Origin: Enterobacter cloacae complex sp. ECNIH7
GTDB taxonomy: Bacteria > Pseudomonadota > Gammaproteobacteria > Enterobacterales > Enterobacteriaceae
NCBI RefSeq assembly: GCF_002208095.1
Contig: NZ_CP017990.1
Location: forward strand, 3,038,001-3,102,000
Length of the DNA: 64,000 nucleotides
Direction of reading: 5' to 3'
Position 1 is the stretch's first letter. Every line of letters starts with the position of its first letter. The translations under genes and the position numbers were made by a program. The notes under the pieces were generated by a model that ran no database searches, was not told the origin of the DNA, and worked only from the letters and a program-made list of their open reading frames with translations. Positions 1 to 64,000 of this stretch are shown here, piece by piece.

Positions 1-244
1 CCGACAGGTCAAAATCGCCGGAGGCCAGACAGAACAGCATCCCGCAGGCCACCATCCCGGACATGGAAATGGCCAGCCCCAGCCCCTTCATATTAATGAA
101 GGTGGCAAAGTTAGGAACAAAGATCGCGCAGGCGAGGAACAGCGCGGCAAAGACCACAAGCATGCCGTACTGATCCCAGATACGTCCAAAACTCAGCGCC
201 GACTTCGACTTCGGCGCTCCGGATGTAGTAACAGAGGACATCAT
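1..244 (-). CDS. araH: L-arabinose ABC transporter permease AraH (5' part only)
   Basis: N-terminal 81 or so residues of the inner-membrane permease that carries L-arabinose into the cytoplasm together with AraG and AraF. The translated start has two adjacent ATG codons, a Ser/Thr/Gly-rich cytoplasmic leader, the stretch FGRIWDQYGM, and then the first hydrophobic segment, as in E. coli AraH. The gene follows araG by 11 bases on the same strand, so it is the last gene of araFGH. The remainder lies beyond position 1, so integrity cannot be judged. Confidence 0.93.
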   Translation of the reverse strand, partial: MMSSVTTSGAPKSKSALSFGRIWDQYGMLVVFAALFLACAIFVPNFATFINMKGLGLAISMSGMVACGMLFCLASGDFDLS

Positions 245-255
245 TAACTCCTTAC

Positions 256-1770
256 TCAGGCGACAGCCTGGCTGACTTTAGGCATGGCGAGGTTCAACGC
301 CTGTTGTTCATTCGCCTGTTCATGAAGTAATTCACCGGCAATTTCGCCTTCACGCATCACCACAATGCGGTCGGCCACGCCAAGCACCTCCGGCAGATCG
401 CTGGAGGCGAAGAGCACCGCCACGCCGCGTTTTGCCAGCTCATAGATCACGTTATAAATCTCGTGTTTTGCCCCCACATCGATACCGCGCGTCGGCTCAT
501 CCAGCAAAATGACCTTCATATCTTCGGACAGCCAGCGGCCTAAAATCGCCTTCTGCTGGTTTCCGCCTGACAGATTCATGATCAGCTGTTCCGGACCCGG
601 CGTTTTAATATTCAGAGAGCGAATATGGTGGTCGGCATTGCTCGACTCCCAGCCATCGTTTATCAGGCAGCCTGCGCGAATAAACTTGCGGCGAGCGGAA
701 ATATTGATGTTGTCGCGTACCGAATGCACCGGAATAATCCCCTCGGCTTTACGGTCTTCCGGGCAGAGCATCATGCCCGCCCCGATCGCGTGGGCCGGTT
801 TCTGGATATCGACCCGTTCACCATCAATAGAAACCTGCCCTTCGGTAATACGGGTTCCACCGAACAGGCCTTTCATTAATTCACTGCGCCCCGCCCCCAC
901 CAGACCAAACAGGCCGACAATTTCGCCGCTGCGAACGGATAACGAAATCGGCGTGCGCACGCCCGGCGCTTTGACGCTGTCCAGGCGCAGGCGTTCAGGG
1001 CCATACTGACGCGGCTGCCAGTGATAAATATCACCCAGCTCGCGTCCGACCATCGCCTGAACAAGCTGGTCATGGTTAACCTGCTGCATGTCGGTAAAGG
1101 TGCGCACATAGCGCCCATCTTTAAAGACGGTGATGGCGTCGCTCAGGGCAAATATCTCTTCCATGCGGTGCGAGACATACAAAATCGTACGGCCTTCCTG
1201 ACGCAATTCGCGGATCACGCGGAACAGATTTTCTATTTCACGCGCAGAGAGCGAACTGGTGGGCTCATCGAAGGCGATAATTCTGGCGTTACGCGCCAGC
1301 GCCTTGGCAATTTCAACCATCTGCCACTGGCCGATGGAGAGATATTTCAGCGGCGTCTGGGGATCGACGTCCAGACCAAGATGTTTAAGCTGCAGCCCCG
1401 CTTCATAATTAAGTAGCGAACGATTTACCACGCCGCCTTTGTGCGGGAGCTGTCCTAAATAGATGTTTTCCGCCACGGTCATCTCAGGAATGAGGTGCAG
1501 CTCCTGATAGATGATCGCAACCCCGGCATTGAGCGCCGCCGTGGTATCGGCAAACGCCACCTCTTCGCCGCGAATGGCCAGCGTGCCGGTCGTAGGCGCA
1601 TAGTTGCCGCTGAGGATCTTCAACAGCGTGGATTTCCCCGCGCCGTTTTCCCCCATCAGGGCGTGAACCTGGCCGGCATAGCAGTCGAAGCTGATATCGG
1701 TCAGCGCGTTAACACCGGGGAAAGTTTTCCCGATGCCGCGAAAAGAGAGATACGGATCAGACTGTCGCAT
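256..1770 (-). CDS. araG: L-arabinose ABC transporter ATP-binding protein AraG
   Basis: Cytoplasmic ATPase of the high-affinity arabinose importer; 504 residues, the E. coli length. It has two tandem ABC domains: a Walker A motif GENGAGKS at residues 40-47 with DEPTSSLS as Walker B in the first half, and LSGGNQQK plus DEPTRGID in the second half. The second half has a degenerate P-loop (GLVGAGRS), usual for sugar importers of the AraG/RbsA/MglA class. It lies between araF (71 bases upstream, with a hairpin in the gap) and araH. Transcription is expected to depend on AraC and CRP as in E. coli. Confidence 0.97.
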
Positions 1771-1804
1771 AACGTCTCCGTGATTCCTGTAGTGTGTACG
1801 TCTG

Positions 1805-1827
1805 GCCCCTCACGAAGCATGAGGGGC
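1805..1827 (-). terminator. araF-araG intercistronic hairpin
   Basis: Perfect 8-bp stem GCCCCTCA/TGAGGGGC with a 7-base loop in the 71-bp gap between araF and araG. There is no U-run after it, so it is more likely an mRNA-stabilising or attenuating hairpin than a full terminator. Such elements are common after periplasmic binding-protein genes, where they help keep binding protein more abundant than the membrane components. The role is inferred. Confidence 0.6.
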
Positions 1828-1841
1828 ACAATCACCGCGTA

Positions 1842-2831
1842 TTACTTACCGCCCAGCCCTTTTTTCGCCAGCTCCTCTTTGAAGTTGTCGCGGGTAATCA
1901 GCACCACGTCGGTCACTTCGGTAAATTTCGGCGGTTCGGCCCCTTTGGTTACCCAGTTGTAGAGCATCTCACTGGATTTGTAGCCGTGAACGTCCGGGCT
2001 CGGCAGCAGAGAACCGTAGAAGCCGGTCGCTTGCGCTTTGGACAGCTCGCTGACGGCGTCAACGCCGTTGATGCCAATCCCGATCACGTCAGGCGCTTTG
2101 AAGCCCTGGCCTTCCGTCGCGCGTACCCCGCCCAGCACGGTGTTGTCGTTCATGCCGACCACCAGCCAGTGTTTGACCTCCGGATGCTGGACCAGCATAG
2201 AGTTCGCGGCGTCGAAAGCGCCCGGGATATCGTTGGATTTGGTTGGGACTTTATAGATCTGTTTTTCCGGGAAGCCGGCCGCTTTCAGCGCATCCATTGA
2301 ACCGGTGGTACGACGACGGGCGGTGTCCAGCTCGTCAGCCGTGATTGCCATTACCGCGGTCTCTTTGACATCCCAGCCGCGCTTTTGCATCTCTTTATAG
2401 AGTTCCTGGCCCTGGCGTTCGCCGATTTTGGTCGCCGCCATCATGACCAGCGGGACGGTGTCCATCGGCTTGCCTTTGGCGTTAACGAACTGATCGTCAA
2501 CCGCGATGACCTTCATATCGTAACCGCGCGCTTTCGCCGCGATTGCCGACCCCAGCTTTGGATCCGGGGTACAGATAACGAAACCTTTTGCACCGCTGGC
2601 CGCCAGGCTGTCGATGGCGTTCAGGGTTTTTTCGCCGTCAGGCACGGCGATTTTAATGACTTCAAAACCTAAATCTTTCCCGGCTTTATCTGCGAATTTC
2701 CACTCAGTCTGGAACCAGGGCTCTTCGGGCTGTTTTACCAAAAAACCGAGTTTTAAATTCTCAGCGATAGCGGATTGTGACATAACGGCAGCCAGACCGA
2801 TGGCCGCCAGCGCTTTAGTAAATTTGTGCAT
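1842..2831 (-). CDS. araF: L-arabinose-binding periplasmic protein AraF
   Basis: Periplasmic substrate-binding protein of the arabinose importer; 329 residues from the chosen ATG, as in E. coli. Residues 1-23 form a classic signal peptide (MHKFTKALAAIGLAAVMSQS, then a cleavage site near AIA-ENLK). The mature protein begins ENLKLGFLVKQPEEPWFQ. An in-frame upstream ATG at 2852 would put seven extra residues before the signal peptide and was rejected. First gene of araFGH. Confidence 0.96.
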   Translation of the reverse strand: MHKFTKALAAIGLAAVMSQSAIAENLKLGFLVKQPEEPWFQTEWKFADKAGKDLGFEVIKIAVPDGEKTLNAIDSLAASGAKGFVICTPDPKLGSAIAAKARGYDMKVIAVDDQFVNAKGKPMDTVPLVMMAATKIGERQGQELYKEMQKRGWDVKETAVMAITADELDTARRRTTGSMDALKAAGFPEKQIYKVPTKSNDIPGAFDAANSMLVQHPEVKHWLVVGMNDNTVLGGVRATEGQGFKAPDVIGIGINGVDAVSELSKAQATGFYGSLLPSPDVHGYKSSEMLYNWVTKGAEPPKFTEVTDVVLITRDNFKEELAKKGLGGK

Positions 2832-3618
2832 GGTAAACTCCAGCTTTAGCATTCTTTTCTGTAGGGAATAAGTGCGTGCTTCTTATTTAATCGGACTTAA
2901 AACAAGGCATTAGCGCTTACCTCGTCATAAGCGTTATTGCTGGTGATAGTTTTAGCGGGAAATTAATCATCCATAAGAGAGCCCCATCACACCGCAGAAT
3001 TACAGTAATTGCGTACATAAATTCAGCGAAAAATGACATAAAAAAGGCGGGATTTGTCAGACAAATAGAAAGGGATTAAGCAGAATTATCCATAAGATTA
3101 GCCAAGATATCCCTGATGCCCCTCAGCGGGCAAAACGCAACTGGCGTTAAAGGGGTTCAACATGTTTTTCATCAAGGATGTACAACGCACCTGTAAAAAC
3201 GTTATTTCGCAGAATTTGATTTAGCGCAATTTTATTGGCACATCATATATTCGAAACGATTAAACCGTATTTCTCTTTTTCTCGGAGTAATATTCCAACT
3301 TAATATTCCCGAAAGAGTAACAGTGCACTCCAACGGTAAAAAACCTTAATTATTAGAGCTTTAAATAAAATTCCATTCATGGCGAGCTAATTTTATTTCT
3401 GTACTATATTAAACTTTGTAATGTATGGTAAACACAGCCTAATTAAGAGTTTTCTTAGACCAAAGACAAGGGTATGCTTATTTATATCGAACACAGGAAG
3501 TGAATTTCGGTCGACTTCGGTCACGGCAGAATGTCTATTTCTGCTCTTTTCTTCGTATTTGCCTGGCGCTCAGGTTAAGCAACGGACATCACGTCCCACA
3601 GTCAATAAGGATATGAGT
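2832..3618. other. Divergent intergenic region araF/ftnB
   Basis: 787 bp with no convincing gene; AT-rich towards ftnB. It should hold the araFGH promoter and the ftnB promoter. A possible AraC half-site (consensus TAGC-N7-TCCATA) is seen at 3078-3094 as AAGC-N7-TCCATA, one mismatch, and a second isolated TCCATA is at 2970-2975. The open frame running from 3421 into ftnB has no good start context and is taken as leader sequence. Operator assignments are tentative. Confidence 0.5.
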
Positions 3619-4122
3619 ATGGCTACCCAAACGATGATGCAAAAACTTAACGCGCAGATGAACCTTGAGTTCTACGCCTCGAACCTGCACCTTCACTTAA
3701 GTGCGTGGTGTGCCGAGAATAGTCTTACGGGGTCTGCTACATTCTTTCGCTCGCAGGCGCAAAGTAACGTCACCCATATGATGCGTGTCTTCAATTTTCT
3801 GAAAGCCGCAGGGGCAAATCCTGTCGTTAAAGCCCTTGATGGGATCAACGAAAACTACTCCTGCCTGGAAGAACTGTTTCAGAAAACGCTTGAAGAGTAT
3901 GAGCAACGCTGCAGCACGCTCAGCAAACTGGCCGATGAAGCCAAAGCGCAGCAGGACATTACGACGCTCAAATTCTTACGCGATATGGACAAAGAACAGC
4001 AGCAGGATGGCATGCTGCTGAAGACGCTGGCGGATGAGATCCATCAGGCGCAGCAGGCGGGTTTATGTCCTGAGCAGACCGACCGTCATCTGCTCGACAT
4101 TGTGGCGGTGCAGCAACACTGA
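3619..4122 (+). CDS. ftnB: Ferritin-like protein FtnB
   Basis: Cytoplasmic non-haem ferritin homologue, 167 residues, same length as E. coli FtnB. The four-helix ferritin pattern is clear ([20 protein letters not shown] at the start, [16 protein letters not shown] in the last core helix). The ATG at 3619 was chosen because AAGGA at 3607-3611 lies 7 bases upstream; an ATG two codons earlier is too close to it. FtnB-type ferritins lack some ferroxidase ligands of FtnA and are linked to iron supply for Fe-S repair and virulence in Salmonella; that is family knowledge. ftnA is 2.8 kb downstream. Confidence 0.93.
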
Positions 4123-4279
4123 TGTTTTTAGCCGGCTCCCCCGGACGGGAGCTGGCCCCCTTCACATCTCCAACCATCTGCTTTTGCTGACATTTAACAA
4201 ATCTGATCTGGCTCCCAATGATTAACCACACAACGTGTGATGATTTATTTAGTTACATAATCATTGACGAGGGAGCATC

Positions 4280-5623
4280 ATGATCACCATTGAGTTTGTT
4301 GTCATTCTCCTCTGCCTGCTGACGGGTACGCGTTTCGGCGGTATGGGGCTGGGGTTAATCAGCGGCATTGGTCTTTTTATTTTATGTTTTGTCTTTGGTC
4401 TGCAACCGGGTAAACCGCCGGTTGACGTTATGCTGACCATCCTTGCGGTGATTGGCTGTGCGGCTACGCTGCAGACTGCGGGCGGCCTCAACGTCATGAT
4501 GCAGTTTGCTGAACGCCTGCTGCGCAAACATCCGCAGCACATCACCCTGCTCGCCCCTTTCACCACCTGGATGCTGACCTTTCTGTGCGGCACCGGCCAT
4601 GTGGTCTACACCATGTTCCCCATCATTGCGGATATCGCCCTGAAAAAAGGGATCCGCCCGGAGCGCCCCATGGCCGTGGCCTCGGTGGCATCACAGATGG
4701 CGATTACGGCATCCCCCGTTTCCGTTGCCGTTGTGTCGCTGGTGTCCATCCTGGCGGCCCAGCATGGGATCGGCCACGCGTGGGGGATCCTGGAAATTCT
4801 CGCCGTGTCGGTTCCCGCTTCGCTTTTCGGCGTAGCCATTGCGGCCCTGTGGAGCTTACGCCGTGGGAAAGATCTGGCTGACGACATAGAGTTTCAGGAA
4901 AAGCTGAAAGATCCTAAGCAGCGCGAGTTTATCTACGGCGGTACGGAGACGTTAATGAATCAGCGTTTCCCTAAACAGGCCTACTGGTCCACGTGGATTT
5001 TCTTTGCCGGTATTGCCGTGGTCGTTTTGCTGGGGGCATTCCCGGAACTGCGCCCCGCCTTTGAAGTGAAAGGCAAAATGACGGCGCTGTCGATGAACCT
5101 TGTCATTCAGATGATGATGCTAATTGCGGGCGCCGTGATGCTGATGGCCTGTAAGGTCAACGCGTCGGCTATTTCCAACGGCGCGGTGTTCAAGGCCGGT
5201 ATGGTCGCGATCTTCTCGGTGTTCGGCGTGGCGTGGATGAGCGATACCTTTTTCCAGGCGCATCTCGACGAGTTAAAGCTGGCGCTGGAAGGCGTGGTGA
5301 AGAGCCACCCGTGGACGTATGCCATTGTGCTGTTTCTGGTGTCAAAACTGGTGAACAGCCAGGCGGCTGCGCTGACGGCCGTTGCGCCAATGGGCCTCAT
5401 GCTGGGCATCGACCCGAAAATGCTGATCGCCTTTTTCCCGGCGTCCTACGGCTATTTTGTCCTGCCGACCTATCCCAGTGATTTGGCCTGCATCGGCTTT
5501 GACCGTTCAGGCACCACCCGCATCGGCAAATTTATCATCAACCACAGCTTTATTCTGCCTGGGCTGATTGGAGTAAGCTGCGCGTGCGCGGCGAGCTACC
5601 TGCTGGTCCAGACGTTCTTTTAA
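4280..5623 (+). CDS. Anaerobic C4-dicarboxylate transporter, DcuA/DcuB family
   Basis: 447-residue polytopic inner-membrane protein, very hydrophobic throughout. It shares family blocks with E. coli DcuB: LQPGKPPVDVML near residue 42, LCGTGHVVYT near 100, RPERPMAVAS near 128, SKLVNSQAAA near 355, YPSDLACIGFDRSGTT near 395 and NHSFILPGLIGVS near the end. The family exchanges fumarate, malate and aspartate for succinate, mainly during anaerobic growth. A strong ribosome site GAGGGAG precedes the ATG. The gene is absent here in E. coli K-12 and stands alone with its own terminator. It is not a clear one-to-one match to dcuA, dcuB or dcuC, so no symbol is given. Confidence 0.88.
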   Translation: MITIEFVVILLCLLTGTRFGGMGLGLISGIGLFILCFVFGLQPGKPPVDVMLTILAVIGCAATLQTAGGLNVMMQFAERLLRKHPQHITLLAPFTTWMLTFLCGTGHVVYTMFPIIADIALKKGIRPERPMAVASVASQMAITASPVSVAVVSLVSILAAQHGIGHAWGILEILAVSVPASLFGVAIAALWSLRRGKDLADDIEFQEKLKDPKQREFIYGGTETLMNQRFPKQAYWSTWIFFAGIAVVVLLGAFPELRPAFEVKGKMTALSMNLVIQMMMLIAGAVMLMACKVNASAISNGAVFKAGMVAIFSVFGVAWMSDTFFQAHLDELKLALEGVVKSHPWTYAIVLFLVSKLVNSQAAALTAVAPMGLMLGIDPKMLIAFFPASYGYFVLPTYPSDLACIGFDRSGTTRIGKFIINHSFILPGLIGVSCACAASYLLVQTFF

Positions 5624-5630
5624 CAGCATC

Positions 5631-5658
5631 AAAGGGCGACACGTGCCGTCGCCCCTTT
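5631..5658 (+). terminator. Terminator after the Dcu-type transporter
   Basis: AAAGGGCGAC and GTCGCCCCTTT form a GC-rich stem with a short loop just after the stop at 5623 and before the converging yecJ end at 5666. Flanking A and T runs allow it to work in both directions. Confidence 0.7.
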
Positions 5659-5665
5659 CCCTGCT

Positions 5666-5917
5666 TTAGTGGGACTCACCCTGCGGCGTGAATCGCAGCT
5701 CAATCAGCGCGATGGCTTTCTGGATCGCACGAAGCGTAACCGGGTCAGCGGCAGCAGGATGGCTGGCGAAATCGATGTTTTTCAGCTGCGTAGACATCTT
5801 CTCGCGCACTTCAACCGGCGCAATCACGTCCAGAACATCAAGGATTTGTTTGATAACCAGCTGACAGGCGACAACGTCAGAGACCAGTTCCTGATCGGCG
5901 CTCAGGTTTTGTGACAT
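5666..5917 (-). CDS. yecJ: YecJ family protein (DUF2766)
   Basis: 83-residue small cytoplasmic protein, nearly identical to E. coli Yec[21 protein letters not shown] at the start and [17 protein letters not shown] at the end. No catalytic motif can be seen and its function is unknown. ATG at 5917 follows a strong AGGAG. It sits between the Dcu-type gene and azuC, as between ftnB and azuC in E. coli. Confidence 0.92.
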
Positions 5918-5993
5918 GGGTTTTCTCCTTATTTAAAGGCCGCCATAGTAGCAAAACACGCCCCCTGTCATCTTCCCTTCATCGCCTGCAGGT

Positions 5994-6149
5994 ACAAAAA
6001 AACCCGCCGAAGCAGGTTTTTTTATCAGAACATGGCGCCTGGCGGCACGTCTTTGAACGTGCGGCAGTAATTGGCCCACATGCTTTTCAGGATTTTGCGC
6101 AGTTTCACGATGATGCTCCATTAACTTGTTATACAACTTTATTGTCAAC
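5994..6149 (-). ncRNA. azuCR: AzuCR dual-function small RNA
   Basis: Transcript inferred from a sigma-70-like promoter on the minus strand (TTGATT at 6178-6183, 16-base spacer, TATTAT at 6156-6161), giving a start near 6149, and a strong terminator at 5995-6023 (GC stem with a TTCG loop and seven U). The predicted length, about 156 nt, is near the 164 nt known for E. coli AzuCR. It encodes the small protein AzuC (6025-6108). In E. coli the RNA also base-pairs with galE and cadA mRNAs. A CRP-like palindrome (6160-6175) lies in the promoter spacer, suggesting repression by CRP. Both ends are predictions. Confidence 0.65.
6025..6108 (-). CDS. azuC: Small protein AzuC, GTG start
   Basis: 27-residue protein inside the AzuCR RNA. 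It reads M(GTG)KLRKILKSMWANYCRTFK and then DVPPGAMF, matching E. coli AzuC (28 residues, ending GAMFR) except for FNNYCK/WANYCR-type changes and loss of the final Arg. The GTG at 6108-6106 is preceded by GGAG with 7 bases of spacing. AzuC is an amphipathic inner-membrane-associated peptide reported to act on glycerol-3-phosphate dehydrogenase GlpD. The rare start codon may keep translation low so that the RNA is also free to base-pair (inference). Confidence 0.85.
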   Translation of the reverse strand: MKLRKILKSMWANYCRTFKDVPPGAMF

Positions 6150-6159
6150 GTGCTTATAA

Positions 6160-6205
6160 TATGACCACCATCACAAAAATCAATCCTTTTGTGATACTCA
6201 TCACA
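6160..6205. promoter_or_regulatory. Two CRP-like operators between azuC and yecR
   Basis: TGTGATACTCATCACA at 6190-6205 is a perfect TGTGA-N6-TCACA palindrome. A second, TATGA-N6-TCACA, lies at 6160-6175 with one mismatch, centre-to-centre 30 bp. Relative to the inferred azuCR start the centres are near -18 and -48. Binding by CRP is inferred from sequence only. Confidence 0.6.
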
Positions 6206-6342
6206 TTCTTATCAGGATTTGGCCTGATAGCGCTCCCCTCTCACCCGTTGCGAAGAGTGAGGGCAGATTGTCCGGCTATTCCAGGCATTGCAGCGGGCAT
6301 CTGCGGGTACGATAAGGTATTTCCATCCACTCAGAGCGAACC

Positions 6343-6681
6343 ATGAAAAGAGTCATTGTAGCCGGCACAATCCTGCTGCTCGCGGGGTGTAGTATTAACC
6401 GCCAGGCTGAAGTCAGCAGCCTCGACGCGCCGAACGGCATCGTCCGCCTCGATTACGGCCAGGCAATGCTGCAAAATGCGTATTCCGATGAGTATGTGAA
6501 TAACGGCACGGCAGCAAAAGCGTGTCAGAGCATGGGGTATGCCACTGCCTCAGCCTATGGTCAGCCCATTAAAACCTGCACCCTGACGAGCGGCTCTTTG
6601 TGCCTGAACGAGAGCGTGACTATCCAGTATAAATGTATGGGTTACGCCGTTAACCCTAAGACAAATAATCCCTGGTATTAA
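6343..6681 (+). CDS. yecR: YecR family lipoprotein
   Basis: 112-residue lipoprotein. The N-terminus is a lipoprotein signal MKRVIVAGTILLLAGC with lipobox LLAGC, so cleavage and lipidation at Cys16 are expected. The mature part contains four further cysteines that could form disulfides. E. coli YecR belongs to the FlhDC flagellar regulon though its role is unknown; the position between azuC and ftnA matches E. coli. No clear sigma-28 promoter was found upstream. Confidence 0.88.
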   Translation: MKRVIVAGTILLLAGCSINRQAEVSSLDAPNGIVRLDYGQAMLQNAYSDEYVNNGTAAKACQSMGYATASAYGQPIKTCTLTSGSLCLNESVTIQYKCMGYAVNPKTNNPWY

Positions 6682-6885
6682 TCAACGCTGCCAGCGTTTG
6701 CTGGCAGTTTATTTCATTACGAACAAAAACAATTCTCATTAATAAATTATAAAAATCGCCAATGCGTTTTATTCCCATTCGTATTTTAAATAAATAAAAT
6801 AAAAAATTTACGTTTTGCAAATAATTAAATAACAAATTATAGTGTCGCTCATTGTGAACCAGAAATAATAATCCGGAGCGTCACC

Positions 6886-7383
6886 ATGCTGAAAACTGAA
6901 ATGATCGACAAGCTCAACGCACAAATGAACCTTGAGCTTTTTTCATCCCTGCTCTACCAGCAGATGAGCGCCTGGTGCAGCTATCACAGCTTCGAAGGTG
7001 CGGCCGCGTTTTTGCGTCGTCACGCTCAGGAAGAGATGACCCACATGCAGCGTCTGTTTGATTATCTTACGGATACGGGCAGCCTGCCGCGCATTGAAAC
7101 CGTGGCTTCACCTTTTGCTGAGTATAATTCTCTCGATGAACTCTTCCGCGCCACCTACGAGCACGAGCAGCTGATCACGCAGAAAATTAACGAACTGGTC
7201 CACGCCGCGATGACCAGCCAGGATTATCCAACCTTTAATTTCCTGCAGTGGTATGTCGCTGAACAACACGAAGAAGAGAAGCTGTTTAAATCCGTACTGG
7301 ATAAATTGTCTCTGGTGGGGAAATCCGGCGAAGGTCTTTACTTTATTGATAAAGAACTTTCCACCCTCGATACGCAGAATTAA
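6886..7383 (+). CDS. ftnA: Non-haem ferritin FtnA
   Basis: 165-residue ferritin subunit, same length as E. coli FtnA and nearly identical. It assembles into a 24-mer cytoplasmic cage that oxidises Fe(II) and stores ferric mineral. Ferroxidase residues are in NLELFSS (Glu17 region), [10 protein letters not shown] (Glu49/50, His53), EQLITQ (Glu94 region) and EQHEEEKL (Gln127, Glu129/130). The 200-bp upstream region is extremely AT-rich and contains GATAAT/ATTATC-like words, in keeping with known H-NS silencing and Fur-dependent induction of ftnA in E. coli, but no single Fur box stands out. Confidence 0.96.
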
Positions 7384-7419
7384 TTTCAGCGCGGTGCCGA
7401 AAACCGGCACCGCGCTAAT

Positions 7420-7761
7420 TTACATACACCCCGCACAGCTGGTGCAGCGCCAGTCATGAGGATTCACCGCCTGGTAAAAATAGCGGTAGCTGGACGTCTC
7501 CAGCGGAATACCCACCTCGAAGAACATATCCGTTAACCAGTCGACATTCTCAACGATCCACTCATCTTCCTGTAAGCCTTGTGCAAAGGTTTCATCTTCA
7601 GGATCGATAACCGAATAGATTGCCCAGGTGCCCATATCCTTTTCGCGGCGGGACTCGGGAAGTATCAGGGGTTGGTTCTGCCAGCTGATTATCCAGTGCC
7701 CATGGCACAACAGGTTACCTCCCCGACTCCATGCCGCGGTGAAGGGATTCTCTCCAGCCAT
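7420..7761 (-). CDS. Unrecognised small protein with C-terminal CxxCxxC
   Basis: 113 residues; not recognised. ATG at 7761 is preceded by GAGGG at a 4-5 base distance. The body is acidic and aromatic (DPEDETFAQGLQEDEWIVEN, then DWLTDMFFEVGIP), with no signal peptide or membrane segment. The last ten residues contain CTSCAGCM, a closely spaced three-cysteine motif that could bind metal or carry redox chemistry. It occupies the place of yecH between ftnA and tyrP in E. coli but does not resemble YecH. An inner ATG (residue 43) is possible but the conserved-looking sequence begins earlier. Confidence 0.6.
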   Translation of the reverse strand: MAGENPFTAAWSRGGNLLCHGHWIISWQNQPLILPESRREKDMGTWAIYSVIDPEDETFAQGLQEDEWIVENVDWLTDMFFEVGIPLETSSYRYFYQAVNPHDWRCTSCAGCM

Positions 7762-7881
7762 AAAACCCTCACTTAATTTGATAATTTATATTTATTGTTT
7801 ACGTTACGCCGGAATATCGCCCAGCAATAGTGCCCTTATGAAGTAGGCATCCGCCTAAAAAGGATCAGAGCACCAATAATC

Positions 7882-7922
7882 CGTAAATTATTCATTACAC
7901 TACTTGTAACGGTGATTTGACG
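7882..7922 (+). promoter_or_regulatory. Two TyrR-box-like operators upstream of tyrP
   Basis: Against the consensus TGTAAA-N6-TTTACA, CGTAAA-N6-ATTACA is at 7882-7899 and TGTAAC-N6-TTGACG at 7905-7922, centres 23 bp apart, about 70-110 bp before the tyrP start. E. coli tyrP is controlled by TyrR through a strong/weak pair of adjacent boxes, giving tyrosine repression and phenylalanine activation. Confidence 0.6.
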
Positions 7923-7990
7923 AATTACGGCTTTTCCCTTACTCTGCGCCGCAGATTTTGTCGCGGTTAAGCATCGTTGTAGAGGAAAGC

Positions 7991-9202
7991 GTGAAAAACA
8001 GAACCCTGGGAAGTATTTTTATCGTCGCCGGAACGACAATTGGCGCAGGAATGCTGGCCATGCCCCTGGCGGCCGCGGGCGTAGGATTTGGCATGACCCT
8101 GGTACTGCTGGGGACGCTCTGGGCGCTGATGTGTTACACCGCCCTGCTGCTGCTTGAGGTTTACCAGCACGTCCCCGCCGATACCGGTCTGGGTTCGCTT
8201 GCGGCGCGCTATCTGGGACGCTACGGCCAGTGGATAACCGGCTTTAGCATGATGTTCCTGATGTACGCCCTGACCGCCGCCTATATCAGCGGCGCCGGGG
8301 AACTCATCGCCTCCAGCGTCAACGACTGGTTTGGCTCTGACATTACCCCGGCGACGGGCGCTATCTTCTTTGCGCTCATCGGCGGCGGCGTGGTCTGCGT
8401 GGGTACATCGCTGGTCGATCTGTTTAACCGCTTTCTGTTCAGCGCCAAAATTCTCTTCCTGATTATCATGCTGGTGCTGCTGGCCCCGCACGTGCACAAG
8501 GTCAACCTGCTGACGCTGCCGCTGGAAAAAGGGCTGGCGCTTTCCGCGATCCCGGTCATTTTCACCTCGTTTGGCTTCCACGGCAGCGTGCCGAGCATCG
8601 TCAGCTATATGAACGGCGATATCCGCAAGCTGCGCCGCGTCTTTGTTATCGGCAGCGCGATCCCGCTGATCGCCTATATTTTCTGGCAGCTGGTGACGCT
8701 GGGCAGCATTGACTCTTCGACCTTTATTGGGCTGATGGCGCAACACGCTGGCCTGAACGGTTTTCTGCTGGCGCTGCGCGAGGTTGTTACCTCCCCGCAC
8801 GTGGAGCTGGCGGTACACCTGTTTGCCGACCTGGCGCTGGCAACCTCGTTCCTGGGCGTGGCGCTCGGCCTGTTTGATTACCTCGCCGACCTGTTCCAGC
8901 GTCGCAATACCGTAGCCGGACGGTTACAGACGGGGGCGATCACCTTCCTGCCGCCGCTGGGTTTTGCGCTGTTTTACCCGCGCGGGTTTGTGATGGCGCT
9001 GGGGTATGCGGGGGTAGCGCTCTCTATCCTGGCCCTGCTGCTCCCTTCCCTGCTGGCGTGGAAAAGCCGCCAGCAGCATCCTCAGCAAGGGTATCGCGTG
9101 GCGGGAGGAAAACCGCTGCTGTGCGTGGTGTTTTGCTGTGGTGTGGTGATTATTCTGGTGCAGGTGTTGATTGCAACCGGGATGCTCCCGGAAGTGGGTT
9201 AA
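7991..9202 (+). CDS. tyrP: Tyrosine-specific transporter TyrP
   Basis: 403 residues from the GTG at 7991, the exact length of E. coli TyrP, with AGAGGAAA just upstream; a longer frame starting at 7958 was rejected. It is an inner-membrane tyrosine:H+ symporter of the aromatic amino-acid permease family, with 11 predicted hydrophobic segments. Family signatures are [18 protein letters not shown] at the N-terminus and [17 protein letters not shown] in the middle. It stands alone between TyrR-like boxes and a strong terminator. Confidence 0.95.
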
Positions 9203-9204
9203 AT

Positions 9205-9235
9205 AAAAAAGGGGCTATCATCAGCCCCTTTTTTT
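9205..9235. terminator. Bidirectional terminator tyrP/yecA
   Basis: AAAAAAGGGGCT and AGCCCCTTTTTT pair around a six-base loop between the converging tyrP and yecA, with U-runs on both strands. Confidence 0.85.
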
Positions 9236-9236
9236 A

Positions 9237-9905
9237 TCAGTGCAAACAGCAGCTCTTAAACTTCTTCCCGCTGCCGCAAGGACACGGATCGTTACGTCCG
9301 ACCTTCGTGCCGTTCACCGTCGGCTTCTTCACTTCCGGCTGCTGCGGATTGTTTACCCAGTATTGATATAAACGCAGTGCCGCAGGCTGGATACGCTCTA
9401 TGCTGGCGATATATTCCTCTTCGGACAGTTCATCCAGCTTTTCGCTGTTCTCTTCCGTCCCGTGCAGGGCTATCACCTCAAGATCGGCCTTGAGGGCTTC
9501 CGGCAAGGCTGACCAGTCCGTCAGCGCCACGCCGCGCATGTAGCCATAACACCACTCTTCCACCACGGTATAGCTCTCACCGTCCACGTCGTTATAGCCG
9601 AACATAGGTTCAAACTGATCCGGGTACTCGCTCAGGCGCTCGGCAATATCGTTCATGTGCTTAAAGCAGAGATCGATAAAACGGTTCATTTCCCGATCGT
9701 TTTTCCAGCGCGGGATATATTTCTCGCCGCCCCACACCGCCACCAGCCAGGCATCTGGCTCAACGACAACAGGACCGGAAAGCACCGCGGTTAGCATGCC
9801 GTCCAGTTCGGACACGTCAATCACGGACGCATCATCATGACCGTAAGACATTAACGTCTCTTCAAGCCACGCCATTTCGCTTTCATTCAATGGGCCTTCA
9901 GTCAT
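9237..9905 (-). CDS. yecA: YecA, UPF0149 family protein with C-terminal SEC-C zinc motif
   Basis: 222 residues from the ATG at 9905, which has AGGAG 8 bases upstream (E. coli YecA is 221). Residues 1-180 form the UPF0149/YgfB-like domain ([35 protein letters not shown]). The end carries the SecA-like zinc motif [21 protein letters not shown]. coli YecA is reported to bind ribosomes or SecB-like clients; the function here is inferred from similarity. A start 15 residues upstream was rejected. Confidence 0.93.
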
Positions 9906-10326
9906 CGCTGACACTCCTGCAAAAGGAAACGATCCTAACACATATCTCACGCCTCTCCGGGCTGAAGTTTAGGTCTTTATTGCTGCAAAAACGTGCAAAG
10001 CGTGACCTTTGCACAACTTATGGGCTTTATTGTTAACGATATGTGATCTCCGCTGTAATTTCTTCTCCTCCCGCAAGGCGGCATATCGCGGCGCTCTATA
10101 CTCAGACATGTCACAAGCCCGTCAAAGGGTTAACCATTCTGGCAACGTTTTTGCTTAATGTTCTTCGCGCGACGCTGCGCAGGGATACCTCGCCGTACAT
10201 GCAGGATGCCGTCTGTATCTTGTTCGTTTAGTGCATTTTGTTCTTGCTCGTGTTTCGGATTGGCTGCGCCGTCGGCGTTCGGGTTTACGCCGTGGTGCAA
10301 AAACCTCTTTGCTAAGGAACATAATA
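9906..10326. other. yecA/liv divergent region with perfect hairpin
   Basis: 421 bp between divergent yecA and the Liv operon. The clearest element is an inverted repeat GTGCAAAG-N6-CTTTGCAC at 9993-10014, perfect over 8 bp per arm; without a U-run it looks like a protein-binding site rather than a terminator. A further GC-rich hairpin (CGGCGT...ACGCCG) lies at about 10272-10291 in the leader of the binding-protein gene. No gene was found. Confidence 0.5.
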
Positions 10327-11448
10327 ATGTCGCTGAAATTTATCAGAACTCCTCTTTCTCTTGTGTTGGCCGGTTGCCTGGTGACGGCGTTTTCCGCCCG
10401 GGCAGATATTGTGATTGGCGTGGCCGGGCCGTTCACGGGTCCCAATGCCACCTATGGCGATCAATACTGGCACGGCGCAACGCAGGCCGCTGAAGACATT
10501 AATGCCGCAGGCGGCATTAACGGCGAGAAGATCAAACTGGTTCAGGGGGATGACGCCTGCGAGCCCAAGCAGGCCGTGGCCGTGGCCAACCGTTTAGTTG
10601 ACCAGGATAAGGTCAACGCCGTGGTCGGCCATTTCTGCTCCTCTTCCACAATGCCCGCCTCCGAGGTGTATAGCGACGCGGGCATTATTTCGATTACCCC
10701 CGGCTCAACTAACCCGCTGATCACCGAACGCGGCATGAGCGACATGTTCCGCATGTGCGGACGCGACGATCAGCAGGGTCAGGTTGCCAGCGACTTCATC
10801 ATCGACAAGCTGAAAGCCAAGCGCGTGGTGATTATTCACGATAAAGACACCTATGGTCAGGGTCTGGCTGACGCCACCAAAGCGGCGCTGGCGAAACGCG
10901 GCGTTCAGGATGTGATGTATGAGGGGTTATCCCGCGGTGAAAAAGACTTTAACGCGCTGGTGACGAAGATCGGCGCGCAAAAACCGGACGTCGTGTTCTT
11001 CGGTGGCTGTCACCCGGAAGCCGGTCCGCTGGTTCGCCAGATGCGCGAACAGGGCGTGCAGGCGAAATTCTTCTCCGGCGACTGTATTGTCAACGAAGAG
11101 ATGGTGACCGCCGCGGGGGGCCCGCAATACACCAACGGTATTTACATGACCTTCGGTAAAGATCCGCGTCTTATCCCCGACGGTAAAGCGGTTATCGAGA
11201 AATTCCGCGCAGGTAAATTCGAACCAGAAGGTTACACCCTTTACTCCTATGCCTCCGTACAGGCTATTGCCGCAGCCTTCAAGGCCACCGGCGGCAAGGA
11301 CTCCGCCAAAGCCAGCGAGTGGCTGAAAGCCAATTCCGTCGACACGGTGATGGGCAAAAAAGCCTGGGACAGCAAAGGCGATCTGAAAGTGTCTGACTAC
11401 GTGGTTTATCAGTGGGACGACAAAGGAAAATATAAGGAAGTGCAGTAA
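10327..11448 (+). CDS. Branched-chain amino-acid ABC transporter, periplasmic binding protein (LivJ/LivK/BraC type)
   Basis: 373 residues. The signal peptide MSLKFIRTPLSLVLAGCLVT ends near FSARA-DIVIG; the mature part starts DIVIGVAGPFTGPNATYGDQ, typical of leucine/isoleucine/valine-binding proteins. Conserved blocks are GDDACEPKQAVAVANRLV, VVGHFCSSSTMPAS and DKDTYGQGLAD. First gene of a five-gene Liv operon. The ligand cannot be told from sequence: members bind Leu/Ile/Val or other amino acids and amides. ATG at 10327 follows AAGGA. E. coli K-12 has no Liv operon at this locus. Confidence 0.88.
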   Translation: MSLKFIRTPLSLVLAGCLVTAFSARADIVIGVAGPFTGPNATYGDQYWHGATQAAEDINAAGGINGEKIKLVQGDDACEPKQAVAVANRLVDQDKVNAVVGHFCSSSTMPASEVYSDAGIISITPGSTNPLITERGMSDMFRMCGRDDQQGQVASDFIIDKLKAKRVVIIHDKDTYGQGLADATKAALAKRGVQDVMYEGLSRGEKDFNALVTKIGAQKPDVVFFGGCHPEAGPLVRQMREQGVQAKFFSGDCIVNEEMVTAAGGPQYTNGIYMTFGKDPRLIPDGKAVIEKFRAGKFEPEGYTLYSYASVQAIAAAFKATGGKDSAKASEWLKANSVDTVMGKKAWDSKGDLKVSDYVVYQWDDKGKYKEVQ

Positions 11449-11545
11449 CGGGACGGAGTCATGCTCAACGTCGGCGGGCCTGCCCGTCGGCGCGTAATAA
11501 ACATCCGGCTGCGCATCGCGCAGCCTATAAAACGAGCGCGCTAAG

Positions 11546-12460
11546 ATGAGTACATTCTTCCTGCAACAGTTAATCAATGGCTTAACGCTGGGCTCCGTCT
11601 ACGGTTTAATCGCCATCGGCTACACCATGGTGTACGGCATTATCGGGATGATCAATTTCGCCCACGGCGAAGTGTATATGATTTCCGCGTATCTCTGCGC
11701 CATTGGCCTGGCGCTGCTCTCGTTCTTCGGTCTGCAGTCGTTCCCACTGCTGATCCTCGGGACGCTGGTGTTCACCATTGTAGTAACCGGGGTGTACGGC
11801 TGGACCATCGAGCGTATCGCCTACAAGCCGCTGCGCAACTCCACGCGCCTGGCGCCGCTGATCTCCGCCATCGGCATGTCGCTTATCCTGCAAAACTACG
11901 CTCAGCTGAGCCAGGGTCCGCGTCAGCAAGGAGTGCCGACAATGCTGGACGGCGTGATTCGCCTGCATCTGGGCGACGGGTTCGTACAGATAACCTACAC
12001 CAAAGTGTTTATTCTGGTTGCCTCGTTTGCCGGCATGCTGGTGCTCACCTGGATTATCAACCATACCCGGCTGGGCCGGATGTGCCGCGCGGTACAGCAG
12101 GATCGTAAGATGGCCTCCATTCTGGGCATTAACACCGACCGGATCATTTCGCTGGTCTTTGTGATCGGCGCGGCGATGGCCGGTCTGGCGGGGGTGTTGA
12201 TCACCATGAATTACGGCACCTTTGATTTCTACGTCGGGTTCGTGATCGGCATTAAAGCCTTTACTGCAGCGGTGCTGGGCGGTATCGGTTCTCTGCCCGG
12301 CGCGATGCTCGGCGGCCTTATCCTGGGCGTGGCGGAGGCCCAGTTCTCGGGCATGGTAAACTCAGACTATAAAGATGTCTTTTCGTTCGGCCTGCTGGTC
12401 ATGATCCTTATTTTCCGTCCCCAGGGCCTGCTTGGGCGCCCGATTGTGGCCAAAGTGTGA
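11546..12460 (+). CDS. Branched-chain amino-acid ABC transporter permease, LivH type
   Basis: 304-residue inner-membrane permease. It starts with the family pattern LQQLINGLTLGSVYGLIAIG and YGIIGMINFAHGEVYM and has about eight hydrophobic segments; the C-terminal block FTAAVLGGIGSLPGAMLGG and the ending FRPQGLLGRP are LivH signatures. It pairs with the LivM-type protein to form the channel. Second gene of the operon, 97 bp after the binding protein; its TGA lies 8 bases before the next start region. Confidence 0.92.
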   Translation: MSTFFLQQLINGLTLGSVYGLIAIGYTMVYGIIGMINFAHGEVYMISAYLCAIGLALLSFFGLQSFPLLILGTLVFTIVVTGVYGWTIERIAYKPLRNSTRLAPLISAIGMSLILQNYAQLSQGPRQQGVPTMLDGVIRLHLGDGFVQITYTKVFILVASFAGMLVLTWIINHTRLGRMCRAVQQDRKMASILGINTDRIISLVFVIGAAMAGLAGVLITMNYGTFDFYVGFVIGIKAFTAAVLGGIGSLPGAMLGGLILGVAEAQFSGMVNSDYKDVFSFGLLVMILIFRPQGLLGRPIVAKV

Positions 12461-12471
12461 GGGAGAGAATG

Positions 12472-13746
12472 ATGACATCACACGGTTTTTCACTTAAACG
12501 CTGCATGCTGGACGCGATTTTTTCCGGACTGATTGCGCTGATTATTTTCGGCCCCATTGCGGGCGTGGTGCTGGACGGGTACAGCTTTAACTTCGCCGGG
12601 CGACGGCTGGCCTGGATGGTTGGCATCGTCATGTTCGGGCGTTTTCTGTTGAGCGTCTTTTTAGGTACCGCCGCGGGCGCCCGTTTCCAGGGGCGCTTCG
12701 AAGCCGATAGCGCGGGCGTATATGTCCGGCCACCGGAATATAAAAGCCGCATGCGCTGGATTATTCCTTTGGTAATTGCCCTTGCGATTTGCTTTCCGTT
12801 TGTCGCCACTAAATATGTGCTGACCGTCGCCATTCTCGGGCTGATCTACGTGCTTCTCGGTCTGGGGCTGAATATCGTCGTGGGTCTGGCCGGCCTGCTG
12901 GATCTGGGATATGTCGCGTTCTACGCAATTGGGGCGTACGGTCTGGCGCTGGGATACCAGTATCTCGGCTTAGGCTTCTGGAGCATGCTGCCGCTGGCGG
13001 CAATCATGGCCGCCGCCGCAGGCGCCCTGCTCGGTTTCCCGGTACTGCGCATGCACGGTGACTATCTGGCCATCGTCACCCTCGGGTTCGGGGAGATCAT
13101 TCGCCTGATACTGAACAACTGGCTGAACTTCACCGGCGGCCCAAACGGCGTCTCGGCCCCTCCCCCCACCTTTTTCGGCCTGGAATTTGGACGACGCGCG
13201 AAAGAAGGCGGCGTGCCCTTCCACGAATTTTTCCACCTGACCTACAACCCGAACATGAAGTTTATTTTTATCTACGCGGTGCTGTTCCTGGTGGTGATGC
13301 TGGTGCTCTATATCAAGCACCGCCTGACGCGGATGCCGATTGGTCGGGCGTGGGAAGCGCTGCGTGAAGACGAAATTGCGTGCCGCTCGATGGGGTTAAA
13401 TCATGTTCTGGTTAAGCTGTCGGCCTTTACGCTGGGCGCCTCGACCGCGGGCATTGCCGGAGTGTTCTTCGCCACCTATCAGGGGTTCGTGAATCCCACC
13501 TCCTTTACCTTCTTTGAATCGGCGCTGATCCTCGCCATTGTGGTGCTGGGCGGTATGGGCTCGACGCTTGGCGTGGTGCTTGCCGCCTTTGTGCTCACGG
13601 TCACGCCGGAACTGCTGCGCAGTTTTGCCGAGTACCGCGTCCTGCTGTTTGGCATGCTCATGGTGGTGATGATGATCTGGCGTCCGCGCGGTTTGATCCG
13701 CATTAACCGCAGCGGGTTTGCCGTGCGTAAGGGCGTCGCGCCATGA
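12472..13746 (+). CDS. Branched-chain amino-acid ABC transporter permease, LivM type
   Basis: 424 residues from the second of two adjacent ATG codons (12469, 12472); GGGAG at 12461-12465 is best spaced for 12472. The long N-terminal extension of about 100 residues before the core (YVLLGLGLNIVVGLAGLLDLGYVAFYAIGAY is split over the first core helices) is typical of enterobacterial LivM. The cytoplasmic loop GRAWEALREDEIACRSMGLN is the ATPase coupling helix. Its stop overlaps the start of the LivG-type gene by 4 bases. Confidence 0.92.
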   Translation: MTSHGFSLKRCMLDAIFSGLIALIIFGPIAGVVLDGYSFNFAGRRLAWMVGIVMFGRFLLSVFLGTAAGARFQGRFEADSAGVYVRPPEYKSRMRWIIPLVIALAICFPFVATKYVLTVAILGLIYVLLGLGLNIVVGLAGLLDLGYVAFYAIGAYGLALGYQYLGLGFWSMLPLAAIMAAAAGALLGFPVLRMHGDYLAIVTLGFGEIIRLILNNWLNFTGGPNGVSAPPPTFFGLEFGRRAKEGGVPFHEFFHLTYNPNMKFIFIYAVLFLVVMLVLYIKHRLTRMPIGRAWEALREDEIACRSMGLNHVLVKLSAFTLGASTAGIAGVFFATYQGFVNPTSFTFFESALILAIVVLGGMGSTLGVVLAAFVLTVTPELLRSFAEYRVLLFGMLMVVMMIWRPRGLIRINRSGFAVRKGVAP

Positions 13747-14618
13747 ACGGAACGATATTACGCGTTGAACATCTGATGATGCACTTCGGCGGGATTAAGG
13801 CGCTAAACGACGTCAGCCTGGACGTGCAGCGTGGCTCAATTACCGCCCTGATTGGGCCAAACGGGGCGGGGAAAACAACCGTGTTTAACTGCCTGACGGG
13901 CTTCTACAGGGCCTCCGGCGGCAACATTTTATTTAATACCAGCCATAAAACGACCAACGTTATTCAGGTGCTCGGACAAAAATTCCAGCCGGGAGACTGG
14001 ATTAACCCCGCGCAGTTCGGGCAGCGTCTGTTCTACAAAATGTTCGGCGGAACGCATCTGGTCAACCGCGCAGGGCTGGCGCGCACGTTTCAAAATATCC
14101 GTCTTTTTCGCGAGATGTCTGTCGTAGAAAACCTGCTGGTTGCGCAGCATATGCGCGTTAACCGCAATCTGCTTGCCGGGATCTTAAATACGCCGGCATA
14201 CCGGCGGGCGGAAAGCGACGCCCTGGACAGGGCCTTCTACTGGCTGGAAGTGGTGGATCTGGTGGAGTGTGCCAATCGCCTGGCGGGAGAGATGTCGTAC
14301 GGCCAGCAGCGGCGACTGGAAATCGCCCGAGCAATGTGCACCGGGCCGGAAATGATCTGTCTGGATGAACCCGCCGCCGGGCTTAACCCGGTTGAAACAC
14401 ATAAGCTCAGCAGCATTATTCGCTTTCTGCGGGATCATCATGACATCACGGTACTACTGATTGAGCATGATATGGGGATGGTGATGGAGATTTCGGACGA
14501 CATTATCGTGCTCGACCACGGGGATGTTATTGCCAGGGGAAAACCCGAGCAGATCCAGCATGATGAAAAGGTTATTGCCGCCTACCTGGGTACGGATGAA
14601 AGCGAGGTCACCCTATGA
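13743..14618 (+). CDS. Branched-chain amino-acid ABC transporter ATP-binding protein, LivG type
   Basis: 291-residue cytoplasmic ATPase. Walker A GPNGAGKT at residues 38-45, a LivG-specific insertion before GLARTFQNIRLFREMSVVEN, signature MSYGQQRRLEIARAM, Walker B ICLDEPAAGLNP and the switch histidine in IEHDMGMVM. ATG overlaps the stop of the LivM gene, so translation is coupled; its own stop overlaps the next start by 4 bases. Together with the LivF-type protein it powers the LivH/LivM channel. Confidence 0.93.
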   Translation: MNGTILRVEHLMMHFGGIKALNDVSLDVQRGSITALIGPNGAGKTTVFNCLTGFYRASGGNILFNTSHKTTNVIQVLGQKFQPGDWINPAQFGQRLFYKMFGGTHLVNRAGLARTFQNIRLFREMSVVENLLVAQHMRVNRNLLAGILNTPAYRRAESDALDRAFYWLEVVDLVECANRLAGEMSYGQQRRLEIARAMCTGPEMICLDEPAAGLNPVETHKLSSIIRFLRDHHDITVLLIEHDMGMVMEISDDIIVLDHGDVIARGKPEQIQHDEKVIAAYLGTDESEVTL

Positions 14619-15331
14619 GCGAACCGCTGCTGGCATTTCGCGAGGTGGACGTGTTCTACGGCGTCATTCAGGCGCTGAAGCAGGTTTCCCTAGAGGTCAA
14701 TAAGGGTGAAACCGTGGCGCTGATTGGCGCAAACGGCGCGGGTAAATCGACATTGCTGATGTCCATCTTTGGCCAGCCCCGTATTCGCAGCGGACAGATC
14801 CTTTTCAGCGGCGAAGATATCAGCCATAAATCCACCCACTACGTCGCGTCCGGAGGCATTGCGCAGGCGCCGGAAGGCAGACGAATCTTCCCGGATATGA
14901 CCGTTGAAGAGAATCTGCTGATGGGGACCATCCCCCTCGGCAGCCAGTTTGCCGCTGAGGATATGCAAACCATGTTCGACCTCTTCCCGCGCCTCAAGGA
15001 GCGACGCAAGCAGCGCGCGATGACCATGTCCGGCGGGGAGCAGCAGATGCTGGCGATCGCCCGGGCGCTGATGAGCCGTCCGAAGCTGCTGCTGCTGGAT
15101 GAGCCCAGCCTGGGCTTAGCCCCGATTGTGGTGAAACAGATCTTCCAGACGCTGCGCGAGCTGGCCCGCAACGGCATGACCATCTTTCTGGTGGAGCAGA
15201 ATGCGCATCACGCGCTGAAGCTTTCCGACCGCGGGTATGTGATGGTTAACGGGCAGATCCGGTTGAGCGGCAGCGGCGAGGAGCTGCTGGGAAATCAGGA
15301 GGTGAGGAAGGCGTATTTAGGTGGGGTGTGA
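14615..15331 (+). CDS. Branched-chain amino-acid ABC transporter ATP-binding protein, LivF type
   Basis: 238-residue ATPase, last gene of the Liv operon. Walker A GANGAGKS at residues 38-45; GIAQAPEGRRIFPDMTVEEN and MSGGEQQMLAIARALMSRP are LivF hallmarks; Walker B LLLDEPSLGLAP; H-loop region FLVEQNAHHAL. Complete at both ends. Overlaps the LivG-type gene by 4 bases. Confidence 0.93.
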   Translation: MSEPLLAFREVDVFYGVIQALKQVSLEVNKGETVALIGANGAGKSTLLMSIFGQPRIRSGQILFSGEDISHKSTHYVASGGIAQAPEGRRIFPDMTVEENLLMGTIPLGSQFAAEDMQTMFDLFPRLKERRKQRAMTMSGGEQQMLAIARALMSRPKLLLLDEPSLGLAPIVVKQIFQTLRELARNGMTIFLVEQNAHHALKLSDRGYVMVNGQIRLSGSGEELLGNQEVRKAYLGGV

Positions 15332-15362
15332 TTTGATATCTGCCAAATGGGCTGATTCCGTG

Positions 15363-15491
15363 ATGGATCATTTCGGCACATATGGGATAGAAGAACTGGA
15401 GTATACGTTAGTCGATATCGCCTCTTTGTTTGGATTGCTTCCGGCAATTCTTACAGGTTTGTTAGTAAGAAACGTAGTAAAAAGAATGTGA
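15363..15491 (+). CDS. Possible 42-residue single-span membrane peptide
   Basis: Short open frame starting ATG 15363: MDHFGTYGIEELEYTLVDIA, then a hydrophobic run SLFGLLPAILTGLLV and a basic tail RNVVKRM. The pattern (acidic outside, one membrane helix, positive end) is that of a bacterial small membrane protein. It lies between livF and a good terminator on the same strand. The ribosome site is weak and the frame stays open upstream to a TTG at 15333, so it may be chance. Not recognised. Confidence 0.3.
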   Translation: MDHFGTYGIEELEYTLVDIASLFGLLPAILTGLLVRNVVKRM

Positions 15492-15497
15492 TTTATG

Positions 15498-15528
15498 AGC
15501 CTTCAGACTTAGCCGCGAAGGCTTTTTT
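15498..15528 (+). terminator. Terminator of the Liv operon
   Basis: AGCCTTC at 15498-15504 pairs with GAAGGCT at 15517-15523, followed by a run of six T. Confidence 0.8.
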
Positions 15529-15541
15529 GACCCGGAAACGC

Positions 15542-15577
15542 AAAACCCCGAAAGTTGGATACCTGACTTTCGGGGTT
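15542..15577 (-). terminator. Terminator downstream of the DUF2076 gene
   Basis: Twelve-base arms AACCCCGAAAGT and ACTTTCGGGGTT pair around a ten-base loop, 33 bp past the stop of the converging minus-strand gene; a short T-rich tail follows on the minus strand. Confidence 0.7.
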
Positions 15578-15609
15578 CACTTCATTTCGGTGGTTATACG
15601 ATAACGTCG

Positions 15610-16281
15610 TTAAATAAAACTATCGTCGTCATTGCTGTAGTCGTCATCTACATCGTCATTCTGCCAGACGTCGTTATTACTGCCGAACGGATCGTTCTGG
15701 TTGAGGAAACGGGTGTCAGAGATGTTATTAACGTCGCCGTATTGATTACCGACAAACGGTTCGCCACCGACGGGCATTGTCGGTTCTTCGATGATGTTCA
15801 CGATCTCTTCCGGCCGCGACTGATGGAACATGCTGGTAAGCATCTCGGCAAGCGCTATGCCACCGGCCACGCCAGCGGCTGTCTGGAGCGCGCCAGCCAT
15901 AAAACCGCCGCCGCGAGTAGCTGGCGCCCGAGAGTAATCCTGCGCCGGTGGCTGTTGCGGCTGGGCATTCCAGCTGTTGTCAGGCTGCGGGTTACTTTTC
16001 CCGCCACCAAACAGGCCGCCGAGGAAACTGCCGCCCGTCGAGGGTTTGCTTTTTTGCGCGGCTAATTCGCTTTCAAGCTCCTGAACCCGGGCCTGTAGGC
16101 GTTTCAGCGCCGCTTCCTGAATCAAAATCGACTGCGCCATATAGTAGGGGGCCGCAGGCTGCTGTCTGACAAATTCAGCGATCTGACGCTCTGCATCTGC
16201 ATCCCGTTGGCTGTTTTGTTGTCCGGTCTGTTTTAGACGCTCGAAAAGGCCGTTGATAAGCTGCTGTTCTTCATATTGCAT
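15610..16281 (-). CDS. DUF2076 domain-containing protein
   Basis: 223 residues. The N-terminal 80 residues are an amphipathic, Gln/Glu-rich coiled coil (QQLINGLFERLKQTGQQNSQ, later LKRLQARVQELESELAAQ). The middle is Gly/Pro/Gln-rich (GGSFLGGLFGGG), followed by a short glycine-zipper-like hydrophobic segment MAGALQTAAGVAGGIALAEM near residue 128, and a strongly acidic Asn/Asp tail ending DDDYSNDDDSFI. This layout matches enterobacterial DUF2076 proteins, whose function is unknown. Preceded by no obvious operon partner. Confidence 0.85.
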   Translation of the reverse strand: MQYEEQQLINGLFERLKQTGQQNSQRDADAERQIAEFVRQQPAAPYYMAQSILIQEAALKRLQARVQELESELAAQKSKPSTGGSFLGGLFGGGKSNPQPDNSWNAQPQQPPAQDYSRAPATRGGGFMAGALQTAAGVAGGIALAEMLTSMFHQSRPEEIVNIIEEPTMPVGGEPFVGNQYGDVNNISDTRFLNQNDPFGSNNDVWQNDDVDDDYSNDDDSFI

Positions 16282-16579
16282 GACAATAACCTTCCGCTCT
16301 CCAGGGTGGATACCAACCAGTTTATCAGCGGCGGCAACCTGTGTCTGGCGAGTGAAATGTTTGTTTAAGATTGGTTGCAGGTTAGCTGAAAATTGCCCTG
16401 CTTTCTGGGCTTGTTATTAGAGAGTCAGGCTTAACCTTCTGGTATAACAGCAAATTCTCGGGCGCAGCAGGATCGGGACGATGATGAGATACGATCACTT
16501 CGCCCTAAGCCAAAGGCACAAAAAAACCACCTTTCGGTGGTTTCACGACACTGCTTATTGCTTTGATTATTCTTTGTTT

Positions 16580-16638
16580 CCCATGGTACCCGGAGTGGGA
16601 CCTGAACCCACACAGCGCGAACGCCGAGGGATTTTAAA
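16580..16638 (-). repeat. Distal direct repeat: 3' fragment of tRNA-Leu(UAA), att-like
   Basis: 59 bp identical to 18113-18171 except one base (C at 16602, T at 18135). It covers the 3' half of leuZ, from the anticodon arm through the CCA end and 4 bases beyond. Identity ends abruptly in the anticodon region. This is the usual signature of site-specific integration into a tRNA gene, where the incoming element rebuilds the 3' end and leaves a displaced copy at its far side. Confidence 0.85.
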
Positions 16639-16644
16639 AACTAC

Positions 16645-16690
16645 AAGAGAGCCTTACGCATCATAAGCTTATGATACGTAAGACTCTTTT
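16645..16690. repeat. 46-bp imperfect palindrome
   Basis: Left arm AAGAGAGCCTTACGCATCAT and right arm ATGATACGTAAGACTCTTTT, joined through AAGCTT, are complementary with four mismatches. Seven bases after the tRNA-derived repeat. A stem this long followed by T-rich sequence can act as a bidirectional terminator; it could also be a recombinase or replication-related site of the former element. Confidence 0.7.
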
Positions 16691-16961
16691 ATATGGTAAT
16701 CGCAGGTAATCACTGGTGATGGTTGCACTTCTGCTGACACTATTTTCGGAGAGCTAAATCCAGTTTTTCTCACAATCCAGCGGAAGATCAAGCGTTTGAA
16801 TGGCTGCTTCAAAATCAGCGTCTACATGGCGTCGACGCTTCGACAAAAGTGTAACTCTACAATTCACCATCAACTCGGTGGGGCTTTTGCATTTTCTTTT
16901 TCGTAGTATCCTCATTTTCATTCTGTCTGTTTCACAAGCAAAACCATAAGGAAGGTTTGAA

Positions 16962-17603
16962 TTGGACAGCGCGAAATCTCTGGCAAAAAGGATGCTGAAA
17001 AGTCTGGATGTTGGCGATTCCGGTTTCCTGGCTTCTGTAGCCCAAGGAATGCTCTCTTTCCCGGTCAGTATGTATTACCTCGGATATGACTTCATGGACA
17101 CGACTCATCGTCATTCTAATTTTGATGATCGAGTGAGGATGGCTAACATGCTCAAACGAGGGATATCGGTTCATCAGGAAGCTCAAAAAATAGTTAATGC
17201 CGTAATCAGAGAGTTCATGTCAAAAGTTAACATAGACAGTATTCAGGGTATGGCACAAAATTTTACAGGCGTAATGGCTGGTAAATTCATATTCGCTGAG
17301 CTAACCGGAGTAAAGCTAGGTGCTGCCGTATCGACACGTATTATGACCTCGTTCGCCGCTGGCGTAGTCATCGGAAGTGCTCTGACGATTGGCGCAGAAA
17401 CATCGAGAGCTATCTATACGGCCAGAAAGCTTGAAAACCAAAACCCTGCACTCTACTACCGACTTAAGAGTATGGGTGATTTGGATCTTCTGTATTTTCT
17501 TGTTGAAGATAAATTGAAACCTTTTCTTGACGCATGCAGCGTAGCAGATGTAAACAAGCATGAATTTAACGAAGTATGTAAATACTTTTTTGGTGGATTA
17601 TGA
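16962..17603 (+). CDS. Unknown protein of the leuZ remnant, TTG start
   Basis: 213 residues, not recognised. TTG at 16962 has an excellent AAGGAAGG six bases upstream. N-terminal part is mixed helical (SAKSLAKRMLKSLDVGDSGF); residues about 105-150 form a Gly/Ala-rich hydrophobic stretch with small-residue spacing (GVMAGKFIFAELTGVKLGAA, then FAAGVVIGSALTIGAE) that could insert in a membrane; the C-terminus is soluble-looking and has two Cys. Its TGA overlaps the next ATG (ATGA), so the two genes are translationally coupled. An effector or toxin with its partner is one reading, without direct evidence. Confidence 0.7.
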   Translation: MDSAKSLAKRMLKSLDVGDSGFLASVAQGMLSFPVSMYYLGYDFMDTTHRHSNFDDRVRMANMLKRGISVHQEAQKIVNAVIREFMSKVNIDSIQGMAQNFTGVMAGKFIFAELTGVKLGAAVSTRIMTSFAAGVVIGSALTIGAETSRAIYTARKLENQNPALYYRLKSMGDLDLLYFLVEDKLKPFLDACSVADVNKHEFNEVCKYFFGGL

Positions 17604-17815
17604 ACACTCAGGACATTATCAAACTAATAGCATCCAGAATTCTGCGCGGGTTGGGGATGGGAATTGCTTCTGCGGGCCTATTGTCCTGTATTTATTTCTT
17701 TTCATTTTCAAAAGACGAATCCCGTTTTATCTGGGGCGCAGCGTCTGGTGCTCTCATTGTACTTGGTTACTTTATATACCGAATTGCGATACTCAAGGTT
17801 TTTGACGAACGTTGA
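17600..17815 (+). CDS. Small two-span membrane protein coupled to the preceding gene
   Basis: 71 residues, not recognised. After a short amphipathic start (MNTQDIIKLIASRILRGLG) there are two hydrophobic segments, about residues 19-36 and 43-64, with charged KDES between them and a charged end ILKVFDER. ATG is inside the ATGA overlap with the 213-residue gene. The size and topology fit immunity proteins and small transport accessory proteins alike; function is not assignable from sequence. Confidence 0.65.
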   Translation: MNTQDIIKLIASRILRGLGMGIASAGLLSCIYFFSFSKDESRFIWGAASGALIVLGYFIYRIAILKVFDER

Positions 17816-18112
17816 AGACCTCAATTGCTCTTACTCCAGCAAAAAGCCCACCGATTGGTGGGCCTGGCGTTAGAGGGTCAGGCTTGACTGCTTCCTGCCA
17901 TAATTAGATCATGGAAAAGCATCGGATGGGATGAAATCAGCTGGTAACCTATAGCGTGGTACGCGTTTGGTTGGTGTTCGAGGGGCAGTAATACCCTCTT
18001 TCTCTGGCGAAGCCGAATGGCGAAACAATGGCAATGGCTAAAAACAGATAATAAAAAACCACCTTTCGGTGGTTTATACGACACTGCTTATCATTGATTT
18101 TATTCTAGTTTT
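17816..18112. other. Gap between remnant genes and leuZ
   Basis: 297 bp with two minus-strand terminators and no gene. GCCCACC/GGTGGGC with five U on the minus strand is at 17841-17863; AACCACC/GGTGGTT with a U-run is at 18053-18074. Confidence 0.6.
18053..18074 (-). terminator. Terminator of the glyW-cysT-leuZ operon
   Basis: AACCACC-TTTC-GGTGGTT stem followed on the minus strand by six U, 43 bp after the leuZ 3' end. A near copy occurs at 16518-16540 beside the displaced tRNA fragment. Confidence 0.8.
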
Positions 18113-18171
18113 CCCATGGTACCCGGAGTGGGACTTGAACCCACACAGCGCGAACGCCGAGGGATTTTAAA
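18113..18171 (-). repeat. Proximal direct repeat within intact leuZ
   Basis: The copy of the 59-bp repeat that belongs to the functional tRNA gene; partner of 16580-16638, differing at one base. Confidence 0.85.
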
Positions 18172-18203
18172 TCCCTTGTGTCTACCGATTCCACCATCCG
18201 GGC
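18117..18203 (-). tRNA. leuZ: tRNA-Leu (anticodon UAA)
   Basis: 87 nt including encoded CCA (18117-18119). Acceptor arms GCCCGGA and TCCGGGT pair; the anticodon loop is in GGGATTTAAAATCCC with TAA; a long variable arm (CTCGGCGTTCGCGCTG) identifies a class II leucine tRNA; T-loop GTTCAAGTCC. Last tRNA of the cluster and target of the adjacent element. Confidence 0.97.
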
Positions 18204-18215
18204 TCGGGAAGAAAG

Positions 18216-18289
18216 TGGAGGCGCGTTCCGGAGTCGAACCGGACTAGACGGATTTGCAATCCGCTACATAACCGCTTTGCTAACGCGCC
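18216..18289 (-). tRNA. cysT: tRNA-Cys (anticodon GCA)
   Basis: 74 nt with encoded CCA at 18216-18218. Acceptor GGCGCGT pairs with ACGCGCC; anticodon loop in GGATTGCAAATCC; T-loop GGTTCGACTCC. Middle gene of the cluster, 12 bp from leuZ. Confidence 0.97.
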
Positions 18290-18335
18290 GTAAAACTTTT
18301 TAAAGTGACACCCGCTACTGCGCATGTCTTTAATC

Positions 18336-18411
<76 letters not shown>

Positions 18412-18563
18412 AGAACATCAAGTAAACATCTAACCACTTGATTTCATTATCGTCCAGCTGACTGTGCCGCCGTTCGATGCGTTGCATTCTACTGATATGA
18501 CGTTATGAGTCAACGTTATTTTTTGCATCCCCGGATCGTTTGCTGAAAATTACGGCGAAACGA

Positions 18564-19112
18564 TCACTGATCAAGCAAATCCCCGCGCGCAGCGTTCAAA
18601 TATTGCAGCATGGACCACAGCGTCAGCACTGCCGCCACCCACAGCAGACCAATTCCCGCCCATTCAACCCAGGCGTTCGGACGCCAGAGCATCCAGACCA
18701 GCGCCGCCATCTGCGCCGTCGTTTTGACTTTACCAATCCACGAGACCGCCACGCTGCTGCGTTTACCCAGTTCCGCCATCCACTCGCGCAGCGCAGAGAT
18801 AATGATCTCGCGGCCGATCATGGTTGCCGCCGGCAGCGTTACCCACCAGGTGTGATAGTGCTCGGCCACCAGCACCATGGCGATAGCGACCATCACTTTG
18901 TCTGCCACCGGATCGAGGAAGGCACCGAAACGGGTGCTTTGATTCCAGCGACGGGCCAGATAGCCATCAAACCAGTCGGTGACCGCCGCGATCAGAAAGA
19001 GCAATGCGCAGGCGAAAGGTGCCCAGACGACCGGCAGGTAAAACGCCAGTACAAAGAACGGGATGAGTACAACACGAAAGAGAGTGAGCAACGTAGGGAT
19101 ATTAAATTGCAT
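18564..19112 (-). CDS. pgsA: Phosphatidylglycerophosphate synthase PgsA
   Basis: 182-residue inner-membrane enzyme, E. coli length, that makes phosphatidylglycerol phosphate from CDP-diacylglycerol and glycerol-3-phosphate, the committed step to phosphatidylglycerol and cardiolipin. The CDP-alcohol phosphotransferase motif is intact: the two motif halves are [10 protein letters not shown] and [10 protein letters not shown], giving DG-x2-AR-x8-G-x3-D-x3-D. Four or five hydrophobic segments. 56 bp after uvrC on the same strand, as in E. coli uvrY-uvrC-pgsA. Confidence 0.97.
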
Positions 19113-19168
19113 AATGACGGTAACTGTTTGTTGTCAGTAAAATTTAGCTCTATGTTGCTACAGAGCCC

Positions 19169-21001
19169 TCAATGTTTCAACGAGTAGTAGATCTTTTCTG
19201 CCAGCCCTTGCGAAATACCCGGCACTTTTGCAATTTCCTCGATGCTGGCGTTGAGTAATCCTTGCAATCCGCCCATATATTTCAGCAGCATCTGGCGACG
19301 TTTTGGCCCAACGCCTTCGATCGTCTCCAGTGAACTGGTGTTTTTCACCTTCGCCCGTTTTTTACGGTGACCGCTGATGGCATGATCGTGTGATTCATCG
19401 CGAATGTGCTGGATGACGTGCAGCGCCGGGGAGTCCGGCGGCAGGCTGAAGCCCTCGCCTTCCGGCTCGAAGAACAATGTCTCCAGACCGGCCTTACGAT
19501 CGGCCCCTTTTGCAACACCCAGCAGCAGCGGATGGTTTTTGTCCCAGCTGACATCAAGCGATTCAAATACCGCTTTCGCCTGGCCGAGCTGCCCTTTCCC
19601 GCCGTCAATCAGGATCACATCCGGGATCTTGCTCTCTTCAATGGCTTTGCCGTAGCGACGCCGCAGCACCTGATTCATGGCCGCATAGTCATCGCCCGGC
19701 GTGATCCCGGTAATGTTATAGCGGCGATACTCGGCGCGCAGTGGGCCATTCGCATCAAATACCACGCACGACGCCACCGTCTGTTCCCCCATCGTATGGC
19801 TGATGTCGAAACACTCCATCCGTTTCACTTCCGGCAGCTTCAGCAGCGTCGCCAGAGCCGTTAAACGCTGGTTGACCGTTGACTGCTGCGACAGCTTAGT
19901 GGTGAGCGCCGTCGCCGCGTTGGTTCGCGCCAGCTTCAGATAACGCGCGCGATCGCCGCGCGGTTTGGTTTGTACATTGACCCGACGCCCCGCCAGTTCA
20001 GAGAGCGACTCGCCCAGCAGGGTTTTATCGTCAAGATTAAAATCGAGCAGGATCTCAGAAGGCAGCGTGCGCATCTGGCTCCCCTGCAGATAGAACTGGC
20101 CGACAAAGGTTTCCACCACTTCACCCAGTTCGGTACCGCCAGGCACTTTCGGGAAATAGCTGCGGCTGCCGAGCACTTTGCCCTGGCGAATAAACAGCAC
20201 GTGCACGCAGGCCATTCCGGCGTCAAAGGCTACGCCGATGACGTCGAGATCGTCACCGGTATTCGAGACAAACTGTTTCTCAGTGACTCTGCGCACCGCC
20301 TGAATTTGGTCGCGGATCCGCGCGGCCTCTTCGAACTGGAGTGCGGCGCTGGCTTTTTCCATGCGCGCGATCAGCTGCGTTAAGACCTGATCGTCTTTTC
20401 CGGCTAAGAACAGGCGCACATACTCCACCTGCTGGGCATACTCTTCTTCACTCACCAGCCCGGCCACACACGGCCCCAGGCAGCGCCCAATCTGGTACTG
20501 CAGGCACGGGCGCGAGCGGTTACGGTAAACGCTGTTTTCACACTGGCGGATCGGGAAGATTTTTTGCAGCAGCGCCAGCGTTTCTCGCACGGCATAGCCA
20601 TTAGGGAACGGCCCGAAATATTCGCCCTTCGCGTGTTTCGCACCGCGGTGCATGGCGAGGCGCGGATGGGTGTCGCCGCTCAGAAAAATAAACGGGTAGG
20701 ATTTATCATCACGCAGCAGGACGTTATAGCGCGGCTGGTAGAGCTTAATATAGTTGTGCTCTAGCAGCAGCGCTTCTGTCTCGGTGTGCGTGACGGTGAC
20801 ATCAATATTCTGAATGAGTGAGACCAGCGCTTCGGTCTTACGGGAGGCCAGGTTACTGCGAAAATAGCTGGAGAGGCGTTTTTTTAGATCTTTTGCCTTC
20901 CCCACGTAGATAACCGTACCGCCAGCGTCATACATGCGATAGACGCCAGGCTGGCTGGTAACGGTTTTCAGAAATGCTTTTGAATCGAACACATCACTCA
21001 C
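19169..21001 (-). CDS. uvrC: Excinuclease ABC subunit UvrC
   Basis: 610 residues, the E. coli length. It makes both incisions around the lesion in nucleotide excision repair. Domain order: GIY-YIG nuclease at residues 18-45 ([10 protein letters not shown] then [10 protein letters not shown]), Cys-rich linker ([13 protein letters not shown]), UVR helix for UvrB near 205, RNase H-like nuclease with [10 protein letters not shown] and [10 protein letters not shown], and two helix-hairpin-helix motifs at the C-terminus ([20 protein letters not shown]). ATG overlaps the uvrY stop by 4 bases. Confidence 0.98.
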
Positions 21002-21654
21002 TGACTTAACAACGTCTCCGCATTACACAAACCGTGCCGGATGGCCAGGTGCGTCAGTTCGACGTCACCATGAATGTTCAGTTTACTGAACATCCGGTAA
21101 CGATAGCTGTTCACCGTTTTCGGGCTGAGATTCAGCTGTTCCGAGATCTCATTCACCTTCTGACCTTTGGTGATCATCAGCATAATCTGCAATTCACGCT
21201 CGGACAAACTGGCAAACGGTGATTCGGTTTTCTCGGGCTCGATCTGACTCAGCGCCATCTGCTGGGCAATGTCGGAAGCAATGTAGCGCTGTCCGGCAAA
21301 CACGGAACGGATTGCATTGACGACTTCCTGCGGCGCAGCACCTTTACTCAGGTAGCCCGCTGCGCCCGCCTGCATCACTTTCGCGGGCAGTGGGTTTTCG
21401 GTATGCACGGTCAGCATGATGACTTTGGTATCAACAAAGGTACGCGCGATTTTGCGTGTTGCTTCAAGACCACCGATACCGGGCATATTCATATCCATCA
21501 ATACCACATCGGCCGAGTTTGTGCGGCACCATTTTACCGCATCTTCGCCGCAGCACGCCTCACCGGCAACTTTAATACCTTTAATATCTTCAAGAATGCG
21601 TCGTATCCCTGCGCGCACCAGTTCGTGGTCATCAACAAGAAGGACGTTGATCAA
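20998..21654 (-). CDS. uvrY: Response regulator UvrY (BarA/UvrY system)
   Basis: 218 residues. Receiver domain with Asp8/Asp9 and phospho-acceptor Asp54 in [10 protein letters not shown], and Lys104 in YLSKGAA; a LuxR/FixJ HTH at about residues 146-205 ([20 protein letters not shown]). Phosphorylated by BarA in response to carboxylates, it activates csrB/csrC and so relieves CsrA control, which includes motility genes. First gene of uvrY-uvrC(-pgsA). Confidence 0.97.
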
Positions 21655-22120
21655 AGGAAATGTCTCCAGAATAGGGATAACGCTACTGAGTGATAATTTG
21701 GTTTATATTAACGGTTTTCCTCACAAGATTAAAACGTTAAAAAACCGGCTATTCGATTTTGCTCTCGTTTTTGGAAATTAGGCTGTACAGTCCTTGGAAA
21801 GAGAGACCATGCATTCAGGGCTTTTGCAGCTTTTTTTAAGCATCTGTATTCAAAAAGTTACAAAAAACTTGCAGGCTTTTCCTGCAAAAAAACAGATCTC
21901 AAATTTTTGTAACAATAATTAACGGCAAGCGAACCGGGCATAAACAATTAATAGCCTTTGACGACGGTACAGTTTACCGGTACGTTCTGTTTACGCAATT
22001 AAACATCCACGTAAAAGTACAAAAAACAACCGCTGCATTTTTTGCTTCAGCTTGTGGTATACTCCGCCGCCTTGACTTTCGTCGTCGCGCTTTAGCGCCG
22101 TTAAATAATGAGGAAAATAA
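21655..22120. other. uvrY/yecF divergent region with yecF promoter
   Basis: 466 bp, AT-rich in the middle, no gene seen. An extended -10 TGGTATACT at 22055-22063 points to yecF; no good -35 accompanies it. The GC-poor block 21780-21960 carries several T and A tracts but no other clear signal. Confidence 0.5.
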
Positions 22121-22345
22121 ATGAGCACACCTGAATTTGCCACTGCGGAGAATAACCAGGAACTGGCACAGGAAGTAAACTGCCTGAAAGCACTGCTGAC
22201 GCTGATGCTGCAGGCGATGGGCCAGGCGGATGCCGGTCGTGTGATCATTAAAATGGAAAAACAAATCGCGGAGATGGAAGACCAGGCTGAATCTGCGGTA
22301 TTTGCTAACACCGTTAAGCAAATCAAACAAGCCTACCGCCAGTAA
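22121..22345 (+). CDS. yecF: YecF family protein (DUF2594)
   Basis: 74-residue soluble, helical protein: [20 protein letters not shown], then repeated Met/Gln/Glu helices up to [11 protein letters not shown]. Same size and position as E. coli YecF between uvrY and sdiA. Function unknown. GAGGA ribosome site upstream. Confidence 0.92.
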
Positions 22346-22350
22346 CAAAA

Positions 22351-22380
22351 AACGGCTGGATGCAGTGCATTCAGCCGTTT
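22351..22380. terminator. Bidirectional terminator yecF/sdiA
   Basis: AACGGCTG and CAGCCGTT arms with an inner extension (GATGCAGTGCATT) form a long hairpin between converging yecF and sdiA, with T-rich flanks. Confidence 0.75.
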
Positions 22381-22411
22381 GTTCGTCTGTCACGCAGAAC
22401 GTAGTATGCTG

Positions 22412-23134
22412 TCAGATCAGTCCCGTTGCCGCCGCGTAGCACGCAATCTGGGTTTTGTTGGGCGCGTTGAATTTCTTCTGCATATTTTTCTGATGGAAGT
22501 TAACGGTATTCTCAGAGATAGAGAGAATGATCGCTATTTCCGCTGACGTCTTCCCTTCCGCAGTCCATTTCAGAATTTCGCGCTCGCGTTTGCTGAATTT
22601 CATTTCGGGTGGCATTACCATCCCATCTTCGAAACGCATCAGAGAAGTTAAGGCCATTTGCACCAGCATTTGCAGCCGTAGTTCTATTTCCTCACGGGCA
22701 AAAGGCCCTTCCTGTACACTAGTACGAGAAACAGACAGGAAGCCAAGCGCATGATTAGGCAGCATCAGGCACTGCGTTATTCCCGCGCGTAAACCGTGGT
22801 CCTGGGCGCTATGCCATAATTCCTGCGCCTCGGCAAATAATGCGTCTGTCCAGGGCAAATGACCCTGGATGAAATTTTCCGCTTTTAAAACAGGATCGAT
22901 AGCGAAATAGTTCGCGGATTGATATTGCGCCATCCACGGCTTTGGATAAGTGGTCTGCAAAGAGATTTTAGGGCGCGTAAAGGGCACGGGATGCCGCACG
23001 CAGAGCGCGTAATAATCGAATTCCAGCGCCTGAGTTTGCCGCTCTAGCTCCCGATATACCTCATCGGTATTCGTCAATTCCTGAAACCGGAGGGAGCAAT
23101 CCCGTCGCCAGGTGAAAAAGTCTGAATCCTTCAT
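22412..23134 (-). CDS. sdiA: LuxR-type quorum-sensing receptor SdiA
   Basis: 240 residues, E. coli length. N-terminal acyl-homoserine-lactone domain (residues about 1-170; YDYYALCVRHPVPFTRP-like start and WTDALFAEAQELWHSAQDHG) and C-terminal LuxR HTH (FSKREREILKWTAEGKTSAE, ISENTVNFHQKNMQKKF). A LuxR solo: no luxI-type synthase is seen in the window, so it senses AHLs made by other species, and in enterics affects ftsQAZ and acid or rck genes. Confidence 0.96.
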   Translation of the reverse strand: MKDSDFFTWRRDCSLRFQELTNTDEVYRELERQTQALEFDYYALCVRHPVPFTRPKISLQTTYPKPWMAQYQSANYFAIDPVLKAENFIQGHLPWTDALFAEAQELWHSAQDHGLRAGITQCLMLPNHALGFLSVSRTSVQEGPFAREEIELRLQMLVQMALTSLMRFEDGMVMPPEMKFSKREREILKWTAEGKTSAEIAIILSISENTVNFHQKNMQKKFNAPNKTQIACYAAATGLI

Positions 23135-23355
23135 ACTTACTAAATGAAGCCTCTGAAAAGATAATCATTATTATGGTGAATATAACCTAACACATAAATC
23201 TTTTTTCTAACTACAAAATATCGGCATTAGCACAATTAACTTTACTATTGATAAGGTTTATCCGGGCCGGATGGAATAAAAAAACAAACGACTGCCCCCG
23301 AAGGGAGAATAATTTGCTCCAGCCTAACTTTCTGGAGCAAATTAGTGCAAAAATT

Positions 23356-24108
23356 CTACTGCATAAGGAATTTTTCAAGGAACTGACGGGTTCGGGGCTG
23401 TTGAGGGTTAGCGAACAGGCTTTTCGCTGGCCCCTGCTCCACGATCCGCCCCTGATCCATGAAAATGGCTCTGTCAGCAACATCGCGCGCAAAGCTCATC
23501 TCATGTGTCACAATCACCATCGTCCGTTTCTCCTGAGCCAGCTGGCGAATGGTGTTCAGCACCTCACCCACCAGTTCCGGATCGAGCGCAGAGGTCGGTT
23601 CATCAAAAAGGATCACATCAGGGCGCATCGCCAGCGCGCGCGCTATCGCTACGCGCTGCTGCTGCCCTCCCGACAGACGGCGAGGATAGCTGGTCTCTTT
23701 CCCCGCCAGCCCGACTTTAGCGAGCAGTTCACGCGCGCGTACCGTCGCTTCCTCTTTCGATTCACCTTTTACAATCACCGGCCCTTCAATAATGTTCTCC
23801 AGAACCGTACGGTGAGGGAAGAGATTGAAGTTCTGGAATACAAAGCCGACATGCTGGCGCAGGCGGCGAATTAACCCCTTCTGCTGGCTAATGGATTTTC
23901 CGGTATCAATCGTTATCTCCCCTACCCGAATGGTGCCGCCTTCCGGCTGTTCAAGCAGGTTAATGCTGCGCAGCAGCGTCGTTTTTCCCGAACCGCTTGG
24001 TCCGATAATCGCCACCACTTCACCCTGCTCTACTTCAAGATCGATCCCGTGGAGCACCGTTTGACCGTGGAATTTTTTCACCAGGTTTTTGACGTCGATA
24101 GCACTCAT
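23356..24108 (-). CDS. tcyN: L-cystine ABC transporter ATP-binding protein TcyN (YecC)
   Basis: 250-residue ATPase. Walker A GPSGSGKT at residues 36-43, LSGGQQQRVAIARALA signature, Walker B VILFDEPTSALDPEL and H-loop VTHEMSFARDVADRA, all typical of polar amino-acid importers. It powers TcyL with binding protein TcyJ for cystine (and diaminopimelate) uptake. The ATG overlaps the tcyL stop by 4 bases. Confidence 0.96.
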   Translation of the reverse strand: MSAIDVKNLVKKFHGQTVLHGIDLEVEQGEVVAIIGPSGSGKTTLLRSINLLEQPEGGTIRVGEITIDTGKSISQQKGLIRRLRQHVGFVFQNFNLFPHRTVLENIIEGPVIVKGESKEEATVRARELLAKVGLAGKETSYPRRLSGGQQQRVAIARALAMRPDVILFDEPTSALDPELVGEVLNTIRQLAQEKRTMVIVTHEMSFARDVADRAIFMDQGRIVEQGPAKSLFANPQQPRTRQFLEKFLMQ

Positions 24109-24773
24109 TTTGGATCACGCTCCTGGCGGTTAAGCTGGTTTTCGAAGTAGTTTTGCAGAGCAGAAAGCACCGTCGCCATCACCCAGTAAATCAGCGAGGC
24201 GGCCAGATACATGGTAAAGACTTCAAGCGTACGGGAGGTGATGAGCTGTGCCTGACGGAAAAGCTCCGGAACCTGAATCGTTGCCGCCAGGGAGGTATCT
24301 TTCACCAGACTGATGAAGCTGTTGCTGAGTGGCGGAAGCGCCACGCGCGCCGCCTGCGGCAGAATGGCTCTGCGCAGCGTCTGCCATGGCGTCATCCCGA
24401 TACTGGCAGCTGCCTCCCACTGCCCTTTGTCAATGGAGGAGATCGCCGCTCGCAGGGTTTCTGACGTGTACGCCGCGGTATTGAGCGACAGACCAATCAT
24501 CGCTGCGGGGATCGGATCCAGCTCGATGCCGAACTGCGGCAAGCCGTAGTAGATCATAAAGAGCTGGGCGATAAGCGGCGTGCCGCGAAATACGGAAATA
24601 TAAAAGCGCGCCAGCCAGCGCACCGGCAGGATGGATGACATGCGCATTAATGCCAGCACAAATCCCAGCACCAGCCCGAAGAACATCCCGCCGATACTGA
24701 GCTGTAACGTAAATACCGCACCTTTCAGCAGATACGGCAGAGAATCAATAACCAGTTGAATACTTTCTTGCAT
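24105..24773 (-). CDS. tcyL: L-cystine ABC transporter permease TcyL (YecS)
   Basis: 222-residue inner-membrane permease of the HisM/HisQ family. It contains the ATPase-coupling motif EAAASIGMTPWQTLRRAILP and YISVFRGTPLIAQLF near residue 58, with about five hydrophobic segments. Followed by tcyN (4-base overlap) and preceded by dcyD, 21 bp away on the same strand. Confidence 0.96.
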   Translation of the reverse strand: MQESIQLVIDSLPYLLKGAVFTLQLSIGGMFFGLVLGFVLALMRMSSILPVRWLARFYISVFRGTPLIAQLFMIYYGLPQFGIELDPIPAAMIGLSLNTAAYTSETLRAAISSIDKGQWEAAASIGMTPWQTLRRAILPQAARVALPPLSNSFISLVKDTSLAATIQVPELFRQAQLITSRTLEVFTMYLAASLIYWVMATVLSALQNYFENQLNRQERDPK

Positions 24774-24794
24774 TATTATTTTTCGACCTGATTT

Positions 24795-25796
<1,002 letters not shown>

Positions 25797-25845
25797 TCAG
25801 ACAAAATGTGATATTTTTCATTATGCACGCAGACGCGAAAGAAAT

Positions 25846-25877
25846 AAAAAAGGCGCTTTTAAAAGCGCCTTTTTTTA
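25846..25877 (-). terminator. Terminator after tcyJ
   Basis: AAAAAAGGCGCTTTT and AAAAGCGCCTTTTTTT are perfectly complementary; lies just past the tcyJ stop and before dcyD, giving at least partial termination between them. Confidence 0.85.
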
Positions 25878-25887
25878 CGGCAGAAGC

Positions 25888-26688
25888 TTATTTCGTGACG
25901 TCTGCACCGAACCACTTCTCGGAGAGCGCCTTCAGGCTGCCGTCTTTTTGCATGTCAGCAATCGCGGAATCAATCGCTTTGACCAGGTCTTCGTTACCTT
26001 TACGAACGGCAACGCCTGATTCCTGACGAGAGAACGCATCACCCGCTACCGCCAGGGTATTGTTGGTTTTCTTCACCAGATCCAGCGCAGCCAGGCGGTC
26101 AACCAGAATGGCGTCGATACGGCCCACGCGCAGATCCTGGTATTTCGTTGGATCATCATCATAAGTGCGGATATCCACGCCCTGCACGTTCTGGCGCAGC
26201 CACTCTTCGTAGTTGGTACCCAGACCGACACCGACTTTCTTCCCTTTCAGGTCCGCGGCAGTTTTAATTCCGCCTTCGTTGCCTTTCTTCACCAGCGCCT
26301 GAATACCGGACACGGTGTACGGCGTAGAGAAGTCATATTTCTTCTTACGCTCGTCAGAAATGGTCACCTGATTAATCACCACATCAATACGTTTGGAATC
26401 CAGCGACGCCAGCATACCGTCCCATTTGGTCGGTTTCAGTGACGCTTTAACGCCAAGGTGCTTCGCCAGCTCTTCAGCAAACTCCACTTCAAAACCGGTC
26501 AGCTTACCGTCATCGCCCTGGAAGCTGAACGGAGGATAGGTTCCTTCCAGCCCGACCAGCAGCGTACCGCGCTCTTTTACTTTATTCAGCAGGTTTTCTG
26601 CGGCGAACGTTTTCACGCTCATGCCCGCAACCAGCGCAACGGCCATAACACCCATCAGCGCCTGACGACCCAGAAGTGCAAATTTCAT
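25888..26688 (-). CDS. tcyJ: L-cystine-binding periplasmic protein TcyJ (FliY)
   Basis: 266 residues with a signal peptide ending near TFAA-ENLLNKV (residue 30). The mature protein is a type II solute-binding protein: ERGTLLVGLEGTYPPFSFQG, GFEVEFAEELAKHLG, VVINQVTISDERKKKYDFS. It delivers cystine to TcyL/TcyN. Historically named fliY because it lies in the fliAZ operon; it is not a flagellar part. Confidence 0.96.
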   Translation of the reverse strand: MKFALLGRQALMGVMAVALVAGMSVKTFAAENLLNKVKERGTLLVGLEGTYPPFSFQGDDGKLTGFEVEFAEELAKHLGVKASLKPTKWDGMLASLDSKRIDVVINQVTISDERKKKYDFSTPYTVSGIQALVKKGNEGGIKTAADLKGKKVGVGLGTNYEEWLRQNVQGVDIRTYDDDPTKYQDLRVGRIDAILVDRLAALDLVKKTNNTLAVAGDAFSRQESGVAVRKGNEDLVKAIDSAIADMQKDGSLKALSEKWFGADVTK

Positions 26689-26774
26689 AAATACCCCGAT
26701 ATAGTGGAATTTTTACGTAGTGTAGAGAAATCGCCTGCCACGTCAAAGGCGACTGCGCTACATCTTATTCTTTT

Positions 26775-27326
26775 TTAATATATATCAGAAGTTGTTCCGG
26801 CGTGGGCTTTCTGCTTTATGGCACCCGGCATTTGCACCTTGTATTGCGCATACTTGCGCAGCGCAATTCGGTAGTTATTGGTGCTGGTCGCAGGCAGCCA
26901 CGGCTCCAGATTTTCATCCAGATAACCGGTTTTCAGCAGATCGCGAGAAATATTGTTTACGGTCAGATGTTGCCCAAGGCGGCGCAGGCGAACGACATAT
27001 TCGCGAACGGTGCCGTGGCTCATCTCCGTTTGTTCAAACAGGAACTGCTTGAAGCCGATAATATCGAAGAAGTCGCTTTGCTCTTTGCAGTGGAGATCCC
27101 CACAGAAACGGCAAAGCGCCACCCACTCTTTTTGCTCTTCGAGCCATGCTGCTTCGTCCATCAACGTGTCGAGACGCGAAATCGCAATCTTATTGACGAT
27201 TTCGCCCCGGCGAACCAGCGTGATACGATCGAGTAACTTGTTACAGTGGGCGCAATGCGTCTGGCTGTGTTTAAAGTCTTTCAGGTAGCGGCTTAAAGGC
27301 CGTCTTTTAGATTGCTGCACCGTCAT
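26775..27326 (-). CDS. fliZ: Flagellar/stress regulator FliZ
   Basis: 183 residues, E. coli length. Basic DNA-binding regulator that antagonises RpoS-dependent promoters and thereby favours motility over curli. Features: two CxxC pairs (HCAHCNKLL and CRFCGDLHC), the segment VREYVVRLRRLGQHLTVNNI resembling sigma-S region 3.0, and a C-terminal basic helix. 54 bp after fliA on the same strand. Confidence 0.95.
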   Translation of the reverse strand: MTVQQSKRRPLSRYLKDFKHSQTHCAHCNKLLDRITLVRRGEIVNKIAISRLDTLMDEAAWLEEQKEWVALCRFCGDLHCKEQSDFFDIIGFKQFLFEQTEMSHGTVREYVVRLRRLGQHLTVNNISRDLLKTGYLDENLEPWLPATSTNNYRIALRKYAQYKVQMPGAIKQKAHAGTTSDIY

Positions 27327-27380
27327 GATAACTCCTGGTTGTCAATACGTTGTGCGGCATTTTTAAGGTGAATCAATCAC

Positions 27381-28100
27381 CTATAACTTACCCAGCTTGG
27401 TTCGTAAGCGTTTAATGGCCTGGCTGTGCAGCTGGCTCACCCGCGACTCTCCCACCTCCAGAACAGCGCCAATCTCTTTGAGGTTAAGCTCTTCCTGGTA
27501 ATAAAGGGTCAATACCAGCTGTTCGCGTTCAGGCAGAGCTTCAATAGCCTCCATGACGCGCTGGCGTAAATTCCCTTCCATTAAATGGTGTAACGGGTTC
27601 TCCTGCTGGTGCTCGTCCGTCACCAGCTCGATGCTATCGCCATGCTCTTCGCGCCACTCGTCATAAGAGAAGAGTTGGCTATTATTGGTATCGAGCAACA
27701 TCTGACGATACTCTTCAACAGCAATGCCAAGACGTTCCGCCACTTCGGTTTCCGTTGCGTTACGTCCCAGCTCCTGTTCCAGCTGCCCCATCGCATGCGC
27801 CACTTCGCGCGCGTTGCGGCGAACGCTGCGCGGCACCCAGTCTCGGCTGCGCAGCTCGTCCAGCATCGCACCACGAATACGCTGAACTGCGTAAGTCGTA
27901 AATGCCGTTCCTTGCAGAGCGTCGTATCGGTCAACTGCATTCAATAACCCGATACCGCCCGCCTGTAGCAGATCGTCGAGTTCCACGCTCGCCGGCAAGC
28001 GCACCTGGAGGCGCAATGCTTCGTGACGCACCAGCGGGACATAACGCTGCCACAGCGAGTGTTTATCCATTACACCTTCAGCGGTATAGAGTGAATTCAC
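27381..28100 (-). CDS. fliA: Flagellar sigma factor FliA (sigma-28)
   Basis: 239 residues, same length and start as E. coli (MNSLYTAEGVMDKHSLWQRY). Region 2 has ELDDLLQAGGIGLLNAVDRY and TYAVQRIRGAMLDELRSRDW; region 4 has LPEREQLVLTLYYQEELNLK and GESRVSQLHSQAIKRLR. It directs late flagellar genes such as fliC and fliD, whose promoters below match its consensus. A GCCGATAA box on the minus strand at 28126-28133, upstream of fliA, could be its own sigma-28 -10 element, but a TAAA at the right distance is missing. Confidence 0.98.
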   Translation of the reverse strand: MNSLYTAEGVMDKHSLWQRYVPLVRHEALRLQVRLPASVELDDLLQAGGIGLLNAVDRYDALQGTAFTTYAVQRIRGAMLDELRSRDWVPRSVRRNAREVAHAMGQLEQELGRNATETEVAERLGIAVEEYRQMLLDTNNSQLFSYDEWREEHGDSIELVTDEHQQENPLHHLMEGNLRQRVMEAIEALPEREQLVLTLYYQEELNLKEIGAVLEVGESRVSQLHSQAIKRLRTKLGKL

Positions 28101-28229
28101 GATAAACAGCCCTGCGTTAGTTGAGTTATCGGCATGATTATCCGATTCTGCAGGGCGTTCAATTGGATGAAAAAGGGGGATAAAGTGAGGTTATTCTGAG
28201 GTTGCCCACAACAGGGGCAACTTTTCTGG

Positions 28230-29435
28230 CTAAATTAACAGTTGTAACAATGAAAGATCGTCGCCCAGTTTGACGCTATCTATATGTTGATGAAAGAGCT
28301 TTCCCGCTTCCTGATTATGCTGGCTAAGGGAGTGAAAGCTGTAAATAACATCAATAATATTATCTTGTTCAATTTTCCCCGCCACGATCGCCTGACCGGC
28401 AAGTAACGTTTTAAGGAAATAGAACTCCGCGACGATTAAATAAAGATTATTCAACATGCTGCGGCCATTGTTCTGCGGGAAGCCCTGCTCCCAGAGTTTG
28501 TATTTAAAAAAGTTCTTAAATAAATGGTCATTGGTCGCCAGGTAACTGCCCGCCACATCGCGCCAGACGGACTCGATGTTCTCCATGACCTTCTCTGCCG
28601 GGACGGTGTCGCCCGCAGACTCAAATTGTTGATAAAGCTGGGTAAAATAACGGTTTAATACCGCACCGCCGCGGGCTGTCACTTTCTTCGTGAAGTAGCT
28701 CTGGATGAGCGAAATTAACGCAAATTTCAGGCTGTAGTTCTGATTAAATCCGCCTAATTCCGTTTTGATTTTACCGCTCACCAGCTCGTTAACCAGCGAG
28801 AAATAGACCGTTTCGAGCGTGCCGATATTCTCTGCGATATTATCGAGCTTTTCAGCCACCATCAGGAATTTCACTACGGCGTAAACCTGTTCTTCAACGC
28901 TGACGCCCTCAACGCTGAAAATATTCTGGCAGAAGAGATTGATGACCTTGGCCTTCAAATCAATCATCGGCGCATTATTCACGTCCCGCTGAACAATGAC
29001 AGATTCCATCAACGACATAGACTCCCGATCGTTCAACAGAAGTCGGGTCACTTCCGGACACGAGAGGTTCAGCGATTTTTCGATTTCATTTTTATAGACC
29101 CGGCTTGTCCGTGGAAATGTCGAACAGGTTGGGCTTAAGGCCTGGACGCCCATGGCGCCATGAACAGAACAGAGTTTTTCCGTATCCATAAACGGACAGT
29201 TTTTACTTTCCGTATGGAAAATCACTTCCCCCCAGTGGTCATAGTTTTTTTTGGTAACTTTTATCGCCGTTTTCGCCGTCTGACGAATCGCGGCATTTTT
29301 ACTGTTCAGATAGCGATTAACGGAGGATTTATCAAACGCGATGGTCCAGCCCTGGCAACAATGTTCACGGCATTCCCCACCGACACATGAAAAATCTGCG
29401 ACCAGCTTTGGTTGAGTGACACTGATTTGTTTCAC
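28230..29435 (-). CDS. fliB: Flagellin lysine-N-methylase FliB
   Basis: 401 residues from GTG at 29435, matching Salmonella FliB in length; a start 18 codons upstream would lie in the fliC terminator and was rejected. N-terminal half is rich in cysteines: CVGGECREHCCQGW, CPFMDTEKLCSVHG and SPTCSTFPR, the pattern of the YkgJ/FliB iron-sulfur family. The enzyme methylates lysines on exported flagellin. Located directly downstream of fliC, 62 bp away, as in Salmonella; E. coli K-12 lacks it. Confidence 0.93.
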   Translation of the reverse strand: MKQISVTQPKLVADFSCVGGECREHCCQGWTIAFDKSSVNRYLNSKNAAIRQTAKTAIKVTKKNYDHWGEVIFHTESKNCPFMDTEKLCSVHGAMGVQALSPTCSTFPRTSRVYKNEIEKSLNLSCPEVTRLLLNDRESMSLMESVIVQRDVNNAPMIDLKAKVINLFCQNIFSVEGVSVEEQVYAVVKFLMVAEKLDNIAENIGTLETVYFSLVNELVSGKIKTELGGFNQNYSLKFALISLIQSYFTKKVTARGGAVLNRYFTQLYQQFESAGDTVPAEKVMENIESVWRDVAGSYLATNDHLFKNFFKYKLWEQGFPQNNGRSMLNNLYLIVAEFYFLKTLLAGQAIVAGKIEQDNIIDVIYSFHSLSQHNQEAGKLFHQHIDSVKLGDDLSLLQLLI

Positions 29436-29459
29436 AGGCGGATTCTCAAATAGCAGAGA

Positions 29460-29487
29460 TAAAAAAACCCCGCCGAAGCGGGGTTTC
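29460..29487 (-). terminator. fliC terminator
   Basis: AAACCCCGC-CGAA-GCGGGGTTT hairpin followed by seven U on the minus strand, 11 bp after the fliC stop. Read-through would be needed for fliB unless it has its own promoter. Confidence 0.88.
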
Positions 29488-29497
29488 ACGCGTAAAA

Positions 29498-30322
29498 TTA
29501 ACGCAGCAGAGACAGAACGGTCTGTGGAACCTGGTTTGCCTGAGACAGAACAGAAGTACCAGCCTGCTGCAGGATCTGCGCGCGGGACATGTTGGAAACT
29601 TCAGTTGCGTAGTCAGCGTCCTGGATACGGGACTGAGCAGCAGACAGGTTGTTAGAGGTGTTGTTCAGGTTGTTGATTGCAGAAGTGAAGCGGTTCTGCA
29701 CAGCACCCAGACCTGAACGTGCTTTATCAACTTTAGCGATAGCTGCGTCGATGGTGCTCAGGTCGGTAGCGGTCATCGTTTTCAGGTCGATTGCGTTCAC
29801 GCCCAGGGTAGTGGTGTCAGCTTTAGCACCGCTCAGGTCCAGATCGATGGTGTCGCCATCGTTAACGCCAACCTGAATTTTAACCACGCCAGCGGCACCA
29901 GCAGAACCGTCCAGCAGTTTGATGCCGTTGAAATCAGTTTTGCCCGCAACGCGGTTGATTTCAGCCAGACGAGCGGTAACTTCATCCTGCAGAGAAGCCA
30001 GGTCAGAGGTGCTGTTGGTGCCGTTGCTTGCCTGAACAGCCAGTTCACGAACGCGCTGCAAGTTGTTGTTGATTTCGTTCAGAGAACCTTCAGCAGTCTG
30101 CGCCATGGAGATACCGTCGTTGGCGTTACGCGCAGCCTGGTTCATGCCTTTAATCTGAGCGGTCATGCGGTTTGCAATCGCCTGGCCAGCAGCATCGTCT
30201 TTCGCGCTGTTAATACGCAGACCGGAGGACAGACGCTCGATAGCAGTGCCCAGAGAAGACTGAGATTTGTTCAGGTTGTTCTGAGTGGTCAGGGACAACA
30301 GGTTAGTATTGATAACTGCCAT
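29498..30322 (-). CDS. fliC: Flagellin FliC, short form without D2/D3
   Basis: 274 residues against about 490-500 in E. coli and Salmonella. The conserved N-terminal D0/D1 (AVINTNLLSLTTQNNLNKSQ, then RLSSGLRINSAKDDAAGQAI) runs straight through a short middle (about residues 135-190) into the C-terminal D1/D0 (FTSAINNLNNTSNNLSAAQS, ending VLSQANQVPQTVLSLLR). The exposed D2/D3 domains are missing. No frameshift, so this looks like a natural minimal flagellin. Expressed from the sigma-28 promoter at 30397-30423. Confidence 0.97.
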   Translation of the reverse strand: MAVINTNLLSLTTQNNLNKSQSSLGTAIERLSSGLRINSAKDDAAGQAIANRMTAQIKGMNQAARNANDGISMAQTAEGSLNEINNNLQRVRELAVQASNGTNSTSDLASLQDEVTARLAEINRVAGKTDFNGIKLLDGSAGAAGVVKIQVGVNDGDTIDLDLSGAKADTTTLGVNAIDLKTMTATDLSTIDAAIAKVDKARSGLGAVQNRFTSAINNLNNTSNNLSAAQSRIQDADYATEVSNMSRAQILQQAGTSVLSQANQVPQTVLSLLR

Positions 30323-30396
30323 AATTTTGTTTCCTTCAAAAATTGGGTTTTAGGTCCGGTGCCTAACACTCACAGCGTCTCTCACCGTCAACAAGG

Positions 30397-30423
30397 TTAT
30401 CGACGGGTCCCCAAAAGACTTTA
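30397..30423 (-). promoter_or_regulatory. Sigma-28 promoter of fliC
   Basis: On the minus strand TAAA (30423-30420), exactly 15 bases, then GTCGATAA (30404-30397); consensus is TAAA-N15-GCCGATAA. About 75 bp before the fliC start. Confidence 0.88.
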
Positions 30424-30658
30424 GAATCAATTTTGAAAAAATTACAAGATACTGATTATTAATAATTTTATTTTTAAAAAATCAATTAAGGTCTGGCAGA
30501 GGCTTATTATTTACGCTTTTTTAACGCTCAAAGAGATGACAAAAAAGGCACACACTTATTCGTGTTTTCAATGCGCGGATAATGACCCTAAAGTGCAATC
30601 CTTTCATTTACCCCGCCAGGACGTGCCTATTCTTTGGATTATTTTTTTCTCACCATCG

Positions 30659-30685
30659 TAAACTTTTACGTTAAGAGGCCGATAA
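30659..30685 (+). promoter_or_regulatory. Sigma-28 promoter of fliDST
   Basis: TAAA (30659-30662), exactly 15 bases, then GCCGATAA (30678-30685): a perfect match to the FliA consensus. 39 bp before the fliD ATG. The fliC-fliD gap (30323-30723, 401 bp) holds this promoter and the fliC promoter, with AT-rich DNA between and no gene. Confidence 0.92.
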
Positions 30686-30723
30686 GAGTCCTGAACTACT
30701 TTCGTATTTTAAGGAAAATATGC

Positions 30724-32148
30724 ATGGCTACTATCAGTAACCTCGGGATAGGTTCTGCAGGACTCGGGGATTTATATAATCAGTTGGATGCAGCAGAAAG
30801 AACCAAGCTGACGACGATTACTTCCCAGCAATCAACGTATAACGCACAGTTAAGCGCTTACGGCAAACTGCAGAGCGCCATGACATCGCTGCAGACTGCG
30901 ACCGCTGCGCTGGGTAAAGCAACCACCTGGAACTCAACGTCCGTTAGCAGTACCAACACGGCCTTTACCGCCACGACAACGGCTGATGCGTCCGTGGGTT
31001 CCTTTGTTGTCAACGTCAACCAGGTTGCCAAGGCACAGGCACTGACTACCGGCTCCTATGCAAACAACACGGATCTGCTGGGCGATACGACAGGTACGAC
31101 GCGTAAAATCACCATCACCCAGCCGGGCACGAAAACGCCTTTAGAGGTCACCCTGGCGGATGGCGATACGTCTCTGGCCGGGATCGCGAGCGCCATTAAT
31201 AAAGCGAACGGCAACGTCACCGCCAGCGTCATTAAAGCGAAAGACGGTGATTACCGCCTGATGCTGTCATCAAAAACCACCGGTACGGATGGTGCGATGA
31301 CGGTAAGCGTCACCGGCGACGCCAAGCTGCAAAGCGCAATTGGCTACGATTCCGCTACCAAAACGGGCGCGCTGACGGTGAACACCGACGCGCAGAACGC
31401 GATTGTGGTAGTGAACAACATCTCCATCGAGCGCCAGTCGAATACCATTACCGATGCCCTGCCTGGCGTGACTTTCTCGCTGAAAGCAGAAAGCAAGGCA
31501 GATGAAACATTAGAGGTGACTCGCGCAACGGATGCTAACCAGAAAGCGATCACCGACTGGGTCACTGCGTATAACTCGCTGCAGTCCACCATTAACAGCC
31601 TGACGAAGTATGTTCCGGTTGATGCAGGCGCCGGCAGCCAGTCAGCCAGCAACGGGGCACTTGTTGGTGATGCAAACGTGCGCGGGATCCAATCTCAGCT
31701 GCGCGGCCTGCTGACCGAAGTGCAGAGCGGCTCGGTACAGATCATGGCCCAGCTGGGAATTACCCAAGACCCGGTAAAAGGTTCTGACGGTACCGTCGGT
31801 AACCTGAAAGTCGATACCGATAAGCTGAAAAAAGCGCTGACCGATAACCCGAACGCCGTACAGCAGTATTTTGTCGGTGACGGAAAGAAAACCGGTATGG
31901 CCACTCAGATGAACAACACGCTGACCACCATGCTCAGCACCAGTACCGGCAGCGCCGGGGTGATCCAGAACGCGAAAGACGGGATCAACAAAACGCTAAA
32001 AACTCTGGGTGAGCGTTACGATGCTATGGAAGCCACTATTGATGCCACCATGGCGCGTTACAAAACCCAGTTCACCAGTCTGGACGTATTAGTCACCAAA
32101 ATGACCAATACAGCCAACTACCTGACCCAACAGTTCTCACAAAAATAG
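30724..32148 (+). CDS. fliD: Flagellar filament cap protein FliD (HAP2)
   Basis: 474 residues from ATG at 30724 (MATISNLGIGSAGLGDLYNQ). It forms the pentameric cap that lets exported flagellin fold and polymerise at the filament tip. Terminal D0/D1 heptads (SAYGKLQSAMTSLQTATAAL; ending ANYLTQQFSQK) flank Ser/Thr-rich D2/D3 domains. An upstream ATG in frame at 30634 lies within the promoter region and was rejected. First gene of fliDST. Confidence 0.97.
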   Translation: MATISNLGIGSAGLGDLYNQLDAAERTKLTTITSQQSTYNAQLSAYGKLQSAMTSLQTATAALGKATTWNSTSVSSTNTAFTATTTADASVGSFVVNVNQVAKAQALTTGSYANNTDLLGDTTGTTRKITITQPGTKTPLEVTLADGDTSLAGIASAINKANGNVTASVIKAKDGDYRLMLSSKTTGTDGAMTVSVTGDAKLQSAIGYDSATKTGALTVNTDAQNAIVVVNNISIERQSNTITDALPGVTFSLKAESKADETLEVTRATDANQKAITDWVTAYNSLQSTINSLTKYVPVDAGAGSQSASNGALVGDANVRGIQSQLRGLLTEVQSGSVQIMAQLGITQDPVKGSDGTVGNLKVDTDKLKKALTDNPNAVQQYFVGDGKKTGMATQMNNTLTTMLSTSTGSAGVIQNAKDGINKTLKTLGERYDAMEATIDATMARYKTQFTSLDVLVTKMTNTANYLTQQFSQK

Positions 32149-32169
32149 TCGTAGCCTTCAGGAGTGGAT

Positions 32170-32574
32170 ATGTATAAGACCTCTGGTGTTCAATCCTATC
32201 AGCAGATAGGAGTAGAAAGCGCAGTCATGAATGCCAGTCCACACCAGCTGATTGTCATGTTATTCGACGGGGCGCATAGCGCCCTTGTTCGCGCGCGTTT
32301 GTTCATGGAAGCCGGACAAATTCGTGAGAAAGGCGAAGCGTTAACGAAAGCCATCAATATCATCGACAACGGTTTGAAAGCAGGACTGAACATGGAGGTT
32401 GAGAGCGAGTTGTCCGGTAATCTTGCCTCCTTGTACGAATATATGGTTCGACGTTTGTTGCTGGCGAATGTCAGTAACGACGTAGACGCAATTGTTGAAG
32501 TCGAGGGTTTATTAAACAACATTGCGGATGCGTGGAAGCAAATCGGCCCCAATGCGTCCTCTATTTCAGGATAA
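32170..32574 (+). CDS. fliS: Flagellin export chaperone FliS
   Basis: 134 residues, starting MYKTSGVQSYQQIGVESAVM with AGGAG 5 bases before the ATG at 32170. Helical protein that binds the C-terminus of unsecreted FliC and prevents premature polymerisation. Conserved NASPHQLIVMLFDGAHSALV and SLYEYMVRRLLLANV. 21 bp after fliD, 5 bp before fliT. Confidence 0.96.
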   Translation: MYKTSGVQSYQQIGVESAVMNASPHQLIVMLFDGAHSALVRARLFMEAGQIREKGEALTKAINIIDNGLKAGLNMEVESELSGNLASLYEYMVRRLLLANVSNDVDAIVEVEGLLNNIADAWKQIGPNASSISG

Positions 32575-32579
32575 TTTTG

Positions 32580-32954
32580 ATGAATAATCCCAGCGCAGCG
32601 CTTAGCCACTGGCAGGCGCTACATGCTCAGAGCATTGCTATGCTAAATCTCGCACATTCTGGTCAATGGGATGCGCTTATCGAGCAGGAAATGCATTACG
32701 TTCAACTGGTGGAAAAGATTTCTCAAACGCCCATCATGTCATGCCCTCCGGCTCAGGTTGAGCAAGCGCGTGCGCTGCTGGAAATGATCCTTGAAAATGA
32801 GAATGCGCTAAAGGCACTGCTGAAGGTCCGCATGGACGAACTGCGCAATCTGATTGATCAAACCGGTAAACAGCAATCCATCACGTCTACCTATGGAAAG
32901 CTGTCCGGGAATATTCTTTATCCAGAAAGTTTGACCCGCGACACACAACTATGA
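32580..32954 (+). CDS. fliT: Flagellar chaperone FliT
   Basis: 124 residues from ATG at 32580 (MNNPSAALSHWQALHAQSIA). Export chaperone for FliD and negative regulator that binds FlhD4C2 when free. All-helical with the N-terminal helical hairpin typical of the family and a short C-terminal tail. An upstream start overlapping fliS was rejected because the conserved sequence begins at NNPSAAL. Confidence 0.92.
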   Translation: MNNPSAALSHWQALHAQSIAMLNLAHSGQWDALIEQEMHYVQLVEKISQTPIMSCPPAQVEQARALLEMILENENALKALLKVRMDELRNLIDQTGKQQSITSTYGKLSGNILYPESLTRDTQL

Positions 32955-33005
32955 TTTCTTCATCCATACTCCAGAAGTCTGCCAATGGCTTCTGGAGCAA
33001 GGATG

Positions 33006-34493
33006 ATGAAAAACCCCACCCTGTTACAATGTTTTCACTGGTACTACCCTGCTGGCGGTGAATTGTGGCGAGAGGTCACGGCGTTAGCTCCCAATCTTAA
33101 CGAAATCGGCATCAACATGATCTGGCTGCCGCCCGCCTGTAAAGGGGCATCCGGCGGGTATTCTGTCGGCTATGACACCTATGACCTGTTCGATCTTGGC
33201 GAGTTTGACCAGAAAGGCAGTATCGCCACGAAATACGGCGACAAGGCGCAGCTGCTGGAGGCCATTGATGCCCTCAAAAGTAACGACATTGCCGTACTGC
33301 TGGACGTGGTGGTCAACCACAAAATGGGCGCCGATGAAAAAGAGCCCGTGCGCGTTCAGCGCGTGAACGAACAGGACCGCACGCAAATCGATGACGAGGT
33401 CATTGAATGCGAAGCCTGGACTCGCTACACCTTCCCTGTCCGGGCCGGGCAGTACTCACAGTTTATCTGGGACTACAAATGCTTCAGCGGCGTCGACCAT
33501 ATTGAAAACCCCGATGAAGACGGCATCTTTAAAATTGTCAACGACTACACCGGCGAAGGCTGGAACGATCAGGTTGATGATGAGATGGGCAACTTCGATT
33601 ACCTGATGGGCGAAAATATCGACTTTCGCAATCACGCCGTGACCGAGGAGATCAAATACTGGGCACGCTGGGTCATGGAACAGACGGGCTGCGACGGTTT
33701 TCGTCTGGACGCCGTCAAGCATATTCCCGCCTGGTTTTACAAAGAGTGGATTGAGCACGTCCAGGAAGTCGCCGACCAGCCGCTGTTTATCGTGGCGGAA
33801 TACTGGTCCCATGAGGTGGATAAACTTCAGGCCTATATTGACCAGGTCGAAGGCAAAACTATGCTGTTTGATGCCCCTCTGCAGATGAAATTCCACGAGG
33901 CGTCACGTCAGGGCCGGGATTACGACATGAGCCAAATCTTCACCGGCACCCTGGTAGAAGCCGATCCGTTTCATGCGGTCACCCTCGTCGCGAACCATGA
34001 CACCCAGCCTTTGCAGGCGCTTGAAGCACCGGTCGAAGCCTGGTTCAAGCCGCTGGCCTACGCGCTGATCCTGCTGCGGGAAAATGGCGTGCCGAGCGTC
34101 TTTTATCCGGATCTCTTCGGCGCCAGCTATGACGACGCGGGAGGAGACGGTGAAACGTACCATATTGATATGCCGGTGATTGAGCAGCTTCACGAGCTGA
34201 TCCTCGCGCGCCAGCGTTTTGCCCACGGCGTGCAGACGCTGTTTTTCGACCATCCAAACTGCATCGCCTTCAGCCGCAGCGGTACGGAAGACGATCCCGG
34301 CTGCGTGGTGGTGATGTCGAACGGGGATGATGGTGAAAAAGTGATTTGTCTTGGGGAAAACTACGGCAACAAAACGTGGCGGGATTTTCTCGGCAATCGC
34401 GAAGAAACCATCACCACGGCGGCGGATGGCGAAGGGACGTTTACCTGTAATGGGGGAAGCGTCAGCGTTTGGGTGATAGAGGATGCGTTGTAG
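33006..34493 (+). CDS. amyA: Cytoplasmic alpha-amylase AmyA
   Basis: 495 residues from ATG at 33006, the E. coli length ([20 protein letters not shown]), with AAGG/GGAG just upstream. GH13 family, no signal peptide. Motifs: DVVVNHKMG (region I), [11 protein letters not shown] with the nucleophile Asp (region II), FIVAEYW with the acid/base Glu (region III) and LVANHDTQP (region IV). It hydrolyses internal alpha-1,4 glucan links. The position between fliT and yedD is as in E. coli. Confidence 0.97.
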
Positions 34494-34510
34494 TACTGGC
34501 AAAGTGCGGC

Positions 34511-34550
34511 CTGATGCCCTCACCCCGTCCCTCTCCCACGGGGAGAGGGC
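34511..34550. repeat. REP-like GC-rich palindrome
   Basis: CCCTCTCCC at 34529-34537 pairs with GGGAGAGGG at 34541-34549, preceded by GCCCTCACCCCGT. This wording is typical of dispersed intergenic palindromes in Enterobacter and relatives; copy number cannot be seen from one window. Confidence 0.6.
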
Positions 34551-34560
34551 GCAAACACCA

Positions 34561-34585
34561 AAAACGGCAACGAGGTTGCCGTTTT
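34561..34585. terminator. Bidirectional terminator amyA/yedD
   Basis: AAAACGGCAAC and GTTGCCGTTTT pair around GAG between converging amyA and yedD. Confidence 0.85.
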
Positions 34586-34595
34586 GCGTTTACCC

Positions 34596-35012
34596 TCAGG
34601 GCAGCTTACTCTCGAGCGGATTCTTGCTCAGGTAATCGGCACACTCAACCGTTGGGCGATCGACCTTCTGCAGCTCCAGCCCGTCGTACTCAAGCGTAGA
34701 GCCATCGCGCTCGAGCGGATAGATATCCAGCTTACGCGTCACGTTGTAATAACTGTCTGAACGCAGCATGATTTTACCCGGCACGGCAATCACGCGCTGC
34801 CACTGACGGCAGTCCAGCGTATCGCCCTCTTCCGTCACCACCAGCGTGGCAATCGCCTTCGGGCTGACCATGTTGCTTTGCGGCCCTTTCGATTGCCAGT
34901 ATCCCGCCAGCTGCGCCGGGACAGGATGCTTGATCACGTCGTTATAGTTATCGACCTGAACGCACCCGGTCAGTGCCAGCAACGCGCCAGCAATTGCTAT
35001 TTTTTTCATCAT
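34596..35012 (-). CDS. yedD: YedD family lipoprotein
   Basis: 138 residues (E. coli 137). Lipoprotein signal MMKKIAIAGALLALTGC with lipobox LTGC, so Cys17 is lipidated. Mature part is soluble with two Cys (LDCRQWQR, VECADYLS). Function unknown. In E. coli yedE, yedF and others lie between yedD and fliE; here fliE follows directly, so that block is absent. Confidence 0.92.
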   Translation of the reverse strand: MMKKIAIAGALLALTGCVQVDNYNDVIKHPVPAQLAGYWQSKGPQSNMVSPKAIATLVVTEEGDTLDCRQWQRVIAVPGKIMLRSDSYYNVTRKLDIYPLERDGSTLEYDGLELQKVDRPTVECADYLSKNPLESKLP

Positions 35013-35083
35013 CTTTCCTGCATTCGAAGAAAAAAATATTGTGGCATTAAAGCGCTGCGGCTGCCAGCGAAGATCGACAGGTC

Positions 35084-35398
35084 TTAAACCTGCATCCCCA
35101 TGACTTCCTGATACGCAGACACCAGCTTGTTACGCACCTGGATCCCCATCTGCAGGGAAACCGAGGCTTTTTGCAAATCGGTCATCACATCATTCAGCGC
35201 CACGCCCGGCTCACCGAGGGTGAACTTTTCGGCCTGAGTGCGCGCGGCGGTCTGGGTATCACTGATACGGTCAAGAGCGGCATGCAGTTGCCCCGCGAAG
35301 CTGATGCTCGGCTGCTGATCTGCCACATTCTGATTACGGGCCGTCATCGCCGTTGCCTGCAACTGACTGATTACCCCTTCAATGCCCTGTATAGCCAT
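35084..35398 (-). CDS. fliE: Flagellar hook-basal body protein FliE
   Basis: 104 residues, E. coli length. Rod-MS ring junction protein and the first substrate exported by the flagellar type III apparatus. Start [20 protein letters not shown]; conserved end [17 protein letters not shown]. Transcribed alone, divergent from fliF, with 228 bp of shared upstream sequence where FlhDC sites are expected. Confidence 0.96.
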
Positions 35399-35626
35399 GA
35401 CTCTCCCCTGGATGGTTTTTTACGCGGTCAAGACTAACAGCTTGTCAATAAGATAATGGCGGTAAATAGCATGAAAAAACCAGGTTATTTGACGCATAGA
35501 AAATCACGAATCATCAAATAATGGCAGGGCCATCAATATGGAACTTTTGTCGTGTTTGCCGACCCGGGAGTCAGTTTTGTTTCTCTACACGAATAACGTA
35601 AACCACCAGGATTTAAGAGGTGCGCA

Positions 35627-38996
<3,370 letters not shown>

Positions 38997-38997
<1 letters not shown>

Positions 38998-40367
38998 TGA
39001 CCGCGCGCCTCACCCGCTGGCTCACCACGCTCGACAACTTTGAGACGAAGATGGCGCTACTGCCATCCGTTCGTCGTTATGGGCGACTGACGCGCGCCAC
39101 CGGCCTGGTTCTAGAAGCCACCGGCCTGCAGCTTCCTCTGGGCGCGACCTGCGTCATTGAGCGTCAGGATGGTCAGGAAACGCGTGAAGTCGAAAGCGAA
39201 GTGGTCGGATTTAACGGCCAGCGCCTGTTCCTGATGCCGCTTGAAGAGGTGGAAGGCATTCTGCCCGGCGCGCGCGTGTATGCCAAAAATATTTCTGGCG
39301 ACGGGCTGCAAAGCGGGAAACAGCTGCCGCTTGGCCCTGCCCTGCTGGGCCGCGTGCTGGACGGCAGCGGGAAACCGCTCGACGGACTGCCCTCCCCGGA
39401 CACCACCGAAACCGGCGCGCTGATCACCCAGCCGTTCAACCCCCTGCAGCGTACCCCTATCGAGCATGTGCTGGACACCGGCGTGCGCCCGATTAACGCC
39501 CTGCTGACCGTGGGACGTGGACAGCGTATGGGCCTGTTCGCCGGCTCAGGCGTAGGCAAATCCGTCCTGCTCGGCATGATGGCGCGCTATACCCAGGCCG
39601 ACGTGATCGTCGTGGGGCTGATCGGCGAACGTGGTCGTGAAGTAAAAGACTTTATTGAAAACATTCTGGGTGCGGAAGGCCGCGCCCGCTCGGTGGTGAT
39701 CGCCGCACCGGCAGACGTGTCGCCGCTGCTGCGCATGCAGGGTGCCGCGTATGCCACCCGTATCGCCGAAGATTTTCGAGACCGCGGCAAGCACGTGCTG
39801 CTAATCATGGATTCCCTGACCCGTTACGCGATGGCGCAGCGTGAAATCGCGCTGGCCATCGGTGAGCCACCGGCGACCAAAGGCTACCCGCCTTCGGTCT
39901 TCGCCAAACTCCCTGCGCTGGTGGAACGCGCGGGGAACGGCATCAGCGGCGGCGGCTCCATCACCGCGTTCTATACGGTACTGACGGAAGGCGATGACCA
40001 GCAGGACCCGATTGCCGACTCCGCGCGCGCGATCCTTGACGGTCATATTGTGCTGTCGCGTCGTCTGGCCGAAGCCGGACACTATCCGGCCATCGATATT
40101 GAAGCCTCTATCAGCCGCGCAATGACGGCGCTGATAACCGAGAAGCACTACGCCCGCGTGCGTAACTTCAAACAACTGCTTTCCAGCTTCCAGCGCAACC
40201 GCGATCTGGTCAGCGTGGGGGCGTATGCCAAAGGCAGCGACCCGATGCTCGACAAGGCGATTAGCCTGTGGCCACAGCTGGAGGCATTTTTGCAACAAGG
40301 CATTTTTGAACGCGCCGACTGGGAAGATTCAATTCAGGCACTGGAGCTGATTTTCCCGCAGGTGTAA
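38997..40367 (+). CDS. fliI: Flagellum-specific ATP synthase FliI
   Basis: 456 residues from ATG at 38997 ([20 protein letters not shown]), joined to the fliH stop as TGATG. Hexameric ATPase of flagellar export, F1-beta-like. Walker A AGSGVGKS at residues 182-189, [10 protein letters not shown] with the catalytic Glu, Walker [19 protein letters not shown], and the signature [15 protein letters not shown]. Confidence 0.98.
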
Positions 40368-40388
40368 CACAGGTGGAGGGCGAAGGTC

Positions 40389-40832
40389 ATGGCGCAAAAC
40401 AGCGCGTTATCAACGCTGAAAGATCTGGCTGAAAAAGAAGTTGATGATGCCGCATTGCAGCTAGGCGCAATGCGACGCGGGTGCCAGCAGGCTGAAGAAC
40501 AGTTGAAGATGTTGATCGACTATCAGCATGAATATCGCACCAACCTCAATACCGATATGACACAGGGCATTGGCAGCCAGCGCTGGATTAACTATCAGCA
40601 GTTTATCCAGACGCTGGAGAAGGCGATAGATCAGCATCGCCAGCAGCTTAACCAGTGGACCCAGAAAGTCGATACCGCGCTCAATTTCTGGCGCGAGAAG
40701 AAGCAGCGGCTGCAGGCCTGGCAGACTTTACAGGACCGACAGATCGCGGCAACGACCCTGGCGGAAAACCGTCTGGATCAGAAGAAAATGGATGAGTTTG
40801 CCCAGCGCGCATCAATGAGGAAACCGGAATGA
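40389..40832 (+). CDS. fliJ: Flagellar export protein FliJ
   Basis: 147-residue coiled-coil protein, E. coli length, similar to the F1 gamma stalk; it sits in the FliI ring and links it to FlhA. Nearly all helix, e.g. [20 protein letters not shown] and [30 protein letters not shown] ribosome region upstream; overlaps fliK by 4 bases. Confidence 0.96.
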
Positions 40833-42061
40833 TCACACTGCAACAACTGCTGATGAGCGACAGCGACCTGTCAGGCGGCACGCAAACGGGGAAAGGCGCC
40901 GACGGTGCACAGGACTTTCTCTCTCTGCTGGCGGGCGCCCTCACGGACGCAACGGGCAAGGGCAAAGATGCGCCGCTGACCCTGGCCGATCTGAAAGCCG
41001 CCGGCAGTAAGCTGTCAAAAGTGGCACAGGATGCCAAAGGGGATACCACCCTGCAGGCAAAAATTGCCGACCTGCTCTCGCGCCAGCCCGCGCTGAAAGG
41101 CGATGAAACGTCGCCGATCGCGTCGCTTGATACGCTGGTTTCCGGGCTGGTGCCGCTGTCTAAGGGCGACGCGCTGAAGACGCTCAATGCGGCAAACGGC
41201 AAAGATGACACTAAAAGCGAGTTGAGCGAAGAAGAGCTGGCCGGATTAAGCGCGCTGATGGCGATGCTGCCGCACCAGCAAACGACCGCCTCTCACCAGG
41301 CAGGCAGCGACGGCGTTTCCGCCAACTCAACCCTGGGTTCAGCAACGCTTTCGCAAAACGGCGCGGGCCAACCGTCCCTGAACGCGCCTCCGGGTAGCCA
41401 TGATAAAGCGCAGAGTTCTACGCCTTATCAGAGCCAGGTGAAAAATAACGAGCCGGCCCTGCAGGGCAACGCGCCTGCTACACCGGCCGTGGCCGCGGCG
41501 GCAGAGAAGCAGGAGCTCGCCAGTTCGTCCTCTTCATCATCACCAACGGCTACCCTGGCACCGATTATGTCCAGCCATGCGACCAGTCAGACGGCCGCCA
41601 TCGTCGCCCCCGCGCCGGTGTTAAGCCAGCCTCTGGGGACCCACGAATGGCAGCAGTCCCTGAGCCAACACATCACCCTGTTCACTAAGCAGGGCCAGCA
41701 GACGGCAGAGCTGCGCCTGCACCCGGAAGATCTGGGTCAGGTGCAAATTTCGCTTAAGCTGGATGACAATCAGGCCCAGCTGCAGATGGTCTCTGCACAC
41801 AGCCATGTTCGTGCGGCGCTGGAAGCCGCGCTGCCGGTACTGCGGACCTCGCTGGCGGAAAACGGCATTCAGCTTGCGCAGAGCAGCGTCAGCAGCGAGA
41901 GCTTCGCCGGGCAGCAGCAGTCCTCATCCCAGCAGCAGCACCAGGCTTCGCGTTCCGGCAACACCGGCGGTTTTAATGAAGAGAGCGATGAGTTACTGCC
42001 TGTTCCTGCCGCCCTGCAGTCCGCAGCGCGCGGTAACAGTGCCGTAGACATCTTCGCCTAA
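40829..42061 (+). CDS. fliK: Flagellar hook-length control protein FliK
   Basis: 410 residues. Secreted molecular ruler that stops hook growth and switches export specificity. The N-terminal and middle parts are low-complexity Ser/Ala/Gln/Pro-rich; the conserved C-terminal domain contains [20 protein letters not shown] and [21 protein letters not shown] poly-Ser run occurs around residue 233. Last gene of fliFGHIJK. Confidence 0.95.
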
Positions 42062-42167
42062 ACGCCAGAGGTAGCGTGATTATCCCCGTCTTTTCCACGC
42101 TTTGACGACAGCAGGACACGGGATAATCACCTTATTAAGCTGTACCGAAACAGGAAGCTCGTATCAG

Positions 42168-42638
42168 ATGACTGACTCCGCTATCACCAAAAAAAGTAAG
42201 CGTTCCATCTGGATCCCGCTGCTGGTGTTGATCACGCTCGCCGCCTGCGCTACCGCGGGCTATAGTTACTGGCGTATGCAGCAGGAACCGACCACCGCTG
42301 CAGCCAAAGCTGAAGCACCTCCTCCGCCGGCTCCAGTGTTCTTCCCGCTGGATACCTTCACCGTCAATCTGGGTGATGCGGATCGCGTGCTTTACGTTGG
42401 CATTACGCTGCGCCTGAAAGATGAAGCCACCCGTTCACGTCTGAACGATTACCTTCCTGAAGTGCGTAGCCGCCTTCTGCTGCTGTTCTCTCGTCAGGAC
42501 GCTTCGGCGCTGGCTACCGATGTGGGTAAGCAAAAGCTGGTCGACGCCATTAAACAAACGCTGGCGACCCCGCTGGTAAACGGCCAACCTAAGCAGGAAG
42601 TCACTGACGTTCTGTATACAGCATTCATTCTGCGGTAA
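42168..42638 (+). CDS. fliL: Flagellar basal body-associated protein FliL
   Basis: 156 residues from ATG at 42168 ([20 protein letters not shown]). One N-terminal membrane helix (residues about 14-35), a Pro/Ala linker and a periplasmic stomatin-like domain ([20 protein letters not shown]) that rings the stator. First gene of fliLMNOPQR. The 22-codon upstream extension was rejected; E. coli starts at the same Met. Confidence 0.95.
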
Positions 42639-42642
42639 CGAC

Positions 42643-43647
42643 ATGGGCGACAGTATTCTTTCTCAGGCAGAAATCGATGCGCTGCTCAACGGCGACAGCG
42701 ATAACAATGATGATCCGCAACCGGGTATTGGCGGCGATAGCGATATTCGTCCCTATGACCCGAATACCCAGCGTCGCGTGGTACGTGAACGTCTGCAGGC
42801 GCTGGAGATCATTAACGAACGTTTTGCACGTCAGTTCCGTATGGGGCTGTTTAACCTGCTGCGTCGTAGCCCGGATATTACGGTCGGTGCGATCCGCATT
42901 CAGCCGTATCATGAGTTTGCCCGCAACCTGCCGGTGCCGACCAACCTTAACCTGATTCATCTGAAGCCGCTGCGCGGCACCGGCCTGGTGGTGTTTTCGC
43001 CAAGCCTGGTGTTCATCGCGGTGGATAACCTGTTCGGCGGCGACGGGCGTTTCCCGACCAAAGTAGAAGGTCGCGAATTCACCCACACCGAACAGCGCGT
43101 CATTAACCGCATGCTGAAGCTGGCGCTGGAATCATACAGCGACGCGTGGAAAGCGATTAACCCGCTGGAAGTGGAGTACGTCCGTTCTGAGATGCAGGTG
43201 AAATTTACCAATATCACCACCTCCCCGAACGATATCGTCGTTAACACGCCGTTCCACGTGGAGATCGGTAACCTGACCGGCGAGTTCAACATCTGCCTGC
43301 CGTTCAGCATGATCGAACCGCTGCGCGAGCTGCTGGTGAACCCGCCGCTGGAGAACTCCCGCAACGAAGACCAGAACTGGCGTGAAAACCTGGTCCGCCA
43401 GGTCCAGCATTCGCAGCTTGAGCTGGTAGCGAGCTTCGCCGATATCCCGCTGCGGTTATCTCAGATCCTGAAATTACAACCCGGTGATGTTTTGCCGATA
43501 GAAAAACCCGACCGCATTATTGCCCATGTGGATGGTGTCCCCGTGCTGACAAGCCAGTACGGCACGATTAACGGTCAGTATGCGTTACGCGTTGAGCACT
43601 TGATCAACCCGATTTTGAATTCGCTGAATGAGGAACAGCCCAAATGA
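42643..43647 (+). CDS. fliM: Flagellar motor switch protein FliM
   Basis: 334 residues. C-ring protein that binds CheY-P through its N-terminal LSQAEIDALLNGD motif (residues 5-17). The middle domain has the GGxG surface (LFGGDGRFPTKVEGREFTHT), and the C-terminal SpoA domain pairs with FliN (LRLSQILKLQPGDVLPIEKP). Overlaps fliN by 4 bases. Confidence 0.98.
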   Translation: MGDSILSQAEIDALLNGDSDNNDDPQPGIGGDSDIRPYDPNTQRRVVRERLQALEIINERFARQFRMGLFNLLRRSPDITVGAIRIQPYHEFARNLPVPTNLNLIHLKPLRGTGLVVFSPSLVFIAVDNLFGGDGRFPTKVEGREFTHTEQRVINRMLKLALESYSDAWKAINPLEVEYVRSEMQVKFTNITTSPNDIVVNTPFHVEIGNLTGEFNICLPFSMIEPLRELLVNPPLENSRNEDQNWRENLVRQVQHSQLELVASFADIPLRLSQILKLQPGDVLPIEKPDRIIAHVDGVPVLTSQYGTINGQYALRVEHLINPILNSLNEEQPK

Positions 43648-44057
43648 GTGACATGAACAATCCGTCCGATGAGAACAGCGGAGCACTGGACGATCTGTGG
43701 GCTGACGCGTTAAACGAGCAAAAAGCACCCCCGGCCAAAAGTGCAGCGGATGCCGTATTCCAGCAGCTCGGCGGCGGTGACGTCAGCGGCACGCTGCAGG
43801 ATATCGACCTGATTATGGATATCCCGGTTAAGCTGACCGTTGAGCTGGGACGCACCCGCATGACCATTAAAGAGCTGCTGCGCCTGACGCAGGGTTCCGT
43901 GGTGGCCCTTGACGGTCTGGCCGGCGAGCCACTTGATATTCTGATCAACGGTTATCTGATTGCCCAGGGTGAAGTGGTGGTGGTTGCCGATAAATACGGT
44001 GTACGCATCACCGACATCATTACCCCGTCTGAACGTATGCGTCGTCTGAGCCGTTAA
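43644..44057 (+). CDS. fliN: Flagellar motor switch protein FliN
   Basis: 137 residues, E. coli length. C-ring base; C-terminal SpoA domain (DIPVKLTVELGRTRMTIKEL, VVADKYGVRITDIITPSERM). Acidic variable N-terminus. Two bases separate it from fliO. Confidence 0.97.
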   Translation: MSDMNNPSDENSGALDDLWADALNEQKAPPAKSAADAVFQQLGGGDVSGTLQDIDLIMDIPVKLTVELGRTRMTIKELLRLTQGSVVALDGLAGEPLDILINGYLIAQGEVVVVADKYGVRITDIITPSERMRRLSR

Positions 44058-44059
44058 GC

Positions 44060-44434
44060 ATGAAAACCCAGGCAACAATATCACAGCCTTCTGCCGTTCC
44101 CGGCTCGCCTCTGCTCCAGGTGAGCGGGGCATTGTTCGGTATTATTGCCTTTATTCTTATCGCCGCCTGGCTGGCGAAGCGCTTTGGCCTGGCGGGTAAA
44201 ACCGCCGGTGCCCGCGGCCTGAAGGTCAGCGCCAGCACCACGCTGGGTCCACGCGAGCGCGTGGTCATCGTCGAGGTAGACGATGCGCGCCTGGTCCTGG
44301 GCGTCACGGCCTCAAACATCAGCGTATTACACAAGCTGCCGCCCGCCCCTGTTGTGGTGGACGAGCGCGCAGACGTCCCTGCGGATTTTCAGTCCGTCAT
44401 GAAGAGTTTGCTTAAGCGTTCCGGGAGATCCTGA
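44060..44434 (+). CDS. fliO: Flagellar protein FliO
   Basis: 124 residues. Bitopic membrane protein that helps assemble the FliP pentamer. One membrane helix at about residues 24-43 ([20 protein letters not shown]), then a cytoplasmic tail. Its stop overlaps the fliP start by one base (TGATG). Confidence 0.94.
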
Positions 44435-45171
44435 TGCGCCGTTTGTTATCCCTGACGCTTGCGGGCGTTGGCCTGTTTGCTCCCGCGGTTTATGCACAGC
44501 TGCCCGGCCTGGTCTCCACCCCTCTCGCGGGCGGCGGACAAAGCTGGTCGCTTCCGGTGCAGACGCTGGTGTTCATCACCTCGCTGACGTTTATTCCGGC
44601 CATCCTGCTGATGATGACCAGCTTCACCCGCATCATCATCGTCTTTGGTCTGCTGCGAAACGCGCTGGGAACCCCTTCCGCCCCGCCAAACCAGGTTCTG
44701 CTGGGGCTGGCGCTGTTTTTGACCTTTTTCATTATGTCGCCAGTTATCGACAAGATTTATACCGACGCCTATCAGCCGTTCAGCGAAGACAAAATCTCCA
44801 TGCAGGAGGCGCTGGATAAAGGCGCCCAGCCGCTGCGAGAGTTTATGCTGCGCCAGACGCGAGAAGCCGACCTGGCCCTCTTTGCCCGCCTGTCCAACAC
44901 CGGCGAGCTGCAGGGACCGGAAGCGGTGCCAATGCGTATTCTTCTGCCTGCCTATGTCACCAGCGAGCTGAAAACCGCGTTCCAGATCGGCTTTACCATC
45001 TTTATTCCGTTCCTGATTATCGACCTGGTGATCGCCAGCGTCCTGATGGCGCTCGGGATGATGATGGTGCCGCCCGCAACCATTGCCCTGCCCTTTAAGA
45101 TCATGCTCTTTGTACTGGTCGACGGCTGGCAGCTGCTGGTCAGTTCGCTGGCGCAGAGTTTCTACAGTTAA
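44434..45171 (+). CDS. fliP: Flagellar export gate protein FliP
   Basis: 245 residues with a cleavable signal peptide ([20 protein letters not shown]), unusual among gate components but known for FliP. Four membrane segments; conserved [20 protein letters not shown] and [20 protein letters not shown]. Five copies form the core of the export channel with FliQ and FliR. Confidence 0.97.
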
Positions 45172-45180
45172 GGAACGGCA

Positions 45181-45450
45181 ATGACACCCGAATCGGTCAT
45201 GATGATGGGCACGGAAGCGATGAAAATCGCGATTGCCGTTGCCGCGCCCCTGCTGCTTGTTGCGCTGGTTACCGGTCTGATTATCAGTATCCTGCAGGCC
45301 GCCACGCAGATTAACGAAATGACGCTGTCGTTCATCCCGAAAATCATCGCCGTGTTCGTGGCGATTATCGTGGCCGGGCCGTGGATGCTGAACCTGTTGC
45401 TGGACTATATGCGCAACCTGTTTACCAATCTGCCGTACATCATCGGCTGA
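45181..45450 (+). CDS. fliQ: Flagellar export gate protein FliQ
   Basis: 89 residues, two membrane helices ([20 protein letters not shown] and [20 protein letters not shown]) with the conserved loop [16 protein letters not shown]. Nine bases after fliP and seven before fliR. Confidence 0.97.
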
Positions 45451-45457
45451 CCTGACG

Positions 45458-46243
45458 ATGCTGCACTTCACCAGCGACCAGTGGGTTCAGTGGCTCGGCG
45501 TCTATTTCTGGCCGATGCTGCGCATCATGGCGCTGATATCCACCGCCCCCATTCTCAGTGAGAAATCGATACCCAAGCGGGTCAAGGTGGGGCTGGGCAT
45601 CATCATCTCCATTATCGTTGCGCCCTCTCTTCCCCCCGTGGATATTCCGATCTTCTCGGCGAATGCGGTATGGGTGGCCCTGCAGCAGGTGATGATTGGC
45701 GTCGCCGTCGGCTTTACCATGCAGCTCGCCTTTGCCGCGGTGCGTACCGCTGGGGAACTGATCGGCCTGCAGATGGGGCTATCGTTCGCCACGTTTGTCG
45801 ATCCCGGCAGTCATCTCAACATGCCCGTGCTGGCGCGCATTATCGATCTGCTCGCCATGCTGCTGTTCCTGTCGTTCAACGGCCATCTGTGGCTTATCTC
45901 CATGCTGGTAGATACGTTCCATACGCTACCGATTGGCGAAAATCCGGTGAACAGCAACGCTTTTCTCGCGCTTACTCGCGCTGCGGGGCTGATTTTCCTC
46001 AACGGGCTGATGCTGGCGCTGCCGATCATCACCCTGCTGCTGACCGTCAACCTGGCGTTAGGTTTACTCAACCGAATGGCGCCGCAGCTTTCAGTGTTTG
46101 TCATTGGTTTTCCGCTGACGCTGACGGTTGGGATTTTATTAATGTCATTACTGATGCCACTTATCGCTCCCTTCTGTGAACATTTATTCGGCGAGATATT
46201 CAACCTGTTAGCGGATATTGTCAGCGAGCTGCCACGTAAATAA
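45458..46243 (+). CDS. fliR: Flagellar export gate protein FliR
   Basis: 261 residues, six hydrophobic segments; [20 protein letters not shown] and [20 protein letters not shown] are family blocks. One copy closes the FliP5Q4R1 gate. Last gene of fliLMNOPQR. Confidence 0.97.
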
Positions 46244-46270
46244 TAGCCCTCACTGTTGCTATTGTCTTTC

Positions 46271-46284
46271 TGAGGATATTCCTA
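46271..46284 (+). promoter_or_regulatory. RcsAB box upstream of rcsA
   Basis: TGAGGATATTCCTA fits the RcsAB consensus (TAAGAATATTCTTA-like dyad) and lies 254 bp before the rcsA ATG. E. coli rcsA is autoregulated through such a box. The remaining upstream DNA (46244-46537) is AT-rich, as expected for H-NS silencing. Confidence 0.75.
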
Positions 46285-46537
46285 AAATAAAACGCGTAAA
46301 ACATCTTCCAGGATATATCTGACGCGGTTTAATTGTTTCTAACCATCTCACAATACTTAATATTTACTTTACTTTAAGAAGATTCCTGGCAAATTATACG
46401 TAACTTTACGGGATAGTGAGTCCGCCTGAAAGTCTTTGTCATGCTCACAGGTTTATTATTTTTTTCCATCCCGTATGGCTGTTTTGAGCTCTCAGGCAGA
46501 TGGTGAATTATCGTTACGCATTGAGTGAGGGTATGCC

Positions 46538-47161
46538 ATGTCAACGATCATTATGGATTTATGCAGCTACACCCGGCTAGGGTTAACCGGGTACCTGGCA
46601 AGCAGAGGGGTAAGAAAGAGAGACATCAACGATGCACACACCGTTGACGAACTCGCAGCCGCTTGTGACGAACTAAAACCAGGCGTGGTGTTTATTAATG
46701 AGGACTGTTTCATTCACGATCCAGCCAACAGTCAGCACATTAAGCAAATCATTAATCAGCATCCAAAAACCCTGTTTATTGTTTTTATGGCGATCGCGAA
46801 TATCCATTTCGATGAGTATTTGTTGGTCCGTAAAAATTTATTGATCAGTTCTAAATCGATTAAACCCGAGTCGCTGGATGACATTCTGGGTGATTATTTG
46901 AATAAAGAAGTTAAAAATGTAGGAGCGGTTAACTTACCCACCCTTTCATTAAGCAGGACTGAATCAAGTATGCTGCGAATGTGGATGGCGGGACAAGGAA
47001 CTATTCAGATCTCTGACCAGATGAATATTAAAGCGAAAACCGTTTCGTCACACAAAGGAAATATTAAAAGGAAAATTAAAACGCATAATAAGCAAGTGAT
47101 TTACCACGTGGTACGCCTGACCGATAATGTGACGAACGGGATTTTCGTTAACATGCGTTAG
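46538..47161 (+). CDS. rcsA: Capsule transcriptional activator RcsA
   Basis: 207 residues, E. coli length. LuxR-family auxiliary regulator that pairs with RcsB to activate colanic acid genes and repress flhDC, opposing the flagellar genes next to it. N-terminal atypical domain; C-terminal HTH ([40 protein letters not shown]). Unstable Lon substrate in E. coli. Terminator follows at 47190-47215. Confidence 0.96.
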
Positions 47162-47189
47162 TCGCTTAAGACCTGTGCACCCTACCTTT

Positions 47190-47215
47190 GATCTCTGGCC
47201 TGGCCAGAGATTTTT
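47190..47215 (+). terminator. rcsA terminator
   Basis: ATCTCTGGCC and GGCCAGAGAT form a 10-bp stem followed by TTTTT. Confidence 0.85.
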
Positions 47216-47262
47216 GCTTCTGGAGAGGTTGTCGGGCACGCGATGTGCTACCCGACGCCGTG

Positions 47263-47808
<546 letters not shown>

Positions 47809-47813
47809 GGCGA

Positions 47814-47901
47814 AAAAAATCCCGGTCATGGGGATGACCGGGATCAAAACTTGCTTATGCAAGAAGCACTTGAAAATTCGTTACACCAGGAAATCTGATG
47901 T
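47814..47901 (-). ncRNA. dsrA: Small regulatory RNA DsrA
   Basis: About 88 nt. The 5' stem-loop ACATCAGATTTCCTGGTGTA followed by ACGAATTTT is conserved with E. coli DsrA; this is the part that pairs with the rpoS leader and with hns mRNA. The middle (AAGTGCTTCTTGCATAAGCA) keeps the second stem, and the 3' terminator (ATCCCGGTCAT...ATGACCGGGAT plus seven U) has a changed stem sequence but preserved pairing. Hfq-dependent in E. coli: raises RpoS translation and lowers H-NS, thereby freeing rcsA. Located between yodD and mpgP as in E. coli. Confidence 0.92.
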
Positions 47902-47908
47902 ACATGCC

Positions 47909-47937
47909 ACACTATCCCCAACGAATTTGGCTGACAA
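47909..47937 (-). promoter_or_regulatory. dsrA promoter
   Basis: Minus strand TTGTCA (47937-47932), 17-base spacer, TAGTGT (47914-47909), with the RNA 5' end 8 bases further on. dsrA is thermoregulated at its promoter in E. coli. Confidence 0.65.
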
Positions 47938-48109
47938 GCATATATTCTTACGATGAATATAATATTTTTAACATAATGCTTTTAGTTATGAGCAATAACA
48001 CACGCCGAATGCGGGTTTGCCAGGGGAATCCCTCTTATCTGCGGTTTTCGCCTCAATCATTTTTTAGGAATTTTCTTAGGGCGAAACGCATCTATTACCA
48101 GGAGTCGCT

Positions 48110-48910
48110 ATGCCTTCACTGCGGGATACATTGCTGATTTTCTCTGACCTGGATGGTTCACTGCTGGATATTCACACCTATGAGTGGCAACCCGCCATGC
48201 CCTGGCTGGACAGGCTGCTGGATAATCAGGTTCCGGTCATTCTTTGCAGCAGCAAGACCGCGGCAGAGATGCTGGATCTCCAGCTGGATCTGGGGCTTGA
48301 AGGCTTGCCTTTTATTGCCGAGAACGGCGCGGTGATTCAGCCTGACGTGCGCTGGGATAAGATTCAGCGCCAGATCAGGGGGATGACGCACCGGGATATT
48401 CGCCCGCGAATCGAGCAAATTCGCCTGCAGACGGGCTATAAATTCACTACCTTTGACGACGTGGATGAGCACGTTATCAGCGAGTGGACCGGACTGACGC
48501 GCTACCGTTCGGCGCTTGCCCGCAAGCATGAAGCGTCCGTCACGCTCATCTGGCGCGATACCGACGAGAAAATGGTTCAGTTTGAAGAGGAGCTGGCGAA
48601 TGTCGGACTGAAATGCCTGCAGGGCGCGCGCTTCTGGCATGTGCTGGACGCCCGCTGCGGCAAAGACGTTGCGGTAAACTGGCTAATTGAGCAATACCGC
48701 GAGCTGGAAGAGATTGAACCCACCACGCTGGGACTCGGCGACGGTCCGAATGATGCGCCGCTGCTCGACAGCGTTGACTTCGCGGTAGTGATTAAGGGCA
48801 TTAACCGTGAGGGCATCACGCTACGGGACGATAACCCCGCCCGGGTTTATCACACCCGACAGCCCGGCCCGGAGGGCTGGCAGGAGGGGCTGGATCACTT
48901 TCTCTCTTAA
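48110..48910 (+). CDS. mpgP: Mannosyl-3-phosphoglycerate phosphatase (YedP)
   Basis: 266 residues, HAD superfamily with a C2B-type cap. Motif [11 protein letters not shown] with nucleophile Asp13 and acid Asp15; motif [13 protein letters not shown]; motif [16 protein letters not shown] binding Mg. By family it releases mannosylglycerate from its 3-phospho form, but the matching synthase is not in the window, so the real substrate is uncertain. Its stop overlaps the stop of converging dgcQ by 4 bases. Confidence 0.88.
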
Positions 48911-49812
48911 TCGCGCCAGACGACCCGGTTACGCCCGCTCTGTTTGGCCTGATACAGCCGGACGTCCGCCACGGACTGCAGCTGTTCAAACTCGTAGTTT
49001 CCCGCTTCATCCGCGCTGCTGACCCCCAGCGACGCGCTGACGCGCAGGGTCGTGCTCTTCTTCACCAGGATCTCCTTACTGTTGATGCGGCAGCGAATAC
49101 GGTCCGCGACGCTTCTCGCCTCCTCCAGGCCGATCCCCGGCAGGACGACGCAAAACTCTTCCCCGCCTACGCGCCCTGCCACATCATTCTTGCGTAACGC
49201 GCTGGCAATCAGCCCTGCCGTGTGGGAGAGCACCTTATCCCCGGCCTGATGGCCGAAGCGGTCGTTGATGTTTTTAAAACAGTCGAGATCGATCTGAATC
49301 ACAGAGAACGGCAGCGACTGCTGGCGACAGGTTTCCGCCAGCAATTTTGCCCGGTCGAACAGCGCGCCGCGATTATTCAGCCGCGTAAGCGGATCATGCC
49401 AGGCCTGCCACTGGAGCGAGTGCTGAAGCGTGTACATGTTACTTACCATGCGGCGGATCACCAGCCACGAGATCAATAGCATGGCGGTAAAGAGCGCCCA
49501 CATCAGCGCCAGCACGATGCTGATGCTGCCGAAGTCGTCCTGTACCCCTTCGTGCAGGGTGTGGATCCGCAGGACAACGCCGTCGAAGTGATCGAGCCGC
49601 TCCCAGCTCACAAAACGGCTTCCGAGGCGGATCCCGCCGCCGGTAGCGTGCTCAATCGCCTGCGCAATCTGCGCCGTTTCGCGTTCGTCAAAATGGTTAA
49701 CCACGTTTCCCGTACGGGCAGAGGTGGCAATCATATTGAGCCGGGTATCGTACAGCTGATACTCCCCTTCTGCCGCGCGCCAATCAAAACGCGACACATT
49801 GACAACTAACAT
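48907..49812 (-). pseudogene. dgcQ: Diguanylate cyclase DgcQ, N-terminus lost to prophage insertion
   Basis: Only the C-terminal 300 or so residues remain; E. coli DgcQ has 564. Similarity begins at [10 protein letters not shown] (residue 16 here, about 270 in E. coli). Kept: the last part of the periplasmic sensor, membrane helix at residues 97-119 and an intact GGDEF domain with GRVGGEEF (216-220) and [14 protein letters not shown]. Missing: first membrane segment and most of the periplasmic CHASE7 domain. The frame runs back to a stop at 49843-49845 inside prophage DNA. The ATG at 49812 is the first available start but lacks a promoter and first membrane anchor. The cyclase is therefore probably inactive or unregulated (inference). 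Confidence 0.8.
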
Positions 49813-49835
49813 TGGATCGCGTTTGTGATCGTGAT

Positions 49836-50390
49836 TTATATGTCAGATGCTGGGAATCGTTTGTACAGGGTTGAGATTCCGACGTCATAAATTAGGGCCA
49901 CCCTCTGACGAGTTTCACCAGCCGCTAACAATCTTCCAGCCTGCGCCCACTGTTCAGGTGTTAACTTAGGTCTTCGGCCTCCCACGCGCCCCTCAGCTCG
50001 CGCAGCAGCCAGACCTGCACGGGTACGTTCAACAATCAACTCACGTTCCATCTCGGCCAATGCTCCCATCACATGAAAGAAAAAGCGCCCCATTGGCGAT
50101 GAAGTATCTATGCTGTCAGTCAGGCTTTTAAAGTTGATGCCTCGCTCGCGTAGTTCTTCCACTAGCCCAACCAGATGACGCATGCTGCGCCCAAGGCGAT
50201 CAAGTTTCCAGACCACGAGTGTGTCACCTTCAGATAGCGTTCTGAGTACCCGTTTAAGCCCAGGTCTGTCTGAGGTTCTGCCGCTTATCTTGTCTTCAAA
50301 AATCAGTTCACATCCTGCACATTCCAGCGCATTACGCTGTAATGCCGTGTTCTGGTCATTAGTTGATACACGTACATAGCCAATAAGCAT
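49836..50390 (-). CDS. Serine invertase, Gin/Cin family
   Basis: 184 residues from ATG at 50390 ([20 protein letters not shown]). Catalytic Ser9 in RVST; dimer-interface and active-site stretch [40 protein letters not shown] long helix E; C-terminal HTH with [20 protein letters not shown] and [16 protein letters not shown]. The ending resembles P1 Cin (...FPASSFQS) more than Mu Gin. It should invert the 1.8-kb fibre cassette between sites at 50445 and 52251. A 12-residue upstream extension was rejected. Fis enhancer sites usually lie in the 5' part of such genes; not verified here. Confidence 0.95.
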
Positions 50391-50444
50391 GGTTAAACTC
50401 ACTTTAAATGGCGGGAATAATGCCATTTAAGCGATTAACGATCA

Positions 50445-50470
50445 TTATCCGAAACGTTGGTTTGAAAGAA
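50445..50470 (-). repeat. dix/gix-like crossover site, invertase-proximal
   Basis: 26 bp; on the minus strand TTCTTTCAAACC-AA-CGTTTCGGATAA read in three parts. Matches the Mu gix and P1 cix pattern (TTCC/TT...AAACC-NN-GGTTT...GGATAA). Central dinucleotide AA at 50457-50458, like cix and hix. Lies inside the silent fibre segment reading frame. Confidence 0.85.
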
Positions 50471-50815
50471 GCGGCAAAAAGAGAGGTTGGGACAGGTACA
50501 AATCAGATACCGGATATGGGCGCTTTTGCATCTGGCACAGGGTGGTTCAAATTACCAAGCGGGCACATTGTGCAGTTTGGTACATATTCAGGAAACACGA
50601 CTCGTTTTATCAGCGGTAACTTCCCTATACCGTTTCCGACTCAACCCTTGATTTCTATCAGCGTCATGTCTGATGCCGTCCAGTCAAATCCTTCTGGACC
50701 GATTATGCCTGTACTTTCTGTAAATTTTGAACATATCAGCAATTCGTCATGGCGTGTATCAACGAGTGACAATTCTCAGCAATACCGATTTAGTTATATT
50801 TCTATAGGACGTTAA
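50456..50815 (+). CDS. Silent alternative tail-fibre C-terminal segment (S'v)
   Basis: 119 codons plus stop that lack their own N-terminus in the present orientation. The frame reads VGLKEAAKREVGTGTNQIPD, the usual phage fibre linker, then a C-terminal receptor-binding-like part (FKLPSGHIVQFGTYSGNTTR) ending YISIGR. In-frame sequence upstream of 50456 (from 50408) is the unrelated backside of the invertase leader. Inversion would join it to the fibre N-terminus at 52264, giving a 221-residue protein. Confidence 0.88.
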   Translation, partial: VGLKEAAKREVGTGTNQIPDMGAFASGTGWFKLPSGHIVQFGTYSGNTTRFISGNFPIPFPTQPLISISVMSDAVQSNPSGPIMPVLSVNFEHISNSSWRVSTSDNSQQYRFSYISIGR

Positions 50816-50816
50816 C

Positions 50817-51242
50817 ATGCAAAAATATGTATTCAGTGCCAAGAAAAATGCTTTCTTTCCTGTAGAGCTGAAGTCGTCCTATCAAAAGGCAGGAGAGTGG
50901 CCAAACGATGGAATAGAAATAGAAGACTCTGTTGCAACTGAATTCATGCAGGAGCCACCCGAAGGTAAATACAGAAATGTAATAGCAGGAATGCCTGCAT
51001 GGGTAGATATTCCACCACCAACTCAGGAAGAACTTAGCGCTGTCGCTGAATTAAAAAAGGCCAACTTACGTATGCGGGCTGACTCAGAGATTAACTGGCG
51101 TCAGGATGCTGTTGATGCCGGAGTAGCGACGGAAGAAGAAACCGCCGCTTTGTCAGAATGGAAAAGATACAGGGTGTTACTGATGCGAGTCGATACCGAA
51201 AAACCCGTTTGGCCTACCACTCCGGGGGAAGAGTCCAGTTAA
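50817..51242 (+). CDS. Tail fibre assembly protein for the silent fibre (U')
   Basis: 141 residues, caudoviral tail fibre assembly (Tfa) family: QKYVFSAKKNAFFPVELKSS, MPAWVDIPPPTQEELSAVAE, and the helical end ALSEWKRYRVLLMRVDTEKP followed by VWPTTP, the common Tfa ending. It helps the cognate fibre to trimerise. Two bases after S'v and convergent with the active assembly gene, overlapping it by 29 bp. Expected to be silent in this orientation. Confidence 0.92.
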   Translation: MQKYVFSAKKNAFFPVELKSSYQKAGEWPNDGIEIEDSVATEFMQEPPEGKYRNVIAGMPAWVDIPPPTQEELSAVAELKKANLRMRADSEINWRQDAVDAGVATEEETAALSEWKRYRVLLMRVDTEKPVWPTTPGEESS

Positions 51243-51807
51243 TATCTGGCGCGGTGCTGGTATCAGTTGCCTCCACCGCGTCAATGTAGTCCAGAACAGA
51301 ATTTAGCCTCGCAGTTTCAGCAGTGGTTAATTTACGCCCTGCCTGTAATTTAAGCTGTATCATGCCGATTGATGCCATTGCTGAATCTATCAGAGATTGC
51401 TGTTGTTGTTTTGCTACTTCTTTATCTGCCGCGTGCTGGGCTTTGATATCCGTTATCCACTTTTCCCCGTCCCACTTATCGTAGGGGGTGGATGGCGCAA
51501 TATTAGTGTATCCATCATGAACAGAGCCAATGTAGTCCACGGTGATGGCGCTACCATCATCAGTAGACCAGACCGTCTCCCCCCTGTGGTCTTTTTGTCG
51601 CTTCCAGTCTTTTCCTGTAAATACCATAACCTCTCCTGCCACTTCATTCCCCGGAGCAATATTAGTAGAGTTACCAGGCATACTCACTCCGATATTAATG
51701 AATTCGTCAGACCAGCCTACATATTCCTTTGTCACAGGATGAAAGTAATAAACACGAATACTTCCGGCTTCAACAGCCAGCCCGTCCTTATCGAAAATGA
51801 CTGTCAT
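51214..51807 (-). CDS. Tail fibre assembly protein for the active fibre (U)
   Basis: 197 residues, Tfa family but different from U': MTVIFDKDGLAVEAGSIRVY, Q-rich helix KEVAKQQQQSLIDSAM, then a long helix (LTTAETARLNSVLDYIDAVE) and the ending DINWTLPPEW. The ATG shares one base with the stop of the fibre gene, so it is translationally coupled to it. Confidence 0.9.
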   Translation of the reverse strand: MTVIFDKDGLAVEAGSIRVYYFHPVTKEYVGWSDEFINIGVSMPGNSTNIAPGNEVAGEVMVFTGKDWKRQKDHRGETVWSTDDGSAITVDYIGSVHDGYTNIAPSTPYDKWDGEKWITDIKAQHAADKEVAKQQQQSLIDSAMASIGMIQLKLQAGRKLTTAETARLNSVLDYIDAVEATDTSTAPDINWTLPPEW

Positions 51808-52571
51808 TATTTAGCCCTTACTAAGAAATTAAATGCGATGTTACGTGGTCTTACGGTTACATGGTTAACACCATCACCAATAGCTGGGCCGGGATAAGGA
51901 AATCTGGAAAATCCAGGACTGTAATCGACTACACCATCATGATTACCTATTGCATGACCGGAGCCTACGTCATAGTTACCAGCATACTGTGTGAAAGATG
52001 TTGCTGCCTGAAAGCTGAGTAACCCCCTTCCGTTATCTACGCCCCTTCCATCATCCCAAATACGCAGGAACTCGCCTCGCACATCATTTAATTTCAGTCC
52101 TGGAATAATCCTTGCCAGTTTAGGGTATTCAGTCGCTGAGAAGGTTGCGCCATTCCATTTCAAAAAGACCATATCCGACCACTCATCCATAACCGTATTA
52201 GGCATTGCAGTCGACGGCCAGAAGAACGGAATTCCTATCGGTGGAGCGCCTGCTCCTAAACGAAGGTTTGAGAGAGCCGTCGCGATTGCCTCTGCGCCAT
52301 CATTTTTAATGTCGCCAAATGGATTGGAGCGACTCAGAAACAGTTTTTTGAGCGCAGTCAGAATCTGAGTATTGGTCATTTTGTCAGGCTTCAGATCTGC
52401 TGATATGAGAATATTAAGCAACTCACTTTGGATGATATTAAACCAGTCCGGGCCGGGATACGTCGGAGGAACGCCATTACCACCTTCAGTAAAGAAAAGC
52501 TCTGTCTCACTGGTAACAGGAGACGGTTGTGGCATAACCGGAACACCGGTCGAATTATCTACGTGATACAT
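51807..52571 (-). CDS. Tail fibre protein S, active version
   Basis: 254 residues. Constant part residues 1-103 (MYHVDNSTGVPVMPQPSPVT, GGNGVPPTYPGPDWFNIIQS) shared by both switch states, then a variable part after NLRLGAGAPPIGIPFFWPST. The variable part is a short collar-like tip domain (RGEFLRIWDDGRGVDNGRGL, ending VTVRPRNIAFNFLVRAK) as in many Mu/lambda side-tail-fibre tips. The crossover site lies at codons 99-108. Determines host receptor range (family knowledge). Confidence 0.93.
   Translation of the reverse strand: MYHVDNSTGVPVMPQPSPVTSETELFFTEGGNGVPPTYPGPDWFNIIQSELLNILISADLKPDKMTNTQILTALKKLFLSRSNPFGDIKNDGAEAIATALSNLRLGAGAPPIGIPFFWPSTAMPNTVMDEWSDMVFLKWNGATFSATEYPKLARIIPGLKLNDVRGEFLRIWDDGRGVDNGRGLLSFQAATSFTQYAGNYDVGSGHAIGNHDGVVDYSPGFSRFPYPGPAIGDGVNHVTVRPRNIAFNFLVRAK
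52251..52276 (+). repeat. dix/gix-like crossover site inside the fibre gene
   Basis: 26 bp on the plus strand: TGCTCCTAAACG-AA-GGTTTGAGAGAG in three parts; central AA at 52263-52264. Inverted relative to 50445-50470, as required for inversion rather than deletion. The distance between centres is 1806 bp. Confidence 0.82.
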
Positions 52572-53161
52572 CAGTTATCTCCTGAAGAATAAAAATAGTC
52601 GTATGCTGTGCCGCCGAGACGATATTTCGTCAGTACACACTCCAGTTCTTTGGCTCGTTCGCTCAGGAGCGGTGTCATGACGTTATCGATACAGGTAAAA
52701 CGTCCGCCGCTGATACCGATCACCTCAATCTGTAACGTCCAGCGGTAACGGGCTGAATAAAGGGGATACATGCAGCTACGCATGCAATGGTGAGGGAGAA
52801 TGACTGTAACCCGGATAGTAAATCCAAGCGCAGCAGCCACCGCTTCAATCTGCCACGGGGAAAGGCCACCTTTGCGGTGATACTTCTCCACAACAGCACG
52901 ACGTCGGTTATCAACCGTTCCGCTTAACTGCCCACACTCCGGCAATTCCAGGTATTTCTCCCATTCTTCCAGCAGCATAAATGTTGTTTCTGGCCGCATC
53001 TCCGGTAGCAGGTTTTCTGCATCAAATTCCGTCTGACTTAAACGCCTGGCTAACGCCCGTAAAAAACTGTTTAAATCACCATCCTCATCGCGTGACCACG
53101 CTTTGCCACGTGGCATGACCTGCCATAAAGCGCCCAGCCATTCATCTACACTGTGGGCCAT
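52571..53161 (-). CDS. Baseplate/tail protein, Mu gp48 (YmfQ, DUF2313) family
   Basis: 196 residues: HSVDEWLGALWQVMPRGKAW followed by DEDGDLNSFLRALARRLSQT and the family segment SPWQIEAVAAALGFTIRV, with a Cys-rich later part. Mu gp48-type proteins link the baseplate hub to the fibres. Its stop/ATG overlaps the fibre gene by one base and its start overlaps gp47 by 16 bases. Confidence 0.88.
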   Translation of the reverse strand: MAHSVDEWLGALWQVMPRGKAWSRDEDGDLNSFLRALARRLSQTEFDAENLLPEMRPETTFMLLEEWEKYLELPECGQLSGTVDNRRRAVVEKYHRKGGLSPWQIEAVAAALGFTIRVTVILPHHCMRSCMYPLYSARYRWTLQIEVIGISGGRFTCIDNVMTPLLSERAKELECVLTKYRLGGTAYDYFYSSGDN

Positions 53162-54222
53162 GTCAGCACTCCGATAGTGATAAGTTCATTCTGAGCGCAG
53201 GGAATGTCAGCGGTCAGATTCAGCGAGTAATCCGTCACGCCAGATGCGGTGCCGATAGCAGTACGAATCGCTGAAATGGGTAGCGTTTGTCCTGGTTGCA
53301 GCGTCTTCTGAAGCGTCAACAGGCGGGACTGAACAGCTTTACGCGTGGCAGGCGTATCCGGTGTTATGCCAATAATCATATTGACGGGACGTAACACCAG
53401 TTCCACGGGCCAGACTTCTATTCCTCCCGGTTTACCAACCCATACGCCAGTCGCCGGGTCGGTATGACGGAAAAGGTAATCTTCCATATTTTTCCGGTCC
53501 TGATATCCGGGGGTAATCACTGAACGATCGTCATAAACCCACGCCAGTCCGACTGTGCAAGGGCCATGCCAGGCATCGAATGCCCACGCCCGACTAACCC
53601 CCGCCATTTCTCGCGCCCAGATGACATAGTCATGCACAGCCCCACCAACGGGGGGATTGCGTTTACGGAATAAAAGCCGGTCAAGCAATTCAGGAACTGG
53701 CTCAATATCCGCACCACCGATGATGCCCCCCGTACCCGTTAAACCAATACTTTCCACGCCGGGAACGGGGGACAGCAGGGTCAGGCTTTCACCTTCCGGA
53801 AGGTTTCCTGACGCGCCGGCATCGCTGGCCTGAATGGTTACAGTCATGACCCCATCTACAGGAACGCCGGAAGTCGTCACGGCATAAACAATACCGGTAG
53901 CGGTTTGCATCTCCATATCTTCCGGCAGCGGTGTATTCCCTTTAAATACCGCCGGCCCCGTAGCAAACGTGGCCTGTTTTCTGATGACACCTTCGCTGGC
54001 CGCAGTCTCAATGATGGTTTCATCATCAGATTTAACAGACGGAATAATCTGGTCTTTAATCCAGCTCTGATGGTCGTATAAATCACGAACCTGATTGCTG
54101 AATGAGGTATTTAGAGCTTTCTCAACGCCTACTGGCGGAAGTTTTTGCAGACCAAGTTCAAAGGCAATATCTTTTTCGCCGTCAGTAATAAGCTTGCGCA
54201 GCGCGGGAACGTTATAAGGCAT
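53146..54222 (-). CDS. Baseplate J-like protein, Mu gp47 family
   Basis: 358 residues. Contractile baseplate wedge component equivalent to P2 gpJ and T4 gp6. Start PYNVPALRKLITDGEKDIAF; typical ATTSGVPVDGVMTVTIQASD-like region before GASGNLPEGESLTLLSPVPG, and NPPVGGAVHDYVIWAREMAG, a family hallmark. Overlaps gp46 by 11 bases. Confidence 0.92.
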   Translation of the reverse strand: MPYNVPALRKLITDGEKDIAFELGLQKLPPVGVEKALNTSFSNQVRDLYDHQSWIKDQIIPSVKSDDETIIETAASEGVIRKQATFATGPAVFKGNTPLPEDMEMQTATGIVYAVTTSGVPVDGVMTVTIQASDAGASGNLPEGESLTLLSPVPGVESIGLTGTGGIIGGADIEPVPELLDRLLFRKRNPPVGGAVHDYVIWAREMAGVSRAWAFDAWHGPCTVGLAWVYDDRSVITPGYQDRKNMEDYLFRHTDPATGVWVGKPGGIEVWPVELVLRPVNMIIGITPDTPATRKAVQSRLLTLQKTLQPGQTLPISAIRTAIGTASGVTDYSLNLTADIPCAQNELITIGVLTWPTV

Positions 54223-54664
54223 TAGCAGTGGACTCCCAGCGTTTACTTATTTCAATCCGGAGCGTCGTTTTATCCGGGCGGGTTAAAATGACAATAAAAT
54301 TAATTCGGTCATTGCCGCTTATAGTGGCTGTGACTGCTGCATTACGCGCATAACCAGACCGTAAAAGCGGTTGCATAGAAAGCAGCGCATAATCTTCCAC
54401 CCGCATTCTGACGGATTCCGTCAGCTTCTCGCGATCCAGCAACCAGAGTTTCGATCCCCACGGATAATCACTAAATGTGTCGCCGGGCCAGCCTCTCGGG
54501 TCCGATGAGTTATCAGGAATAATGTCATCAGTATCAGCACGGACGTCGGTGAAAAGACAAATCAGAACCAAAGTGACCAGTCCTTCATCACGCGATAAAC
54601 CATCATGGTTAATTGCCAGTTCACCTCTGGATAGCTGATTATTCCAGCTGATACCAATTGTCAT
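54212..54664 (-). CDS. Baseplate protein, Mu gp46 (GP46) family
   Basis: 150 residues: DEGLVTLVLICLFTDVRADT, GWPGDTFSDYPWGSKLWLLD, LTESVRMRVEDYALLSMQPL. Equivalent to T4 gp25/P2 gpW-type wedge protein. Overlaps gp45 by 4 bases. Confidence 0.92.
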   Translation of the reverse strand: MTIGISWNNQLSRGELAINHDGLSRDEGLVTLVLICLFTDVRADTDDIIPDNSSDPRGWPGDTFSDYPWGSKLWLLDREKLTESVRMRVEDYALLSMQPLLRSGYARNAAVTATISGNDRINFIVILTRPDKTTLRIEISKRWESTANAL

Positions 54665-55203
54665 TTCATCTCCGATGTTTTTTTGCCATCCCCGTCAATA
54701 TGGAAATGCTCAAGAACAGATTTACCGGCGACCTGAATATCCTTTGAAAATACAGATGGGCCGTTAACTTTTAATAATTTTGTATTTATCGCAAACAATT
54801 CGCGGGCATCGTAATTAACCGATTTCCCTTTAACTTCGATAAGACCACCTTTTTTCAGGGTGATATAAGACTGACCATCGCCGTGATATAACCTGACCTC
54901 TCCATCCTCCAGACCTTTTGGACGGCAGCGCTTGTCTTCTACAGCGATTGCCACCAGACCTTCCCGGCGTCCCCCCACAGCCAGAATGAGTGCTTCTGAA
55001 CCGACTGGCGGCACAGACGTCAGGCCGTAATTCTGGAAACGTTCAATATCATCATTGGTGGAATCCGCCAGTGACTGGATCTGGAGGTTCTGACGCCCGA
55101 GACTGTCTGTAACGATACGAACAACGGCCCTGTCAACGAGCAGCCGTAGCCGGCGTCCAATACCTTCAAGTGTGCGACCGATATTTGCCGGATTCAGTCC
55201 CAT
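54661..55203 (-). CDS. Baseplate spike protein, Mu gp45 family
   Basis: 180 residues. Mu gp45 forms the trimeric cell-puncturing spike. N-terminal LLVDRAVVRIVTDSLGRQNL, OB-like LTSVPPVGSEALILAVGGRR, then beta-helical repeats (GQSYITLKKGGLIEVKGKSV) and the ending VLEHFHIDGDGKKTSEMK whose HxD-type residues may bind metal. Overlaps gene P by 10 bases. Confidence 0.92.
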   Translation of the reverse strand: MGLNPANIGRTLEGIGRRLRLLVDRAVVRIVTDSLGRQNLQIQSLADSTNDDIERFQNYGLTSVPPVGSEALILAVGGRREGLVAIAVEDKRCRPKGLEDGEVRLYHGDGQSYITLKKGGLIEVKGKSVNYDARELFAINTKLLKVNGPSVFSKDIQVAGKSVLEHFHIDGDGKKTSEMK

Positions 55204-56288
55204 GTTGCCACCGTTTTTGCCTTTGATTTATTGCCTTTCTTGCCTGCTTTTTTCGTACTGGTTTCAGGCATGTCCATCGACTCAGGGGGAACCAGCGTCA
55301 GAACGCAGAGACGTCCGTTATCACCTTCAGTAAACGTGACGGTTTTAATCAGCCATGAGTCCTTCAGGTTCTGTATCGGATCATCAATATCAACGAGCCT
55401 GTTTTTCTGCCATAACGGACCTTCATCGCCATTCTCGCGCCATCCTGCCAGTGTAATTTCGGTGCTGTTGGCTTCGCCCATCATCCGCGCTTTGTACCAT
55501 TCACCGCGTGTACTTGCGCCGCCGACGGTCAGGCTGTCTTCATTGACCAGGATTTTCGGGCGGTAACGGTTGATATCACCGTCATCAACGATGGTCTGAC
55601 GTCCTCCAATCACTTTGACAGGCTGATCATCCCACGTACTCCCACCCGCACTGGAGGTGCCTTTCACGATGTACTGGCTGTTTCGTTCACGCCAGCTGAA
55701 CCGACCACGGGCTGCAAGAATATTGGTTCCGAATATCAGAGGAACGCCGGCACGTTTTGTTGATGCCCGTGTGATGACCAGATTACCCAGACCATCAGCA
55801 GTCAGCAGAACGCCGCGTTGTTTAGCCAGGCGGTCCAGCAGATCGAAGGCTGTCTCTCCCTGTTCAAGGACCACGCTGGCAAAGATTTCGCCAGTATCAG
55901 TTTCACTGATGACCCTAATTCCATAGGGTTTGCAGATTTCAGTTGCCAGTTGTTCCAGCCGAACACCTTTCCACTGGCCGGATTTATGCACCACGGAGCT
56001 GTCAACAAGATCCCCGGTTTTATCCCGCCCCATAACGCGAATACTCATGTTTTCTGCGTCATAGCTGGGAATGAAATCATCGATATACCCCGTCAGAACC
56101 GTATCTTTTCCCAGCCTGACGATGCAGGGCATGCCCTGCTTAATAACGCGCGGTGAAGCTTCTGACCATTGCGTGGTGACAGTCAGATCAAATTCCCCGG
56201 CAACAGCCTCCAGTGAGGAAGTGACAGACATCTCGGTCCATCCGTCCCACTGCTGTCCGTCGACCTCAAGTACAACCATTTCCATCAA
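55194..56288 (-). CDS. Baseplate hub protein, Mu P (gp44) family
   Basis: 364 residues, trimeric hub similar to T4 gp27/P2 gpD. Start VVLEVDGQQWDGWTEMSVTS; IRVMGRDKTGDLVDSSVVHK and the Lys-rich end STKKAGKKGNKSKAKTVA. ATG overlaps the preceding N gene by 4 bases. Confidence 0.92.
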   Translation of the reverse strand: MMEMVVLEVDGQQWDGWTEMSVTSSLEAVAGEFDLTVTTQWSEASPRVIKQGMPCIVRLGKDTVLTGYIDDFIPSYDAENMSIRVMGRDKTGDLVDSSVVHKSGQWKGVRLEQLATEICKPYGIRVISETDTGEIFASVVLEQGETAFDLLDRLAKQRGVLLTADGLGNLVITRASTKRAGVPLIFGTNILAARGRFSWRERNSQYIVKGTSSAGGSTWDDQPVKVIGGRQTIVDDGDINRYRPKILVNEDSLTVGGASTRGEWYKARMMGEANSTEITLAGWRENGDEGPLWQKNRLVDIDDPIQNLKDSWLIKTVTFTEGDNGRLCVLTLVPPESMDMPETSTKKAGKKGNKSKAKTVATWD

Positions 56289-57616
56289 TCTGTTACCTCG
56301 ACAGGTTTACCCGGAAGAATGAAGGCCGGGTCTTTCAATCGGTTCCTTGAGGCGATGGCGTCACGGTTCTCGGTATTACCGGTTTCACGCCATGCAATAA
56401 GGGATACCGGGGACGTTGTGGTCAGGATGACCGTTCGTGTCTGTGGTAGCTGAGCGCTCCTGACCCGTACGTCATTGACGACGGCAAAGCGCAGCTCGCG
56501 CAGGGCATGCCACAAATCCCGCTGACCGTTTTCTACGGCATACACAGCCTGTTCATTCAGTTGCTCAGCCAGCGTGTCACCCGCACTTATGGCTTCTTCA
56601 CTACTTCTGAACTCGGTGCTGGCAACGGTCTCTGCCTGTCCAGTTAGGCTGGCAACGACAATCAGCTGACGAAAATGAGTGATGTTGGCCTGCATGGCAT
56701 CGGTCAGTTCAGGGACAACGTCCGGAAGGCTGCTGGCAAAACCATACTTTCCGTCAGTCACTGAACCTGGTGTGACTGACATGTATTTGGGCAACTGGTG
56801 AAGTGCAGCGGCTGTCGCGCGGTCACTTGTATTTGTTGGCGAAGCCGGCGACGACCACGGCGAAGATGAAGAACCGGAAAACTGATCTCCCTGCCACCGG
56901 TTGCGGAGCTGATCATAAACCCGCATTGACCAGAGAGGTTCGGTCACGGTGTCGCGTACACCGCTGACAAGGTTCAGAACATCATTGATAAATCCGGCTG
57001 GTTTCGCGACGGCCAGCTCAATCAACCCACGAAAACGCCCTAAACGGTCAGTCCATTCAGTAATCGCGGAGGGCAACGTCAGCACACCCACCACCAGATT
57101 TTCCATGTCGTCCATCCACGTATCGGCCATCTCACCAAGACCATCAAGCAGGGCAAAGACATCACCGTTCGCAAGGGCTGCTTTAACCTTATCCGCCGCG
57201 CTGAGTACCGTCAGGCTGGTATTTTCTGCCGGCGCAGGAAACAGGCGTTCGCCCGCCTCAGAAACCTCAAAAGAGATGTAGGCAATGCCGCCTTCCTCAG
57301 TGCTCAGACGGTGAGTCACCTTGCCAATCTGAACCTTCTGAATGCCGAACCACGGATGGATAAGTTCACCGGGTCCCGGTGTGTTCAGTGCCCGGAGAAG
57401 TGCCTCCAGTTGGCTCTGGTAGTTCTTTCCAATCAGTTTGCCGTTGATTTGCTGTTGGGTCAGAACGGCACCGTTATCCTCGGTCCAGCCCACTTCTTTT
57501 TTGGGGTAAGCACGGGGAATTGCCCGACGGCCACTGGTGCCTTCGTTATCGACCAGATAGAAGGAGACGCCCCGGAACGAAGCATCGCGCAGGTCTTCCC
57601 ATCGGGTAGCAGCCAT
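56285..57616 (-). CDS. DNA circularization/tail protein, Mu N (gp43) family
   Basis: 443 residues. The N-terminal DNA_circ_N-type domain is at residues about 1-95 (TRWEDLRDASFRGVSFYLVD, KEVGWTEDNGAVLTQQQING), then a helical middle (VKAALANGDVFALLDGLGEM) and a C-terminal LysM-like ending (RDAIASRNRLKDPAFILPGK). In Mu, N joins the tail to the baseplate hub. One base overlap with the tape measure gene. Confidence 0.9.
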   Translation of the reverse strand: MAATRWEDLRDASFRGVSFYLVDNEGTSGRRAIPRAYPKKEVGWTEDNGAVLTQQQINGKLIGKNYQSQLEALLRALNTPGPGELIHPWFGIQKVQIGKVTHRLSTEEGGIAYISFEVSEAGERLFPAPAENTSLTVLSAADKVKAALANGDVFALLDGLGEMADTWMDDMENLVVGVLTLPSAITEWTDRLGRFRGLIELAVAKPAGFINDVLNLVSGVRDTVTEPLWSMRVYDQLRNRWQGDQFSGSSSSPWSSPASPTNTSDRATAAALHQLPKYMSVTPGSVTDGKYGFASSLPDVVPELTDAMQANITHFRQLIVVASLTGQAETVASTEFRSSEEAISAGDTLAEQLNEQAVYAVENGQRDLWHALRELRFAVVNDVRVRSAQLPQTRTVILTTTSPVSLIAWRETGNTENRDAIASRNRLKDPAFILPGKPVEVTD

Positions 57617-59547
57617 CAGCCTTGCTCCACGCTGGACACGCCAGCAGATGCACTAAGTTTGATACCCGGCTGGTTCATGGTGACGCTTTTAACACGGCCA
57701 CCGCCACCCTCAAGGATCACGCGGATTTCACCCTGCATTTTCTGTAGGGTTGTGGGTAATGCAGGTGGCTGAACAGGCTTATCAAACGCGTTTTTGTTTT
57801 CAATTGCGGCGTTGGTGCCACGCAGAAAATCAACGATGACACCAAACAAAGAATGGTCATTTGTTTCAGGGCGTGGCGTTTCTGCTTGGTGATTGTTTAA
57901 CGCAGGGATAAACGGCGTTGCCGGTGTCATTGATGCCCACGGGCGCGGGTCAATAATCTGTGACTCTGTAGCGTTTTTACTCCTTGGAGAGAACCAGCTT
58001 TTAATGTCATTCCAGCGGGTTGGTTTGTTGTTATTCTTCTGAACTTTTCGGATAAGTTCCTGCGTTTCTTCAGGCGAAGAGGGAAAGCTATCCAATAATG
58101 ACAATCCAAAGGAAAAAGCATTGCCGACATTGTTGCGGGTCAGATTTCGTCTTGTATTACGTGGGTCTGATGATGTTGAGGCAGAGTTGTCCCCCATGCC
58201 ACCTTCACCCATACCACCTTTGCCCATGTTCACGACATAAACGGGCATAACACCGGAACCAAAAACATCGGAGACACCTTTAGGGATGCCTTTGCCGCCA
58301 CTTTCCTGCTTAAGAAAATCCCATGCACCTTTGCCGATTTTAAAAGCTTTACGAGCGGCGATAAGGCCACCGACAGCAATACCTATGTTTTTACCAACCT
58401 CAAGCCAGTTCTGAGCCGTTTCTTTATCAACAGAATTCAGTGCGTCAGCTAAATCCTGAATAGGTTCAGCAAGTTGATTCTCAGCAAAACGCTGCCATTC
58501 ATTGTTGATGGACTGTATTGCGGAGTTAAAACCTTCAGCATTTCTCTGCGCTGCCTTTTGAGTTGATCCTAGCTCAACAGTACCGTATATCATCTCCTCC
58601 ATCATTCGAATATTTTCAGGTCGCAAAAGGGCTGTAATCCCTTGCATACCTGTTTGATCAAACACGTCCTGGAGTTTAATAGGATCTCTTTTTGCCCGTT
58701 TGATAATTTCCTGCATCAATTCAAACGGTAGCTTTAACTCTTTTGTCCCCTTTTTAAAAACATCAATTCCGTTTGACCTTAAAAAATCGATATTTTTTTT
58801 GTTTGATAGCGCCGCATACATGGCCTGAATACTGGTTGTAGTTTCCTCTGCACTTCCTTTGTTTTTTGCAAAAATCTGGAGAAATGCGCCCATTTGGGCG
58901 ATAGCAACCGGACCTTGATCTGCAATTGTTGAGAACAATTTAGGTGCCACTTTTGCTACATCAGCAACGCTTACGGAACCAACAGCAAACTGGGCATAAA
59001 GGTTGTCCAGAGTTTTGCTAACTTCGTCTGCACCGCGAATTCCCTTTTCCCAGAACTGTGCTAAAAGGCCGGCAGCGGTCTGACCATCAACACCAAAAGC
59101 CTGCATGAGTAACCCCATATTACGCAGGTTTTTTTGGGTAAATTCGTAATCACCCGTTTTACCTAATAGCTCACCCACACCCTGACCAAGAACAGAGGAT
59201 TCAATGCGAATATCAGCCATGTTAGAAACATCCCTGATTTGTGTTCGCAATTCATCCACTTCTTTTACGCTCAACTGGGCATCAGTTCCCATCCTGCGCA
59301 TTTGGGCATCAAAATCCGCAACTTGTTTGACGGTTAAACTGCTGCCTATACCCGCAATCATGGCGGTGTAGCGGCTTCCAAGCATATCCAGACCACGTCC
59401 GGCAGATTCAGACGCGGCCTTAACAACAGACATTGCTTTCTGGTTACGGCTGGCAAACTCGCTCATGTTAGCGCCGTACTGGCGGGCTTTGGCCGTCAGG
59501 TTCCCGGCAAGGTTAATCAGAATTTCAGTGCTTAGGCGGTTTGTCAT
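57616..59547 (-). CDS. Tail tape measure protein (Mu gp42 equivalent)
   Basis: 643 residues, TP901-type tape measure core: LSTEILINLAGNLTAKARQY, DFDAQMRRMGTDAQLSVKEV, FKKGTKELKLPFELMQEIIK. Residues about 20-400 are helical; the last 250 are linker-like. A Gly/Met-rich patch NMGKGGMGEGGMGDNSAS lies near residue 430. Sets tail length and is likely ejected into the host. Its ATG overlaps the end of the frameshift-product reading frame by 23 bases. Confidence 0.93.
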   Translation of the reverse strand: MTNRLSTEILINLAGNLTAKARQYGANMSEFASRNQKAMSVVKAASESAGRGLDMLGSRYTAMIAGIGSSLTVKQVADFDAQMRRMGTDAQLSVKEVDELRTQIRDVSNMADIRIESSVLGQGVGELLGKTGDYEFTQKNLRNMGLLMQAFGVDGQTAAGLLAQFWEKGIRGADEVSKTLDNLYAQFAVGSVSVADVAKVAPKLFSTIADQGPVAIAQMGAFLQIFAKNKGSAEETTTSIQAMYAALSNKKNIDFLRSNGIDVFKKGTKELKLPFELMQEIIKRAKRDPIKLQDVFDQTGMQGITALLRPENIRMMEEMIYGTVELGSTQKAAQRNAEGFNSAIQSINNEWQRFAENQLAEPIQDLADALNSVDKETAQNWLEVGKNIGIAVGGLIAARKAFKIGKGAWDFLKQESGGKGIPKGVSDVFGSGVMPVYVVNMGKGGMGEGGMGDNSASTSSDPRNTRRNLTRNNVGNAFSFGLSLLDSFPSSPEETQELIRKVQKNNNKPTRWNDIKSWFSPRSKNATESQIIDPRPWASMTPATPFIPALNNHQAETPRPETNDHSLFGVIVDFLRGTNAAIENKNAFDKPVQPPALPTTLQKMQGEIRVILEGGGGRVKSVTMNQPGIKLSASAGVSSVEQG

Positions 59548-59710
59548 ATTGCTTCCTCAGTTGCCTGACCTGAATAAGCAACTGCCGCAGGGGCAGTTGC
59601 TCAAGCCGGTTAACATCGAAACGCTGAGAGAGGTTAATCAGCAGTAGATTGAGCGCCGCTGCCATCGGCATCATGTCGCCCCCGTTCGGCAGTCTCCCCC
59701 AGCATGTCAT
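59525..59710 (-). CDS. Second frame of the tail assembly chaperone (gpE'-like), expressed by frameshifting
   Basis: Open frame overlapping the 3' end of the upstream chaperone gene; helical sequence MAAALNLLLINLSQRFDVNR and QLPLRQLLIQVRQLRKQYDK. It has no ribosome site of its own. Relative to the upstream gene the frame is -2 (equal to +1). At 59683-59679 the upstream frame reads CGG GGG with five consecutive G; a glycine tRNA on GGG can slip back two bases and keep full pairing, then read GGC GAC ATG. The fused protein would have 117 + 51 = 168 residues. Confidence 0.82.
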   Translation of the reverse strand: MTCWGRLPNGGDMMPMAAALNLLLINLSQRFDVNRLEQLPLRQLLIQVRQLRKQYDKPPKH

Positions 59711-60029
59711 CCATCGCCTGACCCTTTTCTGTCAGCAACTTCAAATCTTCCGGATGCAGGGCATAAATTTGATTCATGTCCAGCGGGCCGGGGATTTCTC
59801 CAATCTTCTTAATCTGCCGGCGCATCATCTCCAGCCCCATCATCACCTCAGAGCAGTACGCGACAGCCTTGCCGTGATCACCGATAACAACGCGCTCAGA
59901 GGCCAGTTGCGATTCGATAACATCCCGGGATGTCAGTTCGCGTAGCGTCACATCCTTGTGAAGCATTTCATCGACGGTGCCTTTGCCGGTACGCAGACCG
60001 TGTTTCAGAGTGAATGTCAGTTCAGCCAT
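59634..60029 (-). CDS. Tail assembly chaperone (Mu gp41 equivalent)
   Basis: 131 residues: AELTFTLKHGLRTGKGTVDE, VTLRELTSRDVIESQLASER, MMGLEMMRRQIKKIGEIPGP. Equivalent to lambda gpG and P2 gpE, which coat the tape measure during tail assembly. The last 14 residues (after ...ERG) are replaced by the E'-like part when ribosomes shift frame. Confidence 0.9.
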   Translation of the reverse strand: MAELTFTLKHGLRTGKGTVDEMLHKDVTLRELTSRDVIESQLASERVVIGDHGKAVAYCSEVMMGLEMMRRQIKKIGEIPGPLDMNQIYALHPEDLKLLTEKGQAMDDMLGETAERGRHDADGSGAQSTAD

Positions 60030-60032
60030 GTC

Positions 60033-60389
60033 TTACACCTTCACACACTTGACGCCGATGAAGTTGGCCGAAACCGTACCCGCGTCTTCGTCCAGTTCAG
60101 CCGGGTTATCGGTGGCTGCGCCGGTCATCATGTAGTTGAGGCCGTTGTCACCGTAGAACATGACGGTCACGTCCTCCCAGTTACTGATTTCAATCACATC
60201 AACATCACGATCCGCTGCAATGGTCAGTTTGATGGAGGGGGCAGCCATCTTGCGGGAATTCCCCCAGACCTTACCGCCGCCCATGTGTTGCTGGCGGGCA
60301 TAGCCACCCGGATTCAGGGTGGACTTGCCTTCAGTTTTGATTTCACGGCCATTAATACGAATCGCCGCCATACCCAGAATATTTGCCAT
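60033..60389 (-). CDS. Tail tube protein, Mu M (gp40) family
   Basis: 118 residues, start ANILGMAAIRINGREIKTEG; GGYARQQHMGGGKVWGNSRK and GLNYMMTGAATDNPAELDED are typical of Mu/SfV tube proteins. Polymerises inside the sheath. Nine bases after the sheath gene. Confidence 0.94.
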   Translation of the reverse strand: MANILGMAAIRINGREIKTEGKSTLNPGGYARQQHMGGGKVWGNSRKMAAPSIKLTIAADRDVDVIEISNWEDVTVMFYGDNGLNYMMTGAATDNPAELDEDAGTVSANFIGVKCVKV

Positions 60390-60398
60390 GCTGGTTCC

Positions 60399-61880
60399 TT
60401 AAAGTTTGAACTGGATGAGACCGGCCAGAACGCGCAACTGATTCACCAGATTCGGGTGGCAGATAAAGTTCAGACGGTTTGGGTCTTTGCTGTCGATGGT
60501 GACATCAAGCGTGTCTTTATAATCTTCGAAATCCTCCACCAGACCTGCCGGGATAAGCTCAGTCAGCGCAATATCCAGTAACTCAGCCCGACAGATTTTT
60601 GGCGTCATGACTGGCTGACCGGCATCGAGCAAATCAAGCACGTCATCACCTGCCAGCTTGTGGCGTGGGTAGCGACTGGTGAAACGGTTTTTGATGACAT
60701 AACGGATACGGCCAAGCGTTGCCGGCGACTGCACATCGAGGTATGAAATGTCCGTATCGCCATAGCGGTTTACGCGGTACATGGTGATTTCGCGCTCAAT
60801 ACAGACGTTATCTCCGGCATCAACAAAGTGCGTGGCGATACCGTCATGCAGCAGCAGGTTACGCTCTGGCATATCCCAGCGGATACCGCGAGTGGGGGGC
60901 TTGATGCCTGTCAGGATCAGAGTCTGGAGAGGACGGGCCGGATCTATGGCAAGCTGGTATGCCGCCGTTGCACCGTAGCTGGCGGCCCACATCCATGACG
61001 GTTCAGGTGCGATGTTGGTGCCGATACAGGAAATCAGCCAGTCATTGCGGGTATGTCCGAATGTTCCGCTCTGGGCATGTGTTCCGCGATAAGCAGACCA
61101 CAACAGCGCCTCCATCATCTTGAGCGGCCCCCAGCGTTCCAGCAGTTCGTCACGAATGGTGTTCAGGCTCTGGGCATCGAGGTACGGGAAGATGATATCC
61201 GTGTACCAGTCATCTCCCAGCGCCGCGACAACAGACTGAATATCCGGCGTCCCCGTACCACCCGAAAATGCGGTCAGTGTTGCACTGATGCCGGCAGGTG
61301 TTTTTTCTCCGGCGTAATAGTTCAGGCGCACATCACTGTCATTTCCCGTGACGCCTTTCCACTTCACGGTCAGCACTACCGTTGCAGCAGCTTCAGCTTT
61401 TGCTGTGGCAGTAACCTGAGTGGCAGGCTTTGCGGTAATTGCAGCGATGATATTGCCGGCAATGGTTGCCGCTTCATCACCGATGCTGACCCCGACCTGG
61501 ACAGATACGCCATTGATCATCAGTGCCAGCGTACCAGCCTGAGTGGCGGTGCCGAGCATCGTGACTGTGGCACTCGCCGCAGCACCCTGGTCAATATCTT
61601 CCAGTCCCATCGCATACATCTCGGTGTAGCTGTTGGCCTTGCGGACCATCTTTGCCATTTCACCCAGCATGGAGCCACGGCCATAGAGTTCATCAGCCAT
61701 GCTGTCGCCAGTAATACGGTTGAGCGTCAACGGTAAAGCAGTCGCGCTGGCGAGCTGCTGACCCACAACCAGAATTTTTCGGGACTGTGCCGGCGCGGCA
61801 CTCATCGCCATAGAGTTATCGATATCGATCCAGACCAGCGGGACACGAATATCATCAGGAATATTACCGATGGACATCAT
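60399..61880 (-). CDS. Contractile tail sheath protein, Mu L (gp39) family
   Basis: 493 residues: IGNIPDDIRVPLVWIDIDNS at the start, FPYLDAQSLNTIRDELLERW in the middle, and the strongly conserved end block (PATLGRIRYVIKNRFTSRYP, HKLAGDDVLDLLDAG). An Ala/Thr-rich inserted domain lies at about residues 100-200. Contracts around the tube at injection. Start overlaps gp38 by 4 bases. Confidence 0.95.
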   Translation of the reverse strand: MMSIGNIPDDIRVPLVWIDIDNSMAMSAAPAQSRKILVVGQQLASATALPLTLNRITGDSMADELYGRGSMLGEMAKMVRKANSYTEMYAMGLEDIDQGAAASATVTMLGTATQAGTLALMINGVSVQVGVSIGDEAATIAGNIIAAITAKPATQVTATAKAEAAATVVLTVKWKGVTGNDSDVRLNYYAGEKTPAGISATLTAFSGGTGTPDIQSVVAALGDDWYTDIIFPYLDAQSLNTIRDELLERWGPLKMMEALLWSAYRGTHAQSGTFGHTRNDWLISCIGTNIAPEPSWMWAASYGATAAYQLAIDPARPLQTLILTGIKPPTRGIRWDMPERNLLLHDGIATHFVDAGDNVCIEREITMYRVNRYGDTDISYLDVQSPATLGRIRYVIKNRFTSRYPRHKLAGDDVLDLLDAGQPVMTPKICRAELLDIALTELIPAGLVEDFEDYKDTLDVTIDSKDPNRLNFICHPNLVNQLRVLAGLIQFKL

Positions 61881-62065
61881 GCCTCCTTATCGGTTTTAGG
61901 TGTGCGGGACTTTGGTGGCTCAGTGATATTCACATCGCCTTCTTTTTCACGGCGCAGCCAGTACGCATTGACCGGCAGCGTCTCGCCATCAGCGGCAAGG
62001 TGACTGCCATCAGCCTTACGAACGAGCAGGCCCGCCCGTGATGGCTTAATCATTTTCTTTGTCAT
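61877..62065 (-). CDS. Small tail-associated protein, Mu gp38 (DUF2635) family
   Basis: 62 residues: MIKPSRAGLLVRKADGSHLA, ETLPVNAYWLRREKEGDVNI, then a basic tail. Position directly before the sheath gene is as in Mu and SfV-type phages. Overlaps gp37 by 20 bases. Confidence 0.87.
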   Translation of the reverse strand: MTKKMIKPSRAGLLVRKADGSHLAADGETLPVNAYWLRREKEGDVNITEPPKSRTPKTDKEA

Positions 62066-62669
62066 CAGTCTGTCCTTCTCTTACGTTTATGATTTGCGGC
62101 TCATCGCTTACCGGCTGTCCGTTCACCACAATGGTTGCCCCCAGTCGCAGGAATTCCGGCAACGTGGACAGGTCTATCTCATCATCAAGACGGAATTCCT
62201 GTTCCCATGTAACGGCCCACATGGTGATCCCGAGATTGTCCAGGCCACCCGACCAGAGGTTTTCAGCGGCGATGTTCTCAGCCATACGCTCAGCCTTCAT
62301 GCCCGCAGCCGCTTCACGACAACTGATACGACGGGCAAGGCGTCCGGCAATAACCTCACAGCGGGCATCGCGCGGGTATCCCCAGAAATCAGCCATCATG
62401 ATGTAGGCCGCCCAGGTCACAAGGCCGGTCATGCCGCGACGGTTCTGGATATTCCTGACCCGTAAGGCCGCAATACGGATACTGCCGCCGCGCCCGGACA
62501 TATAGCTTTTGACCTGATCCGGGGTGTTAAACTGACCGATGTGACGCTCCACCTTTTCAACCCGGTCAGGTTGCTTTTCACCCTCCAGTTCAGCTTTCAG
62601 CCAGTTAACAATATTCTCGGCGGCACTGACCGTACTGCCCAGGGTGACGAACGCCGGACGTTCATTCAT
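62046..62669 (-). CDS. Head-tail/tail terminator protein, Mu K (gp37, DUF1834) family
   Basis: 207 residues: ERPAFVTLGSTVSAAENIVN, RGGSIRIAALRVRNIQNRRG, WGYPRDARCEVIAGRLARRI and WEQEFRLDDEIDLSTLPEFL. Assigned from these family blocks and from its place before gp38 and the sheath gene. Overlaps the gpG-like gene by 4 bases. Confidence 0.87.
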   Translation of the reverse strand: MNERPAFVTLGSTVSAAENIVNWLKAELEGEKQPDRVEKVERHIGQFNTPDQVKSYMSGRGGSIRIAALRVRNIQNRRGMTGLVTWAAYIMMADFWGYPRDARCEVIAGRLARRISCREAAAGMKAERMAENIAAENLWSGGLDNLGITMWAVTWEQEFRLDDEIDLSTLPEFLRLGATIVVNGQPVSDEPQIINVREGQTDDKEND

Positions 62670-63208
62670 TGCAGAACCTCATTCCAGAAATCCCCGATGA
62701 CGTGCAGCAGTTCCTGACTGTTCCCGGAGGACAGGCCGAGGAACTCACGCTGCGGGATGTTCAACATACGTTTATGCGCCCCCACGGTTTGCCATACCCC
62801 GTGTTTAAGCGCCCGACCAAATGCCTGTGAGATGAGTCGCTTATGGGCTGACACAGACACCGAGCCGGAAAACCCCTCGTTGTGCGTCCGGCCATAATCA
62901 AGTGGCGTACCCACTCGAACGACAGATCCGCTGACCAAATACTGGATACTGTCGAGCAGATCGCCGTTGCCCTGTAACAGACTCTGGTTGCTGTGTCGGG
63001 TTTTCGCGTAGCTGTCAGACCAGTCCTGCCACTTCTCACCGGCAGGGCTGGATTTCTCGCTGGAGATGCGCCGGCGGGTCTGTGACTCCACCACAGCGCC
63101 AATACTCTCCAGTAGCTCCTGTTGCAGCGACTGGTCAGCCAGTCGCTCAATCGCACGGCGAATGTCCTGAAACTTCTGGTCTCCTCTGACCTCGACAGTA
63201 ATTCCCAT
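62666..63208 (-). CDS. Phage virion morphogenesis protein, Mu G (gp31)-like
   Basis: 180 residues from ATG 63208, fused to the stop of the upstream gene as TGATG. Start GITVEVRGDQKFQDIRRAIE; SSEKSPAGEKWQDWSDSYAK and NQSLLQGNGDLLDSIQYLVS are typical of the virion morphogenesis family that contains Mu gpG. In Mu this gene lies upstream of the protease/scaffold genes; here it lies between gp36 and gp37, an arrangement seen in other Mu-like phages. Confidence 0.85.
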   Translation of the reverse strand: MGITVEVRGDQKFQDIRRAIERLADQSLQQELLESIGAVVESQTRRRISSEKSSPAGEKWQDWSDSYAKTRHSNQSLLQGNGDLLDSIQYLVSGSVVRVGTPLDYGRTHNEGFSGSVSVSAHKRLISQAFGRALKHGVWQTVGAHKRMLNIPQREFLGLSSGNSQELLHVIGDFWNEVLQ

Positions 63209-63648
63209 CACAGCACCCCTTTCAGGTTGTTACGGGTGAACAGACGACGGTTTTCACTGACGATGATCAGCTTTCCGGTGTCGGTCTCAGGGACCGGGGT
63301 GTCAGACGGCACACCGAGGTCACGGGTGCCGTTGGCGATTTCACGCAGGGTGCGGAGGGCTTCGTCGTAACGCTTCTGGATTTCATCGGTGATCTGATGG
63401 TCCCGTTCAGACAGCCAGTAGAACGCGATGGAAACTGCCGCCCGGCGCAACGGACTCGGCAGGCTCGGAAGGTTCAGCGGCAACTGATAACGCTTTGCCA
63501 GAAAGGAATTAATTTCTGCATCAGTGTCATCAATCGCACGCTGGATCTTTTCTTCATCGAGCTGCTGCGTCTCTTTGTTGATTGCCATGTTCCAGACGCG
63601 GTCACCATCGGTTGCCAGCAGGTCCTCACGCGTTACGTAGATGCCCAT
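63208..63648 (-). CDS. Head-tail connector protein, Mu J (gp36, DUF1320) family
   Basis: 146 residues: GIYVTREDLLATDGDRVWNM, IDDTDAEINSFLAKRYQLPL, PLRRAAVSIAFYWLSERDHQ, ITDEIQKRYDEALRTLREIA. Probable adaptor between head and tail. Start shares a base with the stop of the gene upstream. Confidence 0.9.
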   Translation of the reverse strand: MGIYVTREDLLATDGDRVWNMAINKETQQLDEEKIQRAIDDTDAEINSFLAKRYQLPLNLPSLPSPLRRAAVSIAFYWLSERDHQITDEIQKRYDEALRTLREIANGTRDLGVPSDTPVPETDTGKLIIVSENRRLFTRNNLKGVL

Positions 63649-64000
63649 TATTTGCTCTCCACGTCGGCTTCAGTCCCGGCAACGGTCGCCAGTTCGGTCA
63701 CAATCAGCATCTTTTCCGCTTTCAAACGCAGGGCTGTGTCGGTACTGATCACGCACCCCTGCAGCGGCTTACCACCGGCATCTTCCAGAATCTGTTCATC
63801 CGGGTTATCGCTGACAAACACATGCACCGTATCGTGCGGCCAGAATCGGCCAGCCCGGTGAAAACCGTTTTCCGGAATGGCGCGGACCTCCAGCACCACG
63901 ACATTTTCAGCAATGCGAACAGCCTCTGAATGGTCATGTGTCAGCGTCTCCTGCCAGAGATGTTTTCTCAGGTCGTCACCCGTGTTCTCACCCGGTATGG
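63648..64000 (-). CDS. Mu gp35-like (HI1506-related) protein, partial
   Basis: The reading frame is open from the window edge to the stop at 63648, giving at least 117 residues: GDDLRKHLWQETLTHDHSEA then VRIAENVVVLEVRAIPENGF, HRAGRFWPHDTVHVFVSDNP, ending TEADVESK. A GTG inside (63899) is unlikely to be the real start because coding-like sequence continues upstream of it. Position before gp36 fits Mu gp35, a small head-associated protein. Confidence 0.75.
   Translation of the reverse strand, partial: IPGENTGDDLRKHLWQETLTHDHSEAVRIAENVVVLEVRAIPENGFHRAGRFWPHDTVHVFVSDNPDEQILEDAGGKPLQGCVISTDTALRLKAEKMLIVTELATVAGTEADVESK

What the first reader, a model, noticed from the sequence alone, without database searches (positions are those of the whole stretch)
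50445..52276. Invertible tail-fibre cassette whose flip is in frame and restores a canonical fibre motif
Two 26-bp dix-like sites in opposite orientation (50445-50470 and 52251-52276), both with central AA, flank U, U' and the two fibre ends, next to a Cin/Gin-type invertase. Crossover at 52264/50457 falls on the second codon position in both fibre frames, so the flip is in frame. It changes VGLKEAAKR to NLGLKEAAKR joined to ...ALS, which is the usual phage fibre linker. The alternative fibre would have 221 residues against 254 now, each with its own assembly protein. The segment (about 1.8 kb) is smaller than the 3-kb Mu G segment.
Basis: partly seen in the sequence, partly recalled or inferred. 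Interest (0 to 1): 0.75.

Follow-up and report, generated by a model that had tools for sequence, protein, structure and literature searches.

The report
Invertible tail-fibre switch in Mu-like prophage
A bacterial virus lying dormant in this genome carries a well-known kind of genetic flip switch that swaps the tip of its host-recognition fibre; the switch looks intact, but switches of this kind have long been known.

Summary
Two 26-bp inversion sites (50445-50470, 52251-52276) lie in opposite orientation and are the two best matches in the window to a profile built from sites of relatives (28.7 and 32.1 bits; best in 100 simulated windows 17.3). An intact Gin/Pin-type serine invertase (49836-50390, minus) starts 54 bp from site 1. 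Both fibre frames cross the sites at codon positions 2-3, so either orientation reads through.

Relatives show real flips: two pairs of viral contigs carry near-identical cassettes in opposite orientation between colinear flanks. Relatives of both fibre tips occur in joined and in silent position. The same cassette (97.5%) sits in an E. coli prophage annotated with P2-type tail genes, similarity ending at both sites.

It is a new member of a known kind: layout and size of the e14 P segment (1797 bp; 1806 here), in a 32-kb Mu-like prophage. 'Restores' overstates it: the present fibre is already complete. Inversion in this isolate was not observed; no reads were available. A second cassette and a lone site elsewhere in the chromosome make cross-talk between prophages possible.

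The parts
49836..50390 (-). Gin/Pin-type serine DNA invertase, 184 aa (the mechanical ORF to 50426 adds 12 residues before the Met where the Gin match starts)
   Evidence: Resolvase + HTH_7; PHROG 'DNA invertase' E 3.4e-96; 143/182 identical to Gin; R7, S9, R65 present (catalytic roles recalled); 87% identical over 183 aa to a protein annotated PinE in L122
50301..50390 (-). possible recombinational-enhancer stretch overlapping codons 1-30 of the invertase gene
   Evidence: fourfold-site diversity 0.364 (17 sites) against 0.552 overall in 86 distinct invertase genes; 0 of 20,000 permutations as low. Region chosen. A Fis motif scan did not place sites here
50445..50470 (+). inversion site 1 (core TT on +, 50457-50458)
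   Evidence: 28.7 bits against the relatives' profile; 54 bp before the invertase ATG; the same offset (index 55 or 56) in 56 of 68 two-site loci, window included
50408..50815 (+). mechanical ORF holding silent fibre tip A (the part after the crossover starts at 50458), gp53-like C-terminal domain
   Evidence: PF21882 E 2.1e-9; joined natural forms P0006, P0009, P0010 at 91-96%
50817..51242 (+). tail-fibre assembly protein for tip A
   Evidence: Caudo_TAP PF02413 E 4.4e-31; 55% identical to the assembly protein in the same place of an E. coli pinE locus, L122
51214..51807 (-). tail-fibre assembly protein for tip B
   Evidence: Caudo_TAP PF02413 E 6.1e-23; overlaps the other assembly gene tail to tail by 29 nt
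51807..52571 (-). active tail fibre, 254 aa: constant N-part (to codon 103, where the crossover falls) plus tip B
   Evidence: PHROG tail-fibre families, best E 1.5e-47; no Pfam match; tip B behind a short silent-type leader in P0139 and P0142
52251..52276 (-). inversion site 2 (core AA on +, 52263-52264), inside the fibre gene
   Evidence: 32.1 bits, top score in the window
50458..52263 (.). invertible segment, 1806 bp between crossover points
   Evidence: near-identical cassettes inverted between colinear flanks in relatives
49771..64000 (.). the part inside the window of a 32,056-bp Mu-like prophage; its other end is at C1:3119826 of the own genome
   Evidence: 5-bp repeat CCTTC at both ends with TG...CA termini, chosen among 15 shared-5-mer rows for those termini; transposase and DNA transposition protein in L118

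Best explanation
This is a two-state tail-fibre switch of a Mu-like transposable prophage. The invertase binds the two 26-bp sites, cuts at the central dinucleotide, probably helped by a Fis-bound enhancer near the start of its own gene, and inverts the 1.8-kb segment. The constant fibre N-part, downstream of the gp48 gene on the minus strand, then ends either in tip B with its assembly protein (present state) or in tip A with its own. Phage progeny would carry one of two receptor-binding tips. Shown: sites, frames, open genes, inverted relatives, and relatives of both tips in both positions. Inferred: that inversion happens in this isolate, that an enhancer is used, and that the tips differ in host specificity.
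For: Both sites top-ranked against the relatives' profile and above all 100 simulated windows. Invertase open and 143/182 identical to Gin. In-frame crossover in both genes. L085/L089 and L080/L086: cassettes of 1889 bp, 100% and 99.9% identical, inverted, with colinear flanks of 82 + 242 bp (100%) and 82 + 456 bp (99.8-100%), sites included. Of 23 cassette pairs with >=90% identity and >=90% coverage among 68 two-site loci, 12 are in opposite and 11 in the same orientation. Tip A relatives (>=79.7% aa): 25 beside the invertase (silent), 13 active, 11 without an invertase held, 1 odd, of 50 matches in 48 loci. Tip B relatives: 29 active, 22 silent, 29 undecided, of 80 loci. The leader MPARVQICIFLNV is followed by tip A in L123, whose contig also encodes tip B at 100% in active position, and by tip B (99%) in P0139: the likeliest reading is one cassette in two states.
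Against: No read or PCR evidence for this isolate. The two closest copies of the whole cassette, L010 (97.5%) and L123 (91.8% over 2437 bp with the invertase), have the window's orientation. P0139 was seen as a protein only; whether tip A is its partner was not seen, so a half-cassette swap could also explain it. Tip B loci are 51-68% identical except L188; they are classed by invertase position alone, and one called active (L250) has a stop just before the tip. The sites differ at 10 of 26 positions. Fis scan: two weak pairs, 46 and 50 bp apart, outside the conserved stretch and without a control.
Confidence: 0.9

Rival explanations
1. A fossil switch: the cassette once inverted but is now locked, so tip A is not used.
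For: The sites match at only 16 of 26 positions; the two nearest whole-cassette copies share the window's orientation. For SfMu the authors suggest that a base change in one repeat may reduce or abolish inversion (PMC4406740, passages seen).
Against: Invertase, both assembly genes and the active fibre are open, and the silent tip is open to its stop. Both sites score above all simulated windows, and the silent tip matches natural joined tips at 91-96% (P0006, P0009, P0010).
Confidence: 0.1
2. Inversion is driven mainly in trans by the second invertase elsewhere in the chromosome (compatible with the main reading except for the source of the enzyme).
For: The same genome holds a second two-site cassette with an open, 81% identical invertase (L121). 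Trans action is reported for PinQ on e14 and, as cited there, for Fin and PinE (PMC12529663, passages seen).
Against: The window's own invertase is open and at the usual distance from site 1; there are no expression data.
Confidence: 0.1
3. The segment is mainly a transfer module for swapping fibre tips between phages, and switching within a cell is secondary (compatible with the main mechanism, rival as to its role).
For: 97.5% identity to a cassette in a prophage annotated with P2-type tail genes, similarity ending at both sites. Five relatives with the window's backbone (L009, L011, L012, L013, L038) carry other cassettes, with no match or partial matches of 67-76%.
Against: The conserved site offset and the natural flips point to use of the switch itself.
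Confidence: 0.15

Closest known systems
e14 P segment / PinE of E. coli K-12
   Same: Two convergent fibre-end and assembly-gene pairs beside the invertase; segment 1797 bp (PMC12529663, passages) against 1806 bp. In a pinE locus of an E. coli isolate (L122, not K-12 itself) the invertase is 87% and the silent tip 81% identical
   Different: e14 is a defective prophage, called lambdoid in a title cited by PMC4272514; here the backbone is Mu-like with a 5-bp duplication. The L122 cassette is broken by IS1, so tip B could not be compared
Mu G segment / Gin
   Same: Mu-type transposable phage; invertase at the right end, 143/182 identical to Gin; alternative fibre ends and assembly genes
   Different: 1.8 kb instead of 3 kb; only 65 bp between invertase and prophage end, where Mu has com and mom (recalled)
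P1 C segment / Cin, and inversion cassettes of P2-like prophages
   Same: Din-family invertase swapping fibre ends; the nearest whole cassette is in a prophage with P2-type tail annotation (L010); inversion in P2-like prophages is reported (PMC4272514, passages)
   Different: different backbone; the C segment is 4.2 kb (PMC12529663)

Membership tests
Din (Hin/Gin/Cin/Pin) inversion systems | small serine recombinase of about 190 aa with a nucleophilic Ser near the N-terminus and a C-terminal HTH | tested here: met
   184 aa; S9 in register with the Ser of Gin 4m6f and gamma-delta resolvase; HTH_7 present; catalytic role recalled
Din (Hin/Gin/Cin/Pin) inversion systems | two 26-bp sites of partial dyad symmetry with a 2-bp core, in inverted orientation | tested here: met
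   7 of 13 half positions self-complementary in each site; cores TT and AA; top two scores in the window
Din (Hin/Gin/Cin/Pin) inversion systems | Fis-bound recombinational enhancer in cis, usually near the 5' end of the invertase gene (recalled) | tested here: inconclusive
   reduced synonymous diversity in codons 1-30; the Fis motif scan gave only two weak pairs, outside that stretch, without a control
Din (Hin/Gin/Cin/Pin) inversion systems | inversion occurs in cells | not testable with these tools
   no reads; inverted relatives only
Phage tail-fibre inversion cassette (Mu G / e14 P type) | segment holds two convergent pairs of fibre end and assembly protein, constant fibre part outside, crossover in frame | tested here: met
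Phage tail-fibre inversion cassette (Mu G / e14 P type) | inversion changes adsorption specificity | not testable with these tools
   no phenotype data
Mu-like transposable phage | Mu-type transposase and transposition protein, TG...CA ends, 5-bp target duplication | tested here: met

The most novel reading that the evidence does not exclude
The chromosome holds three site-bearing fibre loci in separate phage-like regions: the window's cassette, a second two-site cassette (L121) with an 81% identical open invertase, and a lone site in the linker of a fibre gene (L120) with no invertase match near it. The cores are AA or TT in all of them. The invertases may act across prophages, exchanging fibre tips between phages of different kinds in one cell and rearranging the host chromosome. 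The cassette shared with a prophage of P2-type tail annotation, with similarity ending at both sites, would be a footprint of such traffic.
Probability: 0.25. Interest if true: 0.5.

Novelty: new member of a known kind. Interest (0 to 1): 0.22.

Why it matters
It is a clean extra example of fibre-tip switching, with natural flipped relatives and a cassette shared between phages of different tail types that ends at the recombination sites. A genome with two cassettes and a lone site is a convenient place to test whether phage invertases act across prophages.

Tried and rejected
Considered and rejected: a chance pair of sites; a dead invertase (open, expected residues in place); a premature stop in the second invertase of the genome, suggested, which came from the 12 extra residues in my query; a categorically new system (precedents).

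Weak or without result: the Fis motif scan. Megablast against phages matched only the invertase, in 3 records; the distant search with the cassette found 60 phage records, 5 of them covering at least 80% of it at about 70% identity, whose orientation I did not follow up. Among 5426 E. coli genomes, 1 (EcPF16) covers at least 80% of either half and none covers 80% of the 3.4-kb query. The 60 relatives and the 392 family genomes gave no match spanning the cassette besides the own genome. The structure, promoter and RNA tools were not used. Paper searches: on transfer between Mu- and P2-type phages, listed 6 papers, of which I saw the listing only. I recall older papers on horizontal transfer of fibre genes but saw none. 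PMC12529663, PMC4272514 and PMC4406740 were seen in passages only.

Biases: the first site search in relatives used a matrix from the two window sites; the profile was trained without the window, but on sites found that way. Of 98 loci scanned, 30 lacked a site pair at the 14-bit cut: 23 have under 2,100 bases held upstream of the invertase, 7 have more than 3,100. The orientation pairs are not independent. In one search I used 50 of the 65 loci (the 15 weakest left out); two of the 50 (L171, L172) gave no row after the length filter. L123, called 'joined' there by script, I count as silent because its invertase lies 69 nt away on the other strand; L164, an 'edge' row, I count as active; several invertases in that table are only about 54% identical.

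Full report
What is there. The region is the right end of a Mu-like prophage. A host GGDEF gene (GGDEF domain; probably dgcQ, name recalled) is split. The pentamer CCTTC stands at 49766-49770 and, outside the window, at C1:3119827-3119831; the element between runs from TG to CA, 32,056 bp. One search lists 15 rows of shared 5-mers; I chose this one for the TG...CA termini, and by my reading of its letters one copy of the pentamer lets the host frame run on. A transposase, a DNA transposition protein and a repressor-like protein lie at the far end. From the prophage end inward come the invertase (49836-50390, -), site 1, silent tip A (+), its assembly gene (+), the second assembly gene (-), and the active fibre with tip B (-), then Gp48- and baseplate J-family genes.

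Sites. The two 26-mers share 16 of 26 positions, each has 7 of 13 self-complementary half positions, and the cores are TT and AA on +. A symmetric profile from 79 distinct sites of relatives, window excluded, gave 32.1 and 28.7 bits; the next window hit had 10.6 and the best of 100 first-order Markov windows 17.3. No further site above 9 bits was found in the following 40 kb (L118, L119). In 56 of 68 two-site loci (window included) the first site lies at index 55 or 56 from the invertase start; cores are TT (62) or TC (6) at the first site and AA (59), GA (6) or TT (3) at the second.

Frame and tips. The core falls on codon positions 2-3 in both genes, so exchange keeps the frame. I did not build the inverted gene. 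P0006, P0009 and P0010 (217-218 aa; 91-96% over 90% of the query or slightly less) carry tip A behind a fibre N-part, reading ...NLGLKEAAKREVGTG. P0139 and P0142 (164 aa) carry tip B (98-99%) behind a short leader ending ...IFLNV. The leader of P0139 is also the one before tip A in L123, where an invertase lies 69 nt away on the other strand and the same contig encodes tip B at 100% in active position. The likeliest reading is one cassette in two states; but P0139 was seen as a protein only and its partner tip is unknown.

Natural inversion in relatives. L085/L089 and L080/L086 have 1889-bp cassettes, 100% and 99.9% identical, in opposite orientation, with colinear flanks matching over 82 + 242 bp and 82 + 456 bp, sites included. 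L081/L088 show the same at 94%, with 95% flanks over 85 and 83 bp. L012/L113 have a 96% cassette inverted, but share hardly more flank than the sites (54 and 51 bp). Of 23 pairs at >=90% identity and coverage, 12 are opposite and 11 the same. Tip A relatives stand beside the invertase 25 times and in active position 13 times; 11 had no invertase held and 1 was odd, of 50 matches in 48 loci. Tip B relatives stand active 29 times and silent 22 times, with 29 of 80 undecided; all but L188 (100%) are 51-68% identical.

Traffic. The cassette of E. coli EcPF16 (L010) matches at 97.5% over 1818 bp; within the stretch upstream of the invertases that one search compared there is no other match, and the match begins and ends inside the two sites. 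The invertases themselves match at 67% over 420 bp. The prophage there is annotated with GPW/gp25, tail protein I and late control D genes. L016 shares tip A and part of its assembly gene (97.8% over 598 bp), L014 the same part at 91.7% over 579 bp, with other second halves. Five relatives of the window's backbone (invertase 96%, fibre N-part 87%, gp48 94-95% in DNA) carry other cassettes. So the cassette seems to travel as a unit or in halves.

Invertase and enhancer. The invertase is open and 143/182 identical to Gin. In 86 distinct invertase genes the 17 fourfold sites of codons 1-30 are less diverse (0.364) than all sites (0.552); 0 of 20,000 permutations were as low, and no other run of 17 sites was lower. 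The region was chosen after seeing the profile, and selection on translation initiation is not excluded. The Fis scan gave two weak pairs (50244/50290 and 50194/50244), outside that stretch and without a control.

Comparison. PMC12529663 (passages) gives 1797 bp for the e14 P segment, 3 kb for Mu G and 4.2 kb for P1 C, reports P segment inversion in 33% of 562 E. coli genome sequences, and trans action by PinQ. PMC4272514 (passages) reports coexisting orientations for e14 and, in EPEC, for loci in a Mu prophage and in P2-like prophages. The present case falls within that range. What is special is local: a second two-site cassette with an open invertase (L121; P2-like by my reading of its genes, not tested) and a lone site in another fibre gene (L120).

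Verdict. Inversion in this isolate remains to be shown.

Noticed in passing
window 49766-49770 and C1:3119827-3119831: Mu-like prophage ends with a 5-bp repeat CCTTC, splitting a GGDEF gene (probably dgcQ, name recalled); the first 14 codons of the mechanical ORF 48907-49812 are prophage DNA.
   Followed up: yes
window 51214-51242: The two assembly genes overlap tail to tail by 29 nt; the same overlap is annotated in 9 of 9 E. coli relatives fetched (L009-L016, L122), but the second cassette of the own genome (L121) shows no such overlap in its ORFs.
   Followed up: partly
L121 6506-8809 (own genome, C1 4488505-4490808): Second two-site cassette with an open invertase, 81% identical to the window's; sites 31.2 and 38.7 bits.
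   Followed up: partly
L120 4520-4545 (own genome, C1 3364519-3364544): Lone 32.2-bit inversion site in a fibre gene with a tip resembling tip B; none of the 15 invertase matches lies near it.
   Followed up: no
L047 and two loci not named in the output: Three of 68 two-site loci have more than two sites at the 14-bit cut (L047 has four), suggesting shufflon-like switching.
   Followed up: no
L009 5823-6791; P0121 and other hits: Fibre proteins of this family are named 'carbohydrate kinase' or 'integrase' in public records, probably misnamed.
   Followed up: no
L015 1121-3498: In E. coli ECONIH4 an IS66 element sits among the assembly genes of the cassette of a relative of the window's phage.
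   Followed up: no
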